From IMG/VR virus record IMGVR_UViG_3300035181_000357, positions 146,612 through 210,611 of that record: a stretch of 64,000 nt of DNA; one strand, written 5' to 3'. Position 1 is the first letter of the stretch; each line of letters starts with the position of its first letter. Both the position numbers and the translations under genes were made by a program. Positions 1 through 64,000 of the stretch are shown piece by piece. The notes below the pieces were generated by a model. The model searched no databases, was not told where the DNA came from, and worked only from the letters and a program-made list of their open reading frames with translations. Origin of the DNA: a virus.

Positions 1-696
1 ACCTTTCTTCAGTCTCTCGCTCGGGAGCTCGGGAGGCTTGAGTACAGGGTGAATTATTCTTTAGTAGCCAAAGATACTCAATATCTAACACCTTCTGATG
101 TTAAGAGAATATATGAAGATCCAGCATATATTAACAAAGAATATCCAACAGCAGATCAGTATGATAATGACTACAAGAACTTGGTGCTAAGGGTTGTGTC
201 AGCCCACGCCCTCGGATCCACTACTAAGTCTGTCGAGGGTATTATACAAGCATACACTGGGTATGCCACAGAAGTTAAGGAATTATTTAAGGTAGTGGGC
301 CAGGGGATATATGACATCTCTGACAAGAACTCCATAAATATTAGTATATCTACTCCTTCTGGCGATTTATCGAAGGCTATCCAGATTATCACTAAAGATT
401 TGATAGCAAGCATCATGCTTGCTAAGCCAGCTCATATCGGGATAAATCTATCGACTGTCTTCACAGAAGGTCCTGATACAATTACCAGTAATATAACTGA
501 TGAACTGACTATATACTTTAAGTTACCGGAGGATGATCAATTGGAGAACGAATTCATTGTTGGACCATTCATTGACAAGGCACAAGAAGAATCTCTACTG
601 GCTGGTGGAGCATTAGGTCAAGGTCTGCTGACACCTCGTCAGAATACAGTCTGGGAAATCAAGTCTGACACATTGATCGGGTTGGATATAGACTAA
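1..696 (+). CDS. Baseplate/tail structural protein, 5'-truncated by window edge
   Basis: The frame is open from base 1 (reading TFLQSLARELGRLEYRV...) into a GTG at 49, so the gene almost certainly begins upstream and the GTG is probably internal. The stretch SLARELGRLEYR followed by an acidic segment resembles N-terminal regions of phage baseplate-associated proteins; this is a family impression, not a motif match. The C-terminal part contains many beta-prone segments and no membrane segment. It is followed after 27 bp by other virion-type genes on the same strand. Function in the baseplate or tail is inferred from context only. Confidence 0.6.
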   Translation, partial: TFLQSLARELGRLEYRVNYSLVAKDTQYLTPSDVKRIYEDPAYINKEYPTADQYDNDYKNLVLRVVSAHALGSTTKSVEGIIQAYTGYATEVKELFKVVGQGIYDISDKNSINISISTPSGDLSKAIQIITKDLIASIMLAKPAHIGINLSTVFTEGPDTITSNITDELTIYFKLPEDDQLENEFIVGPFIDKAQEESLLAGGALGQGLLTPRQNTVWEIKSDTLIGLDID

Positions 697-723
697 CTTT
701 TCTGTCTATTAATAGAGGATTGT

Positions 724-1395
724 ATGAAGATTGGATATGTGGCTAGTAGAAAAGGAGAGATATCCCTGTTCTTAGACATGGGTGGTTCTCCTTATATCCA
801 GGTGTCTCTCGATCCATCTATTCCTCAGATCCCCGGAGTAAGTATCAGGGTCCAGGTTAAGGATGACTCAGAGTTTCTAGTAATATCAAAAATGGCAGTA
901 ACCACTCTTTTAGAGGAAGTAACTGCATTTCTAGTTGGTCAGAACGTATCTATGGATGTGGTAAAAGAATTTAGTGCTAATGCATTAAAGGCCCTAGATA
1001 AGAATTTTGAGGAAAAAGATGCAAAACCTATACCTGAGAGCGCAGTTCTTCTTAATAAAATATTGGAATCTGAATCCTCTAAATTATTTGAGATAGAATT
1101 TGATCTTCCTGAAGCTTTCTTTGACGATGTTTACAAGAATGTAGTCACAGCGTCAGGGACTGAATATCGTAGAACGGATCGAGCCAAGCCCTATAAGCGA
1201 GAGCATGGTATAAAGATGGAAGATATCCCAGATAGTATAGATCCTAAGAAGGTTATAAAGAAGTATCGAAATAATATTTATAAGCACACACCATCTAAGA
1301 ACTATATCCTAACTTATGATATAAATGGTCGTCCAACAGGGATGGTTGAAGCACCCAAATCTCCTATGAGATTTAAATCTAAACTACTGAAATAA
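724..1395 (+). CDS. Hypothetical protein with C-terminal FKSKLLK motif
   Basis: Encodes 223 residues, starting at an ATG with AGAGG upstream. I do not recognise the family. The C-terminal third is basic and Tyr/Lys-rich (residues about 150-200), and the protein ends exactly in RFKSKLLK. Almost the same heptapeptide occurs at the N-terminus of three other proteins in this window and near the C-terminus of another. It lies between likely baseplate genes with 9 bp to the next start, so it is probably a virion or morphogenesis protein. Confidence 0.7.
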   Translation: MKIGYVASRKGEISLFLDMGGSPYIQVSLDPSIPQIPGVSIRVQVKDDSEFLVISKMAVTTLLEEVTAFLVGQNVSMDVVKEFSANALKALDKNFEEKDAKPIPESAVLLNKILESESSKLFEIEFDLPEAFFDDVYKNVVTASGTEYRRTDRAKPYKREHGIKMEDIPDSIDPKKVIKKYRNNIYKHTPSKNYILTYDINGRPTGMVEAPKSPMRFKSKLLK

Positions 1396-1404
1396 AGGAT
1401 TGAT

Positions 1405-1965
1405 ATGAAAGAGAACATGACAATAGAACTCCATGGCCACATTAAGATCTTTCATAAGAACGATCCATCTGTCGTACTCTTCGACGACCATAATACGATC
1501 GTCGTTGGTGTCAAGAGTTTGTTCTCTAGATTAATGGCAGATAGCCTTGAACCCGCCTATGGGATATGGGGATTAGCTATTGGATCAGGTAACAGTGCAT
1601 GGGGAGATAATCCTGGTGCTGCTACCGGAACGGAATGGCAGTTAGAGAATGAGACGAAGCGTAAGAGACGCCTCGTTACTAGATTCTTGGACACGAATAT
1701 GAATCCTGTAGTAGGATTCACAGATACAGTAGAAGTTCAGACACTATATAACGCTACTGATGATGGGATTACCACTCCTATTAGAGAGATGGGATTGATT
1801 GGTGGTGGCTCTACCTCTGGGGCAACAAATATGTTAACAGCCCCATATTGGGATCCATCCACAAAGTTAGCTAACTCTGTTACGTTGATCAACTATAAGA
1901 AGCTACCAACCTTTAATATGCCTTCTGGTATTGATTTGGTCTTCTCCTGGATAATTCAATTCTAA
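1405..1965 (+). CDS. Putative tail fibre or virion surface protein
   Basis: 186 residues; ATG with AAGGA 6 bp upstream. Gly/Thr/Asn-rich segments, few charged residues, and an arrangement (N-terminal beta-rich segment, central loop rich in Gly-Asn-Trp, repeated Ser/Thr turns near residues 125-150) typical of phage fibre or surface proteins. No signal peptide or membrane helix. It is the last gene of the first structural run before a 106-bp gap. Assignment rests on composition and position. Confidence 0.55.
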   Translation: MKENMTIELHGHIKIFHKNDPSVVLFDDHNTIVVGVKSLFSRLMADSLEPAYGIWGLAIGSGNSAWGDNPGAATGTEWQLENETKRKRRLVTRFLDTNMNPVVGFTDTVEVQTLYNATDDGITTPIREMGLIGGGSTSGATNMLTAPYWDPSTKLANSVTLINYKKLPTFNMPSGIDLVFSWIIQF

Positions 1966-2031
1966 GAACAGTTACTTCCTAGATCTAAGTGAATCCTCTT
2001 ATCGAGTATAATATGAGTATCGAAATAAGAC

Positions 2032-2064
2032 CCTAGAAATATTACACTTTTGTATATTTCTAGG
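2032..2064 (+). promoter_or_regulatory. Stem-loop overlapping the ribosome binding site of the next gene
   Basis: CCTAGAAATAT at 2032-2042 pairs perfectly with ATATTTCTAGG at 2054-2064 (11 bp, 11-nt loop). The 3' arm contains the AGG of the Shine-Dalgarno for the ATG at 2072, so the folded form would hide the ribosome binding site. A TATAAT sequence lies about 25 bp upstream. Confidence 0.6.
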
Positions 2065-2071
2065 AGAGATT

Positions 2072-2497
2072 ATGAAGAAGCAAGATGAAGTTTTTCGTCA
2101 AGTTCAAACAGAAATTTCTAGTATGTTAAAGAGAGATGGTGTCCTCGATAAAACACCCTACGTTGTACTAGAAATCATAGATAGACTTAAGACGGTAACA
2201 GATTGGGAAGATCGAGATCGAACCAAGACTATAGCCAAGTCTATCAGAGAAATAGTAGAGATATGTATTAAAAATCCCAAGGCGAAGCCACCATCCAAAC
2301 CTGTGGCACTTAAATCTATATACGAGGATGCTGAATCGTTCGGAGATGAATTCGATGTTCATCCAGAATTAGAAGTAGATTGGGATAGATCCAAGTCTGT
2401 GGAGAAATACTCTAATACAGAACTCGGGTCTGCGAAGAAGAATCTCATCAGATCAGCTCGAAGAGAAGAGAAGAAGAAATTAAGAAAAGCTGGTTAA
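2072..2497 (+). CDS. Hypothetical charged, largely helical protein
   Basis: 141 residues; ATG at 2072 with TAGGAGAG upstream, the latter partly inside a perfect 11-bp hairpin. Highly charged, with helical N-terminal half and a Lys/Arg-rich C-terminus. No recognised domain. It converges with the minus-strand gene at 2494, overlapping it by 4 bp. The hairpin over its ribosome binding site suggests translational control independent of the upstream structural genes. Confidence 0.65.
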   Translation: MKKQDEVFRQVQTEISSMLKRDGVLDKTPYVVLEIIDRLKTVTDWEDRDRTKTIAKSIREIVEICIKNPKAKPPSKPVALKSIYEDAESFGDEFDVHPELEVDWDRSKSVEKYSNTELGSAKKNLIRSARREEKKKLRKAG

Positions 2498-3345
2498 CCT
2501 TTGTGAATGTGCATCTGCCTAAGATGTTCTTTAGCCTCAGCTTCTGTTCTATGGCTGGAGATTATCTTATCAGTCTCATGTGATTTAACACACCATTCAG
2601 CTAGTTCACCTTTCGAATTTTTATGGCCAGGGCATTTCGTAACAAAAGATAATTTTATCTTAGCCTGTAGTAACTTAGATGCAAACTTCTTTCTTAGTTC
2701 TTTCATGTGCTTCTTACGAGCTAGTAGCTTTCTGAGTATCTCTTGTTTATTTGATGGTCCAATCTCAAGGACAATCTTCCTTATCGAAGCATCTGGAAGA
2801 GATAGGACTTTATCGATTGAGTCCCTGATCTCGTGTTTACTCATCCCGTTGAATACACTATGTGCTGTCTCATTGATATCAGCGTCTCGTAACGATTCTA
2901 TCTCTATTACCTGGTCTCCAAATGCTGGGCCCTTTTTCTGACCCTGTGCTCTATAGTCAAGAGAACCACCTGGGTCGATTCTGTGGACTACTCCGAGTTC
3001 CTTGTCTAGAAGCATGTTGTCATAATCGAGACCAACAACATCCCAATTAGCTAACCATGCATCTACAGCGAAGGCGTCCTTGCCAGAAGCGAGTTCAGAT
3101 ACATCGTAACTAGGTGCTAGGTTTGAATTCCATTTTGATGCAATACCAAGTTGCCCACTTATCTGAACTAACTTAGCTTCTGGGACATGGACACCAGCAA
3201 GCTCGTATAGCTTGTAGGCCAATAACTCATTCCTCATCCTATCTTCATTAGATAGAAATTTTATGTACCACTTCATACCTTCTTCATCCTGGTATAATCC
3301 ACCAGGATTAGAACCCATCTGGTCCTTTAACTTCTTCCAGGCCAT
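2494..3345 (-). CDS. Kinase-fold (HipA/PI3K-like) protein with C-terminal Cys/His domain
   Basis: 283 residues; ATG with AGAGG upstream. The N-terminal portion (residues 1-130) has the order GSNPGG...WYIKF (nucleotide-binding loop and Lys), NELLAYKLYELAGV, DVVGLDYDNM and HRIDPGG, which resembles the N-lobe, Asn and metal-binding Asp of HipA/PI3K-like phage kinase-fold proteins. A helical linker follows, including FASKLLQ near residue 222, then a 50-residue C-terminal domain with CPGH...WCVKSH. Kinase activity is inferred from the motif order only. It is a single gene opposed to its upstream neighbour. Confidence 0.6.
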   Translation of the reverse strand: MAWKKLKDQMGSNPGGLYQDEEGMKWYIKFLSNEDRMRNELLAYKLYELAGVHVPEAKLVQISGQLGIASKWNSNLAPSYDVSELASGKDAFAVDAWLANWDVVGLDYDNMLLDKELGVVHRIDPGGSLDYRAQGQKKGPAFGDQVIEIESLRDADINETAHSVFNGMSKHEIRDSIDKVLSLPDASIRKIVLEIGPSNKQEILRKLLARKKHMKELRKKFASKLLQAKIKLSFVTKCPGHKNSKGELAEWCVKSHETDKIISSHRTEAEAKEHLRQMHIHKG

Positions 3346-3478
3346 ATCTACCTCTATAATAGGAGATAGAAATCTATTTTAAAGATATATCCTGAGTGTG
3401 ATAATGTAGAAGTCCTGGTTGAGCTCCGATTAGAATATAGGAGTACTAATCTATACCCTAAGTCCCTGAAAATATGGC

Positions 3479-4054
3479 TTACTCAAGATTTAATGCTAGG
3501 AGGATTATTAAATAACCAGTAATGTCTTTCAATGTGTCTTCTAAAGGCTCATAATCAGAACTGATATTCTTCGCTGACATACTAAAATATCTACTAATCT
3601 TCTCCCAGATCCTAAATTTAATACCAGGATAGCCTGAATTTCTAAAGGCCTGTCCATAATCCTCACTCTTCGACACTAAAATCTGCATCATATTATCCAA
3701 TCCAATATCTTTACCGAATTGAAGACTGTATAGCTCCTGCACATCTTTGATATAACTGAATAGGAATCTCTGACCAGGAAGTTCATCGCTAGCTTCCATG
3801 ACTTTGAATCGTTCTAGGATAATCAGAGATAGGGTCTCTTCTCGGGTAGAAGGATTGGGTAGAGTAACAAGACTAGATATATTGGCACCACCAATGAACC
3901 CTCTTGATATGATTAGACCAGTACACCCCATAGGCTTGTAATAATCATCTTTCTGGTTGTCAACGAAACTTCTAGTCATAGATAGAGTAAGTTTCCAATC
4001 ATGGGAAATCTTCTGCATCGTGTTGTAAACTTGCTTATAAAATCCCTGATTCAT
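3479..4054 (-). CDS. DUF1599 / nucleotide-modification-associated domain protein
   Basis: 191 residues; ATG with GAGGAG upstream. The C-terminal half has the pattern SEDYGQAFRNSGYPG...RIWEKISRYFSM and EPLEDTLKDITGYLII, which matches the DUF1599 family (compact helical domain with DYG, AFR and EDTLxDLxGY signatures) found in phages and linked by context to nucleotide modification. The N-terminal half is unrecognised. It precedes the helicase gene in the same direction by 22 bp of reading, so the two may be co-transcribed from a promoter upstream of 6,014. Confidence 0.65.
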   Translation of the reverse strand: MNQGFYKQVYNTMQKISHDWKLTLSMTRSFVDNQKDDYYKPMGCTGLIISRGFIGGANISSLVTLPNPSTREETLSLIILERFKVMEASDELPGQRFLFSYIKDVQELYSLQFGKDIGLDNMMQILVSKSEDYGQAFRNSGYPGIKFRIWEKISRYFSMSAKNISSDYEPLEDTLKDITGYLIILLALNLE

Positions 4055-4076
4055 ATATCTCTCCTCATCTATGATA

Positions 4077-6014
4077 CTATTTTATAACGCCAGTCTCGAA
4101 AAGAAATCTACTAGGAGTTACGGTCATATAAGATTGTCCTCGTTTGATTGTAAGAGGTACGCATATGACGAGATTGTCTCTAGCTCTTGTAACAGCAACG
4201 TAGAACAGACGTCGTTCTTCTTCAATCTCAGATTCAGATTGACTCCACATATGGGGGATAGACATCTCATAAACGTTAGCTATATATACTTGAGCCCATT
4301 CTAATCCCTTACTACTGTGAATAGTAGAGATCGTAACCTTACCATCACCATTATGTTGTTCTGGGACCATATCTTTGTCATTCATGGTCATCTGAAATAC
4401 CACATCTTCCATGGTAATACCTGGACTAGACTCTTCTAAACCAGCAAAAATATCTTCCAGTCTCTGAATGTTAGTAAGTTTCCACTCGCATTGATTCTTA
4501 TCCTTCTTATATCGTTCTTTCACAATCTCATGATATTTAGTAAATTTAATGATAGCATGGAAAGCAGCAAGCGGTTTCATTTCGACGCTTAGAGTGTGCT
4601 CTAGAAAATCCAGGTACATACCCATCTTTGCATGATTATACTTACGAGCACCTAGGATCATATTCCCATCAAAATGTTCAACAGCTACTTTTCTCATCTT
4701 TTCTATAGCAGAATCTCCGATCCCACGCTTAGGAACTGAGACTGATCTAGTCATAGCCTGAACATCCTTAGGATTTACCAGGAGTCGCATAAAACTTAGA
4801 ATTTCTCTAGCTTCTAGGGATTGAAGAAGACCTCTCCCACCTTTGATCGTGTATGGTACACGACATCTAACCAATTCTGCTTCAATATCGTCTATCTGAG
4901 ATGCTGATCGGACTAGGATCGCAGTATCCTTGTAGGCTACTTTTCCTTTTAGTAACTGATTACGTCCCCATATCTGTTCTGCCATCTTGGATGCGTTCTC
5001 TCGAGCACTTATCTCAGACATAAGTCGGATAGTACCTGTCTCACCCTTCTCACCACGATCACTCTCCATTTTAAGAGGAATGGTATCGATCATCTTGCTT
5101 TGGATCAGGTTGGCATACTTAACTACCTGAGGTACAGATCTGTGGTTACGCTGTAGTTTATAGAGAGATGGGACTAATCCTCTCCAGTTCCTGGAAAATT
5201 CTAACAAGATCCCAGGACTAGCACCAGAGAAACCATAGATGGATTGGCTAATATCTCCAACCACATATATGTTCTTGTTGTCTTCTCGAACCAGGAGGTT
5301 GACGAAAGCCCACTGAACTATGTTGGTATCCTGTGACTCATCCATTAAGATGTGATCGAACTGAAGCCCGAGCTTTCTGGCCCAATCCTTATCTGTCTTT
5401 CCTCGTTGAACCACGAGATGCAGCATATCATCAAAATCTACTACAGACTGAACAGTTTTCTCTTTCTCGTATTCTTCCCAGACTCGCATCTCTAGGTCAC
5501 CAACTGCGTGATAACCACCATGGGCTATTTTAGCCCTTTCTCGAACTTCGTCTGTATACTCGGAAGCAAACCCAACACCTCGTGCTCTATGGTATTGAAT
5601 CTTTTCTATTACTTCCCAGTTTTTAATCACTTCTCCTAGTTCCAACCGGAGAACGATCTTGTTGATCATCTCCTTCTGGTTCCACTCGTCTAATGGGGAT
5701 ACTTTATCTGACAACCCGAACCCAGTTGGATCCTTCCTAATAGCAGATAATGCTAGACCATGGATCGTAGAAACTCTAGGCTGTACAATATGGACATGTT
5801 TTGGATCATATCCAAGACGATCCTTTAACTCAGTAGCAGCTTTATTTGTAAAGGTGATAACCAGAATCTTATTAGCAGGTATTCCTTGATCTATTAGATG
5901 TTTTACACGAGCTGTTAAGACTCTCGTCTTACCAGAACCCGCACCACTATTAATACAAGCTGGGACATCTAAAGGATGCTCTACAGCTTGCTTTTGTTCG
6001 TCATTCAACTTCAC
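4077..6014 (-). CDS. UvrD/PcrA-type superfamily 1 DNA helicase
   Basis: 645 residues, GTG start with GGAG upstream. All SF1A motifs are visible in order: GAGSGKT (Walker A, residues 24-30), the Q-motif-like DEQKQAVEHP at 5-14, MDESQD (motif II, about 224), VVGDISQSIYGF (III), QRNHRSVPQVV (IV), TISTIHSSKGLEW (V) and RRLFYVAVTRAR (VI, near 615). Length is near the usual 650-730. It would act as an ATP-dependent 3'-5' DNA translocase in replication or repair. It is placed among structural genes but on the opposite strand, so it is probably expressed at a different time. Confidence 0.93.
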   Translation of the reverse strand: MKLNDEQKQAVEHPLDVPACINSGAGSGKTRVLTARVKHLIDQGIPANKILVITFTNKAATELKDRLGYDPKHVHIVQPRVSTIHGLALSAIRKDPTGFGLSDKVSPLDEWNQKEMINKIVLRLELGEVIKNWEVIEKIQYHRARGVGFASEYTDEVRERAKIAHGGYHAVGDLEMRVWEEYEKEKTVQSVVDFDDMLHLVVQRGKTDKDWARKLGLQFDHILMDESQDTNIVQWAFVNLLVREDNKNIYVVGDISQSIYGFSGASPGILLEFSRNWRGLVPSLYKLQRNHRSVPQVVKYANLIQSKMIDTIPLKMESDRGEKGETGTIRLMSEISARENASKMAEQIWGRNQLLKGKVAYKDTAILVRSASQIDDIEAELVRCRVPYTIKGGRGLLQSLEAREILSFMRLLVNPKDVQAMTRSVSVPKRGIGDSAIEKMRKVAVEHFDGNMILGARKYNHAKMGMYLDFLEHTLSVEMKPLAAFHAIIKFTKYHEIVKERYKKDKNQCEWKLTNIQRLEDIFAGLEESSPGITMEDVVFQMTMNDKDMVPEQHNGDGKVTISTIHSSKGLEWAQVYIANVYEMSIPHMWSQSESEIEEERRLFYVAVTRARDNLVICVPLTIKRGQSYMTVTPSRFLFETGVIK

Positions 6015-6064
6015 ATGAACTCCATTATCAGAACTTCTTACCTTTATGTTAGTGAGGTAGTTTA

Positions 6065-6916
6065 ATGATAGCCTTCTCAGTCGGGAAACAGCTTGGAAAT
6101 GGTGATTTGAGTATCAGTGTCAGAGACACAGAGGGAAAACCACAAGTCCCTTCTTATATATCATACTCAATTTTCAACGTTTCTGGGAAACAACCTTCTC
6201 TTGTCTCTGATCCTAAAGCAACTCCTGCTCCTGGTGTAGGGACTGGCCAGTATTGGGTTAACATGACTATTCCAACCTCGTGGGTCGCGGGGGATTACAG
6301 GCTTGTTTGGTACCTTCAACAGAACCCTGATACCATTGAAGTCTCCATATATGAAGACTTCTCTATTGTACAAACCAATGCTATCTCCTCCTCATTAGAA
6401 GCACCAAGTGTGTTCATGAGTAAACGTCTTGGAATAACAGAAAACTCTGCAAATCTAGTGATGATGGTCAGAGAATTACTATCTGATACTAACCCTGACA
6501 GAAATTACCACTTTAGACCACCAACAGCTGGTAAAGTAGTAGCAGGGTTCACCCAGAGAGTTGGATATATCTGGACAGATCAAGCTATCCTAAGATTCTT
6601 AAATCTAGCAATAGCTAAGATAAACAGTGGGAACCCAAAGAATTTTTACAGCTTCACCATTGATAACATCCCCGATAACTGGTATCAGGCTGCTGCATTA
6701 GGTGCTGCTGCTAGTGCCTTGATGGCCGAAGCTATTAGATGGAATGCAGAAGAATTCAGCTACTCTCTGAACGGGGTCAGCTTGGATATCAATAAAGCAT
6801 CCAGCTATCAAGGCCTAGCTGAATCTTTCAGAACGGAATTCAACGAATGGATAATCCCACTCACTGCAAATCGCCCAACAAGTATGGGTCTACGTCAACC
6901 TCGATGGCTAATATAA
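6065..6916 (+). CDS. Virion structural protein
   Basis: 283 residues; ATG with GAGGTAG upstream. The N-terminal 110 residues look like an immunoglobulin-like beta domain (repeated GDYRLVWYL-type strands). The C-terminal part is helical, with an Ala-rich helix (AALGAAASALMAEAI near residue 215). This two-part build is common in neck/connector or tail-associated proteins of large myoviruses. Gene order (before an fnIII-domain protein) supports a virion role. The precise function is unknown. Confidence 0.6.
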   Translation: MIAFSVGKQLGNGDLSISVRDTEGKPQVPSYISYSIFNVSGKQPSLVSDPKATPAPGVGTGQYWVNMTIPTSWVAGDYRLVWYLQQNPDTIEVSIYEDFSIVQTNAISSSLEAPSVFMSKRLGITENSANLVMMVRELLSDTNPDRNYHFRPPTAGKVVAGFTQRVGYIWTDQAILRFLNLAIAKINSGNPKNFYSFTIDNIPDNWYQAAALGAAASALMAEAIRWNAEEFSYSLNGVSLDINKASSYQGLAESFRTEFNEWIIPLTANRPTSMGLRQPRWLI

Positions 6917-6927
6917 AGAGGAGTACA

Positions 6928-7017
6928 ATGTCATACATAAAATTAGTAGCCGTCATATTATCTCTTCTAGTTTTAATTGGGATGTCAATACTACATGGTG
7001 TCTTTAAGAGAAAGTAA
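6928..7017 (+). CDS. 29-residue single-pass membrane peptide
   Basis: Starts ATG at 6928 with AAAGAGGAG upstream, 11 bp after the preceding stop. The product is almost entirely one hydrophobic helix (SYIKLVAVILSLLVLIGMSI) with a short basic tail FKRK. This is the size and build of small phage membrane peptides; possible roles are holin-like or spanin-like, not shown. Confidence 0.55.
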   Translation: MSYIKLVAVILSLLVLIGMSILHGVFKRK

Positions 7018-7073
7018 ACGCTGGCAAGACCAGACTGGCTGAAATAATCTAAAGGTTAATATGTGTAGAACGA

Positions 7074-7229
7074 ATGAAAATTGTACTCCTGATACTACTC
7101 GTAGTAATACTATACTCGAAGCTAATGGATTATATCTGGCCACCTGGTTCCAGAATGCTCGTCAGGTCTAGAAAGAAACGATTTAAGAAGTCTACTTTAA
7201 GGTATAAACGATGGCGGCTCAAGGCCTAA
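7074..7229 (+). CDS. Small membrane protein with basic tail (overlapping frames)
   Basis: 51 residues: a hydrophobic N-terminal helix (KIVLLILLVVILYSKL) then a strongly basic C-terminus rich in Arg/Lys. It overlaps the start of the next gene by 19 bp. A second frame starts at an ATG about 15 bp upstream (MCRTNENC...) with AAAGG before it and ends near 7171; it nests almost entirely over this gene. Which frame is translated, or both, cannot be decided from sequence; the hydrophobic profile favours this one. Overlapping small membrane frames are typical of spanin pairs, but no lipobox is seen. Confidence 0.45.
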   Translation: MKIVLLILLVVILYSKLMDYIWPPGSRMLVRSRKKRFKKSTLRYKRWRLKA

Positions 7230-8434
7230 TGGTTCTAAATTCAGCATTCTTCGGATCTAGAGATCTATTTTGGATCGATGATCCAGATCCAGATGTTAGT
7301 GGATATAATGTTTATAGAGCACAAGATTCTGTTGGGCCATGGACTAGAATCAATATAGAGATCGTCCCTGGTCATACATATAGGGATGAAACAACACTCC
7401 TTAAAATCTCATATAAAGTTAAGGCAGAGGATTGGGTAGAATTCGGTGAATATGGAAGATATGGATTTCGTGTACCAGAAAAGTCAATCTATTCAGACAT
7501 AGCTAAGGGTCGTGCATTCTTAGCCACATCTCCTGATGATGTAGAACTGACAATAGCTGGTGAGAAGATCAGACCATCACAGGTAGAAGGTTTGGATGGA
7601 ACTGTATGGATGCCTCAGACTTCCGTTCTTAAAAGAGATGGTGGAAGAACAGAAACTAAATTAGGCCCAGCTCTTACAAAAGATCTAGATATCCAGGTTG
7701 TATATAGGACTCTACAAAATTATGTAGATATCTATCAAGATATGACTAGAACGTACTACTGTGTCGTTCCAATAAATTCATTAGGACAAGAGACTGAATT
7801 CCCTGGTGATCATGAAATAGTCAATACCATGGAAATCGATAAGATGGACTATATGCAAGCAGAGATGGTCAGGAGAAATGCCTGGCTATTTGAGCAGGTA
7901 GCAGAACCTGCTTATCTGATGCTTCGTAGAACGAAGGGTCTTCCTTGTGGTTGTACAGATGTAGATACTAAGCAACCTAGAACTGGCTGTAAAGTATGTT
8001 ATGAAACAGGTATTCAAGGTGGTTACTATGGACCTATTGATATTCTGTTTGTTGACCCAGACACTGAAATCAGTAGAATGATTGATGAGAATGGTGTTAA
8101 AGTAGAGAGGAAATCAAGGTCATACCTAGGACCTTCACCGATTGTCCAGAATGGTGACCTGATCATCAGAAGAAATGGTGAGAGAATGACGATAGGTAAT
8201 GTCACATATAAGTCACCAAGAGGTGTTTTACTTCAACAAGAATTCGATGCCATATTACTTCCTTCCAGAGATACTAGGTACTTTATTCCAGTTTATAAGG
8301 ATTATGAACAAGTAATATACGATCCGTCTACGGATGCAAAGGGTAATGAGCCTGTCACTTTACCAGACACTGGGTGGGAGAATCCAACTATCCCAGCAGG
8401 TAGAACTGTCACCTTTAAGAGGATTCAAGCATGA
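7211..8434 (+). CDS. Virion protein with N-terminal fibronectin-III-like domain and zinc-finger-like insert
   Basis: 407 residues. Residues 15-75 carry the fnIII-like sequence WIDDPDPDVSGYNVYRAQD...YKVKAED. Around residue 245-270 lies a four-cysteine insert (CGCTD...GCKVCYETG) likely to bind a metal. The rest is beta-rich without membrane segments. Such proteins are found in tails and baseplates of large phages. Its stop overlaps the next start (ATGA), indicating translational coupling to the papain-fold protein. Confidence 0.65.
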   Translation: MAAQGLMVLNSAFFGSRDLFWIDDPDPDVSGYNVYRAQDSVGPWTRINIEIVPGHTYRDETTLLKISYKVKAEDWVEFGEYGRYGFRVPEKSIYSDIAKGRAFLATSPDDVELTIAGEKIRPSQVEGLDGTVWMPQTSVLKRDGGRTETKLGPALTKDLDIQVVYRTLQNYVDIYQDMTRTYYCVVPINSLGQETEFPGDHEIVNTMEIDKMDYMQAEMVRRNAWLFEQVAEPAYLMLRRTKGLPCGCTDVDTKQPRTGCKVCYETGIQGGYYGPIDILFVDPDTEISRMIDENGVKVERKSRSYLGPSPIVQNGDLIIRRNGERMTIGNVTYKSPRGVLLQQEFDAILLPSRDTRYFIPVYKDYEQVIYDPSTDAKGNEPVTLPDTGWENPTIPAGRTVTFKRIQA

Positions 8435-8958
8435 TAGATTTCGGAAATATATGTGAGGGAGATGTTCTCCTATTCAAGAAGAATATTAAATATAAGATAT
8501 CCTTAGTATCCAAGGTTATACGCTTGATACAGGGAAATGAATATGTACATGCCGCTATAGTAGTTTCAGTAGTTCCAGGGCTTACACCGTTAGTAGCTGA
8601 GGTTGATTCTGATTTTAAGTCTAGGGTAGTACCTGTCTCCGTTTCTATGGAACGAGGAACTCCTGATGTTTATAGACTATCTACAACATATACTTTCAGA
8701 TCGAAGTCTGCATACACTTACGCTCTAGACACTGTAGGTCAAAAGTATGGATATTCTAGAATCGTGGATTCTGCTATAAACCACTTCTTAGGGAGATTCG
8801 ATCATGCTTATAATTACAGAGCGTGGTTCTCACCCGATACTAAAGATATCTGTTCTACACTAGTATCTAAGATACTAAATATAGGATTTGGTGCTAAATA
8901 TGATAGATTTAGTGAGCCTGATGACTACTGTAAGTCACCATTTATAAGAATATCCTAG
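8431..8958 (+). CDS. NlpC/P60 or YiiX-like papain-fold protein (putative peptidase/amidase)
   Basis: 175 residues. Pattern of a permuted papain-fold enzyme: N-terminal GDVLLF, then YVHAAIVVS (candidate catalytic His near residue 39), PLVAEV, and a late Cys in DICSTLVSKIL (about residue 148). Early GDV, His and late Cys is the YiiX/C92-type order. The substrate could be peptidoglycan or a lipid/peptide bond; not determined. It is coupled to the preceding virion gene by ATGA, so it may be a tail-associated cell-wall enzyme. Confidence 0.6.
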   Translation: MIDFGNICEGDVLLFKKNIKYKISLVSKVIRLIQGNEYVHAAIVVSVVPGLTPLVAEVDSDFKSRVVPVSVSMERGTPDVYRLSTTYTFRSKSAYTYALDTVGQKYGYSRIVDSAINHFLGRFDHAYNYRAWFSPDTKDICSTLVSKILNIGFGAKYDRFSEPDDYCKSPFIRIS

Positions 8959-9003
8959 CATAGAACGAGGTCTAGAGTATTACCTTAAAGGGGAAGATAT
9001 ACT

Positions 9004-9558
9004 ATGACTTGTATTGTCGGGATGGTAAAAGATAACAAGGTATGGATCGGTGGTGATTCCGCAGGGTCAGACAACTCATCTATCTGTATTCGTAGAGACC
9101 CAAAAGTGTTTAAAAATGGCCATTTCTTAATCGGTTTCTGTGGAAGTTTCAGATTTGGTCAGTTACTACATTATAAGTTCACCCCACCATTAAACTCTGA
9201 AGAGAAAGATGCTTTCAGCTTCATGGTGACCGATTTTGCTGATGCAGTTAGAGAATTAGCGAAAGAACATGGTATCTTGAAGATAGAAGATAATGTAGAA
9301 GAGTTAGAAGATATCCAACTCTTAATAGGATATCAAGGAAGATTATTCACTCTCGAAGAAGATTTTCAGATTGGTGAAGTAGAGAATGAATACTATGCGG
9401 TTGGTGAAGGTATGGATCTGGCATTGGGATCTATGTATACTACCAGTAGACAGAAACGTGGATATACACCAAGGAAGAGGCTCGAGATGGCATTAGAAGC
9501 TTCAGCACTCTTCTGTAAGAGCGTGGCTCCCCCGTTCGTTATATTAGGATTACAATAA
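9004..9558 (+). CDS. HslV/proteasome-like Ntn hydrolase
   Basis: 184 residues starting MTCIVGMVKDNKVWIGGDSAGSD: Thr2 is positioned to become the N-terminal nucleophile after Met removal, followed by the conserved G-D-S/A pattern of proteasome beta-type folds. Later YYAVGEGMDLALGSMYTT and a helix with ALEASALFCKSV match the central helices of HslV-like proteins. It probably degrades or processes peptides in the cytoplasm. No HslU-like ATPase is visible nearby. Its stop overlaps the next start (TAATG). Confidence 0.75.
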   Translation: MTCIVGMVKDNKVWIGGDSAGSDNSSICIRRDPKVFKNGHFLIGFCGSFRFGQLLHYKFTPPLNSEEKDAFSFMVTDFADAVRELAKEHGILKIEDNVEELEDIQLLIGYQGRLFTLEEDFQIGEVENEYYAVGEGMDLALGSMYTTSRQKRGYTPRKRLEMALEASALFCKSVAPPFVILGLQ

Positions 9559-9788
9559 TGAAAACTATGAGTTTCTATGAAATTTCCATAAGATTTATAA
9601 AGAGTTACTTTGATGGGATAACTGTTGAAGTAGGTCAAACATGGAGAGATCCAGAAATAGATACATTCAATCTAGATTTTGTTATTGCCGAGATAGATAA
9701 GAATAGAGTATATCTAAGAAGTTCGTCATTCGTGAGAACTAATAAATCTATCCGACATCTAAAGACATTTTATGATTTCGTGAAGTAA
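9558..9788 (+). CDS. Hypothetical 76-residue protein
   Basis: Starts at an ATG overlapping the stop of the HslV-like gene by one base, so it is translationally coupled to it. Mixed alpha/beta composition with no Cys and no membrane segment; the middle (VGQTWRDPEIDTF...FVIAEIDKNRVYL) reads like a small SH3-like or OB-like barrel. No family recognised. Confidence 0.6.
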   Translation: MKTMSFYEISIRFIKSYFDGITVEVGQTWRDPEIDTFNLDFVIAEIDKNRVYLRSSSFVRTNKSIRHLKTFYDFVK

Positions 9789-9801
9789 TAATGAACTGAA
9801 G

Positions 9802-9816
9802 GACTTTGAACCCTTC
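9802..9816 (+). repeat. Left arm of a 15-bp inverted repeat flanking hsp20
   Basis: GACTTTGAACCCTTC here is the exact reverse complement of 10298-10312. The pair brackets the Hsp20 gene, 55 bp before its start and 5 bp after its stop. Confidence 0.7.
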
Positions 9817-9870
9817 TAATCCGTCGCCTCCGGGGACAAAACAAATACTCGCTTAACGAAAGGAGTCATT

Positions 9871-10293
9871 ATGACCAGATACCGAGTAGATATCTTTAAC
9901 CAACTCGATCCCTTCTTCCTAGGTTTCGAATCCATGTTTGACCGCTTCGATCATTTCTTTGGAGCAAAGCAAGGTAGCTATCCACCTCACAATGTTGTAG
10001 AGGTTGGAGCTAACAAGTTCGATATTGAGATCGCTTTAGCTGGCTTTAAAAAGTCAGATATTGATATCTCTGTCTTTGAACACAATTTAACCATTAAACA
10101 CGTCAAGACAGAGAAAACTGAGGATGACGGTGTACGATATCGTGGGATCGCTAAACGCGAATTCACCAAGATCTTCACCCTATCTGATGCGATCAATGTT
10201 ATTGGTGCTGAATTAGAAGATGGTCTGTTAAAGATTCATCTCGAGAAGATTGATCCTACGAAAACTGCTGCTGTAAAAATTAACATCAAGTAA
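9871..10293 (+). CDS. Small heat-shock protein (Hsp20/alpha-crystallin)
   Basis: 140 residues; AAAGGAG precedes the ATG. A short N-terminal arm (FNQLDPFFLGFESMFDRF) leads into the alpha-crystallin domain (about residues 40-132): YPPHNVVEVGANKFDIEIALAGFKK-type start, LTIKH strand and the hallmark A-x-x-x-n-G-L-like ELEDGLLKIHLEK. Length and arrangement match bacterial and phage IbpA-like chaperones, which bind unfolding proteins without ATP. It stands alone with a strong terminator just downstream and a 15-bp inverted repeat on both sides. Confidence 0.92.
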   Translation: MTRYRVDIFNQLDPFFLGFESMFDRFDHFFGAKQGSYPPHNVVEVGANKFDIEIALAGFKKSDIDISVFEHNLTIKHVKTEKTEDDGVRYRGIAKREFTKIFTLSDAINVIGAELEDGLLKIHLEKIDPTKTAAVKINIK

Positions 10294-10297
10294 CTTC

Positions 10298-10312
10298 GAA
10301 GGGTTCAAAGTC
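10298..10312 (+). repeat. Right arm of a 15-bp inverted repeat flanking hsp20
   Basis: GAAGGGTTCAAAGTC, exact reverse complement of 9802-9816; immediately precedes the terminator. Confidence 0.7.
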
Positions 10313-10341
10313 AAAGGCCACCAATTGGTGGCCTTTTTCAT
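10313..10341 (+). terminator. Rho-independent terminator after hsp20
   Basis: AAAGGCCACC AATT GGTGGCC TTTTTC: a perfect GC-rich stem followed by five T. The stem is symmetrical and could also end transcription from the convergent minus-strand gene, which stops at 10,367. Confidence 0.9.
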
Positions 10342-10366
10342 TACTAATTTTCAAGAAGATCCATTA

Positions 10367-11572
10367 CTAACTTCTTACGTAATATTTCCCACCTGCCACA
10401 GTCATGTTATCTGAGAAGATGACGTGCTCTGGGATAGCTTGCTTTAAGAATGTATCGACATGCCAGACACAGAAGCTTTGATGACTCTTATTCATTCTCT
10501 CTTGATATTCAAAGTCAATCTTAGCCATACAACCCATGACGACCCAGTGAATAGGTCCCATAGTAAGGTTGGCAGTTGATCTCATATCAGTACGATGTGT
10601 ATGACCACTGCATCCAGACATTCCGAATCCGTTATCACCATGATGATCAACCACAACAGTGTTGTAGTATACTTTGAAGTTGTTCTTGATCTCAGTACGA
10701 ACATCAGCTGGTTTGAAAGCTGCAAAGTCGATTCTGGATACTAGGTTGATTTCAAATTCGTCTAGGCCTAGGACCTTGGAAAGTGAAATACCCATTAGAT
10801 CCATGAGGGGTCTGATTTGAGGGCTACGATCAGCCATATACTTCATAATCCTGAGATCATGGTTCCCGATTACAAAATCGATTTGAGTGTTCGGACAAAC
10901 CTTACGCAGTGGCTTGAAGATGTGATCCCTGACATAGTCAAAGGCTTCTTTCAAGTTCATCTGTCTTGGATCATTCGTAAATCTGCTAAATTCAATCTCA
11001 TCAAATACGTCGCCAGCAAGAACGATAGTATCTGGTTTCAATCTGGCAGCAACATCCAAGAACGTCTTCCAACAGAATGTATCTAGTTGCTTATCATGTA
11101 AGTCACTACATACCATTACCGTCTTATATCTCTCAGAATCTTCGGGACGCTCGTACTTGCCCAGGTAAGGTTGAACTTCCATTTCGAAGAAACCTCGATA
11201 TCTGTCAGTAGCCGCATGACGAGCTATATCTTTCTCGATCTGAGCTGCACCTCTATGTAAATCCAACCCGGCCTTACGTCTAAATTCTTGGAAGGTTCCA
11301 AACTTGTTGGACCAACAACGATCACTATACTTTCCATGAATTCGATAGAAATCTCGAGTTATGTACTTGTATGGATTCTCGTCTTTTACTTTTCTAAGAT
11401 CTTCGATCAGATCCTCGGACTTTGCAGTCGGATCATATTTCTTAGAAAGTTCAGATAGAAGAGCTTGATGTGATTGGGATCTTTTGGATTCAGCGTCTAC
11501 ACGCTTCTGTTCTAGTTTCTCTGGTACAATCTTTTTTGATGCCACTCTCGTTCTCCGTGAAAGACTTCTCAT
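10367..11572 (-). CDS. Calcineurin-like metallophosphoesterase
   Basis: 401 residues. The metallophosphatase signature is complete: CSDLHDKQLD (DxH), LAGDVFDE (GDxxD), VIGNHDLRI (GNHD), VVDHHGD and GCSGHTHRTD (GHxH), spanning about residues 155-330. The N-terminal 130 residues are basic and helical, possibly for nucleic-acid binding. It likely hydrolyses a phosphodiester or phosphomonoester; phage members are often nucleases or repair phosphatases. Single minus-strand gene convergent with hsp20. Confidence 0.85.
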   Translation of the reverse strand: MRSLSRRTRVASKKIVPEKLEQKRVDAESKRSQSHQALLSELSKKYDPTAKSEDLIEDLRKVKDENPYKYITRDFYRIHGKYSDRCWSNKFGTFQEFRRKAGLDLHRGAAQIEKDIARHAATDRYRGFFEMEVQPYLGKYERPEDSERYKTVMVCSDLHDKQLDTFCWKTFLDVAARLKPDTIVLAGDVFDEIEFSRFTNDPRQMNLKEAFDYVRDHIFKPLRKVCPNTQIDFVIGNHDLRIMKYMADRSPQIRPLMDLMGISLSKVLGLDEFEINLVSRIDFAAFKPADVRTEIKNNFKVYYNTVVVDHHGDNGFGMSGCSGHTHRTDMRSTANLTMGPIHWVVMGCMAKIDFEYQERMNKSHQSFCVWHVDTFLKQAIPEHVIFSDNMTVAGGKYYVRS

Positions 11573-11685
11573 AGGACCTTGAAGTTAGGAAATAGTTCGT
11601 GGTCCCCAGTTAGAAGACTAATAGCTCAAGGCAGTGGATTCTGGGATAAATAATCTGCTAGGACTATAGGAAATAGACTTAATAG

Positions 11686-11719
11686 ATTGTCCATTATTAA
11701 GATTGTTTGGTAATCTAGT
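11686..11719 (+). promoter_or_regulatory. Phage promoter of the recurring RTTRYC-N19-TAATCTAGT class
   Basis: ATTGTC at 11686-11691, 19 bp, TAATCT at 11711-11716 followed by AGT, directly before the Shine-Dalgarno of the transglycosylase gene. The same two boxes with identical spacing recur upstream of at least seven other genes in the window. Confidence 0.75.
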
Positions 11720-11731
11720 TTGGAGGTAACT

Positions 11732-12379
11732 GTGCTCAGAGATTCTCTCAAACCCAGAATTGAAGAGGCTTCGGCTTCTAAATCCTATGGTCCAGAGATT
11801 CTCCACGGTCTCATCGAGAAAGAATCCACGTACCGACCCGATGCTGTGTCAGAGACTGGTGTTCGAGGTCTATGTCAATTGACCGAGGCTACAGCGAAGG
11901 AAGTCATCCAAAAACATGGTCTGAAAATGCCGATATCAGCTATCTTAAAACCTGAAAATCAGGTGTTGTTAGCAAGTTTGCGTTTAGAAGAGATGATTGG
12001 ACGAGTGGAAGCCAGGTATCCCAAGCTGTCTGAAGAAAAACAACTGGAACTCGCTCTTCATGCCTACAACGCTGGTTACTCAGCCGTTACAACGGCAGTA
12101 TCTAAAGGTGGGATAAAGGGTTTCAAGCAGTTCTTGCCTAAGACTGCTGATAAGAAATATGCGATGAAAGTAATGTTCCACAGTAAATCCTGGAAAGTAG
12201 GAAAGGTCCAGACCCAGGTTCCCACACCAAGGATTACGATCGCTCCTGAATTTTACCACTTCCTCCCATTCTTGACATTTTTATTTTTAGTATTCTACTT
12301 TGCTAAGAAGTATCAGACTACTGGTATCTTCGAGGTCGAGCCATGGGATTTGAAACAGGATGTGTTGAAGACGCTATAA
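11732..12379 (+). CDS. Lytic transglycosylase (SLT domain) with C-terminal membrane anchor
   Basis: I choose the GTG at 11732, 6 bp after TTTGGAGG, rather than the upstream TTG, which would sit inside the ribosome binding site. Residues 30-155 form a soluble lytic transglycosylase domain: GLIEKESTYRPDA (catalytic Glu), GLCQLTEATA and ALHAYNAGY. A membrane helix (FYHFLPFLTFLFLVFYFAKK, about 180-200) lies near the C-terminus. Cleaves peptidoglycan glycan strands; the anchor suggests action from or at the membrane. Its own promoter of the TAATCTAGT class precedes it, which makes it expressible apart from the tail genes. Confidence 0.85.
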   Translation: MLRDSLKPRIEEASASKSYGPEILHGLIEKESTYRPDAVSETGVRGLCQLTEATAKEVIQKHGLKMPISAILKPENQVLLASLRLEEMIGRVEARYPKLSEEKQLELALHAYNAGYSAVTTAVSKGGIKGFKQFLPKTADKKYAMKVMFHSKSWKVGKVQTQVPTPRITIAPEFYHFLPFLTFLFLVFYFAKKYQTTGIFEVEPWDLKQDVLKTL

Positions 12380-12645
12380 TCCTCATCCATCAGATGAAGA
12401 GTGAGTTTCTCGGTGATCTGGAAGGGCATAATAAGTTAGCTAACGAGGTGATCGCTACTCTCCGAGTAGAAGGCCCACGTATAGAGAAAAATAGAGATGT
12501 ATTAGGGATCATAAACTTCCAATTGGTGAGATTGGCTGTATGTATACCAGATGAATTTGATGATCATCCACTGGTAGAGAAATTCAAGGACAAGGTGCAG
12601 GATCTCTGCAATTGTTATGATGGTGGATTGGATTCCGGGGACTAA
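12343..12645 (+). CDS. Hypothetical 100-residue helical protein
   Basis: Begins with an ATG inside the last 37 bp of the transglycosylase gene in another frame, so translation is coupled. The product is acidic and helical without membrane segments (IEKNRDVLGIINFQLVRLA in the centre). No family recognised. Position just after a lysis-type gene could suggest a regulator or accessory factor, which is inference only. Confidence 0.55.
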   Translation: MGFETGCVEDAIILIHQMKSEFLGDLEGHNKLANEVIATLRVEGPRIEKNRDVLGIINFQLVRLAVCIPDEFDDHPLVEKFKDKVQDLCNCYDGGLDSGD

Positions 12646-12677
12646 AGAACTTTAGATCTCTTATGTAGAGAGTTTTG

Positions 12678-13499
12678 ATGTTCAAATCCCAGTTACTTAA
12701 GACAGCTGCTCCACCAGATCTTAATCCTAAGATCAGATATGTCTATCTCGGTGCGGAAGCTGCCAAGCTGATTCGTGATCTGGAGAAATGTAAGGGTAAA
12801 TTCCTAATACTTGAAGGTGTAGCAGGAGTATCCTCCAGCGCAGGTATCTTCCACAGCTTTGGAAATATAGATGTCACAATTCCATATAGAGAATTCCTAT
12901 CGTTAAATAACGTGGAAAGAGTAGACTATAAGGATCATGACGACATAGTAAAGAATACAGCTATGTTCTACTCCAGGATTGTTGATGGTGAGTTGGTCGA
13001 AGCAAATTATTATGTCATCAGGGGAATTATATCATCTGTCCTATATGATAAGATGGATTCAGGAAAATTAAAATATCTAGCTAGTAAAGATTTCGATGAA
13101 TGGCATGAAGTATCTAATGGATATCGCTGGACAGACCACCATCAATCTACTCTACAAAAGATGCTCCGGAAGACTTCATTCGACAGTGTTAATGAATTGG
13201 TATGGTTTATTTTGATGTTCCTAGAACGAACTCTAAAATGTTGGGATCAATTTACAGACAAAGATATCAACAAGATTGAAGAAGTGTTGAGATCTGGGGT
13301 AAAGGATAAGATAAGACAGAGTACTGGATATACAGGTGAAAAAGAACTGATCATTATGGATAAGAGATTGGTGTTACCTCATGGGACTTCAATACACCAT
13401 CTATATAATAAGATCATAGCACAGGATGGTAGTGGATATCTATTCGAGAAACTAAGAAAATTTGGAATAACCATGCCTGACGGTGACGACGATGTTTAG
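12678..13499 (+). CDS. Hypothetical protein, paralogue A, N-terminal FKSQLLKTA motif
   Basis: Start taken at ATG 12678, so the protein begins MFKSQLLKTAAPP; a TTG lies one codon upstream. 273 residues. It aligns along its length with the next gene: shared KIRYVYLG, DVTIPYREFLSLNNVERVDY, SFDSVNELVWFILMFLE and ELIIMDKRLVLP. No known domain. The N-terminal peptide recurs on unrelated proteins here, suggesting a shared sorting or processing signal. The two genes overlap by 8 bp. Confidence 0.7.
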   Translation: MFKSQLLKTAAPPDLNPKIRYVYLGAEAAKLIRDLEKCKGKFLILEGVAGVSSSAGIFHSFGNIDVTIPYREFLSLNNVERVDYKDHDDIVKNTAMFYSRIVDGELVEANYYVIRGIISSVLYDKMDSGKLKYLASKDFDEWHEVSNGYRWTDHHQSTLQKMLRKTSFDSVNELVWFILMFLERTLKCWDQFTDKDINKIEEVLRSGVKDKIRQSTGYTGEKELIIMDKRLVLPHGTSIHHLYNKIIAQDGSGYLFEKLRKFGITMPDGDDDV

Positions 13500-14373
13500 A
13501 TCTAGTCTCTTAAAATCAGCTGCTCCTCCTAAGATGGATAAGAGGATAAAGTACGTATACCTAGGTCCAGATCATAGAAAATTTCTTAGAGATCTTCTAG
13601 AATCCAAGGGACGAAATCTCATCCTAAAGGGTGTAGTAGGGGTTTCCACAAACAAGAATATACTACATGAGTTCGGTGACTTTGGTATGACAATGCCATA
13701 TCAAGATTTTCTGAGACTCAACAATGTTGAGAGAATCGACTACAATAATCACAATGAGATAGTAAAGAACACGAACATGTTCTATAACAGAATGATCCAT
13801 GGGTTCTTACAAGAGGCTAGTCCGAGTATCCTTAGCAATATCATGTATAGTATCCTAGGTGGTCTAGCTAGAGCATCTGAGATGAAAGACCTATATAAGG
13901 TATTAAATCCACGAAAACTTATCCCGCCATTTGCTGAATCCGGGTATTACATTCAGACCTTCTATAAAGATTTCTGTGAACTGGTTGATACCACATCATT
14001 CGATAGTATAAATGAACTCGTATGGTTCACCATGATGTTCTTGGAGAAGACGTGGTCAGCATGGAAGAAACTAACTCAGAAAGATATAAATCTTATAGAA
14101 AAGACCATAAGATACATAGTCAAGAAAAAGATAAAGGATGACGCTGATGCGTTCGCTCACGAGGAAGAAATTTTGATCATGGATCAGAAGCTCGTAGTAC
14201 CTCGCGGTACGAAGATAGAAAATGGCCTCGGATACATCTTGGGTGGTAGGAAAGATCTAGATATTTTGATGGCAAAATTGAAGCAATTTGATCTCGTCTT
14301 AGAAGAAGGTGAGATGCTTGAACTCGAGATCCGAGTAGAGAATAATAAGAAGACATTGTCTTTAGCCAAATAG
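13492..14373 (+). CDS. Hypothetical protein, paralogue B, N-terminal FRSSLLKSA motif
   Basis: Start taken at ATG 13492, which makes the N-terminus MFRSSLLKSAAPP align with paralogue A; a GTG three codons upstream is the alternative. 293 residues. Tandem duplicate of the preceding gene with an extended C-terminus. It is helical with conserved aromatic/Asn positions (NELVWFTMMFLEKT). Ends in TAG. Function unknown. Confidence 0.7.
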   Translation: MFRSSLLKSAAPPKMDKRIKYVYLGPDHRKFLRDLLESKGRNLILKGVVGVSTNKNILHEFGDFGMTMPYQDFLRLNNVERIDYNNHNEIVKNTNMFYNRMIHGFLQEASPSILSNIMYSILGGLARASEMKDLYKVLNPRKLIPPFAESGYYIQTFYKDFCELVDTTSFDSINELVWFTMMFLEKTWSAWKKLTQKDINLIEKTIRYIVKKKIKDDADAFAHEEEILIMDQKLVVPRGTKIENGLGYILGGRKDLDILMAKLKQFDLVLEEGEMLELEIRVENNKKTLSLAK

Positions 14374-14401
14374 CCTCTGGTAATTACTATCTGAGGTATA
14401 T

Positions 14402-14797
14402 GTGTGTAAATGGTCTAGAGGGTTTGACGTAGCATCTGCTGCAGCTAAGCATTCTAATGCTCCATTCACTCGTGTACGTATGGGTGCCGCACTGTTTAGT
14501 GGTTCAAGATTGGTGAGTCTTGGATTCAATACCTATTACAAATCACATCCAGATCACCATGCACATGGTAGGGTAGGCCGTTGTTTCGAGAACATCCATG
14601 CAGAACAAGGTGCTCTGATCAAGAGAAAGCACTATGAGGATACTAACCTTATTATGTATGTGTGGCGGGAACTTGAATCTGGTCAGGCGGCTAGTTCCAA
14701 GCCTTGCCCGATGTGTATGACCTTAATGACTAAGGCTGGTGTGAAAAAGGTTAGATTTATGGAAATTGACGGTTCCTGGGCTGAAATCAAACTTTAG
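14402..14797 (+). CDS. Cytidine/deoxycytidylate deaminase-like zinc enzyme
   Basis: 131 residues from a GTG start. Zinc-deaminase signatures are present: NIHAEQGAL (HAE, residues about 62-64) and KPCPMCMTL (PCxxC, about 100-104). The short length and the position of HAE late in the chain are like phage dCMP/cytidine deaminase-fold proteins, some of which act on nucleotides and some on RNA or DNA. Substrate cannot be read. It closes the transcription unit before a TAATCT-class promoter at 14,797. Confidence 0.8.
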   Translation: MCKWSRGFDVASAAAKHSNAPFTRVRMGAALFSGSRLVSLGFNTYYKSHPDHHAHGRVGRCFENIHAEQGALIKRKHYEDTNLIMYVWRELESGQAASSKPCPMCMTLMTKAGVKKVRFMEIDGSWAEIKL

Positions 14798-14830
14798 TTA
14801 CCCAGAACAGTAATTCTTACGTAATCTATT
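14797..14830 (+). promoter_or_regulatory. Phage promoter, RTTRYC-N19-TAATCT class
   Basis: GTTACC at 14797-14802, 19 bp, TAATCT at 14822-14827, upstream of the ATG at 14839. The first box overlaps the stop codon of the deaminase gene. Confidence 0.65.
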
Positions 14831-14838
14831 CCAGAGCG

Positions 14839-15102
14839 ATGATGCTCATCTCCACGAGGAATCCCATGCAGAAGCTGGTCAATCCTATCCTGATCGCCAA
14901 CAAGCCTGAGACCTTCACTCCCTACCAGGTTCGCCAGGTCCAGAAGTTGTCTGAGAAGTTCCAGATGGTTTCGATCCCTGAAGCCGACCTGAACCGTACC
15001 CAGAAGGCTCCCCTGTCGGTCCTGTTCTACGACTGCAATGGGAAGCTGAACCTGTACCGCATCGGCCAGCATAACGTCCTCGGGAAGCGGGTTACTCGGT
15101 AA
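14839..15102 (+). CDS. Hypothetical 87-residue protein
   Basis: ATG shortly downstream of a TAATCT-class promoter; the start could also be the adjacent ATG at 14842. The Shine-Dalgarno is weak (AGAG), so the mRNA leader may be very short. Codons are markedly more G/C-ending than in the structural genes. Basic protein with no recognised family, probably an early or middle function. Confidence 0.65.
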   Translation: MMLISTRNPMQKLVNPILIANKPETFTPYQVRQVQKLSEKFQMVSIPEADLNRTQKAPLSVLFYDCNGKLNLYRIGQHNVLGKRVTR

Positions 15103-15126
15103 ATCTACTGTTCAGAACCCCAATTC

Positions 15127-15160
15127 ATTGTCCAAAACGGTAAGAATCGCGTAATCTAGT
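15127..15160 (+). promoter_or_regulatory. Phage promoter, RTTRYC-N19-TAATCTAGT class
   Basis: ATTGTC at 15127-15132, 19 bp, TAATCTAGT at 15152-15160, followed by CTGGAGG and ATG at 15177. Confidence 0.8.
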
Positions 15161-15176
15161 GTTCTGGAGGTGTTAA

Positions 15177-15863
15177 ATGGCTAAGACTGCCGTGATCGAC
15201 GTGTTCGGTGCTGCCCCTGTGGTGCCCAGCAAGAGGAAGGCTGAAAAGGGTGAAAAGCCTGGTATCGAGTCCGGTGTGGCTCTCGCCAAGGTCGCCGCCA
15301 TCGACTTCATCATGAAGTCTCTGAAGGGTGTTCGCGAGACCTACGAAGGCATGCTCAAAGACGAGATGCTGGACAAGTTCGTGGAAACTGGCCTGGCTGG
15401 TCAGAAGCGTCCAGACAACTACCGTGGTGTGAACGGTAAGGGTGAAGCTAGCTGCGAGATGCGCAAGCGTTCCACGGCATCACCTCTGTCGGATGATGAA
15501 GTGTCTGAGCTTGCGAAGCTCGGCATCGAAATCAAGCTGGAAACCGTGCAGGAAGAGATGTTCGTGTTCAACGCTGAAGTGCTGAAGAACCCTGAACTTC
15601 GGGCCAAGATCTCGGCAGCTTTCGCCAAGATCGACTTCGGTGACATCCAGCCCATCTCCAAGATCGAAGCCCAGCAGAAGTACGTGGCCTCTGAGGAAGC
15701 GATCGAGGAAGTGTTCAAGAAGTCCAAGACCCAGGCGATCGGCTCCAAGTTGCTGTCGATGCTCACGACCCTGGCGGTCAAGAGCAAGTGGAATGGTAAT
15801 AAGTCTGATGCCTACGCTCTCCTCGCGGAAGAGGACAGCATCACCTCGGTCACTCTGTCCTAA
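15177..15863 (+). CDS. Hypothetical 228-residue protein
   Basis: ATG 8 bp after CTGGAGG. Helical and charged: an N-terminal disordered Lys/Pro/Ala-rich tail (to residue 30), then an Ala-rich helical body. No known motif. Driven by its own TAATCTAGT promoter and coupled by TAATG to the ligase-fold gene that follows, which suggests a shared DNA or RNA task. High G/C-ending codon use as in neighbouring genes. Confidence 0.7.
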   Translation: MAKTAVIDVFGAAPVVPSKRKAEKGEKPGIESGVALAKVAAIDFIMKSLKGVRETYEGMLKDEMLDKFVETGLAGQKRPDNYRGVNGKGEASCEMRKRSTASPLSDDEVSELAKLGIEIKLETVQEEMFVFNAEVLKNPELRAKISAAFAKIDFGDIQPISKIEAQQKYVASEEAIEEVFKKSKTQAIGSKLLSMLTTLAVKSKWNGNKSDAYALLAEEDSITSVTLS

Positions 15864-16447
15864 TGTTCTACCCTCCTCGTCCAGAGAAGGCTGTCGATCC
15901 ATCCGAGTTGGGGCGATTTGAATCACTCGGATGGATCGGTCAGTTCAAGAAGAATGGTACGTACACTGTACCGGATAGAGAGAAGGTCTACACGAGGCAT
16001 CTCGAACCTCACAAGTTGTGGAACCCAAACGACAGCAAGGCGATGACAGAGATCCGAAAGATTCCTGGGATCACTCTCTGTTCCGAACTCCTTCATAAGA
16101 AGGTTAGTGGTGGAAGCCAGGATACTCTGTACATACATGACATCCTCGTCATCAACAACGAAGATCTCGTTGGAGTATCCTACGAAGACAGGTACAAGAT
16201 GCTGTTGAATTTGTTCGTATGGAAAGATGAAGGAAACCCTGACTATTTTGTCGTAAACAAGAATCTATGGATCAGCAAGTGGATCTACAAAGGTTTCCTG
16301 AAAACGTTCAATGCCATGACCAATCCTGAAGATGAAGGTTTGGTTCTGAAGAATCCCAAAGCCAAACTGGCTTTCTGTGGTAAACCAGGAAGTAACAGTA
16401 GTTGGCAGATTAAGTGTCGCCGACCCCATAAGAATTACAGCTTCTGA
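15863..16447 (+). CDS. Ligase-fold nucleotidyltransferase (ATP-dependent DNA/RNA ligase family)
   Basis: 194 residues. The ligase motifs are visible: FKKNGTYT (motif I, KxNG, residues 31-38, Lys candidate for AMP attachment), TLCSELL (III), TLYIHDILV (IIIa), EDEGLVLKNP (IV) and WQIKCRR (V). It lacks an obvious OB domain, so it is a minimal ligase/capping-type domain. DNA versus RNA substrate is not decidable. Start overlaps the upstream stop (TAATG). A second, larger RNA-ligase gene is at 34,523. Confidence 0.75.
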   Translation: MFYPPRPEKAVDPSELGRFESLGWIGQFKKNGTYTVPDREKVYTRHLEPHKLWNPNDSKAMTEIRKIPGITLCSELLHKKVSGGSQDTLYIHDILVINNEDLVGVSYEDRYKMLLNLFVWKDEGNPDYFVVNKNLWISKWIYKGFLKTFNAMTNPEDEGLVLKNPKAKLAFCGKPGSNSSWQIKCRRPHKNYSF

Positions 16448-16461
16448 ATTGACCATTAAAA

Positions 16462-16495
16462 GTTACCTATTAGAGAAATGACCAAGTAATCTAGT
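16462..16495 (+). promoter_or_regulatory. Phage promoter, RTTRYC-N19-TAATCTAGT class
   Basis: AAAAGTTACC with GTTACC at 16462-16467, 19 bp, TAATCTAGT at 16487-16495, followed by GAGGAGG and the rIIA start at 16513. Confidence 0.85.
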
Positions 16496-16512
16496 GGGTC
16501 GAGGAGGAAATA

Positions 16513-18660
16513 ATGAAGCTGAGTGGCGTGCAGGAAGCGGGTTCGGTTCAGGTGATGGCACCTGGTGTCCAGAGAACCTTCCAGATCCACAATAACATCA
16601 AGTCCTTCAGGATCCTGTCTGATGGCCTTTACAGTGATAAAATCACTGCGGTTATCCGGGAACTGTCCTGCAATGCCTGGGATTCTCATGTGGCAGCTGG
16701 TAAGAAGACCGTGCCATTCGAGGTCCATTTCCCCACTGGCCTGGAACCCTGGTTCAGCGTCCGTGACTTCGGGATCGGTCTTTGTGAAGAGGACATCTAC
16801 GACCTCTACACCACGTACTTCAGTTCCAGCAAGGACCAGTCGAACGAGTTCATCGGTGCACTCGGTCTCGGTTCCAAGTCTCCCTTCTCGTACTGTGAGA
16901 CTTTCACGGTAACTTCGAACTTCAATGGTTCGAAGCAGATCTTCAGTGCTTTCATCAGCGAAGAAGGTCTCCCGACCATCATCAAGATGCACGAAGAGAC
17001 TACGACTGAAGGCAATGGCCTGGAAGTCAAGTTCCCGGTGAAGCGTGATGACATCAGCAACTTCCACTACAAGGGTGCCAATGTCTTCGAGTTCTTCGAA
17101 GTCGCTCCCAAGCATAATCTCAGTGGACAGCGTATTCCCAAGAACGACTACATCCTTAAGGGTATCGTGGATGGGTGCTGGTGGGGGATTCGTGCTGGTG
17201 CTGGCAACGTTCGTGCCGTCATGGGATCCATCTCCTATCCTCTCGATCTGAGTGGGCATGGTCTCAGCTCTGAAGAGCAGACTGTCGCCGCCTGTGGTAT
17301 CGATATCCAGTTCAATCTTGGGGATCTCGAGATCGCTGCCAGCCGTGAAAAGCTGTCCTTCAACAAGATCACGATCGCCAACGTGACCAAGCGTTATCGT
17401 GCCATTTTCGAGCAGATGAACAAAGAGATCCACGACAAGCTCGATGCCGCTACCACTGTGTGGGATGCTCGCAAGGCTCTCTTCTTGATGACGAATGACC
17501 AGTCGGTTGGTCGCATCGTTCGCAACCTGATCCAGACCAACTCGATCAAGGGCAAATACACCAACTTCGAGTTCGATGGTAGTACCTCTGGATCTTTCAA
17601 GGCCACGGAGTATCCGGAACTGAATGTCATCGGTGTCTCTCCTGCTTCTGGGATCTGGGCCAAGAAGAATCTGTATTCCAGTGACTACAAGGTTAAGATC
17701 GAAGCCTCTAGCAGTCAGCGATTCATCCTGAACGATATGTTCCGTGGTCACAACCAGATCCTCGCTGAACTGGTCAAGGATGGTAGTCGCTTCATCATGC
17801 TGACTCCTCGCAAACTCAAGGATCTCTCGGATGACGAGAAGGTCGAGGCTGCAAAGCTGGCTGCTGAACAGGTCGAGAAGTTCATGGCGAACTTCGAAGG
17901 TGCCAAGCTCGAGAAGATCAGCGACTACCATGATCTGCTTGAAAAGCGTGTCCCAGGTGAAAAGAAGACCCGGATTCGCAAGAACTACTTCCACTACGTC
18001 GGTAATAAGACCTGGGGTGGTTCGTTTGAGCACATCCCCGACGCCGAGTTCGATACGGCTACCGATGGCGATGTCTTGTTCTTCCCAATTCACAACATGA
18101 AGCCAGCCCAGGACCGTATGGAGCAGGAAAGTGCCGAGGATTTCAGCACCTTCATCTATCGGCTTCGTCAGGCCGGGATCATAGGCAAGGATACCAAGCT
18201 GGTCGCCTACAAGGTTCGGGAAGAGTTCGAGATCTCTGAGCCTGAGAAGGATCTGCTCACTTTCGTGGACGAGACTATCGCCAAGAAGCTGACCGATCCC
18301 AAGATCGCTAGCTACTACAACGATGACAATTCCTTCACTGTCCCCGATCTCTTCAACTCCTATGAGATCTGGAACACTCGCAAGGGCACAAAGGGTCAGG
18401 CTTTCTTCGCTACCAAGTTCGGTGCCTTGATGGCCGAATACCGAGAGTACAAGGATGGCCGGGACAAGAATTCTGAATTCATTCGTATGTGCTACACCCT
18501 TGGTATCAAGAAGCAGAAGAGTATGTTCACCAAGGATCTGGCCGATAAGTGCAAGAAAGTTGCCACCAAGTATCCCATGCTCAGTCTTCTCCAAACCTAC
18601 TACATCGCCAACAACCTTGAAATTCTAACCGATTACCTGAATCTCGTTGATTCTCAGTAA
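16513..18660 (+). CDS. rIIA: rIIA-like protein with GHKL ATPase domain
   Basis: 715 residues. The N-terminal GHKL ATPase fold is clear: VIRELSCNAWDSH (N box, about residues 48-60), VRDFGIGL (DxGxG, about 85) and GALGLGSKSPFSY (about 117). Size and order match T4-type rIIA, a membrane-associated protein affecting lysis timing and resistance to host exclusion systems. Preceded by a strong TAATCTAGT-class promoter and GAGGAGG, followed after 21 bp by rIIB, as in T4-like phages. Codons are G/C-rich. The antisense strand is fortuitously open for 712 codons; this gene is the real one. Confidence 0.92.
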   Translation: MKLSGVQEAGSVQVMAPGVQRTFQIHNNIKSFRILSDGLYSDKITAVIRELSCNAWDSHVAAGKKTVPFEVHFPTGLEPWFSVRDFGIGLCEEDIYDLYTTYFSSSKDQSNEFIGALGLGSKSPFSYCETFTVTSNFNGSKQIFSAFISEEGLPTIIKMHEETTTEGNGLEVKFPVKRDDISNFHYKGANVFEFFEVAPKHNLSGQRIPKNDYILKGIVDGCWWGIRAGAGNVRAVMGSISYPLDLSGHGLSSEEQTVAACGIDIQFNLGDLEIAASREKLSFNKITIANVTKRYRAIFEQMNKEIHDKLDAATTVWDARKALFLMTNDQSVGRIVRNLIQTNSIKGKYTNFEFDGSTSGSFKATEYPELNVIGVSPASGIWAKKNLYSSDYKVKIEASSSQRFILNDMFRGHNQILAELVKDGSRFIMLTPRKLKDLSDDEKVEAAKLAAEQVEKFMANFEGAKLEKISDYHDLLEKRVPGEKKTRIRKNYFHYVGNKTWGGSFEHIPDAEFDTATDGDVLFFPIHNMKPAQDRMEQESAEDFSTFIYRLRQAGIIGKDTKLVAYKVREEFEISEPEKDLLTFVDETIAKKLTDPKIASYYNDDNSFTVPDLFNSYEIWNTRKGTKGQAFFATKFGALMAEYREYKDGRDKNSEFIRMCYTLGIKKQKSMFTKDLADKCKKVATKYPMLSLLQTYYIANNLEILTDYLNLVDSQ

Positions 18661-18681
18661 TCCAACCCAGAAGGAGATACC

Positions 18682-19797
18682 ATGTTTCCAATGATCATCA
18701 CCAAGTCGTATATCAATCTCGTGATTGGTGGACGCTCTCGAACGGTGGAAGCTTCCAACAAGTTCTTCCCTCAGCTTCTTGATGCAGTCAAGAACCAGGC
18801 TTGGGAGGCTGTTGATACGCTCTCCGATCTGGCCCAGGCCATCAACAAGGCTGGTGCTGGCAAGGTCGTGGTCGAAGACGGTGTTGTCTTCTACGATGGT
18901 ATGCCTGTCCACAACATCGTCGCCACCAGAATCCTGGACATGCTGGCCGAGGGTTGGACTGTGGATCCTATGATCAAGTTCTTGGAGAACCTGCTCCAGA
19001 ACCCTGTGGCATCTGCCATCGATGAGCTCTATCTCTTCATGGAAGCCAATTCCCTGCCTCTGACTCCGGATGGACATTTCCTGGCCTACAAGGTGGTCAC
19101 TTCCAACTTCAAGGACAAGCAGACCAAGACCTTTGACAATTCGGTCGGTGCTGTCCTGGATATGGATCGTGCCAAGTGCGATCTGGATCGGAACAACCAT
19201 TGCAGTAGTGGTTTCCACTTCTGTGGCTTCAGCTATCTCTGTCACTTCGGTTCTGCCGATGACCAGATCATGATCGTCAAAGTGAATCCCAAGGATGTCA
19301 CCAGCATTCCTAGCGACTACCAGAATGCCAAGGGTCGTGCCTGTCACTATGTGATCCAGGAGCACTACGGCAAGTTCAGTGACTTCTTCGAAGTCGATCG
19401 TCTGGCCACTGCGGCTGTCACCGAGACCAGTGAGATCGAGTTCCTTGCTGTCGAAGGCAATCCCATTCGTAGCCTTCGTGAGCTTCTCGGATTCAGCCAG
19501 CGCGAAGTGGCCGAGTATGCTGGCTACAGCAAGTCAACGCTGTGGAATGCCGAGCAGATCTCCAACACTCCCAAGGTCGAGACGATGGATCGCTGGGCCC
19601 AGGCCATGACCGATCTTCGCAACGAGCGAGACGAGACGAGTGTTCGTAAGTACACCTTCAAGATCGATGAAGCCATTCGCATCATGATCGAGACCCTCCC
19701 AAGCGAGGACGAGGCTGAATTCGAAACCTCCTTGAGTGACTTCGAGCCTGAATACTGCGAGGACTGTGATCAGGATCTCGACGACTGCGACTGTTAA
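18682..19797 (+). CDS. rIIB: rIIB-like protein with fused XRE-type helix-turn-helix
   Basis: 371 residues; AGAAGGAG before the ATG. Residues 1-240 follow the rIIB pattern, with VVVEDGVVFYDGMPVHN, FLENLLQNPV, LPLTPDGHFLAYKVV and the Cys/His-rich CSSGFHFCGFSYL. Beyond it (about 262-310) is IRSLRELLGFSQREVAEYAG, a Cro/XRE helix-turn-helix, followed by an acidic Cys-rich tail (YCEDCDQDLDDCDC). T4 rIIB lacks such a DNA-binding domain, so the fusion is notable and could make the protein a regulator. Terminator follows. Confidence 0.88.
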   Translation: MFPMIITKSYINLVIGGRSRTVEASNKFFPQLLDAVKNQAWEAVDTLSDLAQAINKAGAGKVVVEDGVVFYDGMPVHNIVATRILDMLAEGWTVDPMIKFLENLLQNPVASAIDELYLFMEANSLPLTPDGHFLAYKVVTSNFKDKQTKTFDNSVGAVLDMDRAKCDLDRNNHCSSGFHFCGFSYLCHFGSADDQIMIVKVNPKDVTSIPSDYQNAKGRACHYVIQEHYGKFSDFFEVDRLATAAVTETSEIEFLAVEGNPIRSLRELLGFSQREVAEYAGYSKSTLWNAEQISNTPKVETMDRWAQAMTDLRNERDETSVRKYTFKIDEAIRIMIETLPSEDEAEFETSLSDFEPEYCEDCDQDLDDCDC

Positions 19798-19821
19798 GTC
19801 CTACAATCCCAATGACTTCCG

Positions 19822-19850
19822 ATGGGGCCTTAAGTGGCCCCATTTCATTG
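19822..19850 (+). terminator. Rho-independent terminator after rIIB
   Basis: ATGGGGCC (19822-19829) pairs with GGCCCCAT (19836-19843), loop TTAAGT, followed by TTCATT. It separates the rII operon from the next promoter at 19,859. Confidence 0.8.
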
Positions 19851-19858
19851 GTTAAGAA

Positions 19859-19892
19859 ATTATCCTGAATGGTAAGAACCCAGTAATATAGT
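19859..19892 (+). promoter_or_regulatory. Phage promoter, RTTRYC-N19-TAATATAGT class
   Basis: ATTATC at 19859-19864, 19 bp, TAATAT at 19884-19889 followed by AGT; Shine-Dalgarno GAGGAG and ATG at 19911 follow. Confidence 0.8.
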
Positions 19893-19910
19893 TTCTTGAG
19901 GAGAATCGCC

Positions 19911-20312
19911 ATGATCACCACCATCAGCCGTTCTGACATGTCTGTCCTTCGTTCCGAGGTCAATGCGGCCATCGCCGCTGTCGCCACCAAACATGGTCTG
20001 GTGATGGCCCTGGGATCCGGGAAGTTCAATGAAAAGAACGCTTCCTTCAAGCTCGAGATCTCCACCAAGGATCAGAATACTGGGATGGTGAAGAGCAGGG
20101 AAGCCACCAGCTTCGAAGTCAATGCCCATTTCTACGGCTTCAAGGCCGAGGATCTCGGTACCACCTTCAAATCGAATGGTCGGACTTTCAAGATCACGGG
20201 TCTCAACACTCGTCGTCCCAAGTTCCCTCTCCTGGCTGTCTGTGTGGAAGATGGGCGAACCTACAAGTTCCCTGACACGACCGTCCTGGCCTACCTTGGC
20301 CGAAAGAAGTAA
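19911..20312 (+). CDS. Hypothetical 133-residue protein
   Basis: ATG 19911 chosen because it follows TTGAGGAG and lies downstream of the promoter box; an in-frame ATG at 19896 falls at the expected transcription start. Ala-rich N-terminal helix, then beta-strand-rich C-terminus (TFKITGLNTRRPKFPLLAV). Not recognised. First gene of an operon that continues with the cyclic-phosphate receiver-domain protein 2 bp later. Confidence 0.7.
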   Translation: MITTISRSDMSVLRSEVNAAIAAVATKHGLVMALGSGKFNEKNASFKLEISTKDQNTGMVKSREATSFEVNAHFYGFKAEDLGTTFKSNGRTFKITGLNTRRPKFPLLAVCVEDGRTYKFPDTTVLAYLGRKK

Positions 20313-20314
20313 CG

Positions 20315-20671
20315 ATGCTCAAGGTCCTGTTCATCGACGATCAGATCGAGCGTGTGGAAGCTGCTAAAGCGTATCTGACCAGAGAGGGGGACGAATTCAC
20401 CTGGGCTACTGAAGTCCCCAACAACCTCGAAGACTACGACATCATCTCTTTCGATAACGATCTCGGTGTTGCTCCTGAAAAGGATGTCGTGATCCAGTTG
20501 GGTAAGCGTCTGTTCTGTGGTAACTGTTCTCTCGCGAACAAGATCATCACGGTCCATTCTATGAACCCTGTGGCCGCTGCCCGTATTGGAAGCTTGTGTG
20601 AAGGTTTGGGTGCCACCAATGTGGCCATCGTTCCCTTCTCTCGTATGTTGTTAGGTCCCAACCAGTTGTAG
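20315..20671 (+). CDS. Cyclic-phosphate-processing receiver-domain (cREC) protein
   Basis: 118 residues of response-regulator receiver fold: LKVLFIDDQ at the N-terminus, then IISFDNDLG (about residue 47) and TVHSMNPVAAARI (about residue 81). The F-D-N-D-L-G plus V-H-S-M-N-P signature is that of the cREC family, predicted from context elsewhere to process 2',3'-cyclic phosphate ends during RNA repair. That fits this genome's RNA ligase, kinase and RlaP genes. It is not coupled to any kinase here. Confidence 0.7.
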   Translation: MLKVLFIDDQIERVEAAKAYLTREGDEFTWATEVPNNLEDYDIISFDNDLGVAPEKDVVIQLGKRLFCGNCSLANKIITVHSMNPVAAARIGSLCEGLGATNVAIVPFSRMLLGPNQL

Positions 20672-20676
20672 GAGTT

Positions 20677-21480
20677 GTGGTGCACAAGTTCTATTCTGAC
20701 CGTTCCGATAACGATGACCACGCCGATCAGAACGGCTGGAACCATGGTCTTGGTAAGGTTGTTCGCAAGGCCGTTCAGGATCCTGAGGCTACTGCCTACG
20801 ATAGCTTGGATTCCCTTCCGAAGCACGAAAACAACCACAAACGCCTTGGGTACTGGGGACATCGTCGTCCCAACATCCACTGGCGAAAGGTCAATCGTTG
20901 GGTTCTGGCCCAGGTTGGTAGGCATATCGACGATGTCCGTTCTGAGTTCATCAAACTGGCCAACGAAGGTGATCCCTACATCCGTGAACGCCTCGTCTCA
21001 GCTTTCGAATCCAATGTCCCGACCATCCGTGGGCAGATTGAAATCTGCATCAGCAAAGAGGGTGGATGGCCATACCTTGGTCTGGTTACTGAAACCGGGC
21101 ACATCGAAAAGAGCTACTACCGTCGTCGAGATCTGTACATCAATCTCTCTGGGATCATCTGTCAGGTTTCCAACAAGACGTACAAGGAGCTTGAACGCCT
21201 TCAGGAGAAGCAGCGGAAGGAAAGCAACAACAAGGTTATCTGGGTTAATGATGTCCGAGGTTTCATCTGTCTCCGGGATCAGTGGTTCGAAGTCATCTAT
21301 GCTAAGTTGAACTCTGATTTCAATCGCAATCTTCTTAGCCTTGACTGTCTTCTGTGTCGGAAGCTGAAGAAGAGCTGGTATAACTCGCACCTCGAAGTCT
21401 TCGGTCATCTCCACGGTAATATCTACTGTGTCGCCCTTCGGTCTGTGTCTTATCGAGATATCGAAAAACTTCTTGTGTAG
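20677..21480 (+). CDS. Hypothetical 267-residue basic protein
   Basis: GTG start (20677, or the next GTG at 20680) after GTAGGAG. Tyr/Arg/His-rich with an N-terminal His/Asp-rich segment and two Cys near the C-terminus (CLLCRKLKK). Possibly nucleic-acid binding, but no family recognised. The last 37 bp of the gene and following bases are duplicated at 21,765, so part of this gene was copied downstream. G/C-rich codons. Confidence 0.65.
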   Translation: MVHKFYSDRSDNDDHADQNGWNHGLGKVVRKAVQDPEATAYDSLDSLPKHENNHKRLGYWGHRRPNIHWRKVNRWVLAQVGRHIDDVRSEFIKLANEGDPYIRERLVSAFESNVPTIRGQIEICISKEGGWPYLGLVTETGHIEKSYYRRRDLYINLSGIICQVSNKTYKELERLQEKQRKESNNKVIWVNDVRGFICLRDQWFEVIYAKLNSDFNRNLLSLDCLLCRKLKKSWYNSHLEVFGHLHGNIYCVALRSVSYRDIEKLLV

Positions 21481-21487
21481 TTCTTTT
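21451..21487 (+). repeat. 37-bp direct repeat, copy 1 (gene end)
   Basis: Covers the last codons and stop of the preceding gene (TATCGAGATATCGAAAAACT...). Copy 2 is at 21765-21801, identical over 37 bp, with looser similarity extending about 40 bp upstream in both. Confidence 0.85.
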
Positions 21488-21553
21488 AAATCAAAGACGA
21501 TTCTTTTAAGTTTGCTATGATTGCTGATGAACTTAACTTAACAAGGTGAAGTA

Positions 21554-21688
21554 ATGTATCGTGAACATGATGAAAAAGAATGTAAGAGCTGTAATTGCCC
21601 TGAGCATGGTAAGCCAAATGGTGGGGCAGGAGAGATTACCCTCCTGTTTGTAATCATTGTTGTTGTTGTTCTCTTGTATTGGAGATAA
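21554..21688 (+). CDS. 44-residue membrane protein with N-terminal Cys cluster
   Basis: ATG at 21554 after AAGGTGAAG. The first half has CKSCNCPEHG, a likely metal-binding cluster; the second half is one hydrophobic helix (ITLLFVIIVVVVLLYW). Size and build suggest a small inner-membrane phage protein. It lies between the two copies of the 37-bp repeat. Confidence 0.6.
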   Translation: MYREHDEKECKSCNCPEHGKPNGGAGEITLLFVIIVVVVLLYWR

Positions 21689-21764
21689 CATGGCTGAATG
21701 TAGGCAATGTCAAAATCCTCATCTCAAAAGTCTTCGGATCTCTACATGGTAATGTCTACTACAT

Positions 21765-21801
21765 TATCGAGATATCGAAAAACTTCTTGTGTAGTTCTTT
21801 T
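21765..21801 (+). repeat. 37-bp direct repeat, copy 2 (gene remnant)
   Basis: Identical to 21451-21487. The upstream 21728-21764 matches the same gene's end with an internal deletion, so this is a pseudogene fragment of the gene ending at 21,480. Confidence 0.85.
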
Positions 21802-21883
21802 GACTTCGAGTAATAATTATGTAGAACCAAACGGTTCTCTTCCCACAGAGAGTGGGTCGTATTAAAAATACACGGAGAGTGTC

Positions 21884-22897
21884 ATGCATGAATATGCGAT
21901 CGTCATCGGAAGATTTCAACCCTTCCATCTGGCCCACAAGCAACTGCTCGAGAAAGCGTTCGAGGTTGCGAGTAGGGTCATAATTATTTTAGGTAGCCAT
22001 GCAGCTGCCCAAACTTCCAAGAATCCCTGGACTAGTCAAGAACGAATCAAGATGATCGAGTCGGCTCTGACACAAGAGCAGAGTGATCGCATTACATTCC
22101 TTCCAGTCCGCGACTATCTTTACAATGAGAATGTCTGGTTGTCTGAAATTCAGCAGAAGGTTAAGGTGGTCACCAACAACTCCAAATCGGTCGTGTTGAT
22201 TGGTCACATGAAGGATGAGTCAAGCAGTTATCTCAAGACTTTCCCTCAGTGGGAATTCATTGAGACCAAGGCCGCTTTTGATCTGTCTGCTACTGATATT
22301 CGCCATTCTCTGTTCACCACTGAAGGATGGGCTGACTCAGCTCAAAAAGTTCCTCAGAAGGTGCAAAACTATCTGGTCAACTGGTGCCGAACTTCGGACT
22401 ATGTTCGCCTGAAGGAAGAGTACACCTACCTCCAGAAGTATAAGGCTTCTTGGGCTGTGGCTCCTTATCCTGTGACCTTCGTGACTGCTGACGCTGTCGT
22501 GATCAAGTCTGGTCACGTCCTAGTGGTCAAGCGTGGTGGAAATCCTGGCAAGGGCTTGATCGCTCTCCCTGGTGGATTCGTAAATCAGAATGAAAGCCTT
22601 GATGTGGCTTGCCTTCGAGAGCTCAAGGAAGAGACCAAGATAAAGGTCAGCATGGATAAGCTGACCTCTGCTCGTCAAACCAACCACGTGTTCGACCACC
22701 CACAGCGTAGTCTCCGTGGTCGTACTATCACTTATGCCTACCTGTTCGACTTGGGTAAAGAGGGAGACCTCCCAACCGTCAAGGGTTCAGATGATGCCGA
22801 GACTGCTTTCTGGATGCCTATTGGAGATGTATATTCCAATGAGGCTACCTTCTTCGAAGATCATCGCGACATCATTCTCTATTTCCTCGGCCGATAG
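21884..22897 (+). CDS. Bifunctional NMN adenylyltransferase / Nudix hydrolase
   Basis: 337 residues; GGAGAG before the ATG. The N-terminal half (1-170) is a nucleotidyltransferase: IGRFQPFHLAH (HxxH-type motif, residues 8-18) and the late SATDIRHSL in place of the usual STRVR motif. The C-terminal half has a complete Nudix box (G-x5-E-x7-REL-x-EET-x-I, about residues 225-247). The pairing matches the NadM-Nudix bifunctional family, which forms NAD from NMN and ATP. Next to nicotinamide phosphoribosyltransferase it completes a two-step NAD salvage route. Confidence 0.88.
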   Translation: MHEYAIVIGRFQPFHLAHKQLLEKAFEVASRVIIILGSHAAAQTSKNPWTSQERIKMIESALTQEQSDRITFLPVRDYLYNENVWLSEIQQKVKVVTNNSKSVVLIGHMKDESSSYLKTFPQWEFIETKAAFDLSATDIRHSLFTTEGWADSAQKVPQKVQNYLVNWCRTSDYVRLKEEYTYLQKYKASWAVAPYPVTFVTADAVVIKSGHVLVVKRGGNPGKGLIALPGGFVNQNESLDVACLRELKEETKIKVSMDKLTSARQTNHVFDHPQRSLRGRTITYAYLFDLGKEGDLPTVKGSDDAETAFWMPIGDVYSNEATFFEDHRDIILYFLGR

Positions 22898-22903
22898 GCT
22901 ACC

Positions 22904-23215
22904 ATGAATTCTCACAAACCTACTCCAACCATTTCCTACAAGGACAACTGGTACCATCACGAATACTATGTCGATGGGAAACAACTCAAGGACATTAGAC
23001 GAGTTGAGATCGGAAAAGAATTAAAGTCATTCGTAGTTCCTGTCAACTCGTTCAAGGATGCTGTGACCTATAACGATATGGGTCATGAATATACGTCATA
23101 TTCAACTCAGTTTACCGTGACCATGCGCGACGAGATGCTTCTGATTCCAAACGAAATCCCTCTATCACGTCTTCTCAGTCTTGGCTTCTTCGTCAAACTC
23201 GTTGATGGTGAATAA
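22904..23215 (+). CDS. Hypothetical 103-residue protein
   Basis: ATG 7 bp after the preceding stop, within the NAD-salvage operon. Beta-rich, aromatic N-terminal part (YKDNWYHHEYYVDGKQL). No known family. It lies between the adenylyltransferase and the phosphoribosyltransferase, so a link to NAD metabolism is possible but unproven. Confidence 0.6.
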   Translation: MNSHKPTPTISYKDNWYHHEYYVDGKQLKDIRRVEIGKELKSFVVPVNSFKDAVTYNDMGHEYTSYSTQFTVTMRDEMLLIPNEIPLSRLLSLGFFVKLVDGE

Positions 23216-23237
23216 ACTTTCCTAAAGGAGAAATACC

Positions 23238-24650
23238 ATGTATAATTATAACTTGATACTAGATTCGGATAGTTACAAAATGTCTCACTGGGTACAATAC
23301 CCACATGGAGATAACTTCAAGACCACTTCCATGTTCTCCTATCTGGAGAGTCGTGGTGGTAAATATGATTTCACCCTTTGGTTCGGACTCCAGTATCTCT
23401 TGAAAGAATACTTGTCCCAGCCCATCACGATGGAGATGGTCGAAGAAGCCAAGGAGATCACTGAACTCCACGGTACTCCCTTCAATTATGATGGTTGGAA
23501 GTACATTGTCGAGAAGCTTGGTGGTCGTATTCCTGTTCGTATCCGTGCCGTCCCTGAAGGAACTAAGGTTCCTATCCACAATATCCTGATGTCCGTCGAA
23601 TCCACTGATGGGAATGTGCCATGGATCGCCAGCCATGTGGAAACCATGCTTATGCGTTGTTGGTATCCTACTACTGTAGCCACTCAATCCAAGACCATCA
23701 AGGATCTTATCCTCAGCTATCTCACAAAGACATCAGAAGATCCTCAAGATGAGATCGCTTTCAAGCTTCACGACTTCGGTAGCCGTGGTGTCAGCTCCTT
23801 TGAATCTGCTGGCTGGGGTGGTGCTGCCCATCTGGTAAACTTCATGGGAACTGATACGATTGCTGGTCTTCTCCTAGCTCGTAAGTTCTATCATGAACCT
23901 ATGGCTGGTTACTCTATCCCTGCTGCCGAGCACAGTACTATCACTAGCTGGGGTCGTGAGAACGAAGTCCAAGCATATCGTAACATGCTCAAGCAGTATG
24001 CTAAGCCTGGTGCATTACTGGCTGTGGTCTCTGATTCCTACGATATCTACAACGCTTGTGAGAATCTCTGGGGTGGAGAGCTTCGCCAGGAAGTCATTAA
24101 CTCCGGCGCTACCGTGGTTATCCGCCCTGACTCTGGTCATCCTGCTACTGTGGTTCTCAAGTGCCTCGAGCTTCTCGGTTCAAAATTCGGCTACACCATT
24201 AATTCTAAGAACTACCGCGTACTCAATAACGTTCGTGTTATCCAGGGTGACGGTGTGAATTACGACTCCATCCTGGAGATCTTGGAAGTTGCCACTCAAC
24301 ATGGTTGGTCTGCCACCAACATCGCCTTTGGTATGGGTGGTGCTCTTCTTCAAATCGTCAACCGTGATACTCAGCAGTTCGCCTATAAGTGCAGCAGCAT
24401 GACTCGTACCTACACTGATGGGCACGAAGAGCAGATTGATGTCTACAAGCAGCCTAAGACCGACTCTATGAAGAACTCTAAGCGTGGTCGGCTGGATCTG
24501 ATCTTGACTGAGACTGGGTATCACACTGTCAAACTCCTTCTTGGTGAACAGGCCCATCCTGCCTCTGCAATGCAGACCGTCTATGAAAATGGTGAGATCC
24601 TGGTTGATGACACCTTTGATATTATTCGTGAGAGGTCCAACCATGTCTAG
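23238..24650 (+). CDS. nadV: Nicotinamide phosphoribosyltransferase (NAMPT)
   Basis: 470 residues, the usual family length; AAAGGAG upstream. NAMPT signatures include DSYKMSHWVQYPHG at residues 10-23, FGLQYLLKEYL, HDFGSRGVSSFESA, YSIPAAEHSTITSWG, VVSDSYDIYNA, VIRPDSGHP and FGMGGALLQ. Converts nicotinamide plus PRPP to NMN, the rate-limiting step of NAD salvage. With the adenylyltransferase at 21,884 it forms a pathway known in KVP40-like phages and shown to restore NAD in cells whose defences destroy it. Its stop overlaps the next gene's start. Confidence 0.95.
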   Translation: MYNYNLILDSDSYKMSHWVQYPHGDNFKTTSMFSYLESRGGKYDFTLWFGLQYLLKEYLSQPITMEMVEEAKEITELHGTPFNYDGWKYIVEKLGGRIPVRIRAVPEGTKVPIHNILMSVESTDGNVPWIASHVETMLMRCWYPTTVATQSKTIKDLILSYLTKTSEDPQDEIAFKLHDFGSRGVSSFESAGWGGAAHLVNFMGTDTIAGLLLARKFYHEPMAGYSIPAAEHSTITSWGRENEVQAYRNMLKQYAKPGALLAVVSDSYDIYNACENLWGGELRQEVINSGATVVIRPDSGHPATVVLKCLELLGSKFGYTINSKNYRVLNNVRVIQGDGVNYDSILEILEVATQHGWSATNIAFGMGGALLQIVNRDTQQFAYKCSSMTRTYTDGHEEQIDVYKQPKTDSMKNSKRGRLDLILTETGYHTVKLLLGEQAHPASAMQTVYENGEILVDDTFDIIRERSNHV

Positions 24651-25548
24651 TTGGAATAAGATCGAGATCAAAGAATCGTCTGAGGGTAATGTCTGGAAGT
24701 TTGTATTCACCAAGGACGATGCCATTGTTGAGGCAGTTCTTTATCGCTATGAGTCATTTGAAGAGAGAACTGTCATTTGTTTTTCTGTTCAATCGGGTTG
24801 TCCCGTTGGTTGTAAATTCTGTGGAACCGGGGGTCACTATGTAAGAAATCTAACAGCAAACGAAATTGCATCCCAAGTTTGGCACATCATCCGTCTAATG
24901 AAGATTGACCCATTTAAGGTCAAAAAATTTCAATTGATGGGAATGTCGATGGGTGAGCCGATGCTCAATTGGGAGAATCTAAAGGAAGCAATTACCCTCC
25001 TAAAAGAGTTCGGATACACTCATGCTCAATACCTAATCAGCACAGTAGGTATCGCAGATCTCGATACATTCAATGACATCATCGGATTTTCTAGAGAGAA
25101 TCCCCAGATCGGTCTTCAATTCTCTATCCACAAGTCTACAGATGAACAGCGAAATAGACTTATTCCATACAAGAATAAGCTGACCTTATATGAACTCATG
25201 GTAGCTGGTGTCAACTGGCATTCTGCAACAGGACGTCCAGTATATCTCAACTATTGTATCGATGGTACCAATAACACAGAAGATGATTTCAATAACTTGA
25301 GGGGTATGTTCAATCCTGAAGTATTTAATTTGACATTTTCTGTGATCTGTGCTAAGAATGAATCTATCAAAGATGCGGCATATCGTAATCTCGATGTCAT
25401 CAATGCTTTCAGTCAGAAATTCCTGGAAGATGGATACAACGTCCGTGTCTTCAATCCAGCAGGTCAGGACGACATCGGTGGTGGATGTGGCCAGTTATTC
25501 GCTGTTCAGAACTGGTTCGAAAATCATAAACACCGTGGGGAGGTTTGA
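24643..25548 (+). CDS. RlmN/Cfr-like radical SAM enzyme
   Basis: ATG 24643 chosen because GAGAGG lies 9 bp upstream and it overlaps the nadV stop by 8 bp; about 301 residues, shorter than the 370-390 of bacterial RlmN. The radical SAM CxxxCxxC is in SGCPVGCKFCGTGG (about residue 47). Also present are LMGMSMGEPMLNWEN, typical of RlmN/Cfr, and a C-terminal GGGCGQLF carrying the second catalytic Cys. RlmN methylates A2503 of 23S rRNA and A37 of some tRNAs. Here it could modify the phage tRNAs, which is inference. Confidence 0.85.
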   Translation: MSSWNKIEIKESSEGNVWKFVFTKDDAIVEAVLYRYESFEERTVICFSVQSGCPVGCKFCGTGGHYVRNLTANEIASQVWHIIRLMKIDPFKVKKFQLMGMSMGEPMLNWENLKEAITLLKEFGYTHAQYLISTVGIADLDTFNDIIGFSRENPQIGLQFSIHKSTDEQRNRLIPYKNKLTLYELMVAGVNWHSATGRPVYLNYCIDGTNNTEDDFNNLRGMFNPEVFNLTFSVICAKNESIKDAAYRNLDVINAFSQKFLEDGYNVRVFNPAGQDDIGGGCGQLFAVQNWFENHKHRGEV

Positions 25549-25579
25549 GTATAACCTAGTTAGTTCCCAGGAGATATCC

Positions 25580-26227
25580 TTGTCAAAAAATGATGAACCT
25601 ATCCTAATCCCTATCTCCATGGAAAAAGACGAAGAGACATGTAGAGAAGTCTTGTGTAAGTATACTCCCACTATCTACGTCCGTGGTGAGTTTAATGATG
25701 AGATGGTTGAGTCGTTTAGAAAAGCGGTCAACACTATTAAGTATGAACGAAATATTGACATCGCTACCGTAGATATCAGTAGCCCAGGTGGTTCAGTTCT
25801 GTCTCTGTTCGAGATGCTTGGAACCATGCAACAGTCTGGGTTAAAGTATCTCACATACTGTAGTGGACAAGCAGCATCCTGTGCAGCGATCTTGTTATCG
25901 GCTGGTGAACCAGGACAACGATGGATTTCACCGATGGGATCTACCATGATCCATGGTGTTAGTAATTTCTTGGGATATGCACCGTTTGAAGAGCATGTAG
26001 TAGAACAGGAATTTATTGCAAAGACTAACGAGAAGTTGATGCACCTGTTAGCTAAAAATTGTAAGATGCCGTATAAGGGTTTGATGAAGAAGATCAAGGA
26101 TTCTGGTGCTCGTTCTCTATGGCTACTGGCCGAGGATACACTACAACTTGGTCTCGTAGATAAGATCGGGTATCCTGTCGTCATCAAAGAAAATCAGTAC
26201 GCAGTAAAGAATGCTTTAGATAAGTAA
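25580..26227 (+). CDS. clpP: ClpP-like serine protease
   Basis: TTG start at 25580 with CAGGAGAT 6 bp upstream; the frame is open further upstream but overlaps the RlmN-like gene. 215 residues. ClpP features: DISSPGGSVLSLFEML, catalytic Ser in SGQAASCAAILLSAG (about residue 97), His in MIHGVSNF (about 122) and a late Asp near LVDKIGYP. A phage ClpP may act in capsid maturation or with host Clp ATPases; no ATPase is encoded nearby. Confidence 0.88.
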   Translation: MSKNDEPILIPISMEKDEETCREVLCKYTPTIYVRGEFNDEMVESFRKAVNTIKYERNIDIATVDISSPGGSVLSLFEMLGTMQQSGLKYLTYCSGQAASCAAILLSAGEPGQRWISPMGSTMIHGVSNFLGYAPFEEHVVEQEFIAKTNEKLMHLLAKNCKMPYKGLMKKIKDSGARSLWLLAEDTLQLGLVDKIGYPVVIKENQYAVKNALDK

Positions 26228-26235
26228 ATTCCTTG

Positions 26236-26251
26236 TTATACAATTGTATAA
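26236..26251 (+). promoter_or_regulatory. Perfect 16-bp palindrome upstream of the Ro60-like gene
   Basis: TTATACAATTGTATAA, 52 bp before the ATG at 26303. Size and symmetry suit an operator for a dimeric repressor. The XRE-type protein encoded downstream at 27,813 is a candidate ligand. Confidence 0.5.
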
Positions 26252-26302
26252 AGTAATAACTTAGGACCTACTCAGGTATTTCGATCAAACAGGAGATCGC
26301 CA

Positions 26303-27823
26303 ATGAGATTCATAAACGAATACACCCAGAAATCAGCTAATACCCCAGAGATCAAGGTCTTCACTGATAAGAGCACATATCACAAGCTAGCGAAAGTAGC
26401 TTTGACTGGTGTACTAAACGGTCAGTACTACAAATCTGAGGACAAGATAGTCAGTGAACTAACTTCTGTAGTTGAGAAGATGGCAATCGAAGATCCTATC
26501 TTCTTGCTAAAGGCAGCTAAGGCTAGCCGTGCCCTCAACATGAAGTTGTTCCCTAAGCTAGCTGTCGCTGCTGTCCTATCGAAGTCACAGGACAAGTCTG
26601 TAGATCCAGAGATCGAAAAGATTCTGGCTACCTACAACCCAAACCAGCTTTTAGAGTTCATCTTGATGTTGAAGAACCGTCAGTATGGTTCTGGCCTGGG
26701 GTCTAGATCACAGAAGCTCGTCGCTCGTGGACTAGCTCGTGTCTCAGCTAAGCGTCTAGAGGATTGGACTCTGTCCGAAGGTTCTAGCCTTAACAGAATC
26801 CTACGTCTCGTTCACCCAACACTTAATCCAGTCGTCAAGTACGTCCTGAAGGCTGATAAGGAAGCAGAGTGGACTGATCGTCAGCGTGCACTCGAGACCA
26901 TCAAGATGCTTCAGCAGAAGAGAGAAGGGGATTACGAGGCTGAGGTAGCAGCATTAATCAAAGTCTACAATCTTCCATTCAATTCTTTGAAGGGTGTAAT
27001 CTCAGCTACCAACAAAGCTGCCTGGGACGAGATCGCAGAGAACATGTCTGTGATCCAGCTCCTAATCAACCTCAAGTCCCTTGACAATATGGGTGTGATG
27101 ACCACTTCTAGACTTCGTCGTCTTCTAGATGCCAAGTTTGTAAAGGGCAAGACCAGGATTCTTCCTTTTGACATCATGCGGCCAATGGCTAATGCAGATG
27201 CTAAGTACAGGGATGTCTTGATCGAGTTCTTGGAGAAGCTAGTCCTAGATCCTATTCCATCCCTTGAGGGTAAGACCGTCGGTCTAATCTTTGACGGTAG
27301 TGGATCAATGGGTGGTCCTAACTATGCTGGTAGCCCATGGATGACTTCTATGGCCTTGGGTCTGCCTCTTATGTCCAGCTGTAATGTAGCTGAGTCCATC
27401 ATCTATTCTACCACTGTCCGAAAGGCTCCAGAGTTCAGAAAGTATGATGGTGCAGAGAACTTCAAGCGTATCTCCGAGGCATTCCCATCTGGTGGAACCA
27501 ACACCGATATGGCGATTGACCACTTCACCAAGAACAACATCGTTGTTGATGTTCTTGTTCTCATCACTGATGAGCAGCAGAACGGCTACAGGTGTGGTGG
27601 ATTCCAGAACGCCTGGGCAAGATACAGAAAGCTTCACCCAGAAGCAGAACTACTTATCGTAAACGCTACTCCATATGAGTGGCACATGACAGAGACTGGA
27701 ACCAATGGTGTCACCATCGTCCAGACTCTGACCCCAGCTGTTTACCAGATGATCCAGTACCAGGGTCAGGATATGGTAGACGTCATTTCCAACATGGAAC
27801 TAGGAGACAGCAATGAAGATTAA
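26303..27823 (+). CDS. Ro60-like protein (TROVE domain plus vWA domain)
   Basis: 506 residues; CAGGAGAT upstream. The first 330 residues are HEAT-like helical repeats of the TROVE type (KSTYHKLAKVALTGVLNGQYY, DPIFLLKAAKASRALNMKLF). The C-terminal vWA domain has MIDAS residues in IFDGSGSMGG (about 330-339), SGGTNTDMAI and LVLITDEQQNG. Ro60 proteins are RNA-binding rings that hold misfolded RNAs and Y RNAs, some tRNA-like. In a genome with structured RNAs inside a tRNA array this gene deserves attention. It overlaps the next gene by 11 bp. Confidence 0.85.
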   Translation: MRFINEYTQKSANTPEIKVFTDKSTYHKLAKVALTGVLNGQYYKSEDKIVSELTSVVEKMAIEDPIFLLKAAKASRALNMKLFPKLAVAAVLSKSQDKSVDPEIEKILATYNPNQLLEFILMLKNRQYGSGLGSRSQKLVARGLARVSAKRLEDWTLSEGSSLNRILRLVHPTLNPVVKYVLKADKEAEWTDRQRALETIKMLQQKREGDYEAEVAALIKVYNLPFNSLKGVISATNKAAWDEIAENMSVIQLLINLKSLDNMGVMTTSRLRRLLDAKFVKGKTRILPFDIMRPMANADAKYRDVLIEFLEKLVLDPIPSLEGKTVGLIFDGSGSMGGPNYAGSPWMTSMALGLPLMSSCNVAESIIYSTTVRKAPEFRKYDGAENFKRISEAFPSGGTNTDMAIDHFTKNNIVVDVLVLITDEQQNGYRCGGFQNAWARYRKLHPEAELLIVNATPYEWHMTETGTNGVTIVQTLTPAVYQMIQYQGQDMVDVISNMELGDSNED

Positions 27824-28292
27824 TATCGACTGTGGTGTAGAGAAGTATGTCATCAAGATTGATGATGGCGCTGTTTCTTTCAAGAATGGAGATCTGTTCT
27901 TGAAGTCTGATAGTGTCACCATCAATAGGAGTGTCTTCGAACCAACGAAGATCCTAGTAGTTCCAGATGCTGTCAAGACTAAGGGTCAGCAACTGAGAGA
28001 GCTCCGTGTTCAGTATGGCCTGACTCAGAAGGAACTTGCAAAGAAGCTATCACCAAATCCTAGCAGGTTTAGTAATGGTCTCACGGATAAAGACATCTCA
28101 AACTATGAAACAGGTAGGAAAGATGTTCCATTCTGGTTGCTACCACATGCTAAGGAATTGTTAGAAGCTGAGAAAGAGCAATGGGAACTCCGATCAGACG
28201 CGGATGGGTTATTATGTCGTGGGCGCCATTCTCGTCGTGTTCTGTCCAAGGCAGAGATTGGAAAGGCACTAGAGACTTCGAAGAAGCGATGA
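27813..28292 (+). CDS. XRE-type helix-turn-helix protein
   Basis: 159 residues, starting within the end of the Ro60-like gene in another frame. N-terminal 50 residues are beta-rich. Residues 55-105 contain QQLRELRVQYGLTQKELAKKL and DKDISNYETGRKDVP, the HTH and C-terminal helix of Cro/C1-type regulators. Probably a DNA-binding regulator, possibly of its own operon, since a 16-bp palindrome lies upstream of the Ro60-like gene. Confidence 0.75.
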   Translation: MKINIDCGVEKYVIKIDDGAVSFKNGDLFLKSDSVTINRSVFEPTKILVVPDAVKTKGQQLRELRVQYGLTQKELAKKLSPNPSRFSNGLTDKDISNYETGRKDVPFWLLPHAKELLEAEKEQWELRSDADGLLCRGRHSRRVLSKAEIGKALETSKKR

Positions 28293-28534
28293 GTTGGTGG
28301 ATTAAGTTTAAGAAGCTGCTAGGTTTGGAAACGCTAATAGTTCATGGAATGTTCCCGGACGAATATGAACTATTAGCGTACCATATATCCTTCGAATCCA
28401 CTAGAGGGGTATCTAGAAATAGTGCTATTAGAACTTGGGTTCTATCTAGGAACGAGTATTTAAGGAGAAAGAGAACTAACTTTGATTTTGTCGATGCAGA
28501 TTCGAAGAGAAGGATATGGATAGAGGAACGATAA
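28289..28534 (+). CDS. Hypothetical 81-residue basic protein
   Basis: Start taken at ATG 28289, overlapping the previous stop (ATGA) with GAAGAAG upstream; longer in-frame starts overlap the HTH gene. Arg/Lys-rich C-terminus (NEYLRRKRTNFDFVDADSK). No family recognised. Confidence 0.6.
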   Translation: MSWWIKFKKLLGLETLIVHGMFPDEYELLAYHISFESTRGVSRNSAIRTWVLSRNEYLRRKRTNFDFVDADSKRRIWIEER

Positions 28535-28632
28535 TAATGGATAGATAACTAAAAAGAAAATAGCTATTATCAAGAGAAAATTACTATATCCTGCCTTTCA
28601 TTTCGCTGATCCTGTGAGCACTGGGGGATGAT

Positions 28633-28818
28633 ATGACCAGAGATCCTAATGGTAATCTCGAACCACATACTTATCCTGAGTTAGTTGCTATCATCAACGA
28701 TCTAGATAAGAGAGTCCTCGCTCTAGAAACTGAACTCACAGAAGTCAAAAAGATAACTATTTCAGGTGCACGAGAAGCACATGATGTGAGAGTGATGGGT
28801 CCTATGAGGTTCAAATGA
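28633..28818 (+). CDS. Small coiled-coil protein (61 residues)
   Basis: ATG with GGGGGAT upstream. Residues 18-45 are a heptad-patterned helix (IINDLDKRVLALETELTEVKK). Stop overlaps the next start by ATGA. Function unknown. Confidence 0.6.
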   Translation: MTRDPNGNLEPHTYPELVAIINDLDKRVLALETELTEVKKITISGAREAHDVRVMGPMRFK

Positions 28819-29165
28819 GTTGGTCATTTATTTCTTCTCCTCCTGGTTGGTGGGCTATCTATTGTCGAGATGGTAATCGAATGGCTATGCCTATCGTCGC
28901 CTGGAGAATGGATACAGATAACCGTGATCCAGAGGATATTTTAAATAATCCTGAGGCAGCTTCTCCATACGGAGAGCCTATGATCCAATCTGGTGATGGT
29001 ATGCTAGAATCAGCGTTTGGTCAAGGTGGATATATTGGCCATGAACTGAAACAGCGATCTGATTTTCGAGATGGTTGGATGTTCGAATATGCAGACTTCA
29101 TTCCTAAAACCAAAGGCATTCTCCGTAGACCTAAGGGTGACTGTATCTGGTGGGAGCTAGTATGA
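28815..29165 (+). CDS. Hypothetical 116-residue protein
   Basis: Coupled to the upstream gene by ATGA. Trp/Gly-rich (PPGWWAIYCRDGNRMAMPI at the start; GDCIWWELV at the end), a compact beta-type protein. No family recognised. Next gene starts inside its stop codon. Confidence 0.6.
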   Translation: MSWSFISSPPGWWAIYCRDGNRMAMPIVAWRMDTDNRDPEDILNNPEAASPYGEPMIQSGDGMLESAFGQGGYIGHELKQRSDFRDGWMFEYADFIPKTKGILRRPKGDCIWWELV

Positions 29166-29497
29166 GAATCTTCGATGTCGTTGCATTCTCAATCATAGGT
29201 ATTATCATGTACTTCATGGTCGCATGGGCTTTATCTGACATGTGCCTGATGCTCTTTGAGAAGTATGATATCAAGGTTCGTAAAACTATACATGTAGCTT
29301 GCTTTGCTGCAATGCCTCTCATGCTAGTTATAGTTACTATCTACGTCATGTATCTGATGATCGTAGGATTTGTGAATATCCTATATATCATTGAAAAGAA
29401 ATATGGCTATTTGATCTTGGTAAATAAGTTCCTTCGATGGATTAAGAGAAAGATCGTTAACTTCTTCAGATTTAGAGGTGAAGATGAACAGGTATGA
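29162..29497 (+). CDS. Membrane protein with two or three transmembrane helices
   Basis: ATG 29162, overlapping the prior stop (ATGA). 111 residues with hydrophobic helices at about 3-28, 44-70 and a third weaker one, followed by a basic tail (RWIKRKIVNFFRFRG). Topology is typical of small phage inner-membrane proteins; no family is recognised. Confidence 0.65.
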   Translation: MRIFDVVAFSIIGIIMYFMVAWALSDMCLMLFEKYDIKVRKTIHVACFAAMPLMLVIVTIYVMYLMIVGFVNILYIIEKKYGYLILVNKFLRWIKRKIVNFFRFRGEDEQV

Positions 29498-29628
29498 ACA
29501 AACTAGCTACTAGATATGGATTTGGTGGTCATTTCAGATATGTAAAGAATGAAAATCCATCTAATGATCTACCATATCATAACATGTGTACAGTTATCGA
29601 ACTTTCTAACTGTAATATACATAACTAA
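29494..29628 (+). CDS. Hypothetical 44-residue peptide
   Basis: ATG overlapping the previous stop (ATGA) in the run of coupled genes. Composition Asn/Tyr/His-rich with two Cys. Kept because of coupling and codon use; a chance frame cannot be excluded. Confidence 0.45.
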   Translation: MNKLATRYGFGGHFRYVKNENPSNDLPYHNMCTVIELSNCNIHN

Positions 29629-29700
29629 GTATCCTTTGTCTGGTCTTCAAGGGAGAGTACTACGGTACCGGAGAAAGACCTAAATAATTATTGGATGGGT

Positions 29701-29730
29701 AAGAGCCTGGGTTTCCAGGCTCTTATTATA
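29701..29730 (+). terminator. Hairpin terminator-like element
   Basis: AAGAGCCTGG pairs with CCAGGCTCTT across GTTT, followed by ATTATA. Strong 10-bp stem, but the T-tract is poor. It separates the membrane-protein run from the gene at 29,744. Confidence 0.6.
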
Positions 29731-29743
29731 GAGGTTCATATCT

Positions 29744-30001
29744 ATGATTCAAGAATGGGTTCTACAAACCGTCCTATGTGATGATCCAGGAGCTATGGCA
29801 GTAGATTGGGACACTTTTAATATCGGTGTGGTAGAAGATGGGGTATTCAGGTCGATATACAGTTGCTGGTGTCTCCCTGATGCAGAACATCTGTTATCAG
29901 CATTGCGTTGGTATTCCACATTCTCTAAAGATGGTATCATAAAAGAACCTGTACAACCTGTTCCTCAAACAAAGAAACGAAAGAAAGTATCTGATGTATA
30001 A
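29744..30001 (+). CDS. Hypothetical 85-residue protein
   Basis: ATG with GAGG upstream. N-terminal half is hydrophobic/acidic (FNIGVVEDGVFRSIYSCWC), C-terminus is a Lys-rich tail. The next gene starts 8 bp before this one's end. Family unknown. Confidence 0.6.
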   Translation: MIQEWVLQTVLCDDPGAMAVDWDTFNIGVVEDGVFRSIYSCWCLPDAEHLLSALRWYSTFSKDGIIKEPVQPVPQTKKRKKVSDV

Positions 30002-32441
30002 TCCTTTAACTGGTTTCGAAAATGATCCAAAGGTATCGAATTGTATTCGTGCTTTCGCTGAACATCCAGAGATTGCTGAAGAGATTAAAGCATACTATAT
30101 CCTAGAAAAGGTAGACGATGATGGATATACAGAAGACCGTCATCTCATAGCAGAAACCACCTGGAAGACTGGTGATTTCATTCATTTCACACATAAGATT
30201 GTAGGTAGAGACTTTCAAGATCCATATGAAGGTCACGAAGGTCCTACTGATGGTAGAGATTTTGAAGGTCAGTTTGCTATAATCCCAAAGAAGAGAGCAA
30301 AGAAGATCATAGATTTTCAGAAAGCTTTAGGAAAAGTTACTAAATATAGAAATCTTGAAGATATCCCAAAGAGAGAAGACATGAAGAAGAAATCTAGACT
30401 AGTGACTAAAAAATCTACCGGACCTACTTTGTATTCAAAGTTAGAAGATATCAAAAATGAAATCGATAAATATCTGAAGTGGGATCATGTCAATGACGAC
30501 ACAAATGAAGATATTCCAGAAGACAATATCACTGCCTCCTATAGACTGTATACAAAAGAAGGAATCATCATATTCTCTGTATCAGTCTTTGATAAGACGA
30601 AGAATGGAAATGAGATCTTCACCGGATTCTCTAAGCCAGGATCCGAACAATTTGAGAACACTGGTCTATATAATTTCAACAACGTGAACAAGATGCTGAA
30701 GAATGTAGCTAATGTCGCAGCTACAAAATATCATATCGAGGAAGCACCTGTCGAAGATCTTCCAGAGATGGGTAACGATGATGACAAAGAATTCCTAAAG
30801 TCGATCGGGATTCGTTCTAGTCAGAAGAAGGCATATGCTCCTAATGTAGCTCAGGCAGCTAACACTTTTTTAGAGAAATACATTGGAAAGATTCTGTCTC
30901 CGAGTGAGTTGAAGGAAGCTATATCTTCCGTATCTAGTTCCTGGAAAGATGTAGTAAACTACATGAAAGATTTCAGTTTGATAGTACCTGATGGGAATAA
31001 TTTTAAGATCTTAAATAGAGATATGGTGGATGACATGAAGATTCGTACTGGTTCAAAACATGCAGCAACTAGCCCAACTCCTCCTGGAGCTGCGTTGGTA
31101 TCAGCGATCAAAAATCGTAAACAGAACCCTGAAGATTTCGAGACATTCAAGGCCTTGTTTAATGCCTTTAAAGAAGATTTCAGTGCAACCAGCGGTCAGG
31201 AAGGATGCTACTACATCATGGAGCGTCTAGGATTCTTAGAGAAGGATATAAATCCTCTCTTAGGTTTGGGTAGTACTGGAACTCCTGAAGAGAAGTTCGT
31301 CAGAAATTATTGGGATGAAGTGAACCGTCAGTATGATGAAAAGAAGAATCAAGATCGTACTACCAAGTATGGCCCAGACTTAGTGGCTCTCTGTAAGGAA
31401 GTTTATGCCTACGCAAACCAGCCTGAGAATTACGAGAATGGCTGGGACACGGTTGCAGAAGCTTGGGACCTAGAAGAACTGGCTGAAGAGATTAAGGACT
31501 GCAAGACCTTGGATGAAGCTCTCTCGATTATGAAGCAATACAAGACAGCATCCTCAAAGACTGGTAAGCAGAAACGCTCGAGATTGATGAAGCGCAGAGC
31601 AGGGATCGAGTTAGATTGGGATCCAGCTACCAGAAGAGACATAGGTAGAGAAGAAGCCAGAGCTAGTGACAAGATCCTAAGAGATCTCGGCACATATGTA
31701 GAGAAATTAAAATCTAGCCTGATACAAAATGGTGTATCTCTTGGCCAAGCTCTATCAAACATGAATCTGAAAGAGTTATTCACCTCTACTGACTATACAA
31801 AGAGATCGCTCGGTAACAAGTTGAGATCACAGACAGAACAGTTCCTAAAGAACTATCCAGAGAAGGAACAGAACTTCTTTAAAGAGAATTATGGACAGAA
31901 CATTTCAGATATTCTAAGAAAAGTGGTAAAGACTAGTAATATAGATCCACAGATGTATGATATCAAACCTGATATCTCTCAAGATGTATTGGAGAAGAAG
32001 TCCATGGATGCAGATCGTTACTATGGTGGACCTGACGAGAGTGGTCCAGATCCCGACGAAGTTACACAAGCACTAGTCTCTAAGTTCCCAATGGCTTTAG
32101 GGTTCATTTCTCAGAAGATAGATCCTCAGAGTCCTGACTGGGATATCATGAATAAAGTCAGTGACGAGATGTATCCAAAGGAATTTATCGACAGAGTAGA
32201 GGTTGATCTTTGGGATGGTGATGACGTATACTATTTCGATTATGATGTAGACGCTTCTGAGATTGAGCAGATCAATGCCAATTTCTTGAAGAGACAACAT
32301 GAGTTGGGTTCTACGAATCCTGAACCTCTCTGCAAGCTCGAACTCGTCCCATATCACGAGCTACCCAATAAGGTCATTGAGAAGCTAGAAGAAGACTTCG
32401 AAGACTATGTGGACCTGGATCCTGAACCATGGGTTGATTAA
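29994..32441 (+). CDS. Large hypothetical protein (815 residues)
   Basis: One of the longest genes in the window, with no recognised catalytic motif. Acidic N-terminus, then a Lys-rich segment, a helical middle (residues 280-330: ANTFLEKYIGKILSPSELKEA) and a basic RSRLMKRRAG stretch near 535. The C-terminus is acidic with EEDFEDYVDLDPEPW. Codons are AT-rich as in structural genes. Size and charge pattern suggest a virion or internal protein; no closer call is possible. Confidence 0.65.
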   Translation: MYNPLTGFENDPKVSNCIRAFAEHPEIAEEIKAYYILEKVDDDGYTEDRHLIAETTWKTGDFIHFTHKIVGRDFQDPYEGHEGPTDGRDFEGQFAIIPKKRAKKIIDFQKALGKVTKYRNLEDIPKREDMKKKSRLVTKKSTGPTLYSKLEDIKNEIDKYLKWDHVNDDTNEDIPEDNITASYRLYTKEGIIIFSVSVFDKTKNGNEIFTGFSKPGSEQFENTGLYNFNNVNKMLKNVANVAATKYHIEEAPVEDLPEMGNDDDKEFLKSIGIRSSQKKAYAPNVAQAANTFLEKYIGKILSPSELKEAISSVSSSWKDVVNYMKDFSLIVPDGNNFKILNRDMVDDMKIRTGSKHAATSPTPPGAALVSAIKNRKQNPEDFETFKALFNAFKEDFSATSGQEGCYYIMERLGFLEKDINPLLGLGSTGTPEEKFVRNYWDEVNRQYDEKKNQDRTTKYGPDLVALCKEVYAYANQPENYENGWDTVAEAWDLEELAEEIKDCKTLDEALSIMKQYKTASSKTGKQKRSRLMKRRAGIELDWDPATRRDIGREEARASDKILRDLGTYVEKLKSSLIQNGVSLGQALSNMNLKELFTSTDYTKRSLGNKLRSQTEQFLKNYPEKEQNFFKENYGQNISDILRKVVKTSNIDPQMYDIKPDISQDVLEKKSMDADRYYGGPDESGPDPDEVTQALVSKFPMALGFISQKIDPQSPDWDIMNKVSDEMYPKEFIDRVEVDLWDGDDVYYFDYDVDASEIEQINANFLKRQHELGSTNPEPLCKLELVPYHELPNKVIEKLEEDFEDYVDLDPEPWVD

Positions 32442-32466
32442 GTCCACTATCTATAGTAAATAGTAA

Positions 32467-32500
32467 ATTGTCTCCTGGTACCATAAAACGGTAATCTAGT
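32467..32500 (+). promoter_or_regulatory. Phage promoter, RTTRYC-N19-TAATCTAGT class
   Basis: ATTGTC at 32467-32472, 19 bp, TAATCTAGT at 32492-32500, then CTGGAGG and ATG at 32524. Confidence 0.8.
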
Positions 32501-32523
32501 CTAGTTCCTTTCTGGAGGTAGAC

Positions 32524-33030
32524 ATGCTGTTAATCAACCAGTGTCCAGTTTGTGGTGCTAGCACTCGTGAACATAAGCCTGGTGGAGAATATCCTGGATA
32601 CAAGGAGACTAGGAACCAGTGTCTTGGTTGTGAACCTGGTCGTCCCAAGCAGATCACGATGCTCTATACCACAAGCGATGCTGGCAACAAGCCTTGCTAC
32701 ACCCATTTCAAGGCGTCTTCTGACTATCGAGAGATCCAGAAGCATCTCCGAGAGAACAGCACAACGATGGGTTTCTCCATCCAGTACGCCTACAATCCTG
32801 ATACCAAGCACGTGGTATCAATCATGGTTAAGGGTAAGATGGGCTTGAAGCTTACCAAGAAATTCGTGGAACTCGGATACAGTGAATGGTTCTATTCTCA
32901 TTCTTTCAGTACCAAGAAATTCCTGCTTCCCAGTGGTGAAGTCGTAACCTTGAAGCCTGAGGACGACCTCGACCTCGTGTCAACAACCGACATAATGCCC
33001 TGGGCACGTGCCTTCGGATATGTCAACTAG
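32524..33030 (+). CDS. Zinc-finger-like hypothetical protein
   Basis: 168 residues. N-terminal CPVCGAST and later CLGCEPG (residues 8-11 and 38-41) form a probable four-Cys zinc site. The remainder is alpha/beta without a known fold. First gene behind a TAATCTAGT-class promoter; G/C-ending codons, as in other genes with that promoter. Begins the operon that contains the polynucleotide kinase and RNA ligase. Confidence 0.7.
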   Translation: MLLINQCPVCGASTREHKPGGEYPGYKETRNQCLGCEPGRPKQITMLYTTSDAGNKPCYTHFKASSDYREIQKHLRENSTTMGFSIQYAYNPDTKHVVSIMVKGKMGLKLTKKFVELGYSEWFYSHSFSTKKFLLPSGEVVTLKPEDDLDLVSTTDIMPWARAFGYVN

Positions 33031-33041
33031 GAGAAGAACAA

Positions 33042-33371
33042 ATGTCTGATTACGATGGAAACGATCTCAGTGTCCTCGCTGTCCTCGGAGTGATCGTCGC
33101 TATCCCCCTAACCATTATCACCACAGGATATACTCTTTCTGTGTTGTGGGGATGGTTCGTCCTTCGACTCTTCCCAAGCCTTCCTCCTCTCTCGATTCCT
33201 CTGGCTGTCGGGTTGTCGATGACAGTTCGCTATGTCACCAACCAGAGCTTCGATTGTGCCAAGGACGATAGCAAGAGTCCAGTCGAAAAGCTGATCTACG
33301 CTATCTTCACTCCCTTCGCCACATGTGGATTCGTACTGTTGTTTGGTTGGATCCTCCTCAAGTTCATGTAA
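33042..33371 (+). CDS. Membrane protein (109 residues, three predicted helices)
   Basis: Hydrophobic segments at about 13-38, 45-62 and 85-108, separated by short loops. No signal-peptide cleavage site is apparent. Start 11 bp after the preceding stop with TAGGAG upstream. Role unknown, in the RNA-repair operon. Confidence 0.65.
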   Translation: MSDYDGNDLSVLAVLGVIVAIPLTIITTGYTLSVLWGWFVLRLFPSLPPLSIPLAVGLSMTVRYVTNQSFDCAKDDSKSPVEKLIYAIFTPFATCGFVLLFGWILLKFM

Positions 33372-33380
33372 GAGGCTACC

Positions 33381-33635
33381 ATGTTCCATGGAAGTACCAG
33401 GAGTGATTTTGCTCTGAGTATGATTCAGGCTCGAGAGATGAACGTGGATCCTGAGATCATGCGATTGCTCGAAGATTTCGAAGCTGCGTACGAACGAGCT
33501 TTCAAGTTTGCGATCGAACTCAAGAAACATAAGAATTTTGAAGACATCGGTGAACTACTCCGGCTTGAACTTTTCGGAGACAAAGAAGCTATCGATGATC
33601 TCTATAAAGAAATCAAAAACCGAAAGAGGGTGTAG
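33381..33635 (+). CDS. Hypothetical helical protein (84 residues)
   Basis: ATG with AGAGG upstream. Entirely helical, acidic/basic alternating (LLEDFEAAYERAFKFAIELKK). Not recognised. Precedes the kinase gene by one base pair. Confidence 0.6.
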   Translation: MFHGSTRSDFALSMIQAREMNVDPEIMRLLEDFEAAYERAFKFAIELKKHKNFEDIGELLRLELFGDKEAIDDLYKEIKNRKRV

Positions 33636-33636
33636 T

Positions 33637-34131
33637 TTGAAGAAGTCGCATAAGGTCATCATCCTGGCTGGTATCCCTGGTTCTGGAAAATCCACCTATA
33701 TTGAAGGTCTGATGAAGACTTTCAGTGAAGACATCTCGGTATCTATCGTGTCTGCCGATCACTATTTCATCAAGTACGGTACGTACAAGTATGTGGCACA
33801 TGATATCCCACATGCTCACAAGCAGTGTCAGAACAGGTTCTCTGACGCTCTGGACATGGACGTTGACGTTATCTTTGTAGACAACACCAACATCCTGAGT
33901 AAGCATCGCAAGCCATACGTCCAGGAGGCTCTGGATTGTGGCTATGAGGTTGAGATTCATGCTCTTCCTGCAGATGTCGAGGCTAGTGCAAGTAGGAACA
34001 TTCACGGTGTGGACCTGGATGTCTGTCAGCGAATGTTCGATTCTTTCGATCTGGAGTTTGGAACTATCTACGACCATAAGCGTCAGAAGATTGGGACTAT
34101 CACCAAGGAACAGGTAGGCTTGAGTGGCTAA
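33637..34131 (+). CDS. Polynucleotide 5'-kinase-like P-loop enzyme
   Basis: TTG start at 33637 with AGAGGG upstream; 164 residues. Walker A is IPGSGKST (about residues 12-19), with SADHYF and FVDNTN as in T4 Pnk-type and related AAA_33 kinases. It lacks the phosphatase domain of T4 Pnk, so it is a kinase-only version. It would phosphorylate 5'-OH ends of RNA before ligation. It is followed by Nudix and RNA ligase genes, consistent with an RNA-repair operon. Stop overlaps the next start. Confidence 0.8.
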   Translation: MKKSHKVIILAGIPGSGKSTYIEGLMKTFSEDISVSIVSADHYFIKYGTYKYVAHDIPHAHKQCQNRFSDALDMDVDVIFVDNTNILSKHRKPYVQEALDCGYEVEIHALPADVEASASRNIHGVDLDVCQRMFDSFDLEFGTIYDHKRQKIGTITKEQVGLSG

Positions 34132-34519
34132 ACAGCTATCATGTGGTGTCCTGGTTACACACAAGAATTCACTTCTTCTATGTCATGTAACTGGGACTTA
34201 CAATCGTTGGGATATTCCTAAAGGAATGCCTAATGATGGAGAAGATCACGTAGCTGCTGCTGTTCGAGAACTCAACGAAGAAACAGGGATTGTACTCGGT
34301 GTTAACTACAGAGAGTTGGGTTACACCGAGTACACCAAGACGAAGGATTTGTTCCTTCTCTACCATGAAGGTCTGTACGAAGTATCGGATATGACCTGTT
34401 TGTCGTTCTTTGAAGATGATCGTCCAGAGATGGATGGTTTTAGGTATTTTGATTTTAATGAAATTGTTGGCCACGTCACACCTAATCTGTATAAGGTATT
34501 GACTAAGTTCTTAGGGTGA
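34124..34519 (+). CDS. Nudix hydrolase
   Basis: 131 residues from a GTG overlapping the kinase stop. Nudix box complete: G-x5-E-x7-REL-x-EET-GI in GMPNDGEDHVAAAVRELNEE (residues 35-54). Hydrolyses nucleoside diphosphates linked to another group; phage members clean damaged nucleotides or dinucleoside polyphosphates. In this operon it may act on the adenylate or capped RNA intermediates, which is inference. Confidence 0.85.
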   Translation: MAKQLSCGVLVTHKNSLLLCHVTGTYNRWDIPKGMPNDGEDHVAAAVRELNEETGIVLGVNYRELGYTEYTKTKDLFLLYHEGLYEVSDMTCLSFFEDDRPEMDGFRYFDFNEIVGHVTPNLYKVLTKFLG

Positions 34520-34522
34520 GTT

Positions 34523-35614
34523 ATGGAAAGAAAGCTAGTAACTATTAGAGAGATCGCTGCAGTGAATCCTATCCCCGATGCAGATGCCATCGAGGTGGTA
34601 ACTGTAGATGGATGGAAAGTGGTCTCCAAGAAAAATGAGTTCAAGCCAGGAGATCTCTGCCTATACTTCGAGATCGACAGCTTCCTACCTATCAAGCCAG
34701 AGTATGAGTTTCTGCGTAAGAGTAGCTACAAGAAGGTCATCGATGGTACGGAAGGATTCAGACTCAAGACCGTAAAACTGCGTGGTCAGATCAGCCAAGG
34801 TCTGGTTATGCCTATCTCAGAAGATATTCTGAAGACTCTGGCTCCAGTAGCTAGTTCGGATCTCAGGACTCTTCTGGACCAAGATCTCACCGAGTTGTTT
34901 GGTGTGACCAAGTGGGAGCCACCTCTGTCTGCCTGTCTTTCTGGGTTGGTTAAGGGTAACTTCCCATCACATACTCCGAAGTCTGGCCAGGAGCGTATCC
35001 AGAATCTGAAATACTTCTTCGAACTCTATAAAGATGAAGAGTTCGAGATGAGTCTGAAACTCGATGGAAGTTCATGCACTATGTATTTGGATCGAGAGGA
35101 TGTCTTTGGAGTCTGTTCACGTAATCTGGATCTGAAACCAGACGAGAGCAATAGCTTCTGGAAACAAGCCTATATTCATGGTGTTGAAGACAGACTCAAG
35201 ATAATTCATTCTGTATCTGGGTTGAATCTCAGTATCCAAGCTGAATTGGTTGGGGAAGGAATTCAGGAGAACCACGAGAAGATCAAGGGCCAAGATCTGT
35301 ATGTCTTCAATATCTGGGACCAACACCTCGGACGATCCTTGACCCCATCTGAACGACATGCTACACTGGATGCTCTAAACGATCTCCAGGTCTTAGGTTC
35401 CAAGCCACTTAAACATGTCCCTGTAATTGGGTATGAGAAGGTCTTCACCAAGTATCAGACACTAGAAGCTCTCTTTGAATTCGTGGAAAGCCTAGCTGGG
35501 ATGAATCCTGGTGTAATCCTCGAAGGCGTAGTGTTCAAGAGTGTAAGACCTATAAATGGTAGCATTGTAAGCTTTAAGATCGTCAGCAATAAGTACCTTC
35601 TTTCCAAGAAATAA
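34523..35614 (+). CDS. RNA ligase, DRB0094/Rnl5-like
   Basis: 363 residues. N-terminal OB-type domain with VNPIPDADAIEVVTVDGWKV and PGDLCLYFEIDSFLP, then the ligase domain with motif I SLKLDGSSCT (Lys near residue 178). Later motifs include QAELVGEGIQ (III) and GVILEGVVFKS (IV). The OB-domain-first order is that of the Deinococcus DRB0094 type, which seals nicked or broken RNA with 3'-OH/5'-P ends. Immediately downstream of kinase and Nudix genes. Confidence 0.88.
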   Translation: MERKLVTIREIAAVNPIPDADAIEVVTVDGWKVVSKKNEFKPGDLCLYFEIDSFLPIKPEYEFLRKSSYKKVIDGTEGFRLKTVKLRGQISQGLVMPISEDILKTLAPVASSDLRTLLDQDLTELFGVTKWEPPLSACLSGLVKGNFPSHTPKSGQERIQNLKYFFELYKDEEFEMSLKLDGSSCTMYLDREDVFGVCSRNLDLKPDESNSFWKQAYIHGVEDRLKIIHSVSGLNLSIQAELVGEGIQENHEKIKGQDLYVFNIWDQHLGRSLTPSERHATLDALNDLQVLGSKPLKHVPVIGYEKVFTKYQTLEALFEFVESLAGMNPGVILEGVVFKSVRPINGSIVSFKIVSNKYLLSKK

Positions 35615-35985
35615 GAATTGTCTGATTTACGAATTATTAAGTAACCTAATAATGCCCGACGAAGTTTGCCCTGAAACCAAGTTAGAAATTTCTTGTTCAG
35701 AGCCTGGTTGGTTGGGTAATAAGTGAAGTGAAGCGGCTGAGGCCACCCTGCTCTCTGAAAAATCAATAACTTAATGGTATCGAACGCATCCGAGATTCAG
35801 GTCTCCGATGCTGAGATGAAACCACTACCTTTCCTGAATCTTAGAAATAAGGCTGTCGTGAGACTGCCTGTTTCCGTATGATTGCAGGAGGTTCCAACAA
35901 AATGTGGTCGCAGTTTATGGATGAAACTGCAGATATCTAGTATATGCCTGGTTCTCGATGATCCTATAAAATCGAAAACGAATTT
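35615..35985 (+). other. Intergenic region before the tRNA array; structured, no clear gene
   Basis: 371 bp without a convincing gene. It contains GATTCAGG (35794-35801) pairing with CCTGAATC (35833-35840) and other short stems, so part may be a non-coding RNA. A 12-codon frame with an AGGAGG upstream starts at 35902. I could not match it to 6S, RNase P or other named RNAs. Confidence 0.35.
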
Positions 35986-36101
35986 GATCCCATAGCTCAG
36001 TTGGACAGAGCAACAGCCTTATCGCACTCCTGACCAGGTGGGTTTGGAACTGCATGGCTCTAAGCTGTAGGTCGCTGGTTCGAGCCCAGCTGGGATCACC
36101 A
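35986..36101 (+). tRNA. trnR: tRNA-Arg(UCU) with 39-nt insertion in the anticodon loop
   Basis: Acceptor GATCCCA/TGGGATC, D stem GCTC/GAGC, T arm GCTGG TTCGAGC CCAGC, CCA encoded. Anticodon stem ACAGC (36013-36017) pairs with GCTGT (36064-36068). Between them, CT then 39 nt (36020-36058) then TCTAA. Removing the insert leaves loop CTTCTAA with UCU. The insert sits between positions 33 and 34. Part of it (GGCT) could pair with AGCC of the 5' arm, forming an alternative fold. A second tRNA-Arg(UCU) without insertion is at 40,721. Confidence 0.75.
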
Positions 36102-36120
36102 AATTGGTTTCTGGATAGTG

Positions 36121-36240
36121 TGGCAATGCTGATACTGTTGGTTAGACCTGATACCAACAAAATACCGCTTCTAAGTAGTTGTAGCGGGTAGTCGGATAAC
36201 TACTAGACTCCGACATGTTAACGCTGTTGAAGAGTCCATA
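36121..36240 (+). ncRNA. Structured RNA family A, copy 1
   Basis: Stems TGTTGGT/ACCAACA (36136-36142, 36153-36159), CCGCT/AGCGG (36165-36169, 36183-36187) and GTCGGA/TCCGAC (36191-36196, 36209-36214), followed by ATGTTAACGCTGTTGA (36215-36230). The loop AGTAGTT (36174-36180) is complementary to AACTACT (36198-36204), giving a possible 7-bp kissing interaction. Copy 2 keeps the layout with different stem sequences. Confidence 0.65.
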
Positions 36241-36281
36241 ACACTTGGTAGCATTACCTAAGTGGCGCGGAGTTTGGACAC

Positions 36282-36396
36282 TGTTAGCTAAACCGCCTAA
36301 TGCTAACAAATACATCTTGGGGAATACTCTCCAGTTCATAATGAAAGATGGTAGTAGGATAGAAACGGGCTAACTCCTACATGTTAACGCTGTTGA
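36282..36396 (+). ncRNA. Structured RNA family A, copy 2
   Basis: Stems TGTTAGC/GCTAACA (36282-36288, 36302-36308), CATCTT/AAGATG (36313-36318, 36345-36350) and GTAGGA/TCCTAC (36354-36359, 36375-36380), then the identical ATGTTAACGCTGTTGA (36381-36396). All three stems differ from copy 1 by compensatory changes. Confidence 0.65.
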
Positions 36397-36439
36397 GTCT
36401 ATCTTGGTGGGCATCGCTCCCACCAAGATAGACTGTTTT
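36396..36439 (+). terminator. Strong hairpin with T-tract ending the family A RNA
   Basis: 16-bp perfect stem, AGTCTATCTTGGTGGG (36396-36411) with its complement at 36419-36434, followed by GTTTTA. Terminator or RNA-stability element for the two-copy RNA. Confidence 0.7.
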
Positions 36440-36589
36440 ACCTCCTGTCTGAATCGCCCTGATCTCGTGGTACCTGAACTTTATGTCCATCTATATCCTG
36501 CAAATGAACTGTAGACATGGCTACCATCAGGGTTTCGAGACTCAGATCATAGGTATAGAATACTGTATTCAGTGGAGTACCACGATCCT

Positions 36590-36664
36590 GTGGCCTTAGC
36601 TCAACGGTAGAGCATCGCCCTTTTAAGGCGAGGGTTGTGGGTTCGAGTCCCACAGGCCACACCA
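36590..36664 (+). tRNA. trnK: tRNA-Lys(UUU)
   Basis: Acceptor GTGGCCT/AGGCCAC, anticodon stem TCGCC/GGCGA, loop CTTTTAA (UUU), T arm GTGGG TTCGAGT CCCAC, CCA encoded. Canonical. Confidence 0.95.
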
Positions 36665-37032
36665 TCCGAGGTGGGTTAAGCGTCACTGTGATGGCAGTAC
36701 GGATACCCACAGCATAAACTGCATGATGCTGGTCTTTACCTCCCGATAGTAGAATCTCGAAAGAGACTACTATTATACCCGACAAACCATTCCACTACTG
36801 ACATAGTGGAAACATAAATCGGAGCCGTGTCAGCGGTAATGCGGAACATGAACTATTTGTTGCGATAGTCGTGAGTTCGCCGGGAGTTATTAAATCCCCA
36901 TGTGATGGCTCGTATTAGAGCGAAGGATGCGTAAGCACCCAACAGGCTGAAGATAACACAGCGTATCATATGTTTTTGTTTTAGGAGAGCCCTGTCAGAA
37001 CTCTTCGGAGGAGGGTTAGACTCCCTATTAAT
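36665..37032 (+). other. Structured non-coding stretch between tRNAs
   Basis: 368 bp, no coding frame of note. Contains a GAAA-capped hairpin, ATAGTAG (36746-36752) with CTACTAT (36767-36773) and inner TCTC/GAGA, and an outer GTGGGT/ACCCAC helix near 36,672-36,712. Probably part of one or more structured RNAs or decayed tRNAs. Confidence 0.4.
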
Positions 37033-37108
37033 AGCCCTATAGCTCAGCGGTCAGAGCTGACGGCTCATAACCGTCTGGTCCTAGGTTCGAACCCTAGTGG
37101 GGCTACCA
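37033..37108 (+). tRNA. trnM: tRNA with CAU anticodon (Met or Ile2)
   Basis: Acceptor AGCCCTA/TGGGGCT, D stem GCTC/GAGC, anticodon stem GACGG/CCGTC, loop CTCATAA, T arm CTAGG TTCGAAC CCTAG, CCA encoded. One of three CAU tRNAs here; which is initiator, elongator or lysidine-modified Ile2 cannot be read directly. Confidence 0.9.
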
Positions 37109-37568
37109 AATCGTTTACTAGTTCGATTCTAATAAAAACTAGTCGAGGGGGATGGGTGAAGAATGCTGGTCTCAGGATAGAGACTATTCCCATCGGGTGA
37201 GACCTTATCCAATCTCTTCCTGCAGGAGCCGCGTAAAAAAGTCAAAAGAACCTTGGTGCTACACTATGCGCGAGTTATTGATAAAATCAATAGCGTCTCC
37301 TTTATGGATAGCGGTAGGAATTCGCTGCAAAATCCAAGGCTACCCTACTTAGGCATGCGGTAGGGTAAATTTCTCGAAATCTCAGGTTTCGTTGAACTAC
37401 GAAGTAACTGTACCGTAGTGAGGAATCTGTGACAGCGACATGGGTCGGGCCATGGCTGGCGACACCAGCTAAAAAGATGTTCCTGTGGGAAGGGTAACGT
37501 ATACTTTCTTCAGAAGACGTGCCAGTCCGGCTGGTGTCCAGCATGTATCTACCTCTACTGGACTTAAA
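37109..37568 (+). other. 460-bp structured intergenic region
   Basis: No gene. Stem GGTCTCA/TGAGACC near 37,163-37,203, a perfect TACCCTAC/GTAGGGTA (37341-37348, 37360-37367), TATTGAT/ATCAATA near 37,277, and GCTGG/CCAGC near 37,455. Density of long stems suggests a large ornate RNA; I could not match it to a named family. Confidence 0.4.
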
Positions 37569-37653
37569 GCTCCCATGGCGGAATTGGTAGACGCTACGGA
37601 CTTAAAATCCGTCGCCTATGGGCATCCCGGTTCGACTCCGGGTGGGAGCACCA
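37569..37653 (+). tRNA. trnL: tRNA-Leu(UAA)
   Basis: Acceptor GCTCCCA/TGGGAGC, anticodon stem ACGGA/TCCGT, loop CTTAAAA (UAA), long variable region, T arm CCCGG TTCGACT CCGGG, CCA encoded. Confidence 0.95.
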
Positions 37654-37832
37654 AACTGTTCTCTGTTACAGTCTTAACAGAGTGGTCCAGGCGGGGAAAT
37701 TCCCCATCCGTAGTCCCTATGCTACAGAAGGTCATAGGGTGGTGGAGGCGGTGTGACCTCGGTCATGCTTCTAGGTGTCGGGTGCGTAAGCAACATGACT
37801 CGAGTCAGATCCTCTAAGTCTGACATATTTCT

Positions 37833-38170
37833 GGGCCTGACAAGGTTTCGACAGGTTGTTAGCTTGGGATTGCGGTGCAGGGACTGGTTGATCAGCAGGC
37901 CAGTATAAAAGCAGATCAAACTTTAATTGCCGAGCCACAGCTCGCACTAGCAGCTTAAACACTGCTACGAGGAACCGCGAGAGGACAGTAGCGGGGAATC
38001 GTCACCACCGTCCTAGTTTCTACTAAGAGTTCGGGTAAGTAGGAGCGAAACTACGCGATCAAACGATAGTAGGCTGTCAGTCGCCGACCTATCGAGACCA
38101 GACTGACTAACCCTGTGAATGACTTCAATACAACTCTTCTTGGACGTGGGTTCGAATCCCACCAGGTCCA
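37833..38170 (+). ncRNA. ssrA: tmRNA (transfer-messenger RNA)
   Basis: 5' GGGCCTG pairs with CAGGTCC at the 3' end, with the tmRNA hallmark GACAAGGTTTCGACAGG at the 5' side and the T arm GTGGGTTCGAATCCCACC at the 3' side. Reading frame from 37911: tag ADQTLIAEPQLALAA then TAA (37956-37958). CCA is not encoded (A then CAT), so it depends on CCA addition, which the phage's own CCA enzyme could supply. A long hairpin follows at 38,175. One-piece form, 338 nt. tmRNA rescues stalled ribosomes and tags the nascent chain for proteolysis. Confidence 0.93.
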
Positions 38171-38174
38171 CATC

Positions 38175-38221
38175 GGTAGACTTCCTAGTTCTTACGGAGA
38201 ATAGGAACATGGAAGTCTACC
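38175..38221 (+). terminator. Long hairpin downstream of tmRNA
   Basis: GGTAGACTTCC (38175-38185) pairs with GGAAGTCTACC at the end (38211-38221), with an inner GTTCTT/GGAAC-type helix. No T-tract follows; may be a processing or termination element. Confidence 0.5.
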
Positions 38222-38314
38222 ATACAACCCTCTAAGATAATGGATGGACAAGAGGTAGGAAATTCCCTAGCGATAGGGATTAAGATCGGCGAGTGCCGAT
38301 ATACGGAGGTAGTT

Positions 38315-38413
38315 ATGGCTACTGAACCAGAGGACAACGACGGTCTACTCGGGACCGAGCGTGAATCAGATGAAGAAGGTTGTCCAGATTATGACAAGGA
38401 CGACGACGAGTAA
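38315..38413 (+). CDS. 32-residue highly acidic peptide
   Basis: ATG after ACGGAGG, with an ATCGGC/GCCGAT hairpin just upstream. Product has 15 Asp/Glu of 32 residues (EPEDNDG... ESDEEGCPDYDKDDDE). Good ribosome binding site and isolation between RNA genes support expression. DNA mimicry is one possible role of such peptides; not shown. Confidence 0.55.
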   Translation: MATEPEDNDGLLGTERESDEEGCPDYDKDDDE

Positions 38414-38676
38414 CACTGTACCATAATACCGGGGATGGGGACGACAGGCCCATACAAAGCAGATCCATAGTGTAAAAACTATGGGTGATGAAAGTCTGCC
38501 ATGTCAGTTGATTCTCTAGACTGACAAACCTTAAGTTGGATGCAAACGGAAGACGACTCGCCATCGACCCCAGGCACATGGGGAACCACGGCCTTTCCCA
38601 GATAGCGTAGTGGCCCTACGACGATGCGTGGAAGGTGGGATTATTCCCTTAAAAGCACTGTGTCATCCAACTACTT
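38414..38676 (+). other. Non-coding stretch before tRNA-Glu
   Basis: No coding frame. Hairpins such as CCATAG...CTATGG (near 38,464) and a GTAGTGGCCCTAC segment are visible; function unknown. Confidence 0.3.
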
Positions 38677-38754
38677 GATCCCATCGTCTAAACTGGTTTA
38701 GGACAGTAGCCTCTCAAGCTGCAGATCCGGGTTCGAATCCCGGTGGGACCACCA
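38677..38754 (+). tRNA. trnE: tRNA-Glu(CUC)
   Basis: Anticodon stem GTAGC/GCTGC, loop CTCTCAA (CUC), T arm CCGGG TTCGAAT CCCGG, CCA encoded. Acceptor GATCCCA/TGGGACC with an A2-C71 mismatch. Confidence 0.85.
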
Positions 38755-38756
38755 AG

Positions 38757-38843
38757 GCCGAGGTGCCAGAGTGATTGAATGGGCAGGTTTTGTAATCCTG
38801 TAGAGAAATCTCGTCATGGGTTTGAATCCCATCCTCGGCTCCA
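38757..38843 (+). tRNA. Class II (Ser-like) tRNA with UGU anticodon
   Basis: Acceptor GCCGAGG/CCTCGGC, D arm and long variable arm (GAGA AA TCTC) typical of serine tRNA, T arm ATGGG TTTGAAT CCCAT, CCA encoded. Anticodon stem CAGG/CCTG with a T-T at 31-39; loop TTTGTAA gives UGU, a threonine anticodon. Body and anticodon therefore disagree. Confidence 0.75.
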
Positions 38844-39011
38844 ATCAAAATTTATTTCATAAAAGTTATCTTCCAGAGATTGTAGTTCGTAATTAATGAA
38901 TTATGTGGTCATGGCCACGCGAATTCCCTTTGACAATTTCATAGAGATCAAGCACACGAGCTCTGCTGTAGAGTCTAACGATTCTGGCACACATGCCGTG
39001 TGTATTTATTA

Positions 39012-39096
39012 GGTAGGGTGGACAATGGTCGTCAAGCGGCTTTGAATACCGTCGCTCCGAGAGGAGTTGCAGGTTCGAATCCTGTCCCTACCGCCA
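39012..39096 (+). tRNA. trnS: tRNA-Ser(UGA)
   Basis: Acceptor GGTAGGG/CCCTACC, loop TTTGAAT (UGA), variable arm CTCC GAGA GGAG, T arm GCAGG TTCGAAT CCTGT, CCA encoded. A C-A pair closes the anticodon stem. Confidence 0.9.
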
Positions 39097-39105
39097 ATCT
39101 TTAAT

Positions 39106-39183
39106 GGCCCAGTACGCTAATTGGCAGATGCGGTAAGTTTCAAAAACTTGTGGTTGTCGGTTCGAATCCGACTTGGGCTACCA
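39106..39183 (+). tRNA. trnL: tRNA with CAA anticodon (Leu), short variable loop
   Basis: Acceptor GGCCCAG/TTGGGCT (with G-T pairs), anticodon stem TAAGT/ACTTG, loop TTCAAAA (CAA), T arm GTCGG TTCGAAT CCGAC, CCA encoded. The variable loop is only about 5 nt, unlike bacterial Leu tRNAs. Confidence 0.85.
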
Positions 39184-39185
39184 AT

Positions 39186-39274
39186 GGAAGATCGGCACAG
39201 TTGGAGAGGTGCGCCAGTTTGCTAAACTGGTAGATGTAACAGTCTAGAGGGTTCGATTCCCTTATCTTCCGCCA
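39186..39274 (+). tRNA. trnS: tRNA-Ser(GCU)
   Basis: Acceptor GGAAGAT/ATCTTCC, anticodon stem CCAGT/ACTGG, loop TTGCTAA (GCU), long variable arm, CCA encoded. Confidence 0.93.
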
Positions 39275-39280
39275 AAGTCG

Positions 39281-39376
39281 TCGCTCGCAAAGCGGAGAGA
39301 GGTAAGTAAGACAGATTAATGGTCTAGAACATCCTGTCAGAGAATACCTTGTAGGTTCAAATCCTACCTTGACAAC
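39281..39376 (+). pseudogene. Degenerate tRNA-like sequence
   Basis: A clear T arm (GTAGG TTCAAAT CCTAC) followed by CTTGACA ACA, but no 5' partner for the acceptor and no clean anticodon stem upstream. Likely a decayed tRNA, or the 3' part of an unusual one. Confidence 0.35.
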
Positions 39377-39381
39377 AATAC

Positions 39382-39457
39382 GCAACGCCATAGAAAAGCC
39401 TTCATCTTAATAGGGATGGGGGGGAAACCCTCGCTGGCTTTTCACCACTTTCGTTGC
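39382..39457 (+). ncRNA. Structured RNA family B, copy 1
   Basis: Outer stem GCAACG/CGTTGC, then CC and six bases, inner stem AAGCC/GGCTT, TTCATC, and TTCACC before CTTTCGTTGC. The same CC-N6-stem-TTCATC layout recurs at 40,334 and 40,898 with different stem bases. Confidence 0.6.
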
Positions 39458-39467
39458 ATTCTTATTA

Positions 39468-39541
39468 CGGTCACTGGCGCAGCCTGGTAGCGCACCTGCT
39501 TTGGGAGCAGGGGGTCGAGTGTTCGAATCACTCGTGGCCGA
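39468..39541 (+). tRNA. trnP: tRNA-Pro(UGG), copy 1
   Basis: Acceptor CGGTCAC/GTGGCCG, anticodon stem CCTGC/GCAGG, loop TTTGGGA (UGG), T arm CGAGT GTTCGAA region intact. CCA not encoded (A then CAT). Confidence 0.92.
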
Positions 39542-39580
39542 CATCGTGATCTAGACTTAGGTTTAGATCACACAATATCT

Positions 39581-39657
39581 CGGGGTGAAAGTGAGCCTGG
39601 TACACGGTCTGGTTTGGAACCAGAAGATCGTCGGTTCAAATCCGACCTCCCCGACCA
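39581..39657 (+). tRNA. trnP: tRNA-Pro(UGG), copy 2
   Basis: Acceptor CGGGGTG/CTCCCCG with a T6-T67 mismatch, anticodon stem TCTGG/CCAGA, loop TTTGGAA (UGG), T arm GTCGG TTCAAAT CCGAC, CCA encoded. Confidence 0.88.
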
Positions 39658-39692
39658 ATATCAAACTTTATAATTATATGTAGAGGACTATC

Positions 39693-40049
39693 ATGTTCAA
39701 AGCTAAACTACTAAAGACTGCATCAAGTCCACAATTGACTCTGGCTCAACAAGTCTATGCTCAACATAAGGCAGAGATAGATCCTAAGATTTTCAAGGCT
39801 GCTGACTATGTAGTTGATAATGCTATCGATCTAGATTCTGAAACTGCAGATAATCATCTATTTGGTGATGCTATATTTGAGCCATGGTTTGAAGCCAGCC
39901 CAGAATATCTCAGTATGACAGAAGAATCTGGGAACGAAGATGACGAGACCGATTATATTGGTGGTGTCTGGGAACAAGTTCTGTCTACAAATCCAAAGTA
40001 TAAAGATGTCGTAGCTAAATTTGCTGACATCAGAATCAATGGATATTAA
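39693..40049 (+). CDS. Hypothetical protein with N-terminal FKAKLLKTA motif
   Basis: 118 residues; AGAGGACT upstream of the ATG. Acidic, with no recognised fold. It begins MFKAKLLKTASSP, nearly identical to the N-termini of the paralogues at 12,678 and 13,492, although the rest is unrelated. An isolated gene inserted between tRNA-Pro and tRNA-Asp. Confidence 0.7.
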   Translation: MFKAKLLKTASSPQLTLAQQVYAQHKAEIDPKIFKAADYVVDNAIDLDSETADNHLFGDAIFEPWFEASPEYLSMTEESGNEDDETDYIGGVWEQVLSTNPKYKDVVAKFADIRINGY

Positions 40050-40055
40050 TATCAT

Positions 40056-40134
40056 GGAGTGCTAGGGGAGTCAGGCCGTCCCCAGTTGCTTGTCACGCAA
40101 CAGATCACGGGTTCGAATCCCGTGCACTCCGCCA
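40056..40134 (+). tRNA. trnD: tRNA-Asp(GUC)
   Basis: Acceptor GGAGTGC/GCACTCC, anticodon stem GTTGC/GCAAC, loop TTGTCAC (GUC), T arm ACGGG TTCGAAT CCCGT, CCA encoded. Confidence 0.93.
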
Positions 40135-40152
40135 TTCTCTCTAGAAATAGAG

Positions 40153-40245
40153 GATCATGAGTTGGGTAGAATCCACGTCTGAGGGACGTTAGGTGTCTGC
40201 TGTGCTGCAGCGAGAAACCCCACTAGCAGACCCTGTCTCATGATC
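40153..40245 (+). ncRNA. Three-helix structured RNA
   Basis: Closing helix GATCATGAG (40153-40161) with CTCATGATC (40237-40245); inner hairpin ACGTC/GACGT (40175-40179, 40185-40189) and stem GTCTGCT/AGCAGAC (40195-40201, 40225-40231). A three-way junction layout. No match to a ribozyme class I know. Confidence 0.55.
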
Positions 40246-40254
40246 AAATATCAT

Positions 40255-40331
40255 GCTCCGTATGCTGAAGTTGTCGAGGCGTTGGTCTGCAAAACCAATC
40301 TTAGCCAGTTCAAGTCTGGCACGGAGCTCCA
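40255..40331 (+). tRNA. trnC: tRNA-Cys(GCA)
   Basis: Acceptor GCTCCGT/ACGGAGC, anticodon stem TTGGT/ACCAA, loop CTGCAAA (GCA), T arm GCCAG TTCAAGT CTGGC, CCA encoded. Confidence 0.93.
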
Positions 40332-40333
40332 AA

Positions 40334-40484
40334 TTCGTAATGCCCTTTAGAAGCTTTCATCCACTATAAGGACGTTATCGGAGGTTCGAATCCTCCTCCC
40401 GGAACCAATATCTTATTTTTCATTCCGGGATAGCTTAGTGGCCTAAAGCACGTAAAAGAGCTTTTTTACTATTTTCATTGCGAA
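40334..40484 (+). tRNA. Circularly permuted tRNA inside structured RNA family B, copy 2
   Basis: The 3' half comes first: T arm GGAGG TTCGAAT CCTCC (40380-40396), acceptor strand TCCCGGA (40397-40403), A and CCA. After a 16-bp A/T spacer the 5' half follows: TCCGGGA (40424-40430), TA, D stem GCTT/AAGC. The acceptor strands pair perfectly. Flanks TTCGTAATG (40334-40342) and CATTGCGAA (40476-40484) form a 9-bp helix, with AAGCT/AGCTT inside. Anticodon undetermined, since the anticodon arm is where the two gene ends lie. Confidence 0.65.
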
Positions 40485-40493
40485 GCCTATTAT

Positions 40494-40579
40494 GGTCCAG
40501 GAGTCCAACGGTTGAGACAGCACGCTGTTAACGTGCCGCTGTAAAAGCACATAGGGTTCAACTCCCTACTGGATCGCCA
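40494..40579 (+). tRNA. trnN: tRNA-Asn(GUU) with enlarged variable region
   Basis: Acceptor GGTCCAG/CTGGATC, anticodon stem GCACG/CGTGC, loop CTGTTAA (GUU), T arm TAGGG TTCAACT CCCTA, CCA encoded. Variable region of about 15 nt is unusual for tRNA-Asn. Confidence 0.88.
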
Positions 40580-40630
40580 TCGGGTAATGATCCCAAGAGA
40601 TATATCAAAGAAGCAAATGAATTTATCCAT

Positions 40631-40718
40631 GCATCAGCGGCAGAGTTGGAGGGCTGCAACGGTCTGTAAAACCGTCGGGTTGATCCCCTAGTAGGTTCGA
40701 GTCCTACCTGATGCACCA
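40631..40718 (+). tRNA. trnY: tRNA-Tyr(GUA)
   Basis: Acceptor GCATCAG/CTGATGC, anticodon stem ACGGT/ACCGT, loop CTGTAAA (GUA), long variable arm as expected for bacterial Tyr, CCA encoded. Confidence 0.95.
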
Positions 40719-40720
40719 AA

Positions 40721-40795
40721 GTCGATAGTGGACGAGGGACGTCCGGGAGTCTTCTAAACTCCATTCTCCGGGTTCGAGTCCTGGTATCGACACCA
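40721..40795 (+). tRNA. trnR: tRNA-Arg(UCU), intronless copy
   Basis: Acceptor GTCGATA/TATCGAC, anticodon stem GGAGT/ACTCC, loop CTTCTAA (UCU), CCA encoded. Same anticodon as the gene with an insertion at 35,986. Confidence 0.93.
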
Positions 40796-40799
40796 ATTT

Positions 40800-40891
40800 C
40801 CCGGTGTGATGTACGGTTGCATAGGTGGCTTTATACCCCACTCGCGCCAGATTAGCGCCTTGTTAGGGTTCGACTCCCTACGCCGGGACCA
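40800..40891 (+). tRNA. Class II tRNA with enlarged anticodon loop (UUA or UAU)
   Basis: Acceptor CCCGGTG/CGCCGGG, variable arm GCGC/GCGC, T arm TAGGG TTCGACT CCCTA, CCA encoded. Anticodon stem GGTGG/CCACT leaves a 9-nt loop CTTTATACC, so the anticodon is ambiguous. Identity not assigned. Confidence 0.65.
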
Positions 40892-40897
40892 ATTCTT

Positions 40898-40963
40898 GAT
40901 AACGCCTTCGAATCAGGTTTCATCCATTAAATGAAAAGCCTGTTCATCCTGTTCTTCGTTATC
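40898..40963 (+). ncRNA. Structured RNA family B, copy 3
   Basis: Outer stem GATAACG/CGTTATC (40898-40904, 40957-40963), CC, seven bases, inner stem CAGG/CCTG extended by TTTCAT/ATGAAA, then TTCATCC and CTTCGTTATC. Same order of elements as copies at 39,382 and 40,334. Confidence 0.6.
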
Positions 40964-40969
40964 ATCCAC

Positions 40970-41043
40970 TGCGCTGTCGTCTAGTGATAAGGCAAGAGAC
41001 TTTGACTCTCTGAACGTAGGTTTGATTCCTGCCAGCGTAACCA
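40970..41043 (+). tRNA. trnQ: tRNA-Gln(UUG)
   Basis: Acceptor TGCGCTG/CAGCGTA, anticodon stem AGAGA/TCTCT, loop CTTTGAC (UUG), T arm GTAGG TTTGATT CCTGC, CCA encoded. Confidence 0.92.
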
Positions 41044-41165
41044 TCGATTAACTTTCTTTTGAGAGTTCATCAAAATATCATCATCAGTATACTTCCAACC
41101 TGTTGGTAAAATAGAAGGGCTGTTGATGTTAGCACGACTGTTCGACTCAGCCTCGTGCGAAATAT

Positions 41166-41240
41166 GGGCTATAGGAATTAAAGGTTGTTCGCATGACTGA
41201 AAATCATGAGGAGGCGGTTCGATACCGTCATAGCCCACCA
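41166..41240 (+). tRNA. trnF: tRNA-Phe(GAA)
   Basis: Acceptor GGGCTAT/ATAGCCC, anticodon stem CATGA/TCATG, loop CTGAAAA (GAA), T arm GGCGG TTCGATA CCGTC, CCA encoded. A GCACGA/TCGTGC hairpin lies just upstream. Confidence 0.93.
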
Positions 41241-41242
41241 AC

Positions 41243-41322
41243 GTCCGGGTACGCAAATCTGGCAAAGCGACTATCCTCAGAAGGTAGTGACTCTGTGGGT
41301 TCGACTCCCACCTCGGACACCA
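41243..41322 (+). tRNA. trnL: tRNA with CAG anticodon (Leu), short variable loop
   Basis: Acceptor GTCCGGG/CTCGGAC, anticodon stem CTATC/GGTAG, loop CTCAGAA (CAG), T arm GTGGG TTCGACT CCCAC, CCA encoded. Variable loop about 7 nt; D arm resembles that of the CAA tRNA at 39,106. Confidence 0.88.
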
Positions 41323-41403
41323 ATCAATGCAGATGTACGCTATCTGGTATCTCGGAAATCCTGAAAAGGTTGTGTTTTTAGCACACCGTAACAGGCTTCC
41401 ATC

Positions 41404-41490
41404 GCGGATATGGTGGAACTTGGTAGACACGCAGCTTTGAGATGGCTGTCCCGAAAGGGGGTGGGGGTTCGAGTCCCCCTATCCGCACCA
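41404..41490 (+). tRNA. trnL: tRNA-Leu(GAG)
   Basis: Acceptor GCGGATA/TATCCGC, anticodon stem CAGCT/GGCTG, loop TTGAGAT (GAG), long variable arm, T arm GGGGG TTCGAGT CCCCC, CCA encoded. Confidence 0.93.
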
Positions 41491-41567
41491 ATGTTAGGGG
41501 TTAATGCGGTAGCTGACGCAAGAAACAGTCGCTTCCCCAACATGGAGAGAATCTTGCGTGACTCTCC
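41491..41567 (+). ncRNA. Two hairpins with complementary loops
   Basis: Hairpin 1: ATGTT-GGGG (41491-41500) with CCCCAACAT (41535-41543). Hairpin 2: GGAGAG (41544-41549) with CTCTCC (41562-41567). Loop bases ACGCAAGA (41516-41523) and TCTTGCGT (41552-41559) are perfectly complementary over 8 bp, a likely kissing interaction. Confidence 0.6.
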
Positions 41568-41588
41568 TCACCTTGTGCGATAAAATAT

Positions 41589-41662
41589 GGGTCCTTAGTT
41601 AAGCGGGATAACTTCTGGTTTGCATCCAGACATCGGGAGTTCGATTCTCCCAGGATCCACCA
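41589..41662 (+). tRNA. trnA: tRNA-Ala(UGC)
   Basis: Acceptor GGGTCCT/AGGATCC, anticodon stem TCTGG/CCAGA, loop TTTGCAT (UGC), T arm CGGGA GTTCGAT region intact, CCA encoded. Confidence 0.93.
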
Positions 41663-41665
41663 TAT

Positions 41666-41749
41666 GGGGCTGAAGTGACTTTGGTAAGCACACCGTTAGG
41701 GCGTACGCCGAACGGAGGTTATGGGTTCGATTCCCGTCATGTTCCACCA
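41666..41749 (+). tRNA. Atypical tRNA with 13-nt anticodon loop
   Basis: T arm ATGGG TTCGATT CCCGT and CCA are clear. Acceptor GGGGCTG pairs with CATGTTCC only with a bulge. Anticodon stem CCGTT/AACGG encloses AGGGCGTACGCCG, which contains the palindrome GGCGTACGCC. Anticodon cannot be assigned; either a degenerate tRNA or one with a small insertion. Confidence 0.5.
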
Positions 41750-41755
41750 ATCAAT

Positions 41756-41841
41756 GCATCGGACGCAGAACTGGTTGCTGCCCCAGACTCTTAATCTGGT
41801 TCCTAACGGACTTGGGGGTTCGAATCCCCTCCGATGCACCA
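41756..41841 (+). tRNA. Class II-like tRNA with CUU (Lys) anticodon
   Basis: Acceptor GCATCGG/CCGATGC, anticodon stem CCAGA/TCTGG, loop CTCTTAA (CUU), T arm GGGGG TTCGAAT CCCCT, CCA encoded. The variable region is about 14 nt, long for a lysine tRNA. Confidence 0.82.
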
Positions 41842-41847
41842 AATATC

Positions 41848-41934
41848 AAGGAGTTGGCCGAGGCTGGCATAGGCGATGGTTTGTGGTACCATACACAGGG
41901 GTTCGAATCCCCTACTCCTGACCAATTTTTAGGA
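41848..41934 (+). tRNA. trnH: tRNA-His(GUG)
   Basis: Anticodon stem ATGGT/ACCAT, loop TTGTGGT (GUG), T arm AGGGG TTCGAAT CCCCT, CCA encoded. Acceptor AAGGAGT/ACTCCTG has an A1-G72 mismatch or a bulged A; the usual G-1:C73 pair is not evident. Confidence 0.85.
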
Positions 41935-41978
41935 TGTTTTAAACTTCCTGATGCTACTATAGTGAATATGGAGTTTAA

Positions 41979-42977
41979 ATGTCCCATGATAATTATGTCG
42001 TAAAGGTTGGAAACGATTATGTAGAAAGAAGTGCCTTTGTAATCGCTGATTCTACAGATCCTCTTGCTGTTGCTCGTGTTACTAACACTGCTCCTGGAGC
42101 TAGTGATTATGGCGTAGTAGTCAGAATGATCGGTACTGTCTCTGTCACTGGTGGTGGCGGTGGTGCTGTCTATGGACCTTCGTCCCTAGGTGTGGTATTA
42201 TCAAATCCTCCAGTAGCAATTGGTGGAGTTGATGCTGGAGGCTTGTTAAGAGTTATCAGGACTGACGCTGCTGGATATGGGCTAAACATGATTACCAATG
42301 GTACGCAGTTCATGCCCACCATGGATGCTGCGGCTCGTCGTGGTTACATGACTCACACAGATGGTACGAACTCCATGCCAACTGGTGATGCTGTTGCTCG
42401 TGGTATTTATCATCGTATTACGGATGGTGTTACACAAGTGGCCGTTAAAGCAGCTTCGACTGCTGCTGTCGCTGCTGATCCTGCCTTGGTAGTAGCGCTG
42501 TCTCCAAACAATAACACTGCTGCCCTAGCCTGGTTTGAGAAGATCACTGATGGAACAAATACTGCAGCTGTTAAAGCTTCTACTACTGTAGCTGCTATTA
42601 CTGATCCTGCCTTGGTTACGACTCTGAGTCCTAACCTTCCTGTTCCAACGATGAGCACTATCTCATCTGCTGCGACAACGAATGCTACATCTGTTAAAGC
42701 ATCTGCTGGAACCGTATTCAATATCGTATGTTCTAATACTGGTGCTGCTGCTGCGTATGTCAAGTTCTACAACAAGGCTTCTGCTCCTACAGTCGGTACA
42801 GATGTTCCTGTATTTACATTGACCATTCCAGCTTCTGGCTCAGTAATAATCCCTGCATCGTTGATTGGTATTAGATTTGCTACTGGTATTGCTCTGGCAA
42901 TTACCAATTTAGCAGCTGATTCTGATACAACGGCTGTAGTCTTAAATCAAGTCAAAGTAATGACATCCTATATTTAA
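41979..42977 (+). CDS. Virion structural protein, repeat-rich
   Basis: 332 residues, Ala/Thr/Gly-rich and almost without charged residues. Repeated units of the form TDGTNTAAVKAS / DPALVTTLSPN occur near residues 120-220, a pattern common in decoration or tail-tip associated phage proteins. Weak Shine-Dalgarno. It is the largest gene inside the tRNA array, placed between tRNA-His and tRNA-Gly. Virion role inferred from composition. Confidence 0.65.
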   Translation: MSHDNYVVKVGNDYVERSAFVIADSTDPLAVARVTNTAPGASDYGVVVRMIGTVSVTGGGGGAVYGPSSLGVVLSNPPVAIGGVDAGGLLRVIRTDAAGYGLNMITNGTQFMPTMDAAARRGYMTHTDGTNSMPTGDAVARGIYHRITDGVTQVAVKAASTAAVAADPALVVALSPNNNTAALAWFEKITDGTNTAAVKASTTVAAITDPALVTTLSPNLPVPTMSTISSAATTNATSVKASAGTVFNIVCSNTGAAAAYVKFYNKASAPTVGTDVPVFTLTIPASGSVIIPASLIGIRFATGIALAITNLAADSDTTAVVLNQVKVMTSYI

Positions 42978-42995
42978 TAGGATGGTGGTACTACT

Positions 42996-43069
42996 GCGGG
43001 TGTAGCTCAACGGTAGAGCTCCTGGTTTCCACCCAGATGACGAGGGTTCAATTCCCTTCACCCGCTCCA
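42996..43069 (+). tRNA. trnG: tRNA-Gly(UCC)
   Basis: Acceptor GCGGGTG/CACCCGC, D stem GCTC/GAGC, loop TTTCCAC (UCC), CCA encoded. Confidence 0.93.
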
Positions 43070-43080
43070 TTTTTCTCCAT

Positions 43081-43158
43081 AGAGGGTAACGCGAAGTGGT
43101 TGAGCGGCCAGCCTTTCAAGCTGTCGATTAGCGGGTTCAAATCCCGTACCCTTTACCA
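43081..43158 (+). tRNA. trnE: tRNA-Glu(UUC)
   Basis: Acceptor AGAGGGT/ACCCTTT, anticodon stem CCAGC/GCTGT (C-T at the end), loop CTTTCAA (UUC), T arm GCGGG TTCAAAT CCCGT, CCA encoded. Confidence 0.9.
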
Positions 43159-43186
43159 AAGATTCTAAATTTTCGTTGAATTTTAT

Positions 43187-43263
43187 GTCCCCATAGCTGA
43201 GTCTGGCCTTAGCACCGTTCTACGAAAGCGGAGACACTGGTTCAAATCCAGTTGGGGATACCA
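43187..43263 (+). tRNA. trnR: tRNA-Arg(ACG)
   Basis: Acceptor GTCCCCA/TGGGGAT, anticodon stem CCGTT/AGCGG, loop CTACGAA (ACG; needs A-to-I editing), T arm ACTGG TTCAAAT CCAGT, CCA encoded. Confidence 0.92.
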
Positions 43264-43266
43264 ATT

Positions 43267-43341
43267 GCCAGCAAACCCGAATGGTGAGGGGGATGTCTCA
43301 TAAGCATCTTGTCAAGGGTTCGAATCCCTTTGTTGGCACCA
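43267..43341 (+). tRNA. trnM: tRNA with CAU anticodon (Met or Ile2)
   Basis: Acceptor GCCAGCA/TGTTGGC, anticodon stem GATGT/GCATC, loop CTCATAA, T arm AAGGG TTCGAAT CCCTT, CCA encoded. Anticodon arm is nearly identical to the CAU tRNA at 44,307. Confidence 0.9.
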
Positions 43342-43346
43342 CCAAT

Positions 43347-43434
43347 GGAAGATCGCCGAAGTCGGAGCGTCGGAACAGCCTGGAAAGTTGTGGCCGTCAA
43401 AGGCCAGAGAGTTCGAATCTCTCATCTTCCGCCA
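43347..43434 (+). tRNA. trnS: tRNA-Ser(GGA)
   Basis: Acceptor GGAAGAT/ATCTTCC (identical to tRNA-Ser(GCU)), anticodon stem ACAGC/GTTGT, loop CTGGAAA (GGA), variable arm GGCC/GGCC, CCA encoded. Confidence 0.94.
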
Positions 43435-43561
43435 TTGAAGAAGAAGAATAAGAATAAGAAGGGTGACCAGAGCGTGATTAATCTGGTTTCATAAAGGTGA
43501 GCTTCCTACATCTTATAAAGATGCACTGCTCGTTACTGTCAGTTCTCAGAAATAAGTTTAT

Positions 43562-43635
43562 TCCAGATTCATTCAAAGGTAGGATGGGAGTTTCTGAAGC
43601 TCTTAATGATGGTTCGAATCCATCATCTGGATCCA
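43562..43635 (+). tRNA. trnQ: tRNA-Gln(CUG)
   Basis: Acceptor TCCAGAT/ATCTGGA, anticodon stem GGAGT/GCTCT, loop TTCTGAA (CUG), T arm GATGG TTCGAAT CCATC, CCA encoded. D arm is weak. Confidence 0.82.
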
Positions 43636-43669
43636 TCTAGTGTGTAGCATACATCTATATTTAATCTAT

Positions 43670-43743
43670 TGACCTGTAACTCAATGGCAGAGTAATCGAC
43701 CGATAATCGATAAATGGCAGTTCGAATCTGCCCAGGTCAACCA
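43670..43743 (+). tRNA. trnI: tRNA-Ile(GAU)
   Basis: Acceptor TGACCTG/CAGGTCA, anticodon stem ATCGA/TCGAT, loop CCGATAA (GAU, with C instead of T at position 33), T arm GGCAG TTCGAAT CTGCC, CCA encoded. Confidence 0.88.
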
Positions 43744-43777
43744 ATCCTCTTAGATTTAAATACCAAATAGGAGTAGT

Positions 43778-43918
43778 ATGCAGTTACTAGGTGTGATATC
43801 CATAGTAATCTTCAGCTTATGGTTAGTCTTCAGAAAGAAGAAATGCCATGACTGTGCTAATTCCTTCTGTAAGAATGGGTCTGTGGTGCTAGCGGGAACA
43901 CGCTTGAATGGCATTTAA
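43778..43918 (+). CDS. 46-residue membrane peptide overlapping tRNA-Ala
   Basis: ATG after AGGAG. N-terminal hydrophobic helix (LLGVISIVIFSLWLVF) then KKKCHDCANSFCKNG, a Cys-rich tail. The last 14 codons run into tRNA-Ala(GGC), whose sequence supplies the stop. The C-terminal residues may therefore be fortuitous. Confidence 0.55.
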   Translation: MQLLGVISIVIFSLWLVFRKKKCHDCANSFCKNGSVVLAGTRLNGI

Positions 43919-43951
43919 GAGTTAAGGGTTCGACTCCCTTCAGATCCACCA
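43877..43951 (+). tRNA. trnA: tRNA-Ala(GGC)
   Basis: Acceptor GGGTCTG/CAGATCC, anticodon stem CTTGA/TTAAG, loop ATGGCAT (GGC), T arm AAGGG TTCGACT CCCTT, CCA encoded. Its first 42 bases overlap a small membrane-protein frame. Confidence 0.88.
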
Positions 43952-43953
43952 AT

Positions 43954-44023
43954 ACATCCGATATCAAACGGTCAGATACCAGACTTTTAATCTGGAGAGG
44001 CTTGACTCCCACCGGGTGCCCCA
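43954..44023 (+). pseudogene. Degenerate tRNA-Lys(UUU)-like
   Basis: Anticodon stem CCAGA/TCTGG with loop CTTTTAA is intact and CCA is present, but the variable loop is missing and the T arm is malformed (AGAGG CTTGACT CCCAC). Acceptor has A1-C72. Probably non-functional or highly deviant. Confidence 0.55.
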
Positions 44024-44039
44024 GTTCTTGTTGGTTCAT

Positions 44040-44114
44040 GGCCCTTTAGCTCAGTGGTAGAGCGGCTTCTTTACACGGAGAAGGTCGGCGGTTCAATCCC
44101 GTCAAGGGCTACCA
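44040..44114 (+). tRNA. trnV: tRNA-Val(UAC)
   Basis: Canonical lengths throughout: acceptor GGCCCTT/AAGGGCT, loop TTTACAC (UAC), variable AGGTC, T arm GGCGG TTCAATC CCGTC, CCA encoded. Anticodon stem has one mismatch. Confidence 0.88.
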
Positions 44115-44118
44115 AAAT

Positions 44119-44191
44119 CGGGAGATAGCTTAAGTGGTAGAGCGGTCTTTGCGCAAGATAGATGGTGCTTCGAGAGCATCTCTCCCGGCCA
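44119..44191 (+). tRNA. trnR: tRNA-Arg(GCG), 4-bp anticodon stem
   Basis: Acceptor CGGGAGA/TCTCCCG, anticodon stem GTCT/AGAT, loop TTGCGCA (GCG), T arm GGTGC TTCGAGA GCATC, CCA encoded. Slightly shortened. Confidence 0.75.
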
Positions 44192-44195
44192 ATAT

Positions 44196-44270
44196 GCCTC
44201 ATTAACTCAGCGGAAGAGTTCTGGTCTTCGAAACCAGCAGTCGGCGGTTCGAATCCGTCATGAGGCACCA
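44196..44270 (+). tRNA. trnR: tRNA-Arg(UCG)
   Basis: Acceptor GCCTCAT/ATGAGGC, anticodon stem CTGGT/ACCAG, loop CTTCGAA (UCG), T arm GGCGG TTCGAAT CCGTC, CCA encoded. Confidence 0.94.
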
Positions 44271-44306
44271 ACTTCGATGTATTATAATGTAAAGTATCTT
44301 TGAAAT

Positions 44307-44395
44307 TGCGGGTGGACTGGTCGGCAATCAGGCGATGTCTCATAAGCATTGTAAAACGGAGGTTCAACTCCCCGACCCGCTACCAAATTTGCAGT
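44307..44395 (+). tRNA. trnM: tRNA with CAU anticodon, candidate initiator
   Basis: Position 1:72 is T-T with GCGGGT/ACCCGC pairing inside; an unpaired 1:72 is the bacterial initiator feature. Anticodon stem GATGT/GCATT, loop CTCATAA. The three G-C pairs typical of initiator anticodon stems are absent and the T stem has mismatches, so the initiator call is tentative. Confidence 0.7.
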
Positions 44396-44462
44396 ACCCT
44401 CTCTTCCAGCTTTATACAGCCGCTAGCTGGACGGCTTTAGCCCCATGTGGGTAGGAGATAGC

Positions 44463-45212
44463 ATGATGCATTATAACAACTCAATCGTAACGATTCTAGA
44501 TGCAAAGACTAAGAATCAATTCCGGGAATATGATCATATAAGACAAGGAAACTTGAGTCAGGTAACTGTCCGAGTTCCTTTTGGATCTGAATATTTATTC
44601 CGTTTTAAATTTCCTGATCAGAAACGTCGTCGGCTTGAGATATCAATCGATGGTACTCTGGTTACAGACAATCTCATCATCACTGATGGTAGTGAACTAG
44701 AGAGATTTGTTGAATCTGATAAAAGATTCAAGTTCGTGGAAGCATCGAATGATGCCGTATCCGATCCAGGTTCTCCATCAAATGGAAAGATCGAGATAAA
44801 GCTCTTTGAAGAATCCCTTCCAATCACCCATCTGACTAAGACCTGGAATGACAACGTTATCTATCGGCCAATCAAAGGTTATCCTGGACCAGGATGTGAG
44901 ATCACATGTTCCTCCTATTCCTCAGATATGAACTTGAATGTCTATAATACTAGTAGCTGCAATGCTTCAAACGTTCTTAGAAGTATGGCATCTAATGACA
45001 TCGGAGCTACGGTAGAAGGATCTAGATCTAAGCAAGAATTTGGATCAACTACATGGCAAGGTGATTCTTTCTGTAGTACTTTCATCTTCTGGATGAAGGG
45101 TAAGCAAAATGATACAAAAGAAGATAAGTTCTGTAGCTCTTGTGGTAACAGTATTCGTAGTGCTGCAGATCGTTTCTGTTCAAAGTGTGGCAACAAAATT
45201 TCTAGAACTTAG
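44463..45212 (+). CDS. Hypothetical protein with C-terminal double zinc ribbon
   Basis: Start taken at ATG 44463 behind TAGGAGA; an upstream in-frame ATG at 44445 lacks a ribosome binding site. 249 residues. Residues 1-200 are beta-rich and Ser/Asn-rich. The last 35 residues contain FCSSCGNS and FCSKCGNK, two CxxC pairs forming a zinc ribbon. Could bind nucleic acid or protein; not determined. Confidence 0.7.
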   Translation: MMHYNNSIVTILDAKTKNQFREYDHIRQGNLSQVTVRVPFGSEYLFRFKFPDQKRRRLEISIDGTLVTDNLIITDGSELERFVESDKRFKFVEASNDAVSDPGSPSNGKIEIKLFEESLPITHLTKTWNDNVIYRPIKGYPGPGCEITCSSYSSDMNLNVYNTSSCNASNVLRSMASNDIGATVEGSRSKQEFGSTTWQGDSFCSTFIFWMKGKQNDTKEDKFCSSCGNSIRSAADRFCSKCGNKISRT

Positions 45213-45248
45213 AAACACTTAATCGTAAGTGTTATCTAAGAGTGTCGT

Positions 45249-45629
45249 ATGGATTTTGAGTATGGAAGCCTTGATAGGGACATTGATATGGAGCATAGGA
45301 ATCTATGCTCCATATTAGATGATATCACAGAAGCTATCAAGACTCAAGGCCTAATAGAGCCTCTTTTAGAACAGCTATTACACGATAGTGTTATTCATTT
45401 CAAAAATGAAGAAGCTAAAATGCAATTCTATAAGTTCCCTCGTGAAGAATATGAAAGACACAAAGAAGCTCACATTAAACTTATCTCTGTATTCGAAGAG
45501 ATGTTAGAACGCTACACAAATTCTCCTGTGAGGAATTATATCTATTACAGGTTTGTGGATTCATGGCTCAAAAATCATTTCAAGGGCATGGATTCAAAAT
45601 TCGCTGACTTCTTGAATAATAAGAAGTAA
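45249..45629 (+). CDS. Hemerythrin-domain protein, copy 1
   Basis: 126 residues, a single four-helix hemerythrin domain. The full di-iron ligand set is present: H16, H50-x3-E54, H71-x3-H75 and H110-x4-D115. Bacteriohemerythrins bind O2 reversibly or sense O2/iron/NO. In a phage this could buffer oxygen or iron; inference. GTATGG start without a strong Shine-Dalgarno. A second, divergent copy lies at 57,648. Confidence 0.82.
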   Translation: MDFEYGSLDRDIDMEHRNLCSILDDITEAIKTQGLIEPLLEQLLHDSVIHFKNEEAKMQFYKFPREEYERHKEAHIKLISVFEEMLERYTNSPVRNYIYYRFVDSWLKNHFKGMDSKFADFLNNKK

Positions 45630-45641
45630 TAACTAGTTACT

Positions 45642-45717
45642 GGTTCCGAAGCTCAATGGTAGAGCAAGGAGTCTCTAAAACTTCTGGCTGTGGATTCGAA
45701 TTCCACCGGAATCACCA
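45642..45717 (+). tRNA. Predicted amber-suppressor tRNA (CUA anticodon)
   Basis: Acceptor GGTTCCG/CGGAATC, D stem GCTC/GAGC, six-bp anticodon stem AGGAGT/ACTTCT, loop CTCTAAA (CUA), short variable loop GGCT, T arm GTGGA TTCGAAT TCCAC, CCA encoded. Reads UAG if charged. Amino acid identity is not determinable. Confidence 0.82.
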
Positions 45718-45834
45718 AATCAAGGGAGAATAGTATGACTGGAAGATCACACCTCTAGGTCCTAGCTCGCTCGCCATGACCTTATAGTATATGTCTGTTG
45801 CTAACTAAGCCTACATATTCTAAAGGAGAAAACA

Positions 45835-46470
45835 ATGGCTAACACAAGAGTACTATTCACTACCGAACAGAAAGAAGCCTGGAACAAGGCTAAGAAATTA
45901 CTGAACCAATATAGAGGTTCCTCAGAATATAGATATCTTCATATCGCGATGTCTGAACTACGGGCTGAGAATGGTAGAACCCATAAAGGTCCTATCGAGG
46001 CAGAACCTAAGAATCCAGATAAGCAAGTACATAGACTGGCTAAGATTCGTTCTAATGCAATACCAGAGCGAGTTAAGGAATGGAAAGAGTATCTTCGAGA
46101 TCCTGGTTCCAAGAAGCTCTATATCATCGTGAGAGATGACCTGAGTCCTAGTCAGAAGGCTGTTCAAGCTTCTCATGCCACTGCTGAATTTCAGAAGAGG
46201 CTACCAAATGCTCCATGGATTAACGGGACGATGATCTTGATGGAGTCAGATTCTAAATCTGAGCACTATAAATCTTATGCTGGTTCCAGATGGGGCCTCA
46301 AATCCGAAGACAAAGATCAGTTCGAGGAATTCTGTAAGAGTATCTACAGACCTGATTATCAAGTCATCTGGAGAGAACCTGATCAGGCTAACCGTGTAAC
46401 TGCTATCGCTTTGTTGAGTAATTATATGAATGATAGTATCGGTAGGTTAAGGGGAATAAAATTACTATAA
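45835..46470 (+). CDS. PTH2-like peptidyl-tRNA hydrolase with N-terminal extension
   Basis: 211 residues; AAAGGAG upstream. Residues about 97-200 follow the archaeal/eukaryotic PTH2 fold: KLYIIVRDDLSPSQKAVQAS then HATAEF, with conserved Lys, Asp and Gln-x-x-H positions, and a later TAIALLSN. The N-terminal 95 residues are helical and basic, possibly RNA binding. Cleaves peptidyl-tRNA to recycle tRNA. Encoded inside the tRNA array, next to the suppressor tRNA. PTH2 type is unusual for bacteria, which use Pth1. Confidence 0.7.
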   Translation: MANTRVLFTTEQKEAWNKAKKLLNQYRGSSEYRYLHIAMSELRAENGRTHKGPIEAEPKNPDKQVHRLAKIRSNAIPERVKEWKEYLRDPGSKKLYIIVRDDLSPSQKAVQASHATAEFQKRLPNAPWINGTMILMESDSKSEHYKSYAGSRWGLKSEDKDQFEEFCKSIYRPDYQVIWREPDQANRVTAIALLSNYMNDSIGRLRGIKLL

Positions 46471-46610
46471 TGCCTCCTATCATGGGATGTAGGACCATGT
46501 CCGTAAGTAGGAAAGATTTGAACCCATGCAACATATCTACCTTCAGGATTTCTCTGGTCTGATCAATGAAGTAAATGTTCTAATCACTGGTCCCCTCGAA
46601 AGGAGCCGAA

Positions 46611-47279
46611 ATGAAACACTACACACCAGACGAACTAGCCGAGCATATAAAGTGGCGGAAAAGCAACAAAACAGGTAAGTATGCTGACCTCCAGGGTGTT
46701 AACCTCCAGGGTGCCGACCTCCGGGGTTCCTACCTCCGGGGTGCTAACCTAACGGGTGCCAACCTCCAGCGTGCCGACCTTCGGGGTGCCGACCTCCGGC
46801 GTACCTACCTCACGGGTGCCGACCTCCGGGGTGCTAACCTCCAGGGTGCTGACCTCCAGGGTGCTGACCTCCGGCGTGCCGACCTCCGGGATGCCTACCT
46901 CACGGGTGCCAACCTCCAGGATGCCTACCTCACGGGTGCCGACCTCCGGGATGCTGACCTCCAGGATGCCTACCTTCATGGAATAAAGATCAAGAAGACG
47001 GCAGTATTCAGTGGACTTTACAAATACATCGCCATGCCGGTGATCGCTGAAGACGGGGTTGAATATATCCAGCTCGGATGCCACTTCCGGCTCGTGTCCG
47101 AGTGGGAAGCCAATTTTTGGAATAACCCCAGCGAATTTCCAGAAGACGGAAGCACTGGCAGCCTCCAGCGGCTCATGGCGTATCAGGCTTGCCTGGAATG
47201 GCTGCGAATTAACCGCGAATCGGTCAGAATAAGTCTGAAACTGTCGTTCCCGAGAAACTGTAACTGTCCAGAGGCATGA
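46611..47279 (+). CDS. Pentapeptide-repeat protein
   Basis: 222 residues; AAAGGAG upstream. Residues 25-125 are about 20 tandem A(D/N)LxG-type pentapeptides (GADLRGADLR pattern), predicted to form a right-handed quadrilateral beta helix. The C-terminal 95 residues (KIKKTAVFSGLYKYIAMPVI...) form a domain seen with such repeats in bacterial and phage proteins. Some pentapeptide proteins mimic DNA to inhibit gyrase. DNA is far richer in G/C than its neighbours, suggesting recent acquisition. A tRNA 3' fragment follows. Confidence 0.88.
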   Translation: MKHYTPDELAEHIKWRKSNKTGKYADLQGVNLQGADLRGSYLRGANLTGANLQRADLRGADLRRTYLTGADLRGANLQGADLQGADLRRADLRDAYLTGANLQDAYLTGADLRDADLQDAYLHGIKIKKTAVFSGLYKYIAMPVIAEDGVEYIQLGCHFRLVSEWEANFWNNPSEFPEDGSTGSLQRLMAYQACLEWLRINRESVRISLKLSFPRNCNCPEA

Positions 47280-47330
47280 CCAAGAGAAAGAAGCCATAGG
47301 GGTTCGATTCCCTTTAGAGGCTCCGAACTT
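47280..47330 (+). pseudogene. tRNA 3' fragment after the pentapeptide gene
   Basis: ATAGGGGTTCGATTCCCTTT followed by AGAGGC TCCG has a T arm and 3' acceptor strand without a matching 5' half nearby. Partial complement GCCTC occurs at 46,472, before the pentapeptide gene, so insertion of that gene into a tRNA is possible. Confidence 0.4.
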
Positions 47331-47357
47331 CAGTATATAAGTGTGAAGGAGGTTCCA

Positions 47358-47513
47358 ATGCTTCTATTTATTTTAGGATTTGTATTGGGTGTTATCGGTG
47401 CAAGTCTGGTAATCCTCAATAACAAGAATAAGGCTCTCGCTGCTATTCAAGCTGCTAAAGAGTTATCGGAAAAAGAGTTAGCTGTTCTAAAAGCTAAAAC
47501 TCAGATACGTTAG
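47358..47513 (+). CDS. 51-residue membrane protein with coiled-coil tail
   Basis: AAGGAGG 7 bp before ATG. N-terminal helix (LLFILGFVLGVIGASLVIL) then an Ala/Lys/Glu-rich helix (AAIQAAKELSEKELAVLKAK). Bitopic anchor with a cytoplasmic coiled coil. Function unknown. Confidence 0.65.
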   Translation: MLLFILGFVLGVIGASLVILNNKNKALAAIQAAKELSEKELAVLKAKTQIR

Positions 47514-47640
47514 TTAATGCTGTATCGCCCTCTATCATGGGTTATACAGAGTCTTTATGATAGCGTCTAGGTTGGCTCCGGAGCCTAGATGTGAAGTTAG
47601 CAACCATTCCAGGTTGTTGAATCCATCCGGAGCACCCTAT
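47514..47640 (+). other. tRNA-like minihelix region
   Basis: GCTCCGG pairs with CCGGAGC followed by A and CCC around 47,577-47,637, with a GGTTGTTGAATCC T-arm-like segment, but only about 45 nt lie between. Probably a truncated tRNA or a tRNA-like hairpin. Confidence 0.35.
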
Positions 47641-47724
47641 GCCTCTGTAGGCGAATTGGTCTAGCCACTGGATTTAGGTTCCAGGCCTTCGGGCGTCTCG
47701 GTTCGATTCCGAGCAGAGGTACCA
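47641..47724 (+). tRNA. trnL: tRNA-Leu(UAG)
   Basis: Acceptor GCCTCTG/CAGAGGT, anticodon stem CTGGA/TCCAG, loop TTTAGGT (UAG), long variable arm, T arm CTCGG TTCGATT CCGAG, CCA encoded. Confidence 0.93.
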
Positions 47725-47798
47725 ATACCCAATTAGTTCAACGACAGAACATATCTTTGACGTAGATAGGATGAAGGTTGACTCCTTCATTGGGTATC
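47725..47798 (+). tRNA. trnV: tRNA-Val(GAC) with atypical T arm
   Basis: Acceptor ATACCCA/TGGGTAT, anticodon stem TATCT/AGATA, loop TTGACGT (GAC). The T arm is ATGAAGG/CCTTCAT around TTGACT, lacking the TTC core; CCA not encoded. Starts directly after the CCA of tRNA-Leu(UAG). Confidence 0.7.
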
Positions 47799-47804
47799 AA
47801 CAAT

Positions 47805-47880
47805 GCTGATTAAGCACATGCGGACGTGCACATCTTTGGTAAGGATGAGGTAGTGGGTTCAAGGCCCATAATCAGCTCCA
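47805..47880 (+). tRNA. trnT: tRNA-Thr(GGU)
   Basis: Acceptor GCTGATT/AATCAGC, D stem GCAC/GTGC, anticodon stem CATCT/GGATG, loop TTGGTAA (GGU), CCA encoded. Confidence 0.93.
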
Positions 47881-47882
47881 TT

Positions 47883-47956
47883 GCTTCCATAGTTTAGTGG
47901 TAGAATTTCTGCTTGCCATGCAGAGGACACGAGTTCAAGTCTCGTTGGAAGCTCCA
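47883..47956 (+). tRNA. trnG: tRNA-Gly(GCC)
   Basis: Acceptor GCTTCCA/TGGAAGC, anticodon stem TCTGC/GCAGA, loop TTGCCAT (GCC), T arm ACGAG TTCAAGT CTCGT, CCA encoded. Confidence 0.94.
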
Positions 47957-47959
47957 AAC

Positions 47960-48034
47960 AACTCAGTAGCTGAAAGGATTAGCATTTGTTTCCTAAACAA
48001 AGGCATGTGGGTTCGAGTCCCATCTGAGTTACCA
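47960..48034 (+). tRNA. trnR: tRNA-Arg(CCU)
   Basis: Acceptor AACTCAG/CTGAGTT, anticodon stem TTTGT/ACAAA, loop TTCCTAA (CCU), T arm GTGGG TTCGAGT CCCAT, CCA encoded. Confidence 0.93.
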
Positions 48035-48036
48035 AT

Positions 48037-48258
48037 ATGACATACTACTGCGACGAAATGAGACACCTTATTTGTATCCCATACAGTGTAGGAAATCTAC
48101 ATCTGATGGCTGAGGATCTAGATATAAAGAGATGTTGGTATCATCCTGGAAAATATCCACATTATGATATCCCTAAGAAAAGAATAAAAGAAATTCAAGA
48201 AAAGTGTATTCTTGTAGATCCAAGGGTATTACTGCTAATGATAAAGAGTTCTTTCTGA
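48037..48258 (+). CDS. DUF4031-like small protein
   Basis: 73 residues starting 3 bp after the CCA of tRNA-Arg, with no evident Shine-Dalgarno, so the transcript may be leaderless or processed by tRNA 3' cleavage. The order LHLMAEDLDIKRCWYHPG, HYDIPKKR and VDPRVLL matches the short DUF4031 family seen in actinobacteria and phages. No function is known. Confidence 0.55.
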   Translation: MTYYCDEMRHLICIPYSVGNLHLMAEDLDIKRCWYHPGKYPHYDIPKKRIKEIQEKCILVDPRVLLLMIKSSF

Positions 48259-48580
48259 CGCCACTCGACTTGTTTCATCTTACATGTTGATGGGGAGAAG
48301 TTATCCCCTCGTGGTACCAAGTTGTTGGGCACTTACAACGGAGCTAGTTGCCGAGCTAGATAGGGAATGTGGTCCCGAATTCAATCCATATCGTTGTCTG
48401 CCAACGTGTTCGTGCAGTGAATGAGCTCCCGTCAGCGAGTGAATATAAAGCTGAATAGGTTATCACGAGACTCTATAGTGATCTCCGAAGACACGAGTCA
48501 ACCTCTTCGTCAGAAGATTCTATTATCTACGATAAATCAGTTCGTAATCATTCCTTAGTTATATAGAGGAGTGACTCACG
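48259..48580 (+). other. 322-bp structured intergenic region
   Basis: No gene. Hairpins GGGGA/TCCCC (near 48,290), CTAG-GAGCTAG and GTTGTAAG-like complements near 48,325-48,360 suggest RNA structure. A TTAGTTATATAG sequence about 20 bp before AGAGGAG may act as the promoter of the next gene. Confidence 0.35.
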
Positions 48581-48976
48581 ATGAAGACTTTGTTCCACCA
48601 GCATCTTCTTGTTAAAGCCTGGGTTAATAATGCCCCTACTTCAGAAGAATCTCTGAATTCATGGCTGCGTGAACTAGTATCCTGTATAGATATGAAGATC
48701 TGTATAGAACCTAGATCACAGTATGTCGATGCTCCTGGAAATCGAGGTCTGACTGGGCAGATAGGTATTGAGACTTCTCATATCGCTATTCATATATGGG
48801 ATGAGGAAAAGCCTGGTATGCTTCAAATGGATGTATATAGTTGTAAATGTTTCGATACCAAAACGGTTATTGATAAAATAGCTGAGTGGAATCTCACTAA
48901 GTATGAGTGTATGACAATAGATAGAAATGAAGAGTTCTCTATTAAGGAGCACTCTGTAGTAATCCTAGGGAGATAA
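48581..48976 (+). CDS. S-adenosylmethionine decarboxylase-like protein (SpeD family)
   Basis: 131 residues, the usual size of bacterial proenzymes. Core signature: GLTGQIGIETSHIAIHIWDE at residues 56-75, with Ser66 as candidate pyruvoyl-forming residue, His71 five residues later as in bacterial SpeD, then MDVYSCKC with Cys88/Cys90. SpeD makes decarboxylated AdoMet for spermidine synthesis; phage homologues are known in cyanophages. The cleavage-site residue before Ser is Thr rather than Glu, so activity is uncertain. Its stop codon lies inside tRNA-Trp. Confidence 0.7.
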   Translation: MKTLFHQHLLVKAWVNNAPTSEESLNSWLRELVSCIDMKICIEPRSQYVDAPGNRGLTGQIGIETSHIAIHIWDEEKPGMLQMDVYSCKCFDTKTVIDKIAEWNLTKYECMTIDRNEEFSIKEHSVVILGR

Positions 48977-49042
48977 GTGTTACGATAGCACGGAGGTCTC
49001 CAAAACCTCAGGCCATGGGTTTGACTCCCTGATTTCCCGCCA
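48968..49042 (+). tRNA. trnW: tRNA-Trp(CCA)
   Basis: Acceptor GGGAGAT/ATTTCCC, anticodon stem GAGGT/ACCTC, loop CTCCAAA (CCA), CCA encoded. Its first nine bases (GGGAGATAA) are the last codons and stop of the SpeD-like gene. Confidence 0.88.
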
Positions 49043-49114
49043 AGAAGAGAGATAGAAATGCTGCTATTCTATTCTCTAGTAAATCCTACCACCGCCACCA
49101 CTCTATGAGGTTGT

Positions 49115-49450
49115 ATGAAAGTTTTTGTCTTCGGCTCAAATCTTTCTGGAATCCATGGAGCAGGTGCCGCCAGATGTGCTGTTGAAGAACATGGTGCTAT
49201 CTGGGGTCAAGGTATCGGATTCCAAGGCCGATCCTATGGCATTCCAACCAAGGATGAACATATTGAAACCCTTCCACTTCCTAGAATTCAGGAATATGTG
49301 GAAGGGTTTTTACATTTTGCTACACAGAATCCAGATATGAGTTTCATTGTAACCAGGATTGGATGTGGACTAGCTGGGTATACTGATAAGGACATTGCTC
49401 CGTTCTTTAAATATGCTCCGAGCAACTGCTTCTTGCCTGGTAACTGGTAA
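49115..49450 (+). CDS. Macro-domain-like protein
   Basis: 111 residues; GAGG upstream. Pattern VFGSNLSGIHGAGAARCA...WGQGIGFQGRSYGIPTKDE...FIVTRIGCGLAGYTDKDIAPFF is that of a compact phage/bacterial family with a macro-like fold (GAGAA-type loop and RIGCGLAG). Macro folds bind ADP-ribose or nucleotides. This may link to the NAD-related genes, but activity is not shown. First gene after the tRNA array. Confidence 0.75.
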   Translation: MKVFVFGSNLSGIHGAGAARCAVEEHGAIWGQGIGFQGRSYGIPTKDEHIETLPLPRIQEYVEGFLHFATQNPDMSFIVTRIGCGLAGYTDKDIAPFFKYAPSNCFLPGNW

Positions 49451-49500
49451 TATAAATTAACTTCTTTCATCTTTAGTGTTATTATAGAGTGAGGAAAGTT

Positions 49501-49605
49501 ATGGCTGTTCCAATCAAGCGAAAGAGCAACAAGAAGACCAAGTTAGGAAAGAAAGGTCCTCGTACTCCAGGAAAGAAAGTAAAACTAAGACGTAAGGGTC
49601 ACTAA
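49501..49605 (+). CDS. 34-residue highly basic peptide, bL32-like N-terminus
   Basis: GAGGAAAGTT before ATG. Product MAVPIKRKSNKKTKLGKKG... with 15 Lys/Arg of 34 residues. The MAVPxKRKxxK start resembles ribosomal protein bL32, which begins MAVPKRKTS, but the zinc-binding part is absent. Could be a ribosome-associated or nucleic-acid-binding peptide. Confidence 0.55.
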   Translation: MAVPIKRKSNKKTKLGKKGPRTPGKKVKLRRKGH

Positions 49606-49606
49606 A

Positions 49607-50407
49607 ATGAATCTAAAGGAACTAGAGAATCTGGCAAGGGCTGGAGAATCCATCGCGGATTGGTTCCGTGGTGAATTTATGTCTAGTAGGAAAGAACCTG
49701 TAAAATTCCTTAAAGATATCCAGACTATAAATCTCCCCAAATATGGAGCTGGTACCTTATACAGATGGACATGGCTTAAAAAGAAAGACATGCAAGCTGT
49801 TAAGAGTGCTAAGAAGATATCAATTAAATCTGGAAAGCGTGGAACCCAGTCTTGGACTGATTCTATCGCATCTGCCATAGAGTTCTATGAAGAGATAGGG
49901 CGAGCTCCCAGATGGAAAGAAGAGAGGACATGGGAGCATGGTATTGTTGAAGCTGTTATCCCTGGTAACAAAATCCTGTGCTTTGAGCATGATCTCTTAG
50001 AACTGTATAATACTGCATACAAAGAAGTTATAGCTTTAAAGGCCAAGGATCTAAAGGGAAAAGAAACTGTCCTCCGATATCATGGTATACCACAAGATGA
50101 CTTCAAAGAATACCTATCTAATCAGATATCTGATTGTAAACATGTCCTCGAAGAATATATTAATCAACGAGAATGGGTTGTAAAATTGGACAACGCTCTC
50201 GTACAGGCAGTAGATATTCATGTCAAAGGATGGACTTCAGTGAAATCAAGTGCTGAGACTCCTGACCATGTAATCATTGTGATCGATGATCCAGATACTG
50301 GAGAATCTCATGTAGAGTTTCCAGATTCAAACGTAGTACCATTTAACCGAGAAGAACCTTTACAGCAAGCTGCCAGCTTTACATCTAAGTTACTTAAAAA
50401 GGATTAA
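49607..50407 (+). CDS. Hypothetical protein with C-terminal FTSKLLKKD
   Basis: 266 residues beginning 1 bp after the previous stop. N-terminal half is basic (residues 15-80: SIADWFRGEFMSSRKEP, WTWLKKKDMQAVKSAKK), C-terminal half acidic. Ends ASFTSKLLKKD, carrying the recurrent F-x-S-K-L-L-K peptide. No known fold. Two base pairs before the next gene's ATG. Confidence 0.7.
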   Translation: MNLKELENLARAGESIADWFRGEFMSSRKEPVKFLKDIQTINLPKYGAGTLYRWTWLKKKDMQAVKSAKKISIKSGKRGTQSWTDSIASAIEFYEEIGRAPRWKEERTWEHGIVEAVIPGNKILCFEHDLLELYNTAYKEVIALKAKDLKGKETVLRYHGIPQDDFKEYLSNQISDCKHVLEEYINQREWVVKLDNALVQAVDIHVKGWTSVKSSAETPDHVIIVIDDPDTGESHVEFPDSNVVPFNREEPLQQAASFTSKLLKKD

Positions 50408-50408
50408 C

Positions 50409-51353
50409 ATGAGAATTAATATTACCGCTGATATGCATTCCCTGGTCCAAAAAATGAAGAAGGAAGGATCCATTACAAAACAATATGTGATGAAGATGCC
50501 TAATGTGACCAGGACTTTGAAAGCGCTGTTGAAGCATGGATTTGTCGAGGGTATCGGATCGGATCATAGGACATTTGAATTGACAGATATGGGGAAGCAG
50601 CTAGCCGAATTGACTCCTAGATTTTCTGGATATGGATTCACTAATGAAGGTCATCCATCTGATTCATGGACCGTCATCGTTGAGAACGGTACCGTGTCTA
50701 ATCCAAAAAACCCAAAGAAAGAACTAAGAAAAGATTTCAGAAAGACATTCCCTGTTACCGATACTAGAACTCTCGAAGAGACTCAGAATGAGAAAGAGGG
50801 GAAATTTGGTTCGAAGCTGTTGAATGTAATAGATAATCGAGAACTAGGAAAGTCCGGGATCTATCGTATTGATAAAGCCTATAAGCCTAAAGTAGATGAT
50901 AACATCGATTACTATGATCGTGTAGGAGACAAGCGATATGGGACTATCCTAGAGATAACGGACAAGGGTATGTCAGTACAAGACTCACAGTCAAAGAAGG
51001 TCGTTAAGCTAAAATTCGGAGCATTCAAGAAAGCTAATGGATTCGAGAACATTCTAGGACAGGTGAAAGATTTTGCTGAGAGCCTTGTAACTGGTGGGAC
51101 ACTCATTACATATGAAAAATTTAAAGAATCTAGTAATCTAGATCCGCGTTCATATGTAAAGATGTGGGTACTAAGAGATGTGTTGATCACTTCTGCAGGT
51201 AACGCACTACCTTACTATGGTGGTTTCGAATATGTAGGTAAAGAACACAAGACAACTGTAGGTGATTACGTTATCTATTCTAACGAGGACAGTCGCGTTA
51301 ATGAACTGATCAACAATCTCCTAGGTAATGTAGGAGATGAAGATGAGGACTAA
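50409..51353 (+). CDS. Hypothetical protein with winged-helix-like N-terminus
   Basis: 314 residues. Residues 1-75 (SLVQKMKKEGSITKQYVMK...LLKHGFVEGIGSD...FELTDMGKQLAEL) have the spacing of a winged helix as in MarR/ArsR-type domains. Middle contains KFGSKLLNVI (about residue 137), an internal form of the F-x-S-K-L-L peptide. The C-terminal part is mixed alpha/beta. Possibly DNA-binding; not proven. Confidence 0.6.
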   Translation: MRINITADMHSLVQKMKKEGSITKQYVMKMPNVTRTLKALLKHGFVEGIGSDHRTFELTDMGKQLAELTPRFSGYGFTNEGHPSDSWTVIVENGTVSNPKNPKKELRKDFRKTFPVTDTRTLEETQNEKEGKFGSKLLNVIDNRELGKSGIYRIDKAYKPKVDDNIDYYDRVGDKRYGTILEITDKGMSVQDSQSKKVVKLKFGAFKKANGFENILGQVKDFAESLVTGGTLITYEKFKESSNLDPRSYVKMWVLRDVLITSAGNALPYYGGFEYVGKEHKTTVGDYVIYSNEDSRVNELINNLLGNVGDEDED

Positions 51354-52221
51354 ATTCGTGGAAGATGACGAACATGGTGAAATTCATGAATCTGCTGCCA
51401 AGTTGAAATTCCAAGTAGGTGATATCATAACTTCAGATTGGAGAAGTGGAACAAACTATGAAGTCCTAGAAGTTCTAGATGGTGGTAAGTTGAAACTTAA
51501 ACCAATGTCTGGAGGGCTAGGTGAGTTTGTACAGAAGGCAGATACATTTGAGATGGTAAAGCCTAAGAATCCTCCTGTCCCAAAGGTATACAAATCTAGA
51601 CCTACGGATTTCGAACGAGCAGAGAAGTATATCAAGAAGATTGTAGATAGATTAGAAGCTCATGCTGCTGATATCGCTGATGAAGTGTACAATCAATTCA
51701 GACCTCAGTTTGAAGAAGCTATGTCTGATGTACAGCAGGATCCAGATGTAGATGAAGCTATTCAAGTTGGTATCAATGATGCTATCTCTGATGCTATGGA
51801 TGATTTTCATGTTCCACAGGATCTAGAAGATATCGTTAGAACAGAATGTCTTACTGAACTCCACTACCCTGGTGGACGAGTTGTTCCTGACCAGATGGTG
51901 AATGTAAAAGATCTGTCGAAGAAATCTGCTCTAAGACTATATTCTCCTACTCCTCTAGGTCGTGGAGATTGGAGAGTAAAAGAAGCTAATTCAAAGCAAG
52001 CATTCGATTACGCAGGAGTAGCAGAGGCAGTAACCCTCATCACTCGTGCTAAGAAACAAGCAGAAGAGCTCTCTTCTACTATGGCTGCTTTAGCTAATAG
52101 AGCATCTGGAGACCAGGCTATTCAAGTGTTATTGACCAAGCATACTGAGGATGTCAAGAATCTCGGTACTTGGTTGAACAGTTTATTGAATAGAGATATG
52201 AAAAGTGGCAGAACCACATGA
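51343..52221 (+). CDS. Hypothetical acidic protein (292 residues)
   Basis: ATG 51343 is 6 bp after TAGGAG and overlaps the preceding stop; an ATG at 51337 is too close to it. Beta-barrel-like region at residues 20-70 (KFQVGDIITSDWRSGTNYEVL), then an acidic helical middle and a helical C-terminus. No family. Stop overlaps the next start. Confidence 0.65.
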   Translation: MRTKFVEDDEHGEIHESAAKLKFQVGDIITSDWRSGTNYEVLEVLDGGKLKLKPMSGGLGEFVQKADTFEMVKPKNPPVPKVYKSRPTDFERAEKYIKKIVDRLEAHAADIADEVYNQFRPQFEEAMSDVQQDPDVDEAIQVGINDAISDAMDDFHVPQDLEDIVRTECLTELHYPGGRVVPDQMVNVKDLSKKSALRLYSPTPLGRGDWRVKEANSKQAFDYAGVAEAVTLITRAKKQAEELSSTMAALANRASGDQAIQVLLTKHTEDVKNLGTWLNSLLNRDMKSGRTT

Positions 52222-52417
52222 CTCCAGATCAATACCTCGATGAGATCAAAGAATTCTTCCCAGATGCCGTTGCCGGTAAAGATGGATTGATAACTGGGAC
52301 GGAGAGTTGACACCCGAGGAAATAGACGATTGGGATGATAGAGAAGAAATAAATCGTCTCACTCGTGATCTCGATAGATATCTAGAATTAGAACGATCTA
52401 ATGAAAAGGGCTGGTAA
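52218..52417 (+). pseudogene. Small frameshifted gene
   Basis: ATG overlapping the previous stop (ATGA) reads MTPDQYLDEIKEFFPDAVAG... for 30 codons to a TGA at 52308. From about 52,285 the -1 frame continues with IDNWDGELTPEEIDDWDDRE... to TAA at 52415, a highly coding-like acidic stretch. A single missing base near 52,285 explains both. Either a decayed gene, a -1 frameshift site, or a sequence error. Confidence 0.6.
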
Positions 52418-52430
52418 ACCAGCCCTTTTA
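52408..52430 (+). terminator. Bidirectional terminator
   Basis: GGGCTGG TAAA CCAGCCC followed by TTTT on the plus strand and preceded by AAAA, so it can serve both converging transcription units. It overlaps the stop of the frameshifted gene. Confidence 0.85.
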
Positions 52431-53435
52431 TCATACCTGAATAGAACAACAGAATTGCTTCCTATCATAGACATGAAGATTCCAGTAATACTGCTGCCAT
52501 TCAATAGCCCAATCCCTAAGCCAGTCACGATCACCATCTTCAGGAAGAGAAGATGCATCACGAACACTATCTAGTTCAGCTAGGTCGTCTGTGAGCTTCT
52601 CCTGTAGATAATCATAAGAGAACTTATTATCCCGGATATCTAGATAGAACTGACGATTTAGAGTTGGATATACGATCTGACCAGTGGTTAGAAGTTCCTT
52701 GGCCTCGGCACAGATACGGAATGCATGCATCATGGCCTTTAGATCCTGGCCATCCTCCTTAGCTGTCCTAGCACGTTTTCCGTAGCGAGCGATCAAAGCT
52801 TGTAAAGGATCAACCCAGGCCTCAACTCTCGTAGTCTTACCGAAAGACTTACCACCAACGCGAACCAATTCCTCTTCTGTTTTGTTGACCCAATAGTCAC
52901 AACCCTCTCGATTACCAAAGATCTCCTTAGTCTTCTCCCAGGTCTCGTCACCCATGACATAGAATCTGGGGTTTCCAACGGTCTTTAGGATGGTCCTAAT
53001 CCAATCTAGGAAATCCTCAGCAGTACGCAGGTTCTCTCCTTTGAGAGTGTACTTCACTGCCTGTCCTTTGCAATAACCAGCATAGGATGCGATGTTCTTG
53101 GAGATTAGACGCTCTCGGTTCTTGACCAAGACCTTCCATGCATAAGACCACTCTACCCAAGTATCCTCAGGGGAGAACAACATAGAGATGTTGTTGGTCT
53201 GCTGGTCAGATAAAAGCTTTGCGAATCGCTGGATATGGAAGTATTCTTCTTCCACCTTCTGTTCACCTTCGAGTCCGTTGTTGATTTCAAGGACATCAAA
53301 TTTAGCCTGACGCTGCATATACTCATCCAACGACGGGCACAGATAGATGCCCTTGTAGTCCGTATCGGACCCAGGGCGATTTGTTCCAAATAGCTTGGAA
53401 CCGTAGACACATTTAAAAAGCAATGGGTATTTCAT
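52431..53435 (-). CDS. RlaP-type nucleotidyltransferase (RNA-repair associated)
   Basis: 334 residues. The polymerase-beta-type signature is at the N-terminus: VYGSKLFGTNRPGSDTDYKG (residues 10-29; GS and DxD). Length and HIQRFAKLL, KYTLKGE... pattern match the RlaP family, which in other genomes clusters with RNA ligases and is thought to add nucleotides during RNA repair. This phage also carries an RNA ligase and polynucleotide kinase at 33,637-35,614. Upstream are two tiny coupled genes. Confidence 0.75.
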   Translation of the reverse strand: MKYPLLFKCVYGSKLFGTNRPGSDTDYKGIYLCPSLDEYMQRQAKFDVLEINNGLEGEQKVEEEYFHIQRFAKLLSDQQTNNISMLFSPEDTWVEWSYAWKVLVKNRERLISKNIASYAGYCKGQAVKYTLKGENLRTAEDFLDWIRTILKTVGNPRFYVMGDETWEKTKEIFGNREGCDYWVNKTEEELVRVGGKSFGKTTRVEAWVDPLQALIARYGKRARTAKEDGQDLKAMMHAFRICAEAKELLTTGQIVYPTLNRQFYLDIRDNKFSYDYLQEKLTDDLAELDSVRDASSLPEDGDRDWLRDWAIEWQQYYWNLHVYDRKQFCCSIQV

Positions 53436-53437
53436 TT

Positions 53438-53572
53438 TTATCCTAACATCCAGATGGTTCGCGTTAATTCTTTACGAGATTTGGGATCCAGACCCCAGAT
53501 AAAGATACAGGCCAGAATCCCGAGAATGACACCGACAACAATCTCGATAATAATACTTTTATCCTTCTTCAT
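53438..53572 (-). CDS. 44-residue membrane protein
   Basis: ATG preceded by GGAGGAACCT. Single hydrophobic helix (IIIEIVVGVILGILACIFIW) near the N-terminus and a short basic tail. The start overlaps the preceding tiny gene's stop. Lies immediately before the RlaP-like gene. Confidence 0.65.
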   Translation of the reverse strand: MKKDKSIIIEIVVGVILGILACIFIWGLDPKSRKELTRTIWMLG

Positions 53573-53667
53573 AGGTTCCTCCAGATGAACAGGCTCATGC
53601 CTGATTGAAAAGTTCGTCCAATCTCAGTATGGAGTTGATCAAGTAGAAGCTGCTCCTTGATGTTCAT
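53569..53667 (-). CDS. 32-residue peptide between the CCA enzyme and membrane gene
   Basis: ATG overlaps the stop of the CCA-adding enzyme gene (ATGA), and its stop overlaps the next ATG. Sequence NIKEQLLLDQLHTEIGRTFQ is amphipathic helical. Kept because both ends are coupled to neighbours; expression not certain. Confidence 0.5.
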   Translation of the reverse strand: MNIKEQLLLDQLHTEIGRTFQSGMSLFIWRNL

Positions 53668-54911
53668 CCCTTCAAAGCACGAACATACATGGACTCAGCT
53701 TTCTCACGAGTCATATTGGGAACACCATCAAACTTCACTGCTGCCATCTTAGCCGCCTGGTCGAGAACAAATTGTGCTTGAGGGTAAGGCTCGTCACAGA
53801 AAGGAAATGCTCTTCCTTGTGCATCAGCCTGGCAGACTTTGACCATACCCTCTAATCCCATCACAGTACGCTTGACAGTGAGTATCGTGCGGACCATAGT
53901 AACATCTCTAAGGTCTCTAGCGGTATGTATCTTGGTGTGGTTGTAGGCCACAGTTTTCATCAGATGCTCTACCTGATGACCGAGACCAAGACGTGCACAG
54001 AAATCGGTAACTGGAACGTCCGCGAGCATCTCATGCCGAGCCATAGAAGGCCACTGCTCTCTAGGCACAAGAGGTTTACCAAAGTCGTGTCCGAGTGCAC
54101 CGTACATCTCGTCGAGAGATGCAGAAAGAGACTGAGCTTTGTCCAGGACCAACATCAAGTGGTTCCAGACATCTCCCTCTGGATGCCAATCTACCTTAGG
54201 TGGCTTCGAACTGTGGTCAACACCAGTCATAGCCGCAACCTCTGGGAACCAGTATCCAAGACAGCCAGTATCGCGAAGATCCTGGAAGAATAGGCTTGGC
54301 TTGACACCCATGAGAGCCTTCTCTAACTCGATGCGAACGCGATCGCTGGACAGGGTCTTGAGCTCATCACGAAGATCGTACATGAGTTTCTTAACCTTTG
54401 GACCGAGAACCCATCTGTCACCTAGCTGTGCATGGAATCTGGCCACTCGAAACACTCGGAGAGGATCCTCAGCAAAGGCATCGGTAACAGCCTCGAGCAC
54501 TCCGTGTAGAGCATGCTCCATGACAACAGGATCGAAGACCTTGAGGCCATCTTTCCCATACCACATGGTGTTGATAGTGAGATCACGACGCTGGGCATCG
54601 AGACCAAAATCGCTGACGACCTCACACTCGAAAGCCTGATGTCCGGTTCCTACCTTCTTCTCAGTACGGCAACAAGCCACCTCGTAGGTAGTGCCACCCA
54701 TCTCGAACAGGTATACAGGAAAGGACTTACCTACAGATTTCATCCCGATGCTCTCGAGGTACTTAGGAGGAGCATCAGTTACGATATCCCAATCCTTTAC
54801 CTCACGACCGAGGAACATGTCTCGGACACACCCACCAACGAAACGAAACTCAAAGTCCGTGTAGTGGTTCAGAGCATCAAGGGCTCTTTTATGTTTGACG
54901 GGGAGAAGCAT
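53664..54911 (-). CDS. cca: CCA-adding tRNA nucleotidyltransferase
   Basis: 415 residues. Class II nucleotidyltransferase motifs: FVGGCVRDMFLGREVKDWDI (G-G and DxD, residues about 24-43), RRDLTINTM (about 108) and EDPLRVFRVARF (about 143). A C-terminal HD-type domain has EGDVWNHLMLVLDKA and GALGHDFGKP. Length and HD domain match bacterial CCA enzymes. It would complete or repair the 3' CCA of tRNAs, notably the tmRNA and tRNAs here that lack an encoded CCA. Codons are G/C-rich. Confidence 0.92.
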   Translation of the reverse strand: MLLPVKHKRALDALNHYTDFEFRFVGGCVRDMFLGREVKDWDIVTDAPPKYLESIGMKSVGKSFPVYLFEMGGTTYEVACCRTEKKVGTGHQAFECEVVSDFGLDAQRRDLTINTMWYGKDGLKVFDPVVMEHALHGVLEAVTDAFAEDPLRVFRVARFHAQLGDRWVLGPKVKKLMYDLRDELKTLSSDRVRIELEKALMGVKPSLFFQDLRDTGCLGYWFPEVAAMTGVDHSSKPPKVDWHPEGDVWNHLMLVLDKAQSLSASLDEMYGALGHDFGKPLVPREQWPSMARHEMLADVPVTDFCARLGLGHQVEHLMKTVAYNHTKIHTARDLRDVTMVRTILTVKRTVMGLEGMVKVCQADAQGRAFPFCDEPYPQAQFVLDQAAKMAAVKFDGVPNMTREKAESMYVRALKG

Positions 54912-54969
54912 AAGAATTCCTACAAATGGTTACATAAGGTATTACTACCTGATATACCATTCTGAACAA

Positions 54970-55155
54970 TCAGTATGTGGAACCCAAGTAGTCGTGGAGT
55001 TTGTTTGCAGCTAACGTCATTTCAACGAAAGCTTCCTGAACCCTAGGATCTGACATAGACCCTGGTGTCTTGTAGAACTTTTCTTTAGCCAGGTGATACT
55101 CATATGCTAGAGCATCCCAGGTTTCTAGGTTACGAGGACTTCTGGTCTCGGTCAT
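54970..55155 (-). CDS. Hypothetical 61-residue helical protein
   Basis: Helical protein with no Cys (EYHLAKEKFYKTPG...EAFVEMTLAANKLHDYL). A 10-bp hairpin lies just upstream. No recognised family. Confidence 0.55.
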   Translation of the reverse strand: MTETRSPRNLETWDALAYEYHLAKEKFYKTPGSMSDPRVQEAFVEMTLAANKLHDYLGSTY

Positions 55156-55173
55156 CAGATCTCACAAAATGAA

Positions 55174-55207
55174 CATGCGTAGGAACCTAGATGATACCCT
55201 ACGCATG
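55174..55207 (-). terminator. Hairpin CATGCGTAGG/CCTACGCATG
   Basis: Perfect 10-bp stem (55174-55183 with 55198-55207), followed on the minus strand by TTCATTTT. Weak terminator or mRNA processing element below the membrane protein gene. Confidence 0.5.
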
Positions 55208-55272
55208 ATCCGGTCTTCAGGAAAGCTGTAACGTTCGAGACCAAATGGAAACTGGTAACAGAGAAGCTAGAC

Positions 55273-55458
55273 CTAGACACCAAACATGGCCTTGAGTGCC
55301 GGGATGATCTCTGAGGAACGGACAAGAAGAACATAGAGGATATAAATCCAGTTGAGCATGAAGTGGAGGACACCCCACCAGAACGAGTGGTTGAGTGAAG
55401 CAGACAGAACTGCCGCGATGATGGCACCAACGAGGCCAGAGGATGATTCATGACTCAT
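55273..55458 (-). CDS. Membrane protein (61 residues)
   Basis: ATG with AAAGGAG upstream. Two hydrophobic segments (GLVGAIIAAVLSASL and WWGVLHFMLNWIYILYVLLV). An overlapping frame in the other register is a shadow. Probably the last gene of the promoter unit starting at 55,830. Confidence 0.65.
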   Translation of the reverse strand: MSHESSSGLVGAIIAAVLSASLNHSFWWGVLHFMLNWIYILYVLLVRSSEIIPALKAMFGV

Positions 55459-55468
55459 AGAGTCTCCT

Positions 55469-55779
55469 TTAATCGTTGTAGATGGTGGCCTTGAGGCCGA
55501 GTTTACGAGTCAGGCCGACGAATTCCCAGCCAATGGGGTTCACCTTCAGAGTTAGTGATAGTATTGCTCATCGCGAACTTCTCCAAGTTGCCCGTGACAT
55601 GGGAAACCATGACGAAGCCCATCGCACGCATCAGGGTAGATCTGGGTCATGAAGCCTTCATCACACGCATCAGGGATCCGGACCAGGTCGAAGTCCTTGC
55701 CAAGATTCGAAATCTCGGTAGTGAAGGTCTTCGTAACCTTGTTGAAGGTGAAGCTCTTGGAACTGACGTAGTGGCCCAT
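55469..55779 (-). pseudogene. Gene broken by two frameshifts
   Basis: The open frame starts at 55779 behind GAGGAG and a TAATCTAGT-class promoter and ends at 55552 after 75 codons. Downstream, other registers read GFVMVSHVTGNLEKFAMS and then NPIGWEFVGLTRKLGLKATI to a TAA at 55469, both with strong coding character. A short duplication (CCTGATGCGTG twice, near 55,640-55,675) marks one break. Decay, or assembly error, explains it better than three separate genes. Confidence 0.55.
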
Positions 55780-55796
55780 GATGTTCTCCTCAGTTC

Positions 55797-55830
55797 ACTA
55801 GATTACTGGTTATCTGAAGTTATGGGTAAC
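55797..55830 (-). promoter_or_regulatory. Phage promoter, RTTRYC-N19-TAATCTAGT class (minus strand)
   Basis: Read on the minus strand: AAAGTTACC with GTTACC at 55830-55825, 19 bp, TAATCTAGT from 55805, then GAGGAG and ATG at 55779. Confidence 0.85.
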
Positions 55831-55858
55831 TTTTTTACACCAATAGGCTGATGGTGAC

Positions 55859-56356
55859 CTAACCTTCCACTTCTTCGATGGTGAACTTGTTGTAGGTGAA
55901 CGCCACAATGTCCCAATAGAACTGCTCGTGCTCGTGAACACGGGAGATACATTTGGACCCCCACTCGGAGGAGTTACGGGCTTCCTGGGTGGCAAACTTC
56001 AGGTCGAACACCGTGGAGCAAAGATCCTTGCTGTCATAGACCTCCGACACACGGCGCTTGGTGGTGGGCAGGTCCACAGTACTCGGTCGATCCTTGAAGG
56101 CGTCGGCAGGAAGTTTCCACTTCTCGACCCACCAGTTGATGTCCTCCTGGGCAGGGTCGATCATTCCGAGACGCTGGATCTCCGCGACCTGCTCGTCGTA
56201 GTCGGCGGTGAACCCCAGCAGGTTCTTGAAACGTGCCCACTTGGAGGGTTCCTGCTTCGTGGCAGGAAACTCTTCCCACTTGGGACAGATGTATTTCTGA
56301 CAGAAGATGGCGTATCCCATGTCGTTAGGCTCCTGGGCAGGATCAGGTGGGTTCAT
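55859..56356 (-). CDS. Hypothetical 165-residue protein
   Basis: ATG 56356, with no Shine-Dalgarno of its own; a 21-codon frame beginning at ATG 56408, behind CTGGAGG, overlaps the start, so translation may be coupled. Trp/Lys/Glu-rich helical protein (WWVEKWKLPADAF). No family recognised. Driven by the promoter at 56,458. Confidence 0.6.
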   Translation of the reverse strand: MNPPDPAQEPNDMGYAIFCQKYICPKWEEFPATKQEPSKWARFKNLLGFTADYDEQVAEIQRLGMIDPAQEDINWWVEKWKLPADAFKDRPSTVDLPTTKRRVSEVYDSKDLCSTVFDLKFATQEARNSSEWGSKCISRVHEHEQFYWDIVAFTYNKFTIEEVEG

Positions 56357-56408
56357 AAGATGTCGGGTTTGACTGGATAGAAATCATTTCCAGTAGCCGA
56401 TTGAACAT
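56343..56408 (-). CDS. 21-residue leader peptide
   Basis: ATG 56408 follows TGGAGGAACCACC and the promoter box. Product MFNRLLEMISIQSNPTSYEP plus one residue; its end overlaps the start of the next gene in another frame. A leader that couples translation of the 165-residue protein is plausible. Confidence 0.45.
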   Translation of the reverse strand: MFNRLLEMISIQSNPTSYEPT

Positions 56409-56424
56409 GGTGGTTCCTCCAGGC

Positions 56425-56458
56425 ACTAGATTACTTGGTAATCCACGAAATGGATAAC
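56425..56458 (-). promoter_or_regulatory. Phage promoter, RTTRYC-N19-TAATCTAGT class (minus strand)
   Basis: GTTATC at 56458-56453, 19 bp, TAATCTAGT from 56433, on the minus strand, upstream of CTGGAGG and ATG at 56408. Confidence 0.85.
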
Positions 56459-56459
56459 T

Positions 56460-56699
56460 TTATTCGTCGATTCCACCCTCGAGATCCCAGTCCCGAAACT
56501 GTTCCTGGATGGCTTCGACCATGGTTTGGTCATCCATATCAAAATCCTGGATGGTCTTTCGGATCTCGCCCAGCCGATATTCAGATGTCGTCAATCGTTG
56601 GGACAGATAATGGATCAATTCGACCTGTTCATCGTAGGTCTTCGCCCTGGCCGGAATTCGCTCAAACAACGGAGTTTCTCCAGGATCATTCCTATTCAT
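56460..56699 (-). CDS. Hypothetical 79-residue helical protein
   Basis: Start taken at ATG 56699 behind TTGGAGG; a TTG four codons upstream lies in the ribosome binding site. Helical, acidic (TYDEQVELIHYLSQRLTTSE). Behind a TAATAT variant of the promoter. Confidence 0.65.
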   Translation of the reverse strand: MNRNDPGETPLFERIPARAKTYDEQVELIHYLSQRLTTSEYRLGEIRKTIQDFDMDDQTMVEAIQEQFRDWDLEGGIDE

Positions 56700-56713
56700 A
56701 TCAACCTCCAAAC

Positions 56714-56748
56714 CCTATATTACAGATCTATGGAGTCAAGGCCGTAAC
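56714..56748 (-). promoter_or_regulatory. Phage promoter variant, GTTACG-N20-TAATAT (minus strand)
   Basis: Same class by sequence, but spacing is 20 rather than 19 bp. GTTACG at 56748-56743 and TAATAT from 56722. It overlaps the end of the upstream gene. Confidence 0.5.
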
Positions 56749-56967
56749 AAATCGACCGTCCTTGGTATTATACACGAACTTGACGGACTTCCCCTGGATC
56801 GTCATTTCATAAATACCTTTATCGGGTTCTTTCTGAATCAACTTGGCTTTATAGAATTGGTCACGGATATCCCACATCTCAGATGCAGTTACCAGGATAC
56901 CATAACGTTGAAACAGTCGTTCTCGAAAGTGAACACTATCGTGTTGGCTTACGATTTTTAGAGGCAT
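56728..56967 (-). CDS. Hypothetical 79-residue protein
   Basis: Alpha/beta protein with two terminal beta strands (KFVYNTKDGRFVTAL) and a central helical part (RERLFQRYGILV). The shape is toxin/RelE- or DUF4258-like, but no catalytic residues stand out. Coupled closely to the upstream gene (7 bp). Confidence 0.55.
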   Translation of the reverse strand: MPLKIVSQHDSVHFRERLFQRYGILVTASEMWDIRDQFYKAKLIQKEPDKGIYEMTIQGKSVKFVYNTKDGRFVTALTP

Positions 56968-56974
56968 ATGACTC

Positions 56975-57424
56975 CTAGAGCAAGGAAGGCTGAGTAGCCT
57001 CCAACACTACTACCTTGGAATCTGACACGTCGTTGAATCCAGAGAGACGAACATTCAACCTAATTTCAGTTAGTTCCTCATCTGTAGCCACATCCAGTAC
57101 AGATTTTAATTGCCCTGTTCCCATCATCAGAGTCCTGATGAACTTCTTCCCAGAATACAGACTTAATGAGATAAAATAATCTTCAGATTCTGAACCATCG
57201 ATCTCGTAGGAGATCTCAGTCTTCTCAGATTTCTTAATAGCATCCAGTTTCTTGATCACAGGACAGGCACCAGCTTTAAGCTTCTGTGTCAGACCTTGTT
57301 CTCCCAGATGTTTCCAGGATAGAGCAAAGTTGTCCTTGAATGCAGTTAATACTGGAATAGCTTCGTTCAGAAATGACTTTGGATACTGGGCCCAGTTCTT
57401 AGGTGGATTATCGACTGTGTACAT
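56975..57424 (-). CDS. Hypothetical 149-residue protein
   Basis: N-terminal helical half (FLNEAIPVLTAFKDNFALSW), C-terminal beta-rich half (DYFISLSLYSGKKFIRTLMM). No recognised fold. Not preceded by a strong promoter box. Confidence 0.6.
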   Translation of the reverse strand: MYTVDNPPKNWAQYPKSFLNEAIPVLTAFKDNFALSWKHLGEQGLTQKLKAGACPVIKKLDAIKKSEKTEISYEIDGSESEDYFISLSLYSGKKFIRTLMMGTGQLKSVLDVATDEELTEIRLNVRLSGFNDVSDSKVVVLEATQPSLL

Positions 57425-57450
57425 AGATGCCTCAACTAAGTTATCACAAG

Positions 57451-57651
57451 CTATTTGGATCTATATAAAATTGTAGGTCGAATCTGACCTGTCTTACTTA
57501 GTTCGGAAATAGCAGCAGTAAAATGTGGATTCTTAATCTCTGGATGGATCTGCATGCTCACTCGATAAGTTGGGACATACTTTGACCCATGGATATATGT
57601 CATCCTATCTGCTGTGTATATGAATGCAACCTTAACGATTATTCCGATCAT
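57451..57651 (-). CDS. Hypothetical 66-residue protein
   Basis: ATG overlaps the hemerythrin stop (ATGA), so it is translationally coupled to it. Basic beta-type sequence (MIGIIVKVAFIYTADR). Unknown; possibly a partner of the hemerythrin. Confidence 0.55.
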   Translation of the reverse strand: MIGIIVKVAFIYTADRMTYIHGSKYVPTYRVSMQIHPEIKNPHFTAAISELSKTGQIRPTILYRSK

Positions 57652-58007
57652 TGGTTTCTAATAATCCAGGAGGCTAGTACCCGGTCATATCTGTCTATGT
57701 GTTCTAAAAGTTCCATTCTCATCTGTTCAATCCTCAGATCATCCATATCAAAGATGTTAGCATTCATATTATCCCGGATTCTATTATGTTCCAGGATATG
57801 TATCTCTAGATGTTTGATTGGATAGTTCAGTTGGAACATCAATGATTCTTCATGTCTAAAGTGGGTGGTCGTATAGTCTACCAAACTATCAATTATCTTA
57901 CCTATATTTTGTTTATCGGTCTGGATTTGGGTAAGAAATAGAAGGATCTCCCGATGCTCTCTGTCTATAATATCAACACCAAGTATCGGGAGATCTCTGT
58001 ATAACAT
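57648..58007 (-). CDS. Hemerythrin-domain protein, copy 2
   Basis: 119 residues with complete ligand spacing: H18, H49-x3-E53, an HxxxH pair at 66/70 or 70/74, and H103-x4-D108. Only weakly similar in sequence to copy 1 at 45,249, so the two are old paralogues or separate acquisitions. Binding of O2 or iron is expected from the family. It lies in a minus-strand run after an HNH gene. Confidence 0.8.
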   Translation of the reverse strand: MLYRDLPILGVDIIDREHREILLFLTQIQTDKQNIGKIIDSLVDYTTTHFRHEESLMFQLNYPIKHLEIHILEHNRIRDNMNANIFDMDDLRIEQMRMELLEHIDRYDRVLASWIIRNQ

Positions 58008-58013
58008 AATAAT

Positions 58014-58522
58014 TTACCTCGAGGCCGCTGCCTCTACTTCACGATGGAACTCTTCGTAGAGCAGATGCTTAGAATGCTTGATAGGACCTTTGAGCTTCAT
58101 ACCTGCCTGCTCTGGAGTACGATTACCCTTTCGCTGGTTACACTCGAAGCAACAACCAACCAAGTTGTTCCAGGCAGTTAAACCACCCTGAGCTCTTGGA
58201 AGAACGTGGTCGATGGTAGTCGCCTTGTTCTTACAGTCGTCGTACTGACAGACGTGATGATCTCGCTTCAAGATTCCTCTACCAAGCGTACCAGTCCGCA
58301 TCTTGATGTCTGATGGGACTCGAGCATGTGGGTAGATGATCGCACGAAATGGCAAGTACTGAGAGATTACGGCACTACGCTCCCAAGTCTTGAGGTCCAA
58401 GATAACAGCTCGGCCCTTAGCGATTGCCTTTAGAGCTTGCTGTCTGCAAACCTTCAACATTGGAAGAAAGTTATTATCCAAAGCGATTACCGTATTGTCG
58501 TTTCTACTAATTGTCTTTGACA
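58014..58522 (-). CDS. HNH endonuclease
   Basis: Start taken at ATG 58522 behind GAGAGG; the longer frame from 58577 overlaps a likely promoter (TAATAACTAG near 58,548). 169 residues. HNH motif in the centre: KRDHHVCQYDDCKNK, TIDHVLPRAQGGLTAWNNLV, CCFECNQRKGN (residues about 84-134), with four metal Cys. Similar proteins in phages are free-standing nucleases or homing-type enzymes. It neighbours the intein-split guaC gene, so a role in its mobility is possible. Confidence 0.85.
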
Positions 58523-58586
58523 TGTAGATTCCTCTCACATATCTAGTTATTACCGTGCCATTATGAAGAACAGACAAGTCTATATT

Positions 58587-59300
58587 TTAAGATCGTCCGA
58601 AAACTTCATTAAGTTGCTGACTGACTCGAACAAAAGTAGTTCTCTTAGGGAGTTCTTTAAGACTGTATGCACCAACATAGGTACAAGTGCTACGGATCCC
58701 ACCTAGAATTTGTTGGACAGTTGCTGAGACTGGGCCACGATATTCAACTTCAACAGTCTTACCTTCTGATGCTCGATAATTCGCAACCCCACCAGCATGT
58801 TTGGTCATAGCTGTATCAGAGCTCATCCCATAGAATTGAACGGTATGTCGTATATCATTACCATACTGCTTGATCAGAATCTCATTCATTGGGCAGTCTT
58901 TATTGACGTTCTTGACCTGGGAACTCATGACTTCGTTAGTTTCATACACTCTTGAGACTACTTGTCCACCACCCTCTTCGTGCCCACTGAGCATTCCACC
59001 GAGCATAACAAAGTCAGCGTTTGCTCCGAAGGCTTTAGCCACATCTCCTGGGCAAGTACATCCACCATCTGCCATGATATGACCAGCTAGACCGTGGGCA
59101 GCATCAGCACACTCGATAACAGCAGATAATTGTGGATACCCTACACCAGTTAGTTTACGAGTAGTACATACAGAATTGTGTACTAAAATACCATCTACAT
59201 TATAAGAGTGATCTTCCTCGACTTCTAGATCATACACTGATTCAGTATTCTTTAATTCTATTATGGAATCTATATCAATCAGTTCATAGTTAGATAACAT
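58587..59300 (-). CDS. guaC: C-terminal intein fragment plus C-terminal half of GMP reductase
   Basis: 237 residues. Residues 1-42 are a C-terminal intein fragment ([21 protein letters not shown], conserved block F/G and ending His-Asn). Ser43 begins the C-extein [19 protein letters not shown], the catalytic Cys loop of GMP reductase. It runs on with [33 protein letters not shown] and [12 protein letters not shown]. Trans-splicing with the N-fragment (59,583-60,461) would restore GMP reductase, which converts GMP to IMP. Confidence 0.9.
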
Positions 59301-59614
59301 TCTAATTCCTCCATAACACTATTATACTCCTTCGTTTTATTCCTGAAATCATATTCCCATATTATAAATAAACGAATATTATGTTTCCCCGAGAATTCTT
59401 CCTTAAGAAGATCTCTCTGCTTTTTATATCTCTGGATACTATTTAAGGGTTTCAGATTATCCCCGAAGAATCTAGGATTTCCATGCCAATAATCCCCATG
59501 TATTTCTATTAGGACTCTCTTTTCTTTACTACCAAAATCATACTGATATCCACCGATTATTGGACTATATATGAAAGAATATCTATTTAATACCTCTGAA
59601 TCTGGTAGTTGATT
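59279..59614 (-). pseudogene. Vsr-like homing endonuclease frame lying between intein halves
   Basis: Open for 112 codons with no good start codon; overlaps both intein halves. Reads LPDSEVLNRYSFIYSPIIGG, VLIEIHGDYWHGNP, then SIQRYKKQRDLLKEEF and IIWEYDF, the E/D-H-D-x-W-H pattern of Vsr-type and fractured-gene homing endonucleases. It is in the +1 register relative to both halves, which are in the same register as each other. Either translated by frameshift from the N-fragment or decayed. Confidence 0.7.
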
Positions 59615-60461
59615 TTAATAATAGATGGGTATCTTTATCTAATTTATCAGCAGATACCCAATACCCATAATTATGAATATTATCATCTGTCAGAGATTCT
59701 CTATCCAGTTTGTTAACAACATAAAATTCATGATTAGGTGTACATTTGATATTATTTATTTTTAATAAAGTATCTCTGTTCTTAAATTCAAATTTATGTA
59801 ATATCTTCCTAAATCTATTCTGATGAGTCAAGACCATATCATCTAGTTCGATGTCAACAATCCTTTTAAATCCATCTCCAGTTAATACCATAGAATCAGC
59901 TGTAAAACAACCTGGACCAATACCAACTTTAATAACATCAGCACCAGCGAACAACAAAGCCTCTGTGATATCTGGGGTCACTACGTTACCAGCGATTATA
60001 GCTATGTCTGGATTCTCATCACGTAATGTCTTGACTAGGTCCACGAATTTCTGGCTATAACCATTAGCTACATCTAGACATAACCATTTGGTGTATCCAC
60101 CCTGTCTCTTAAATTCCTTGTACTTTAACTGATCTTCTTCAGATGTACCTAGGCTATATACAAAGCTATCGTACATGTTTCTGTATTTAACGTAATTAAA
60201 TACTTTAATCAACTCTTCTACTGAATAGTGTTTGGTCAAGCATGTCATCATACTGAACTCAGCGAGAGCCAGGGCCATCTTAGGTGTCCCTACTCCATCC
60301 ATGTTGGCAGCTACTATTGGAACTCCATGATATTCCTGCTTGGAATTGCGGAGTATATATTTCTTCTGAAGATCCACTTCGTTTCTAGATCCTAGAGATG
60401 ATCTATGTGGGACGAACAGAACGTCCTTAAAATCTAGCTTGATATCGTCGATAATCCTCAT
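59583..60461 (-). CDS. guaC: N-terminal half of GMP reductase plus N-terminal intein fragment
   Basis: 292 residues. Residues 1-184 are the N-extein: KLDFKDVLFVPHRSSLGSR, GVPIVAANMDGVG, LTKHYSVEEL, LCLDVANGYS, IIAGNVVTPD and VIKVGIGPG. Cys185 starts a 108-residue intein N-fragment (CFTADSMVLTGDGFKRIVDI, later CTPNHEFYVV with block B TxxH-like). The insertion is directly before the SVCTTR active-site loop. Start overlaps the stop of the upstream exonuclease gene (ATGA). Confidence 0.9.
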   Translation of the reverse strand: MRIIDDIKLDFKDVLFVPHRSSLGSRNEVDLQKKYILRNSKQEYHGVPIVAANMDGVGTPKMALALAEFSMMTCLTKHYSVEELIKVFNYVKYRNMYDSFVYSLGTSEEDQLKYKEFKRQGGYTKWLCLDVANGYSQKFVDLVKTLRDENPDIAIIAGNVVTPDITEALLFAGADVIKVGIGPGCFTADSMVLTGDGFKRIVDIELDDMVLTHQNRFRKILHKFEFKNRDTLLKINNIKCTPNHEFYVVNKLDRESLTDDNIHNYGYWVSADKLDKDTHLLLKSTTRFRGIK

Positions 60462-61165
60462 CTAACAACCTTAGTTTTGAATCCGCATTCTGCACACTCG
60501 GTCTGAACATTATCGCCAAGATCCTTCATCGTCAGACTCCAGATACGGGCATCAGCATCCCATTTATATCCTCTGTCCTTAGCCAGATCTTTCTTAGAGA
60601 AGGGAAGATCGAGAGCAAAGATCTTAACAGTAGGAGCAAGAGCCATCTTTATGGCTTCATCCTCATCATACTTGAAATAAATCTGCAACATAGTCAAGAC
60701 ATCGGTAACGGCTCGATGTGGGTATGGGTTTAGAAAATTGTGATCGGCCGCTAAATATACCAATTTCTTAGAGAACTTATATTCATCAAATGGAATATCT
60801 TCCATAGTGTCTACCCATAGCTTCTCTACAGGTGTTAGACCAAGCCTCTTGCATGCATTCTCATACATAATCTTATCATATGATCGTCCATTATGAGCTA
60901 GGATATAGTCAACACTTTCCATGGCTTTAGACAGAGTCCTTATAGAAGGTTCCTCTGCATATCCATATGTGTTGACCATCCCGATATTGAAGCTACTAAC
61001 TTTCTGAGCACCAGGGGTAAGTACTTTCTCATCCTGGTGTATTAAAAAGCTGCGCATATCTATTATCGATTTATCTGCAAATCTTATGTATCCTATCTCT
61101 AGGATACGATCGTTAACAAGATCTAGTCCTGTAGTTTCAAAATCTAATGCCAAACCAATTTTCAT
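60458..61165 (-). CDS. DnaQ-like 3'-5' exonuclease with C-terminal zinc-finger
   Basis: 235 residues. Exo I ALDFETTGLD (DxE, residues 8-10), Exo II ILAHNGRSYDKIMY (about 90), Exo III HRAVTDVLTM (HxxxxD, about 150). C-terminal ECAECGFKTK has CxxC. A DEDDh exonuclease for proofreading or RNA/DNA trimming. It precedes guaC with ATGA overlap. Confidence 0.85.
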   Translation of the reverse strand: MKIGLALDFETTGLDLVNDRILEIGYIRFADKSIIDMRSFLIHQDEKVLTPGAQKVSSFNIGMVNTYGYAEEPSIRTLSKAMESVDYILAHNGRSYDKIMYENACKRLGLTPVEKLWVDTMEDIPFDEYKFSKKLVYLAADHNFLNPYPHRAVTDVLTMLQIYFKYDEDEAIKMALAPTVKIFALDLPFSKKDLAKDRGYKWDADARIWSLTMKDLGDNVQTECAECGFKTKVVR

Positions 61166-61219
61166 ATAGAATCCCCAGGATGAAAAACATCTGAATCTCT
61201 TAAAAGGAGATCTTAATCA

Positions 61220-61411
61220 TTACTTTCGTACTTTCTTCTGAGCTCGTCGAGTCAAAGCCTGGATAGTACGTCTCTGATGTCTATTCATCTTAGACAGATC
61301 GATAGCTGGTTGTTCTGGCTCCGGATCTGGTGTATTTGGCTGTTCTGTTAACAGATTTATGTCCTCAGATAATTGATTCAGATTTCTAACCTCGGATACA
61401 TCAGGATGCAT
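61220..61411 (-). CDS. Hypothetical 63-residue basic-tailed protein
   Basis: Pro/Glu-rich middle (NTPDPEPEQPAIDL) and a Lys/Arg-rich C-terminal helix (RHQRRTIQALTRRAQKKVRK). Probably nucleic-acid binding; no family. Confidence 0.55.
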   Translation of the reverse strand: MHPDVSEVRNLNQLSEDINLLTEQPNTPDPEPEQPAIDLSKMNRHQRRTIQALTRRAQKKVRK

Positions 61412-61802
61412 ATTTTCCAGCCCTTCCAGCTAAGAACTCAGTTACGAGATGGGTGAAATTCCTATCGACAGTCCACCCATCATTGTATGATAGTCCATAC
61501 AGTTCCATCAAGGTACTAAGATCATATGATAATACCAGATCATTTAGAAACTGCTTCAGAAGGTTATGGTCATCATATGCCTCACTAACCCGATAGATAA
61601 TCGTTTGATCCTCACAGTTGTTGAAAAACTGTGCGAAAGAGTTTCTAATCTCATTCTCTGATAACAGAGTTAGTCGTACTGGTTCTCTCGGACTCTGGGG
61701 CTCAGAGATCTTGAGTTCATCTGTTGGAGTCTCCATTGTTACTTCTGGATCCAAAGCCTTCCACCAACGAACGATTTGGTTTGTCCATTCTTTCATTACC
61801 AT
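61401..61802 (-). CDS. Hypothetical 133-residue protein
   Basis: AGGAGAAAC upstream. Acidic helical protein (IYRVSEAYDDHNLLKQFLND). Overlaps the next gene by 11 bp. Unknown. Confidence 0.6.
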   Translation of the reverse strand: MVMKEWTNQIVRWWKALDPEVTMETPTDELKISEPQSPREPVRLTLLSENEIRNSFAQFFNNCEDQTIIYRVSEAYDDHNLLKQFLNDLVLSYDLSTLMELYGLSYNDGWTVDRNFTHLVTEFLAGRAGKYAS

Positions 61803-61811
61803 TTGTTTCTC

Positions 61812-61994
61812 CTAAAATTGTCGATATACAGCTATATTACATAGAGGACATAAGATTGTCATATAATCTCCATCTCTCTGATCTGATTGGATCGTTGCTT
61901 CTTTCTGGCTGAATTCAAATACAGTACCACAGTGGTTACATGTGGCTCTGTGAATTCGTTCTCCCGGAATCTGACCCTTGGTTATAATCTTCAT
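61812..61994 (-). CDS. Small zinc-ribbon protein (60 residues)
   Basis: CNHCGTVFEF and ILCPLCNIAVY supply two CxxC pairs for one zinc. Compact basic protein typical of phage host-interaction or RNA polymerase-binding factors; role unknown. Its start overlaps the upstream stop. Confidence 0.65.
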   Translation of the reverse strand: MKIITKGQIPGERIHRATCNHCGTVFEFSQKEATIQSDQRDGDYMTILCPLCNIAVYRQF

Positions 61995-62257
61995 ACATGA
62001 TCTCTACAGTAATAGGTTTGTGGTGTAGCAGTGTTATCACAGCGAATACCATCTTTGAGTCTATAGATACAACGCATAGGTACTAATGGTTCTACTACGA
62101 GACTCTCGATCACACCCTCTAACCTAACGTGTTCAGCAGCCAACGACATGAGATGTTGTTGAGCTTTCTTATATTCCTCTGTGTTCAGAGGTTGAACCAT
62201 AGCATGATCTAGAATCAGAGCTACTTCTGACAACAGATATGGGACATTCATTCTCAT
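61991..62257 (-). CDS. Small Cys-containing protein (88 residues)
   Basis: Helical N-terminus, then CIYRLKDGIRCDNTATPQTY and YCRDHV, a C-terminal Cys/His cluster (C-x9-C-x10-C-x2-H). Coupled to both neighbours by ATGA-type overlaps. Confidence 0.6.
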   Translation of the reverse strand: MRMNVPYLLSEVALILDHAMVQPLNTEEYKKAQQHLMSLAAEHVRLEGVIESLVVEPLVPMRCIYRLKDGIRCDNTATPQTYYCRDHV

Positions 62258-62430
62258 GACACACCATCATGTCTGATATCTAAAGACCAGGTATAATTAC
62301 AAATGAATGTATAGTCTGGGTCGTTAAGGGATTCGATCAGATGATTGATCAGGATACTTCTCTCTAGATTAGTCAGTCCAGGCGTATCGAGGATCAAACC
62401 AGTATTAACAAGAGGTGGAATGGTAGTCAT
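62254..62430 (-). CDS. Hypothetical 58-residue protein
   Basis: Start taken at ATG 62430, overlapping the upstream stop (ATGA) and following CGGAGTG. Mixed sequence (TGLILDTPGLTNLERSILIN). Unknown. Confidence 0.55.
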   Translation of the reverse strand: MTTIPPLVNTGLILDTPGLTNLERSILINHLIESLNDPDYTFICNYTWSLDIRHDGVS

Positions 62431-62576
62431 TGTACACTCCGAACAGATCCAGGACCTGGAAGATCTAAACATTTACGAATATATGCGAGTTCTTTTTCTA
62501 GAACTGCTATCTCTTTAAGACGTTCAACATCTCTCTTTTCGAGAGATTCGATACGATCTTCAATGGTTGCTTGCAT
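62427..62576 (-). CDS. Short coiled-coil protein (49 residues)
   Basis: Start taken at ATG 62576, one base after the previous stop. Nearly all heptad-patterned helix (IEDRIESLEKRDVERLKEIA, VLEKELAYIRKCL). Unknown role. Confidence 0.55.
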   Translation of the reverse strand: MQATIEDRIESLEKRDVERLKEIAVLEKELAYIRKCLDLPGPGSVRSVQ

Positions 62577-62577
62577 T

Positions 62578-62784
62578 TTATTTACTCGACCAGGCACTAC
62601 ATGAAAAATCACAATCTGTATAAACTAATTCATCTACCTGTGATACAGTAGGACAAGGAATATTCGTACAGGGTCGTAACTCAATCTTATTTCTGTGGGA
62701 GTTAGATCTGGCACCAGAGATATTAGCAGTAACTCTGTTCCTGAAATCCTGCCAATATTTACAGTTCTCACATGTCTCTTTCAC
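62578..62784 (-). CDS. Cys-rich protein (68 residues)
   Basis: Begins MKETCENCKYWQDF and carries eight Cys in all (CTNIPCPTV, DCDFSCSAW), compatible with two metal sites. The CxxCKYW start is common in small phage proteins. Coupled by ATGA to the upstream gene. Confidence 0.6.
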   Translation of the reverse strand: MKETCENCKYWQDFRNRVTANISGARSNSHRNKIELRPCTNIPCPTVSQVDELVYTDCDFSCSAWSSK

Positions 62785-63092
62785 AGAACCTCCATTATTA
62801 CAGATAATACCCTATCCCTATCCTGACATCGAGAACAATGGCACACATAATCTGGCTCATCGGATAGCTTGTGAAAGGCCGAGAGCACCGGAATAGTCAG
62901 TTTTAGAACATCTCTCAATTTCTGAGATTCAGAGATGTATGTACCAGCATCTAGTTTATCAACACAGGCTAGAGCATATGCTGCTTTTGGTTCGAAGCAG
63001 CAACCTAGGTCGTCGTCGCCTATACATAATGAATATGCGCGTAGCGCTGCTGTCACCAAGTCTAATACTTCTCTAGTGGCTTCTAAACTCAT
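62781..63092 (-). CDS. Hypothetical 103-residue protein with Cys motifs
   Basis: Start taken at ATG 63092, overlapping the upstream stop; the longer frame would overlap it fully. Helical, with C-terminal VCHCSRCQDRDR. Resembles MazG-like helical small proteins in shape, without the catalytic Glu pattern. Unknown. Confidence 0.55.
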   Translation of the reverse strand: MSLEATREVLDLVTAALRAYSLCIGDDDLGCCFEPKAAYALACVDKLDAGTYISESQKLRDVLKLTIPVLSAFHKLSDEPDYVCHCSRCQDRDRVLSVIMEVL

Positions 63093-63298
63093 TCTACTAC
63101 AGTCATAGTCATAGCTTGTCCCCATAACCAACCAGTAACTTGATCATCACCACAATTTACTTTGATCCTGAAACTTGATATAGTACAGGTTACACCACCC
63201 TCTAACTTCCACCCAGTAGCTAGATGACCTTCTACATCTCTGATCAAATCTGCTCTGGAGTATCCATATAGAATAGTGTATTTAATAGACAAGGTCAA
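63089..63298 (-). CDS. Hypothetical 69-residue protein
   Basis: TTG start overlapping the previous stop (TTGA). Compact beta/alpha sequence (YGYSRADLIRDVEGHLATGW, CTISSFRIKVNCGD). The DLIRDVEGHLATGWKLEGGV segment is of the DUF1737-like type seen in many phages. Confidence 0.6.
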   Translation of the reverse strand: MTLSIKYTILYGYSRADLIRDVEGHLATGWKLEGGVTCTISSFRIKVNCGDDQVTGWLWGQAMTMTVVE

Positions 63299-63441
63299 TC
63301 CTCGTGAACGATAATGATTAGATTCTGTGAACTGGCATCTGGATGAGGGACGTTATCAATAATTGACCATACGGTCTTACAAGTGGGGCAAGTCCCACCA
63401 TCAATAGACTTCTCTAGAAATTCTTTACAGCATGGATTCAT
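63295..63441 (-). CDS. 48-residue Cys-containing protein
   Basis: ATG overlaps the upstream stop (ATGA); its stop overlaps the next TTG start. MNPCCKEFLEKS and CPTCKTVW give a likely zinc site. Similar small CxxC proteins are frequent in phages. Confidence 0.6.
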   Translation of the reverse strand: MNPCCKEFLEKSIDGGTCPTCKTVWSIIDNVPHPDASSQNLIIIVHED

Positions 63442-63755
63442 ACTACCTCCGGCCGAGGACGATCTTTGGAGGCAAGCAGACGCTGCTGAATATGCTCAGT
63501 AGTATCTACATCTAGTACATCTTCATCGATCCCAAGTGCTACCTGGGCTACAGCCTCAAACTCTTCTGCAGTAAAACGACGGACCAGGCCATACACTGAA
63601 TTCTCAGTCAGCAGTCCGAAGCAATACTTAGGCTTCTCATCTAGGTATGAAATATGGAGCTTACCAATAACCCAGGCACCTATTGTAATGTTTCGGCTGA
63701 TGGGTCGTCTCCACCATTTAGAAGATCCGGGAACGAATGCTTTAGCTATATCCAT
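63438..63755 (-). CDS. Hypothetical 105-residue protein
   Basis: Start taken at ATG 63755 behind TGAGG; the longer frame from 63803 lacks a ribosome binding site and overlaps the upstream gene. Beta-rich core (ITIGAWVIGKLHISYL) and an acidic helical tail. Unknown. Confidence 0.55.
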   Translation of the reverse strand: MDIAKAFVPGSSKWWRRPISRNITIGAWVIGKLHISYLDEKPKYCFGLLTENSVYGLVRRFTAEEFEAVAQVALGIDEDVLDVDTTEHIQQRLLASKDRPRPEVV

Positions 63756-63756
63756 G

Positions 63757-63969
63757 TTATACCTCAGATCGATGATACTTTGCTGTCTGGTAAAGGACAC
63801 CAATTAGGAATAGGAGGATATGGCTTTTCATCCTCATCATCTCCATAGTTATCATCCCAACAAAAGTATAGTCCTTGGCTCGACATTCACAGCGAGATAT
63901 ATTCTGATCCCATCCAATGTTAGGGCATTCATGACAACGGCTGATCGTTTGAATGAATAACTTAACCAT
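63757..63969 (-). CDS. 70-residue Cys-rich protein
   Basis: GGAG upstream of ATG. CHECPNIGWDQNISRCECRAKDY is a Cys-x-x-Cys cluster widespread in small phage proteins. The rest is hydrophobic/basic (HILLFLIGVLYQTAKY), possibly membrane-associated. Last gene in the window. Confidence 0.6.
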   Translation of the reverse strand: MVKLFIQTISRCHECPNIGWDQNISRCECRAKDYTFVGMITMEMMRMKSHILLFLIGVLYQTAKYHRSEV

Positions 63970-64000
63970 ATATCTCCACCCCTATTTGAGGTCGGTGATG

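Follow-up and report, generated by a model that had tools for sequence, protein, structure and literature searches.

Why should a phage that ends many of its own genes with TAG carry a tRNA that appears to read this codon? The question is raised by a tRNA gene with anticodon CUA and an encoded CCA, located on the plus strand at positions 45642 to 45717 of the window, i.e. the whole stretch of 64,000 nucleotides analysed here, which forms the final 64 kb of an IMG/VR virus record of 210,611 bases. The source is a virus of bacteria (phage).

Suppressor-type tRNA and use of TAG

ARAGORN called the gene as tRNA(CTA) (labelled 'Pyl' because of the anticodon only), the Rfam tRNA model matched it with 57 bits (E = 2e-10), and its minimum free energy (MFE) fold has an anticodon stem of six pairs (AGGAGT/ACTTCT), a loop of 7 nt (CTCTAAA) and a variable loop of 4 nt. 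The tRNA folds well and presents its CUA anticodon in a regular loop of 7 nt, as expected of an amber suppressor; judged by its sequence, the gene is a suppressor-type tRNA predicted to decode UAG, and it is presumably charged with an amino acid. These results agree with the original prediction of an amber-suppressor tRNA with a short variable loop. The six-pair stem that it had also pointed out is present in the fold, where one extra nucleotide on the 5' side produces the sixth pair, but a special meaning is unsupported because the tRNA of a relative (L011) has an ordinary stem of five pairs, and the sixth pair is therefore not a conserved feature.

Pyrrolysine tRNAs (PylT) have one base between the acceptor and D stems and a variable loop of 3 nt. 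The window tRNA does possess the six-pair anticodon stem of this class, but with two bases (AA) between the acceptor and D stems and a 4-nt variable loop a PylT identity was rejected. The pyrrolysine synthetase PylS (TIGR02367) had no match in the record, which may be incomplete. The best score for an anticodon other than CTA was that of tRNA-Trp, which is a weak hint at the origin of the gene, and a narrow pattern of the window tRNA had no match among viral contigs.

The gene belongs to an array of 40 tRNAs and a tmRNA on the plus strand (36590 to 48034; ARAGORN), with no tRNA-Trp among the 40 and no tRNA called in the rest of the 210,611-base record. A further tRNA with a CAT anticodon (43267-43338; Rfam, 57 bits) was missed by ARAGORN, and a tRNA-like stretch is found at 41666-41749. 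Just 5' of the array lies an RNA ligase gene (34523-35614), which fits repair of tRNAs cut by host defence systems. Genes between or beside the tRNAs encode a hemerythrin-like protein (45249-45629), a pentapeptide-repeat protein (46611-47279) and an S-adenosylmethionine decarboxylase-like protein (48581-48976). Farther upstream (21884-24650), genes for a cytidylyltransferase/NMN adenylyltransferase-Nudix protein and a nicotinamide phosphoribosyltransferase form an NAD salvage pair; the first of them ends in TAG, and a small ORF (22904) follows in frame two codons on. Close DNA relatives were absent from the phage collection searched, where pentapeptide repeats accounted for the distant matches.

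Genes of this phage follow the standard code, in which TAG is one of the ordinary stops. TAG terminates 33 of the 182 non-overlapping ORFs of at least 100 aa in the record, and code 11 already yields a high coding density, so global recoding (code 15) was rejected. This is what had been predicted, and the TAG stops named as examples do appear in the ORF list. The accompanying proposal of readthrough of selected genes was sensible, although no long TAG-ended ORF of the genome stands out as a target, and nothing pointed to host or defence genes. The candidate target that had been missed is a leader peptide directly 3' of the tRNA, with a PTH2-like gene behind it.

A leader, a hairpin and a PTH2-like gene behind the tRNA

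On the plus strand, the tRNA(CUA) is followed in order by a Shine-Dalgarno site (AAGGGAG, 45722-45728), a tiny ORF, a hairpin and a PTH2-like gene (45835-46470). The tiny ORF, MTGRSHL[TAG]VLARSP-TGA (45735-45779), reads ATG ACT GGA AGA TCA CAC CTC TAG GTC CTA GCT CGC TCG CCA TGA. Its amber codon (45756-45758), which we refer to as a gate, is followed by G, and its final stop TGA (45777-45779) comes after Arg-Ser-Pro, the ending being RSP and not RPP. The hairpin (45780-45826; MFE -11.8 kcal/mol, z = -1.95) includes in its pairing part of the ribosome-binding site that serves the next gene, whose Shine-Dalgarno site is AAAGGAG (45822-45828). Blocking the 12 bases that follow the leader stop lowers the cost of opening the binding site from 4.2 to 0.9 kcal/mol, which fits translational attenuation.

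The architecture of the leader is repeated in other phages (L010, L011, L020, L039, L040 and others). With the window protein as query, two diverged phage contigs (L010 and L011) were matched at 44-47% amino acid identity, and both have a tRNA(CTA) in the same place and an amber leader behind it, the two leaders being MKKL[TAG]VSTRPP-stop and MKY[TAG]QRPP-stop. A third relative with 52% identity (L012) shares the tRNA position, its lone tRNA(CTA) lying directly upstream of the gene, and is devoid of amber leader and gate. Moreover, the cultured and distant Synechococcus phage BUCT-ZZ01, found via its tRNA, has a tRNA(CTA) followed by MGGDAS[TAG]INLKPP-stop.

The gene behind the leader encodes 211 aa. 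Alone, its product scores below the cut-off of the Pfam PTH2 model (PF01981; E = 0.043 and 0.003), and divergent gated relatives from other phages score above it. When 19 relatives were combined into a profile, it matched solved Pth2 with E = 1e-7. An AlphaFold model from 19 sequences reached a pLDDT of 84 (a first model from four sequences was poor, pLDDT 52), and its ten best fold matches in the PDB (E from 5e-4; TM-score by target 0.45-0.62) are all chains of the Pth2 family or PTH2-like. As far as model and profile can tell, the protein has a divergent form of the PTH2 fold and carries an additional helical domain at its N terminus. Its Gln107 aligns with the Lys of solved Pth2 four residues before the conserved Gln, a lysine that we take to be catalytic, and enzymatic activity is therefore uncertain. 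The protein may perhaps remove peptidyl-tRNA after suppression, or limit suppression by feedback. The jumbo phages Atu_ph07, XacN1, RaK2, SNUABM_19, CBB, RAS14 and Phosso (W01-W06, W12) have two to four PTH2 paralogs each, which is surprising since, to our knowledge, the PTH2 enzyme is absent from most bacteria.

Stop-gated genes beside suppressor tRNAs

A pattern search of viral DNA for tRNA(CUA) returned 105 stretches, and the survey set comprised 108 tRNA(CUA) loci with a median of 10 kb examined. PTH2 homologs lie near the tRNA in many of them, and most have a TAG few codons past the start, directly 5' of the conserved domain (for instance MS[TAG]IKSGDKLYIVTRAD in L053). Divergent PTH2 genes with such an in-frame amber just past the start codon were found at 23 loci. 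After grouping at 70% identity, a strict TAG gate is present in 20 tRNA(CTA) groups, in L054 and L067 (tRNA by pattern) and in CBB/SNUABM, and no TAA or TGA gate occurs among these PTH2 clusters. Several cultured phages possess a gated PTH2, namely SNUABM_19 (BF-like), CBB, ME3, Arash, Cane17, XacN1 (MK[TAG]TIKAMKLTAQTSGQNILQHGL) and RAS14 (MK[TAG]TLNKLKNTEQTKGQTILQHGL), and a tRNA(CTA) was confirmed in each. The protein is conserved from the amber as far as the annotated RAS14 start. In CBB and Atu_ph07 the gated PTH2 is annotated from a start within the conserved domain, and in SNUABM_19 the gene is absent from the annotation; the gating proposed here would, if true, explain these truncated or missing annotations.

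The canonical PTH2 paralogs of XacN1, Myrna, RAS14, CBB, SNUABM_19, RaK2 and Atu_ph07 lack an early stop. RaK2 has no match to tRNA(CUA), and its divergent PTH2 is ungated (a TAG just before the ATG start was not counted as a gate), while Myrna, whose TAG is flanked by a GTG on either side, was left uncertain. Among the PTH2 loci compared, signs of global recoding were seen in the Lak loci only, the very short L084 being not judgeable; in the Lak phages L015 and L016 an ungated PTH2 lies about 0.6-0.7 kb 3' of a tRNA with a stop-reading UUA anticodon, the sole tRNA within 24 kb. Some further loci were observed in the survey. The start region of a PTH2 gene in L086 (544-963) has three in-frame ambers (MKRPINEALL[TAG]QGVIKMPFR[TAG]VEKDDYG[TAG]IPHPFIYV). 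In Acinetobacter phage AM101 (L021), a gene with the annotation peptidyl-tRNA hydrolase / release-factor-like lies close to a tRNA(CTA), and no leader was seen directly behind this tRNA. About 1.3 kb of Sinorhizobium phage Phosso behind the tRNA(CTA) (L019, 6075-7370) has no convincing ORF or Rfam match and reads like structured RNA.

The gate codon follows the anticodon of the suppressor. Agrobacterium phage Atu_ph07 has been reported to encode an opal suppressor tRNA (PMC6102473), and we confirmed its tRNA(UCA). The prediction, fixed beforehand, that its PTH2 would be gated by TGA was borne out (MIGEHF[TGA]INYEELGYETEEQFVEASDKLRIYSIVRDD), while the counterpart of this gene in the tRNA(CUA) phage Phosso reads MKY[TAG]VEEKLRVR...NKLRIYSIIRGD. 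Scans for UCA and UUA tRNAs added a TGA gate beside a tRNA(UCA) (L162) and a TAA gate beside a tRNA(UUA) (L184). Hence CUA phages have TAG gates, UCA phages TGA gates and one UUA phage a TAA gate, with no mismatch among confirmed pairs, although the opal and ochre cases are few (two and one confirmed). For 26 TAG, two TGA and one TAA gates, with suppressors confirmed or found by pattern, a perfect match is expected by shuffling about once in 11,000, an approximate value as some genomes are related. A TAA gate in L187 was not counted as an ochre match, because ARAGORN calls the tRNA as Leu(TAA), and PTH2 genes without a gate also occur near UCA or UUA tRNAs (L167, L182, L183).

Leaders of the kind seen in the window, i.e. 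an upstream ORF with an amber, 4 to 15 codons and a (R/K)PP, RGP or GPP-stop ending, take the place of an in-gene gate before PTH2 genes that have an N-terminal domain and before genes of several other phage families (L039, L040, L094, L119, L081, L098, L114, L117 and others), and are present at 28 tRNA(CUA) loci. Across the 108 loci the Pro-stop motif, which was defined after the first examples and applied by the same rule to all controls, comes after TAG 30 times, after TAA three times and after TGA never; small ORFs of this kind contain the three codons equally often (341 TAG, 340 TAA and 357 TGA). The motif is absent from the 31 UCA/UUA loci, and Atu_ph07 has an opal leader, MK[TGA]IVFKPP-stop. 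All 20 distinct leaders end with TAA or TGA. Moreover, a purine follows 46 of 49 gates and leaders, compared with 112 of 207 ordinary TAG stops (p = 3e-8), and a purine after the stop codon is favourable to suppression. Altogether 51 of the 108 loci possess a gate or leader within the short stretch examined; the other 57 (median 10 kb examined) have neither, three of them (L033, L036, L086) carrying ambers outside the strict rules.

Shuffled sequences give weaker hairpins than those that lie between the leaders and their genes (mean z = -1.24, p = 0.002). In about five of the 21 leaders (window, L040, L094, L119, L065) the binding site is clearly masked, and in others it is not; as a universal step masking is unsupported, the mean opening energy being no higher than with shuffled upstream sequence. 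The downstream step may therefore differ between phages. Three further protein families were observed under amber Pro-stop leaders, one with '..IENAKTRFFESKEHYL..' (L098, L117, L093, L031, L065, L109), one with 'MSVELKIKSKHLSEEARIIRFEE..' (L114, L100, L030, L020, L124) and one with 'METTINNGITYTYNQSEI..' (L110, L023, L034, L017); they have no significant database match where tested (PHROG). By eye, several of these proteins seem to have a short motif, 'HIAxxLLRG', in common with the window protein's N-terminal domain.

Proposed circuit, rival readings and known systems

We consider it likely that a small number of amber-gated genes depend on the suppressor tRNA for their expression and that here, via a stalling leader, this tRNA opens the ribosome-binding site in front of the PTH2-like gene. 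The tRNA(CUA) would act in trans, as the key to a small circuit of gene control. In its absence, ribosomes starting at 45735 would end at the UAG after seven codons and leave, and the hairpin behind the leader would mask the binding site. With charged tRNA(CUA) present, an amino acid would be inserted at the leader UAG, and the ribosome would reach Arg-Ser-Pro-UGA and stall or terminate slowly there, as TnaC does at Arg-Pro-UGA; its footprint would then open the hairpin and allow translation of the PTH2-like gene. Many other phages appear to reach this dependence in a simpler way, with the cognate stop inside the PTH2 gene itself, just past the start. The link between tRNA and gate is well supported by these comparisons, and they support the view that expression of the PTH2-like gene is tied to the suppressor tRNA; we infer the charging, the stalling, the benefit, the sense of the switch (on) and what the protein does. 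Specific gated phage genes are thus probably made only when the suppressor tRNA is present. That each phage without recoding has its amber, opal or ochre suppressor matched to a few genes gated by the cognate stop seems to us a reasonably probable generalisation; the cognate gates would lie in the gene or in a Pro-stop arrest leader, and such genes would respond to the level of the suppressor and to its competition with release factors.

Other explanations of the locus were weighed against this one. Minigenes that drain tRNAs are known from phage lambda, and a gene with a hydrolase fold does adjoin a very short ORF here, so the ORF might drop peptidyl-tRNA at the UAG for the PTH2-like protein to recycle, the codons past the UAG being meaningless. 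We find this very improbable, since the conserved part of the leader follows the stop (the Pro-stop ending comes after TAG and hardly ever after TAA or TGA), other phages have the stop inside the PTH2 gene without any minigene, and the type of stop tracks the suppressor. It is scarcely credible that the tRNA is a decoy or leftover of no use in translation, whose altered anticodon loop escapes or absorbs anticodon nucleases; the RNA ligase and the large tRNA array do resemble those of phages facing tRNA-cutting defences, but the CUA anticodon is kept at the same place in diverged relatives and is paired with cognate gates across many phages, and a decoy needs no gates. General readthrough, in which the tRNA extends many TAG-ended phage or host proteins and lies near the leader incidentally, is improbable as well. 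Although charged tRNA(CUA) would give some readthrough at TAG, a common stop here, in-frame extensions behind TAG are no longer than those behind TGA, the authors of the XacN1 genome detected no sequence similarity 3' of its amber stops (PMC5852040), and both the position of gates after start codons and their match to the anticodon are left unexplained.

The direction and level of control deserve separate consideration. The Pro-stop stall might repress the gene, or affect transcription termination or mRNA decay, which we regard as unlikely. TnaC acts on Rho termination (PMC8429421), and several leader hairpins leave the binding site free, so that masking cannot be the step in those leaders. 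However, masking and its release by blocking are clear in the window and the four leaders named above, and gates inside genes can act only as on-switches, which is why we take the leader as an on-switch too.

The ingredients of the circuit proposed here are known singly (suppressor tRNA, arrest leader and early stop as a sensor). Stop-recoded phages (code 15; crAss-like and Lak) also encode a CUA tRNA that reads UAG, for which control of gene expression has been proposed, but they have ambers throughout their genes, whereas the window phage is not recoded and the amber stands at a single leader or gene start. The protein resembles the Pth2 / PTH2 family (PF01981) in fold and sequence profile, and differs in its score below the Pfam cut-off, its extra helical N-terminal domain and a Gln at the Lys position of solved Pth2.

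The leader itself resembles TnaC of the E. coli tna operon, having a Shine-Dalgarno site and a short ORF with an Arg(-x)-Pro-stop ending directly before the regulated gene. TnaC is arrested with Pro24 in the P site and a stop codon in the A site (PMC8429421), and its effector is tryptophan, whereas here the suppressor tRNA must first pass the ribosome through the UAG; the phage leaders are also shorter (14-20 codons), and their arrest is predicted. An early in-frame stop that senses decoding at that stop is described for prfB, the gene of release factor 2 (PMC12421855). There a stop near the gene start likewise serves as the sensor, but prfB senses RF2 through frameshifting, while in the phages a dedicated suppressor tRNA would read the stop in frame.

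Suppressor tRNAs are present in many large phages that are not recoded, and the circuit would, if true, give these tRNAs a concrete target. For instance, the authors of the XacN1 genome could not identify the genes targeted by its suppressor tRNAs (PMC5852040), and its amber-gated PTH2 is a candidate. Among open-access papers other than preprints we found no report of a suppressor tRNA that in nature serves its own set of gated genes. The proposed circuit is directly testable in laboratory phages and would represent a natural switch with a stop-reading tRNA as its input. The same logic was built synthetically in 2020 as a suppressor-tRNA feedforward loop by Ho et al. (PMC7969014), in which an amber or opal codon in the gene and a controlled suppressor tRNA give tight control of expression; that loop is engineered, while the phage system is natural and has leaders besides the gates within genes.
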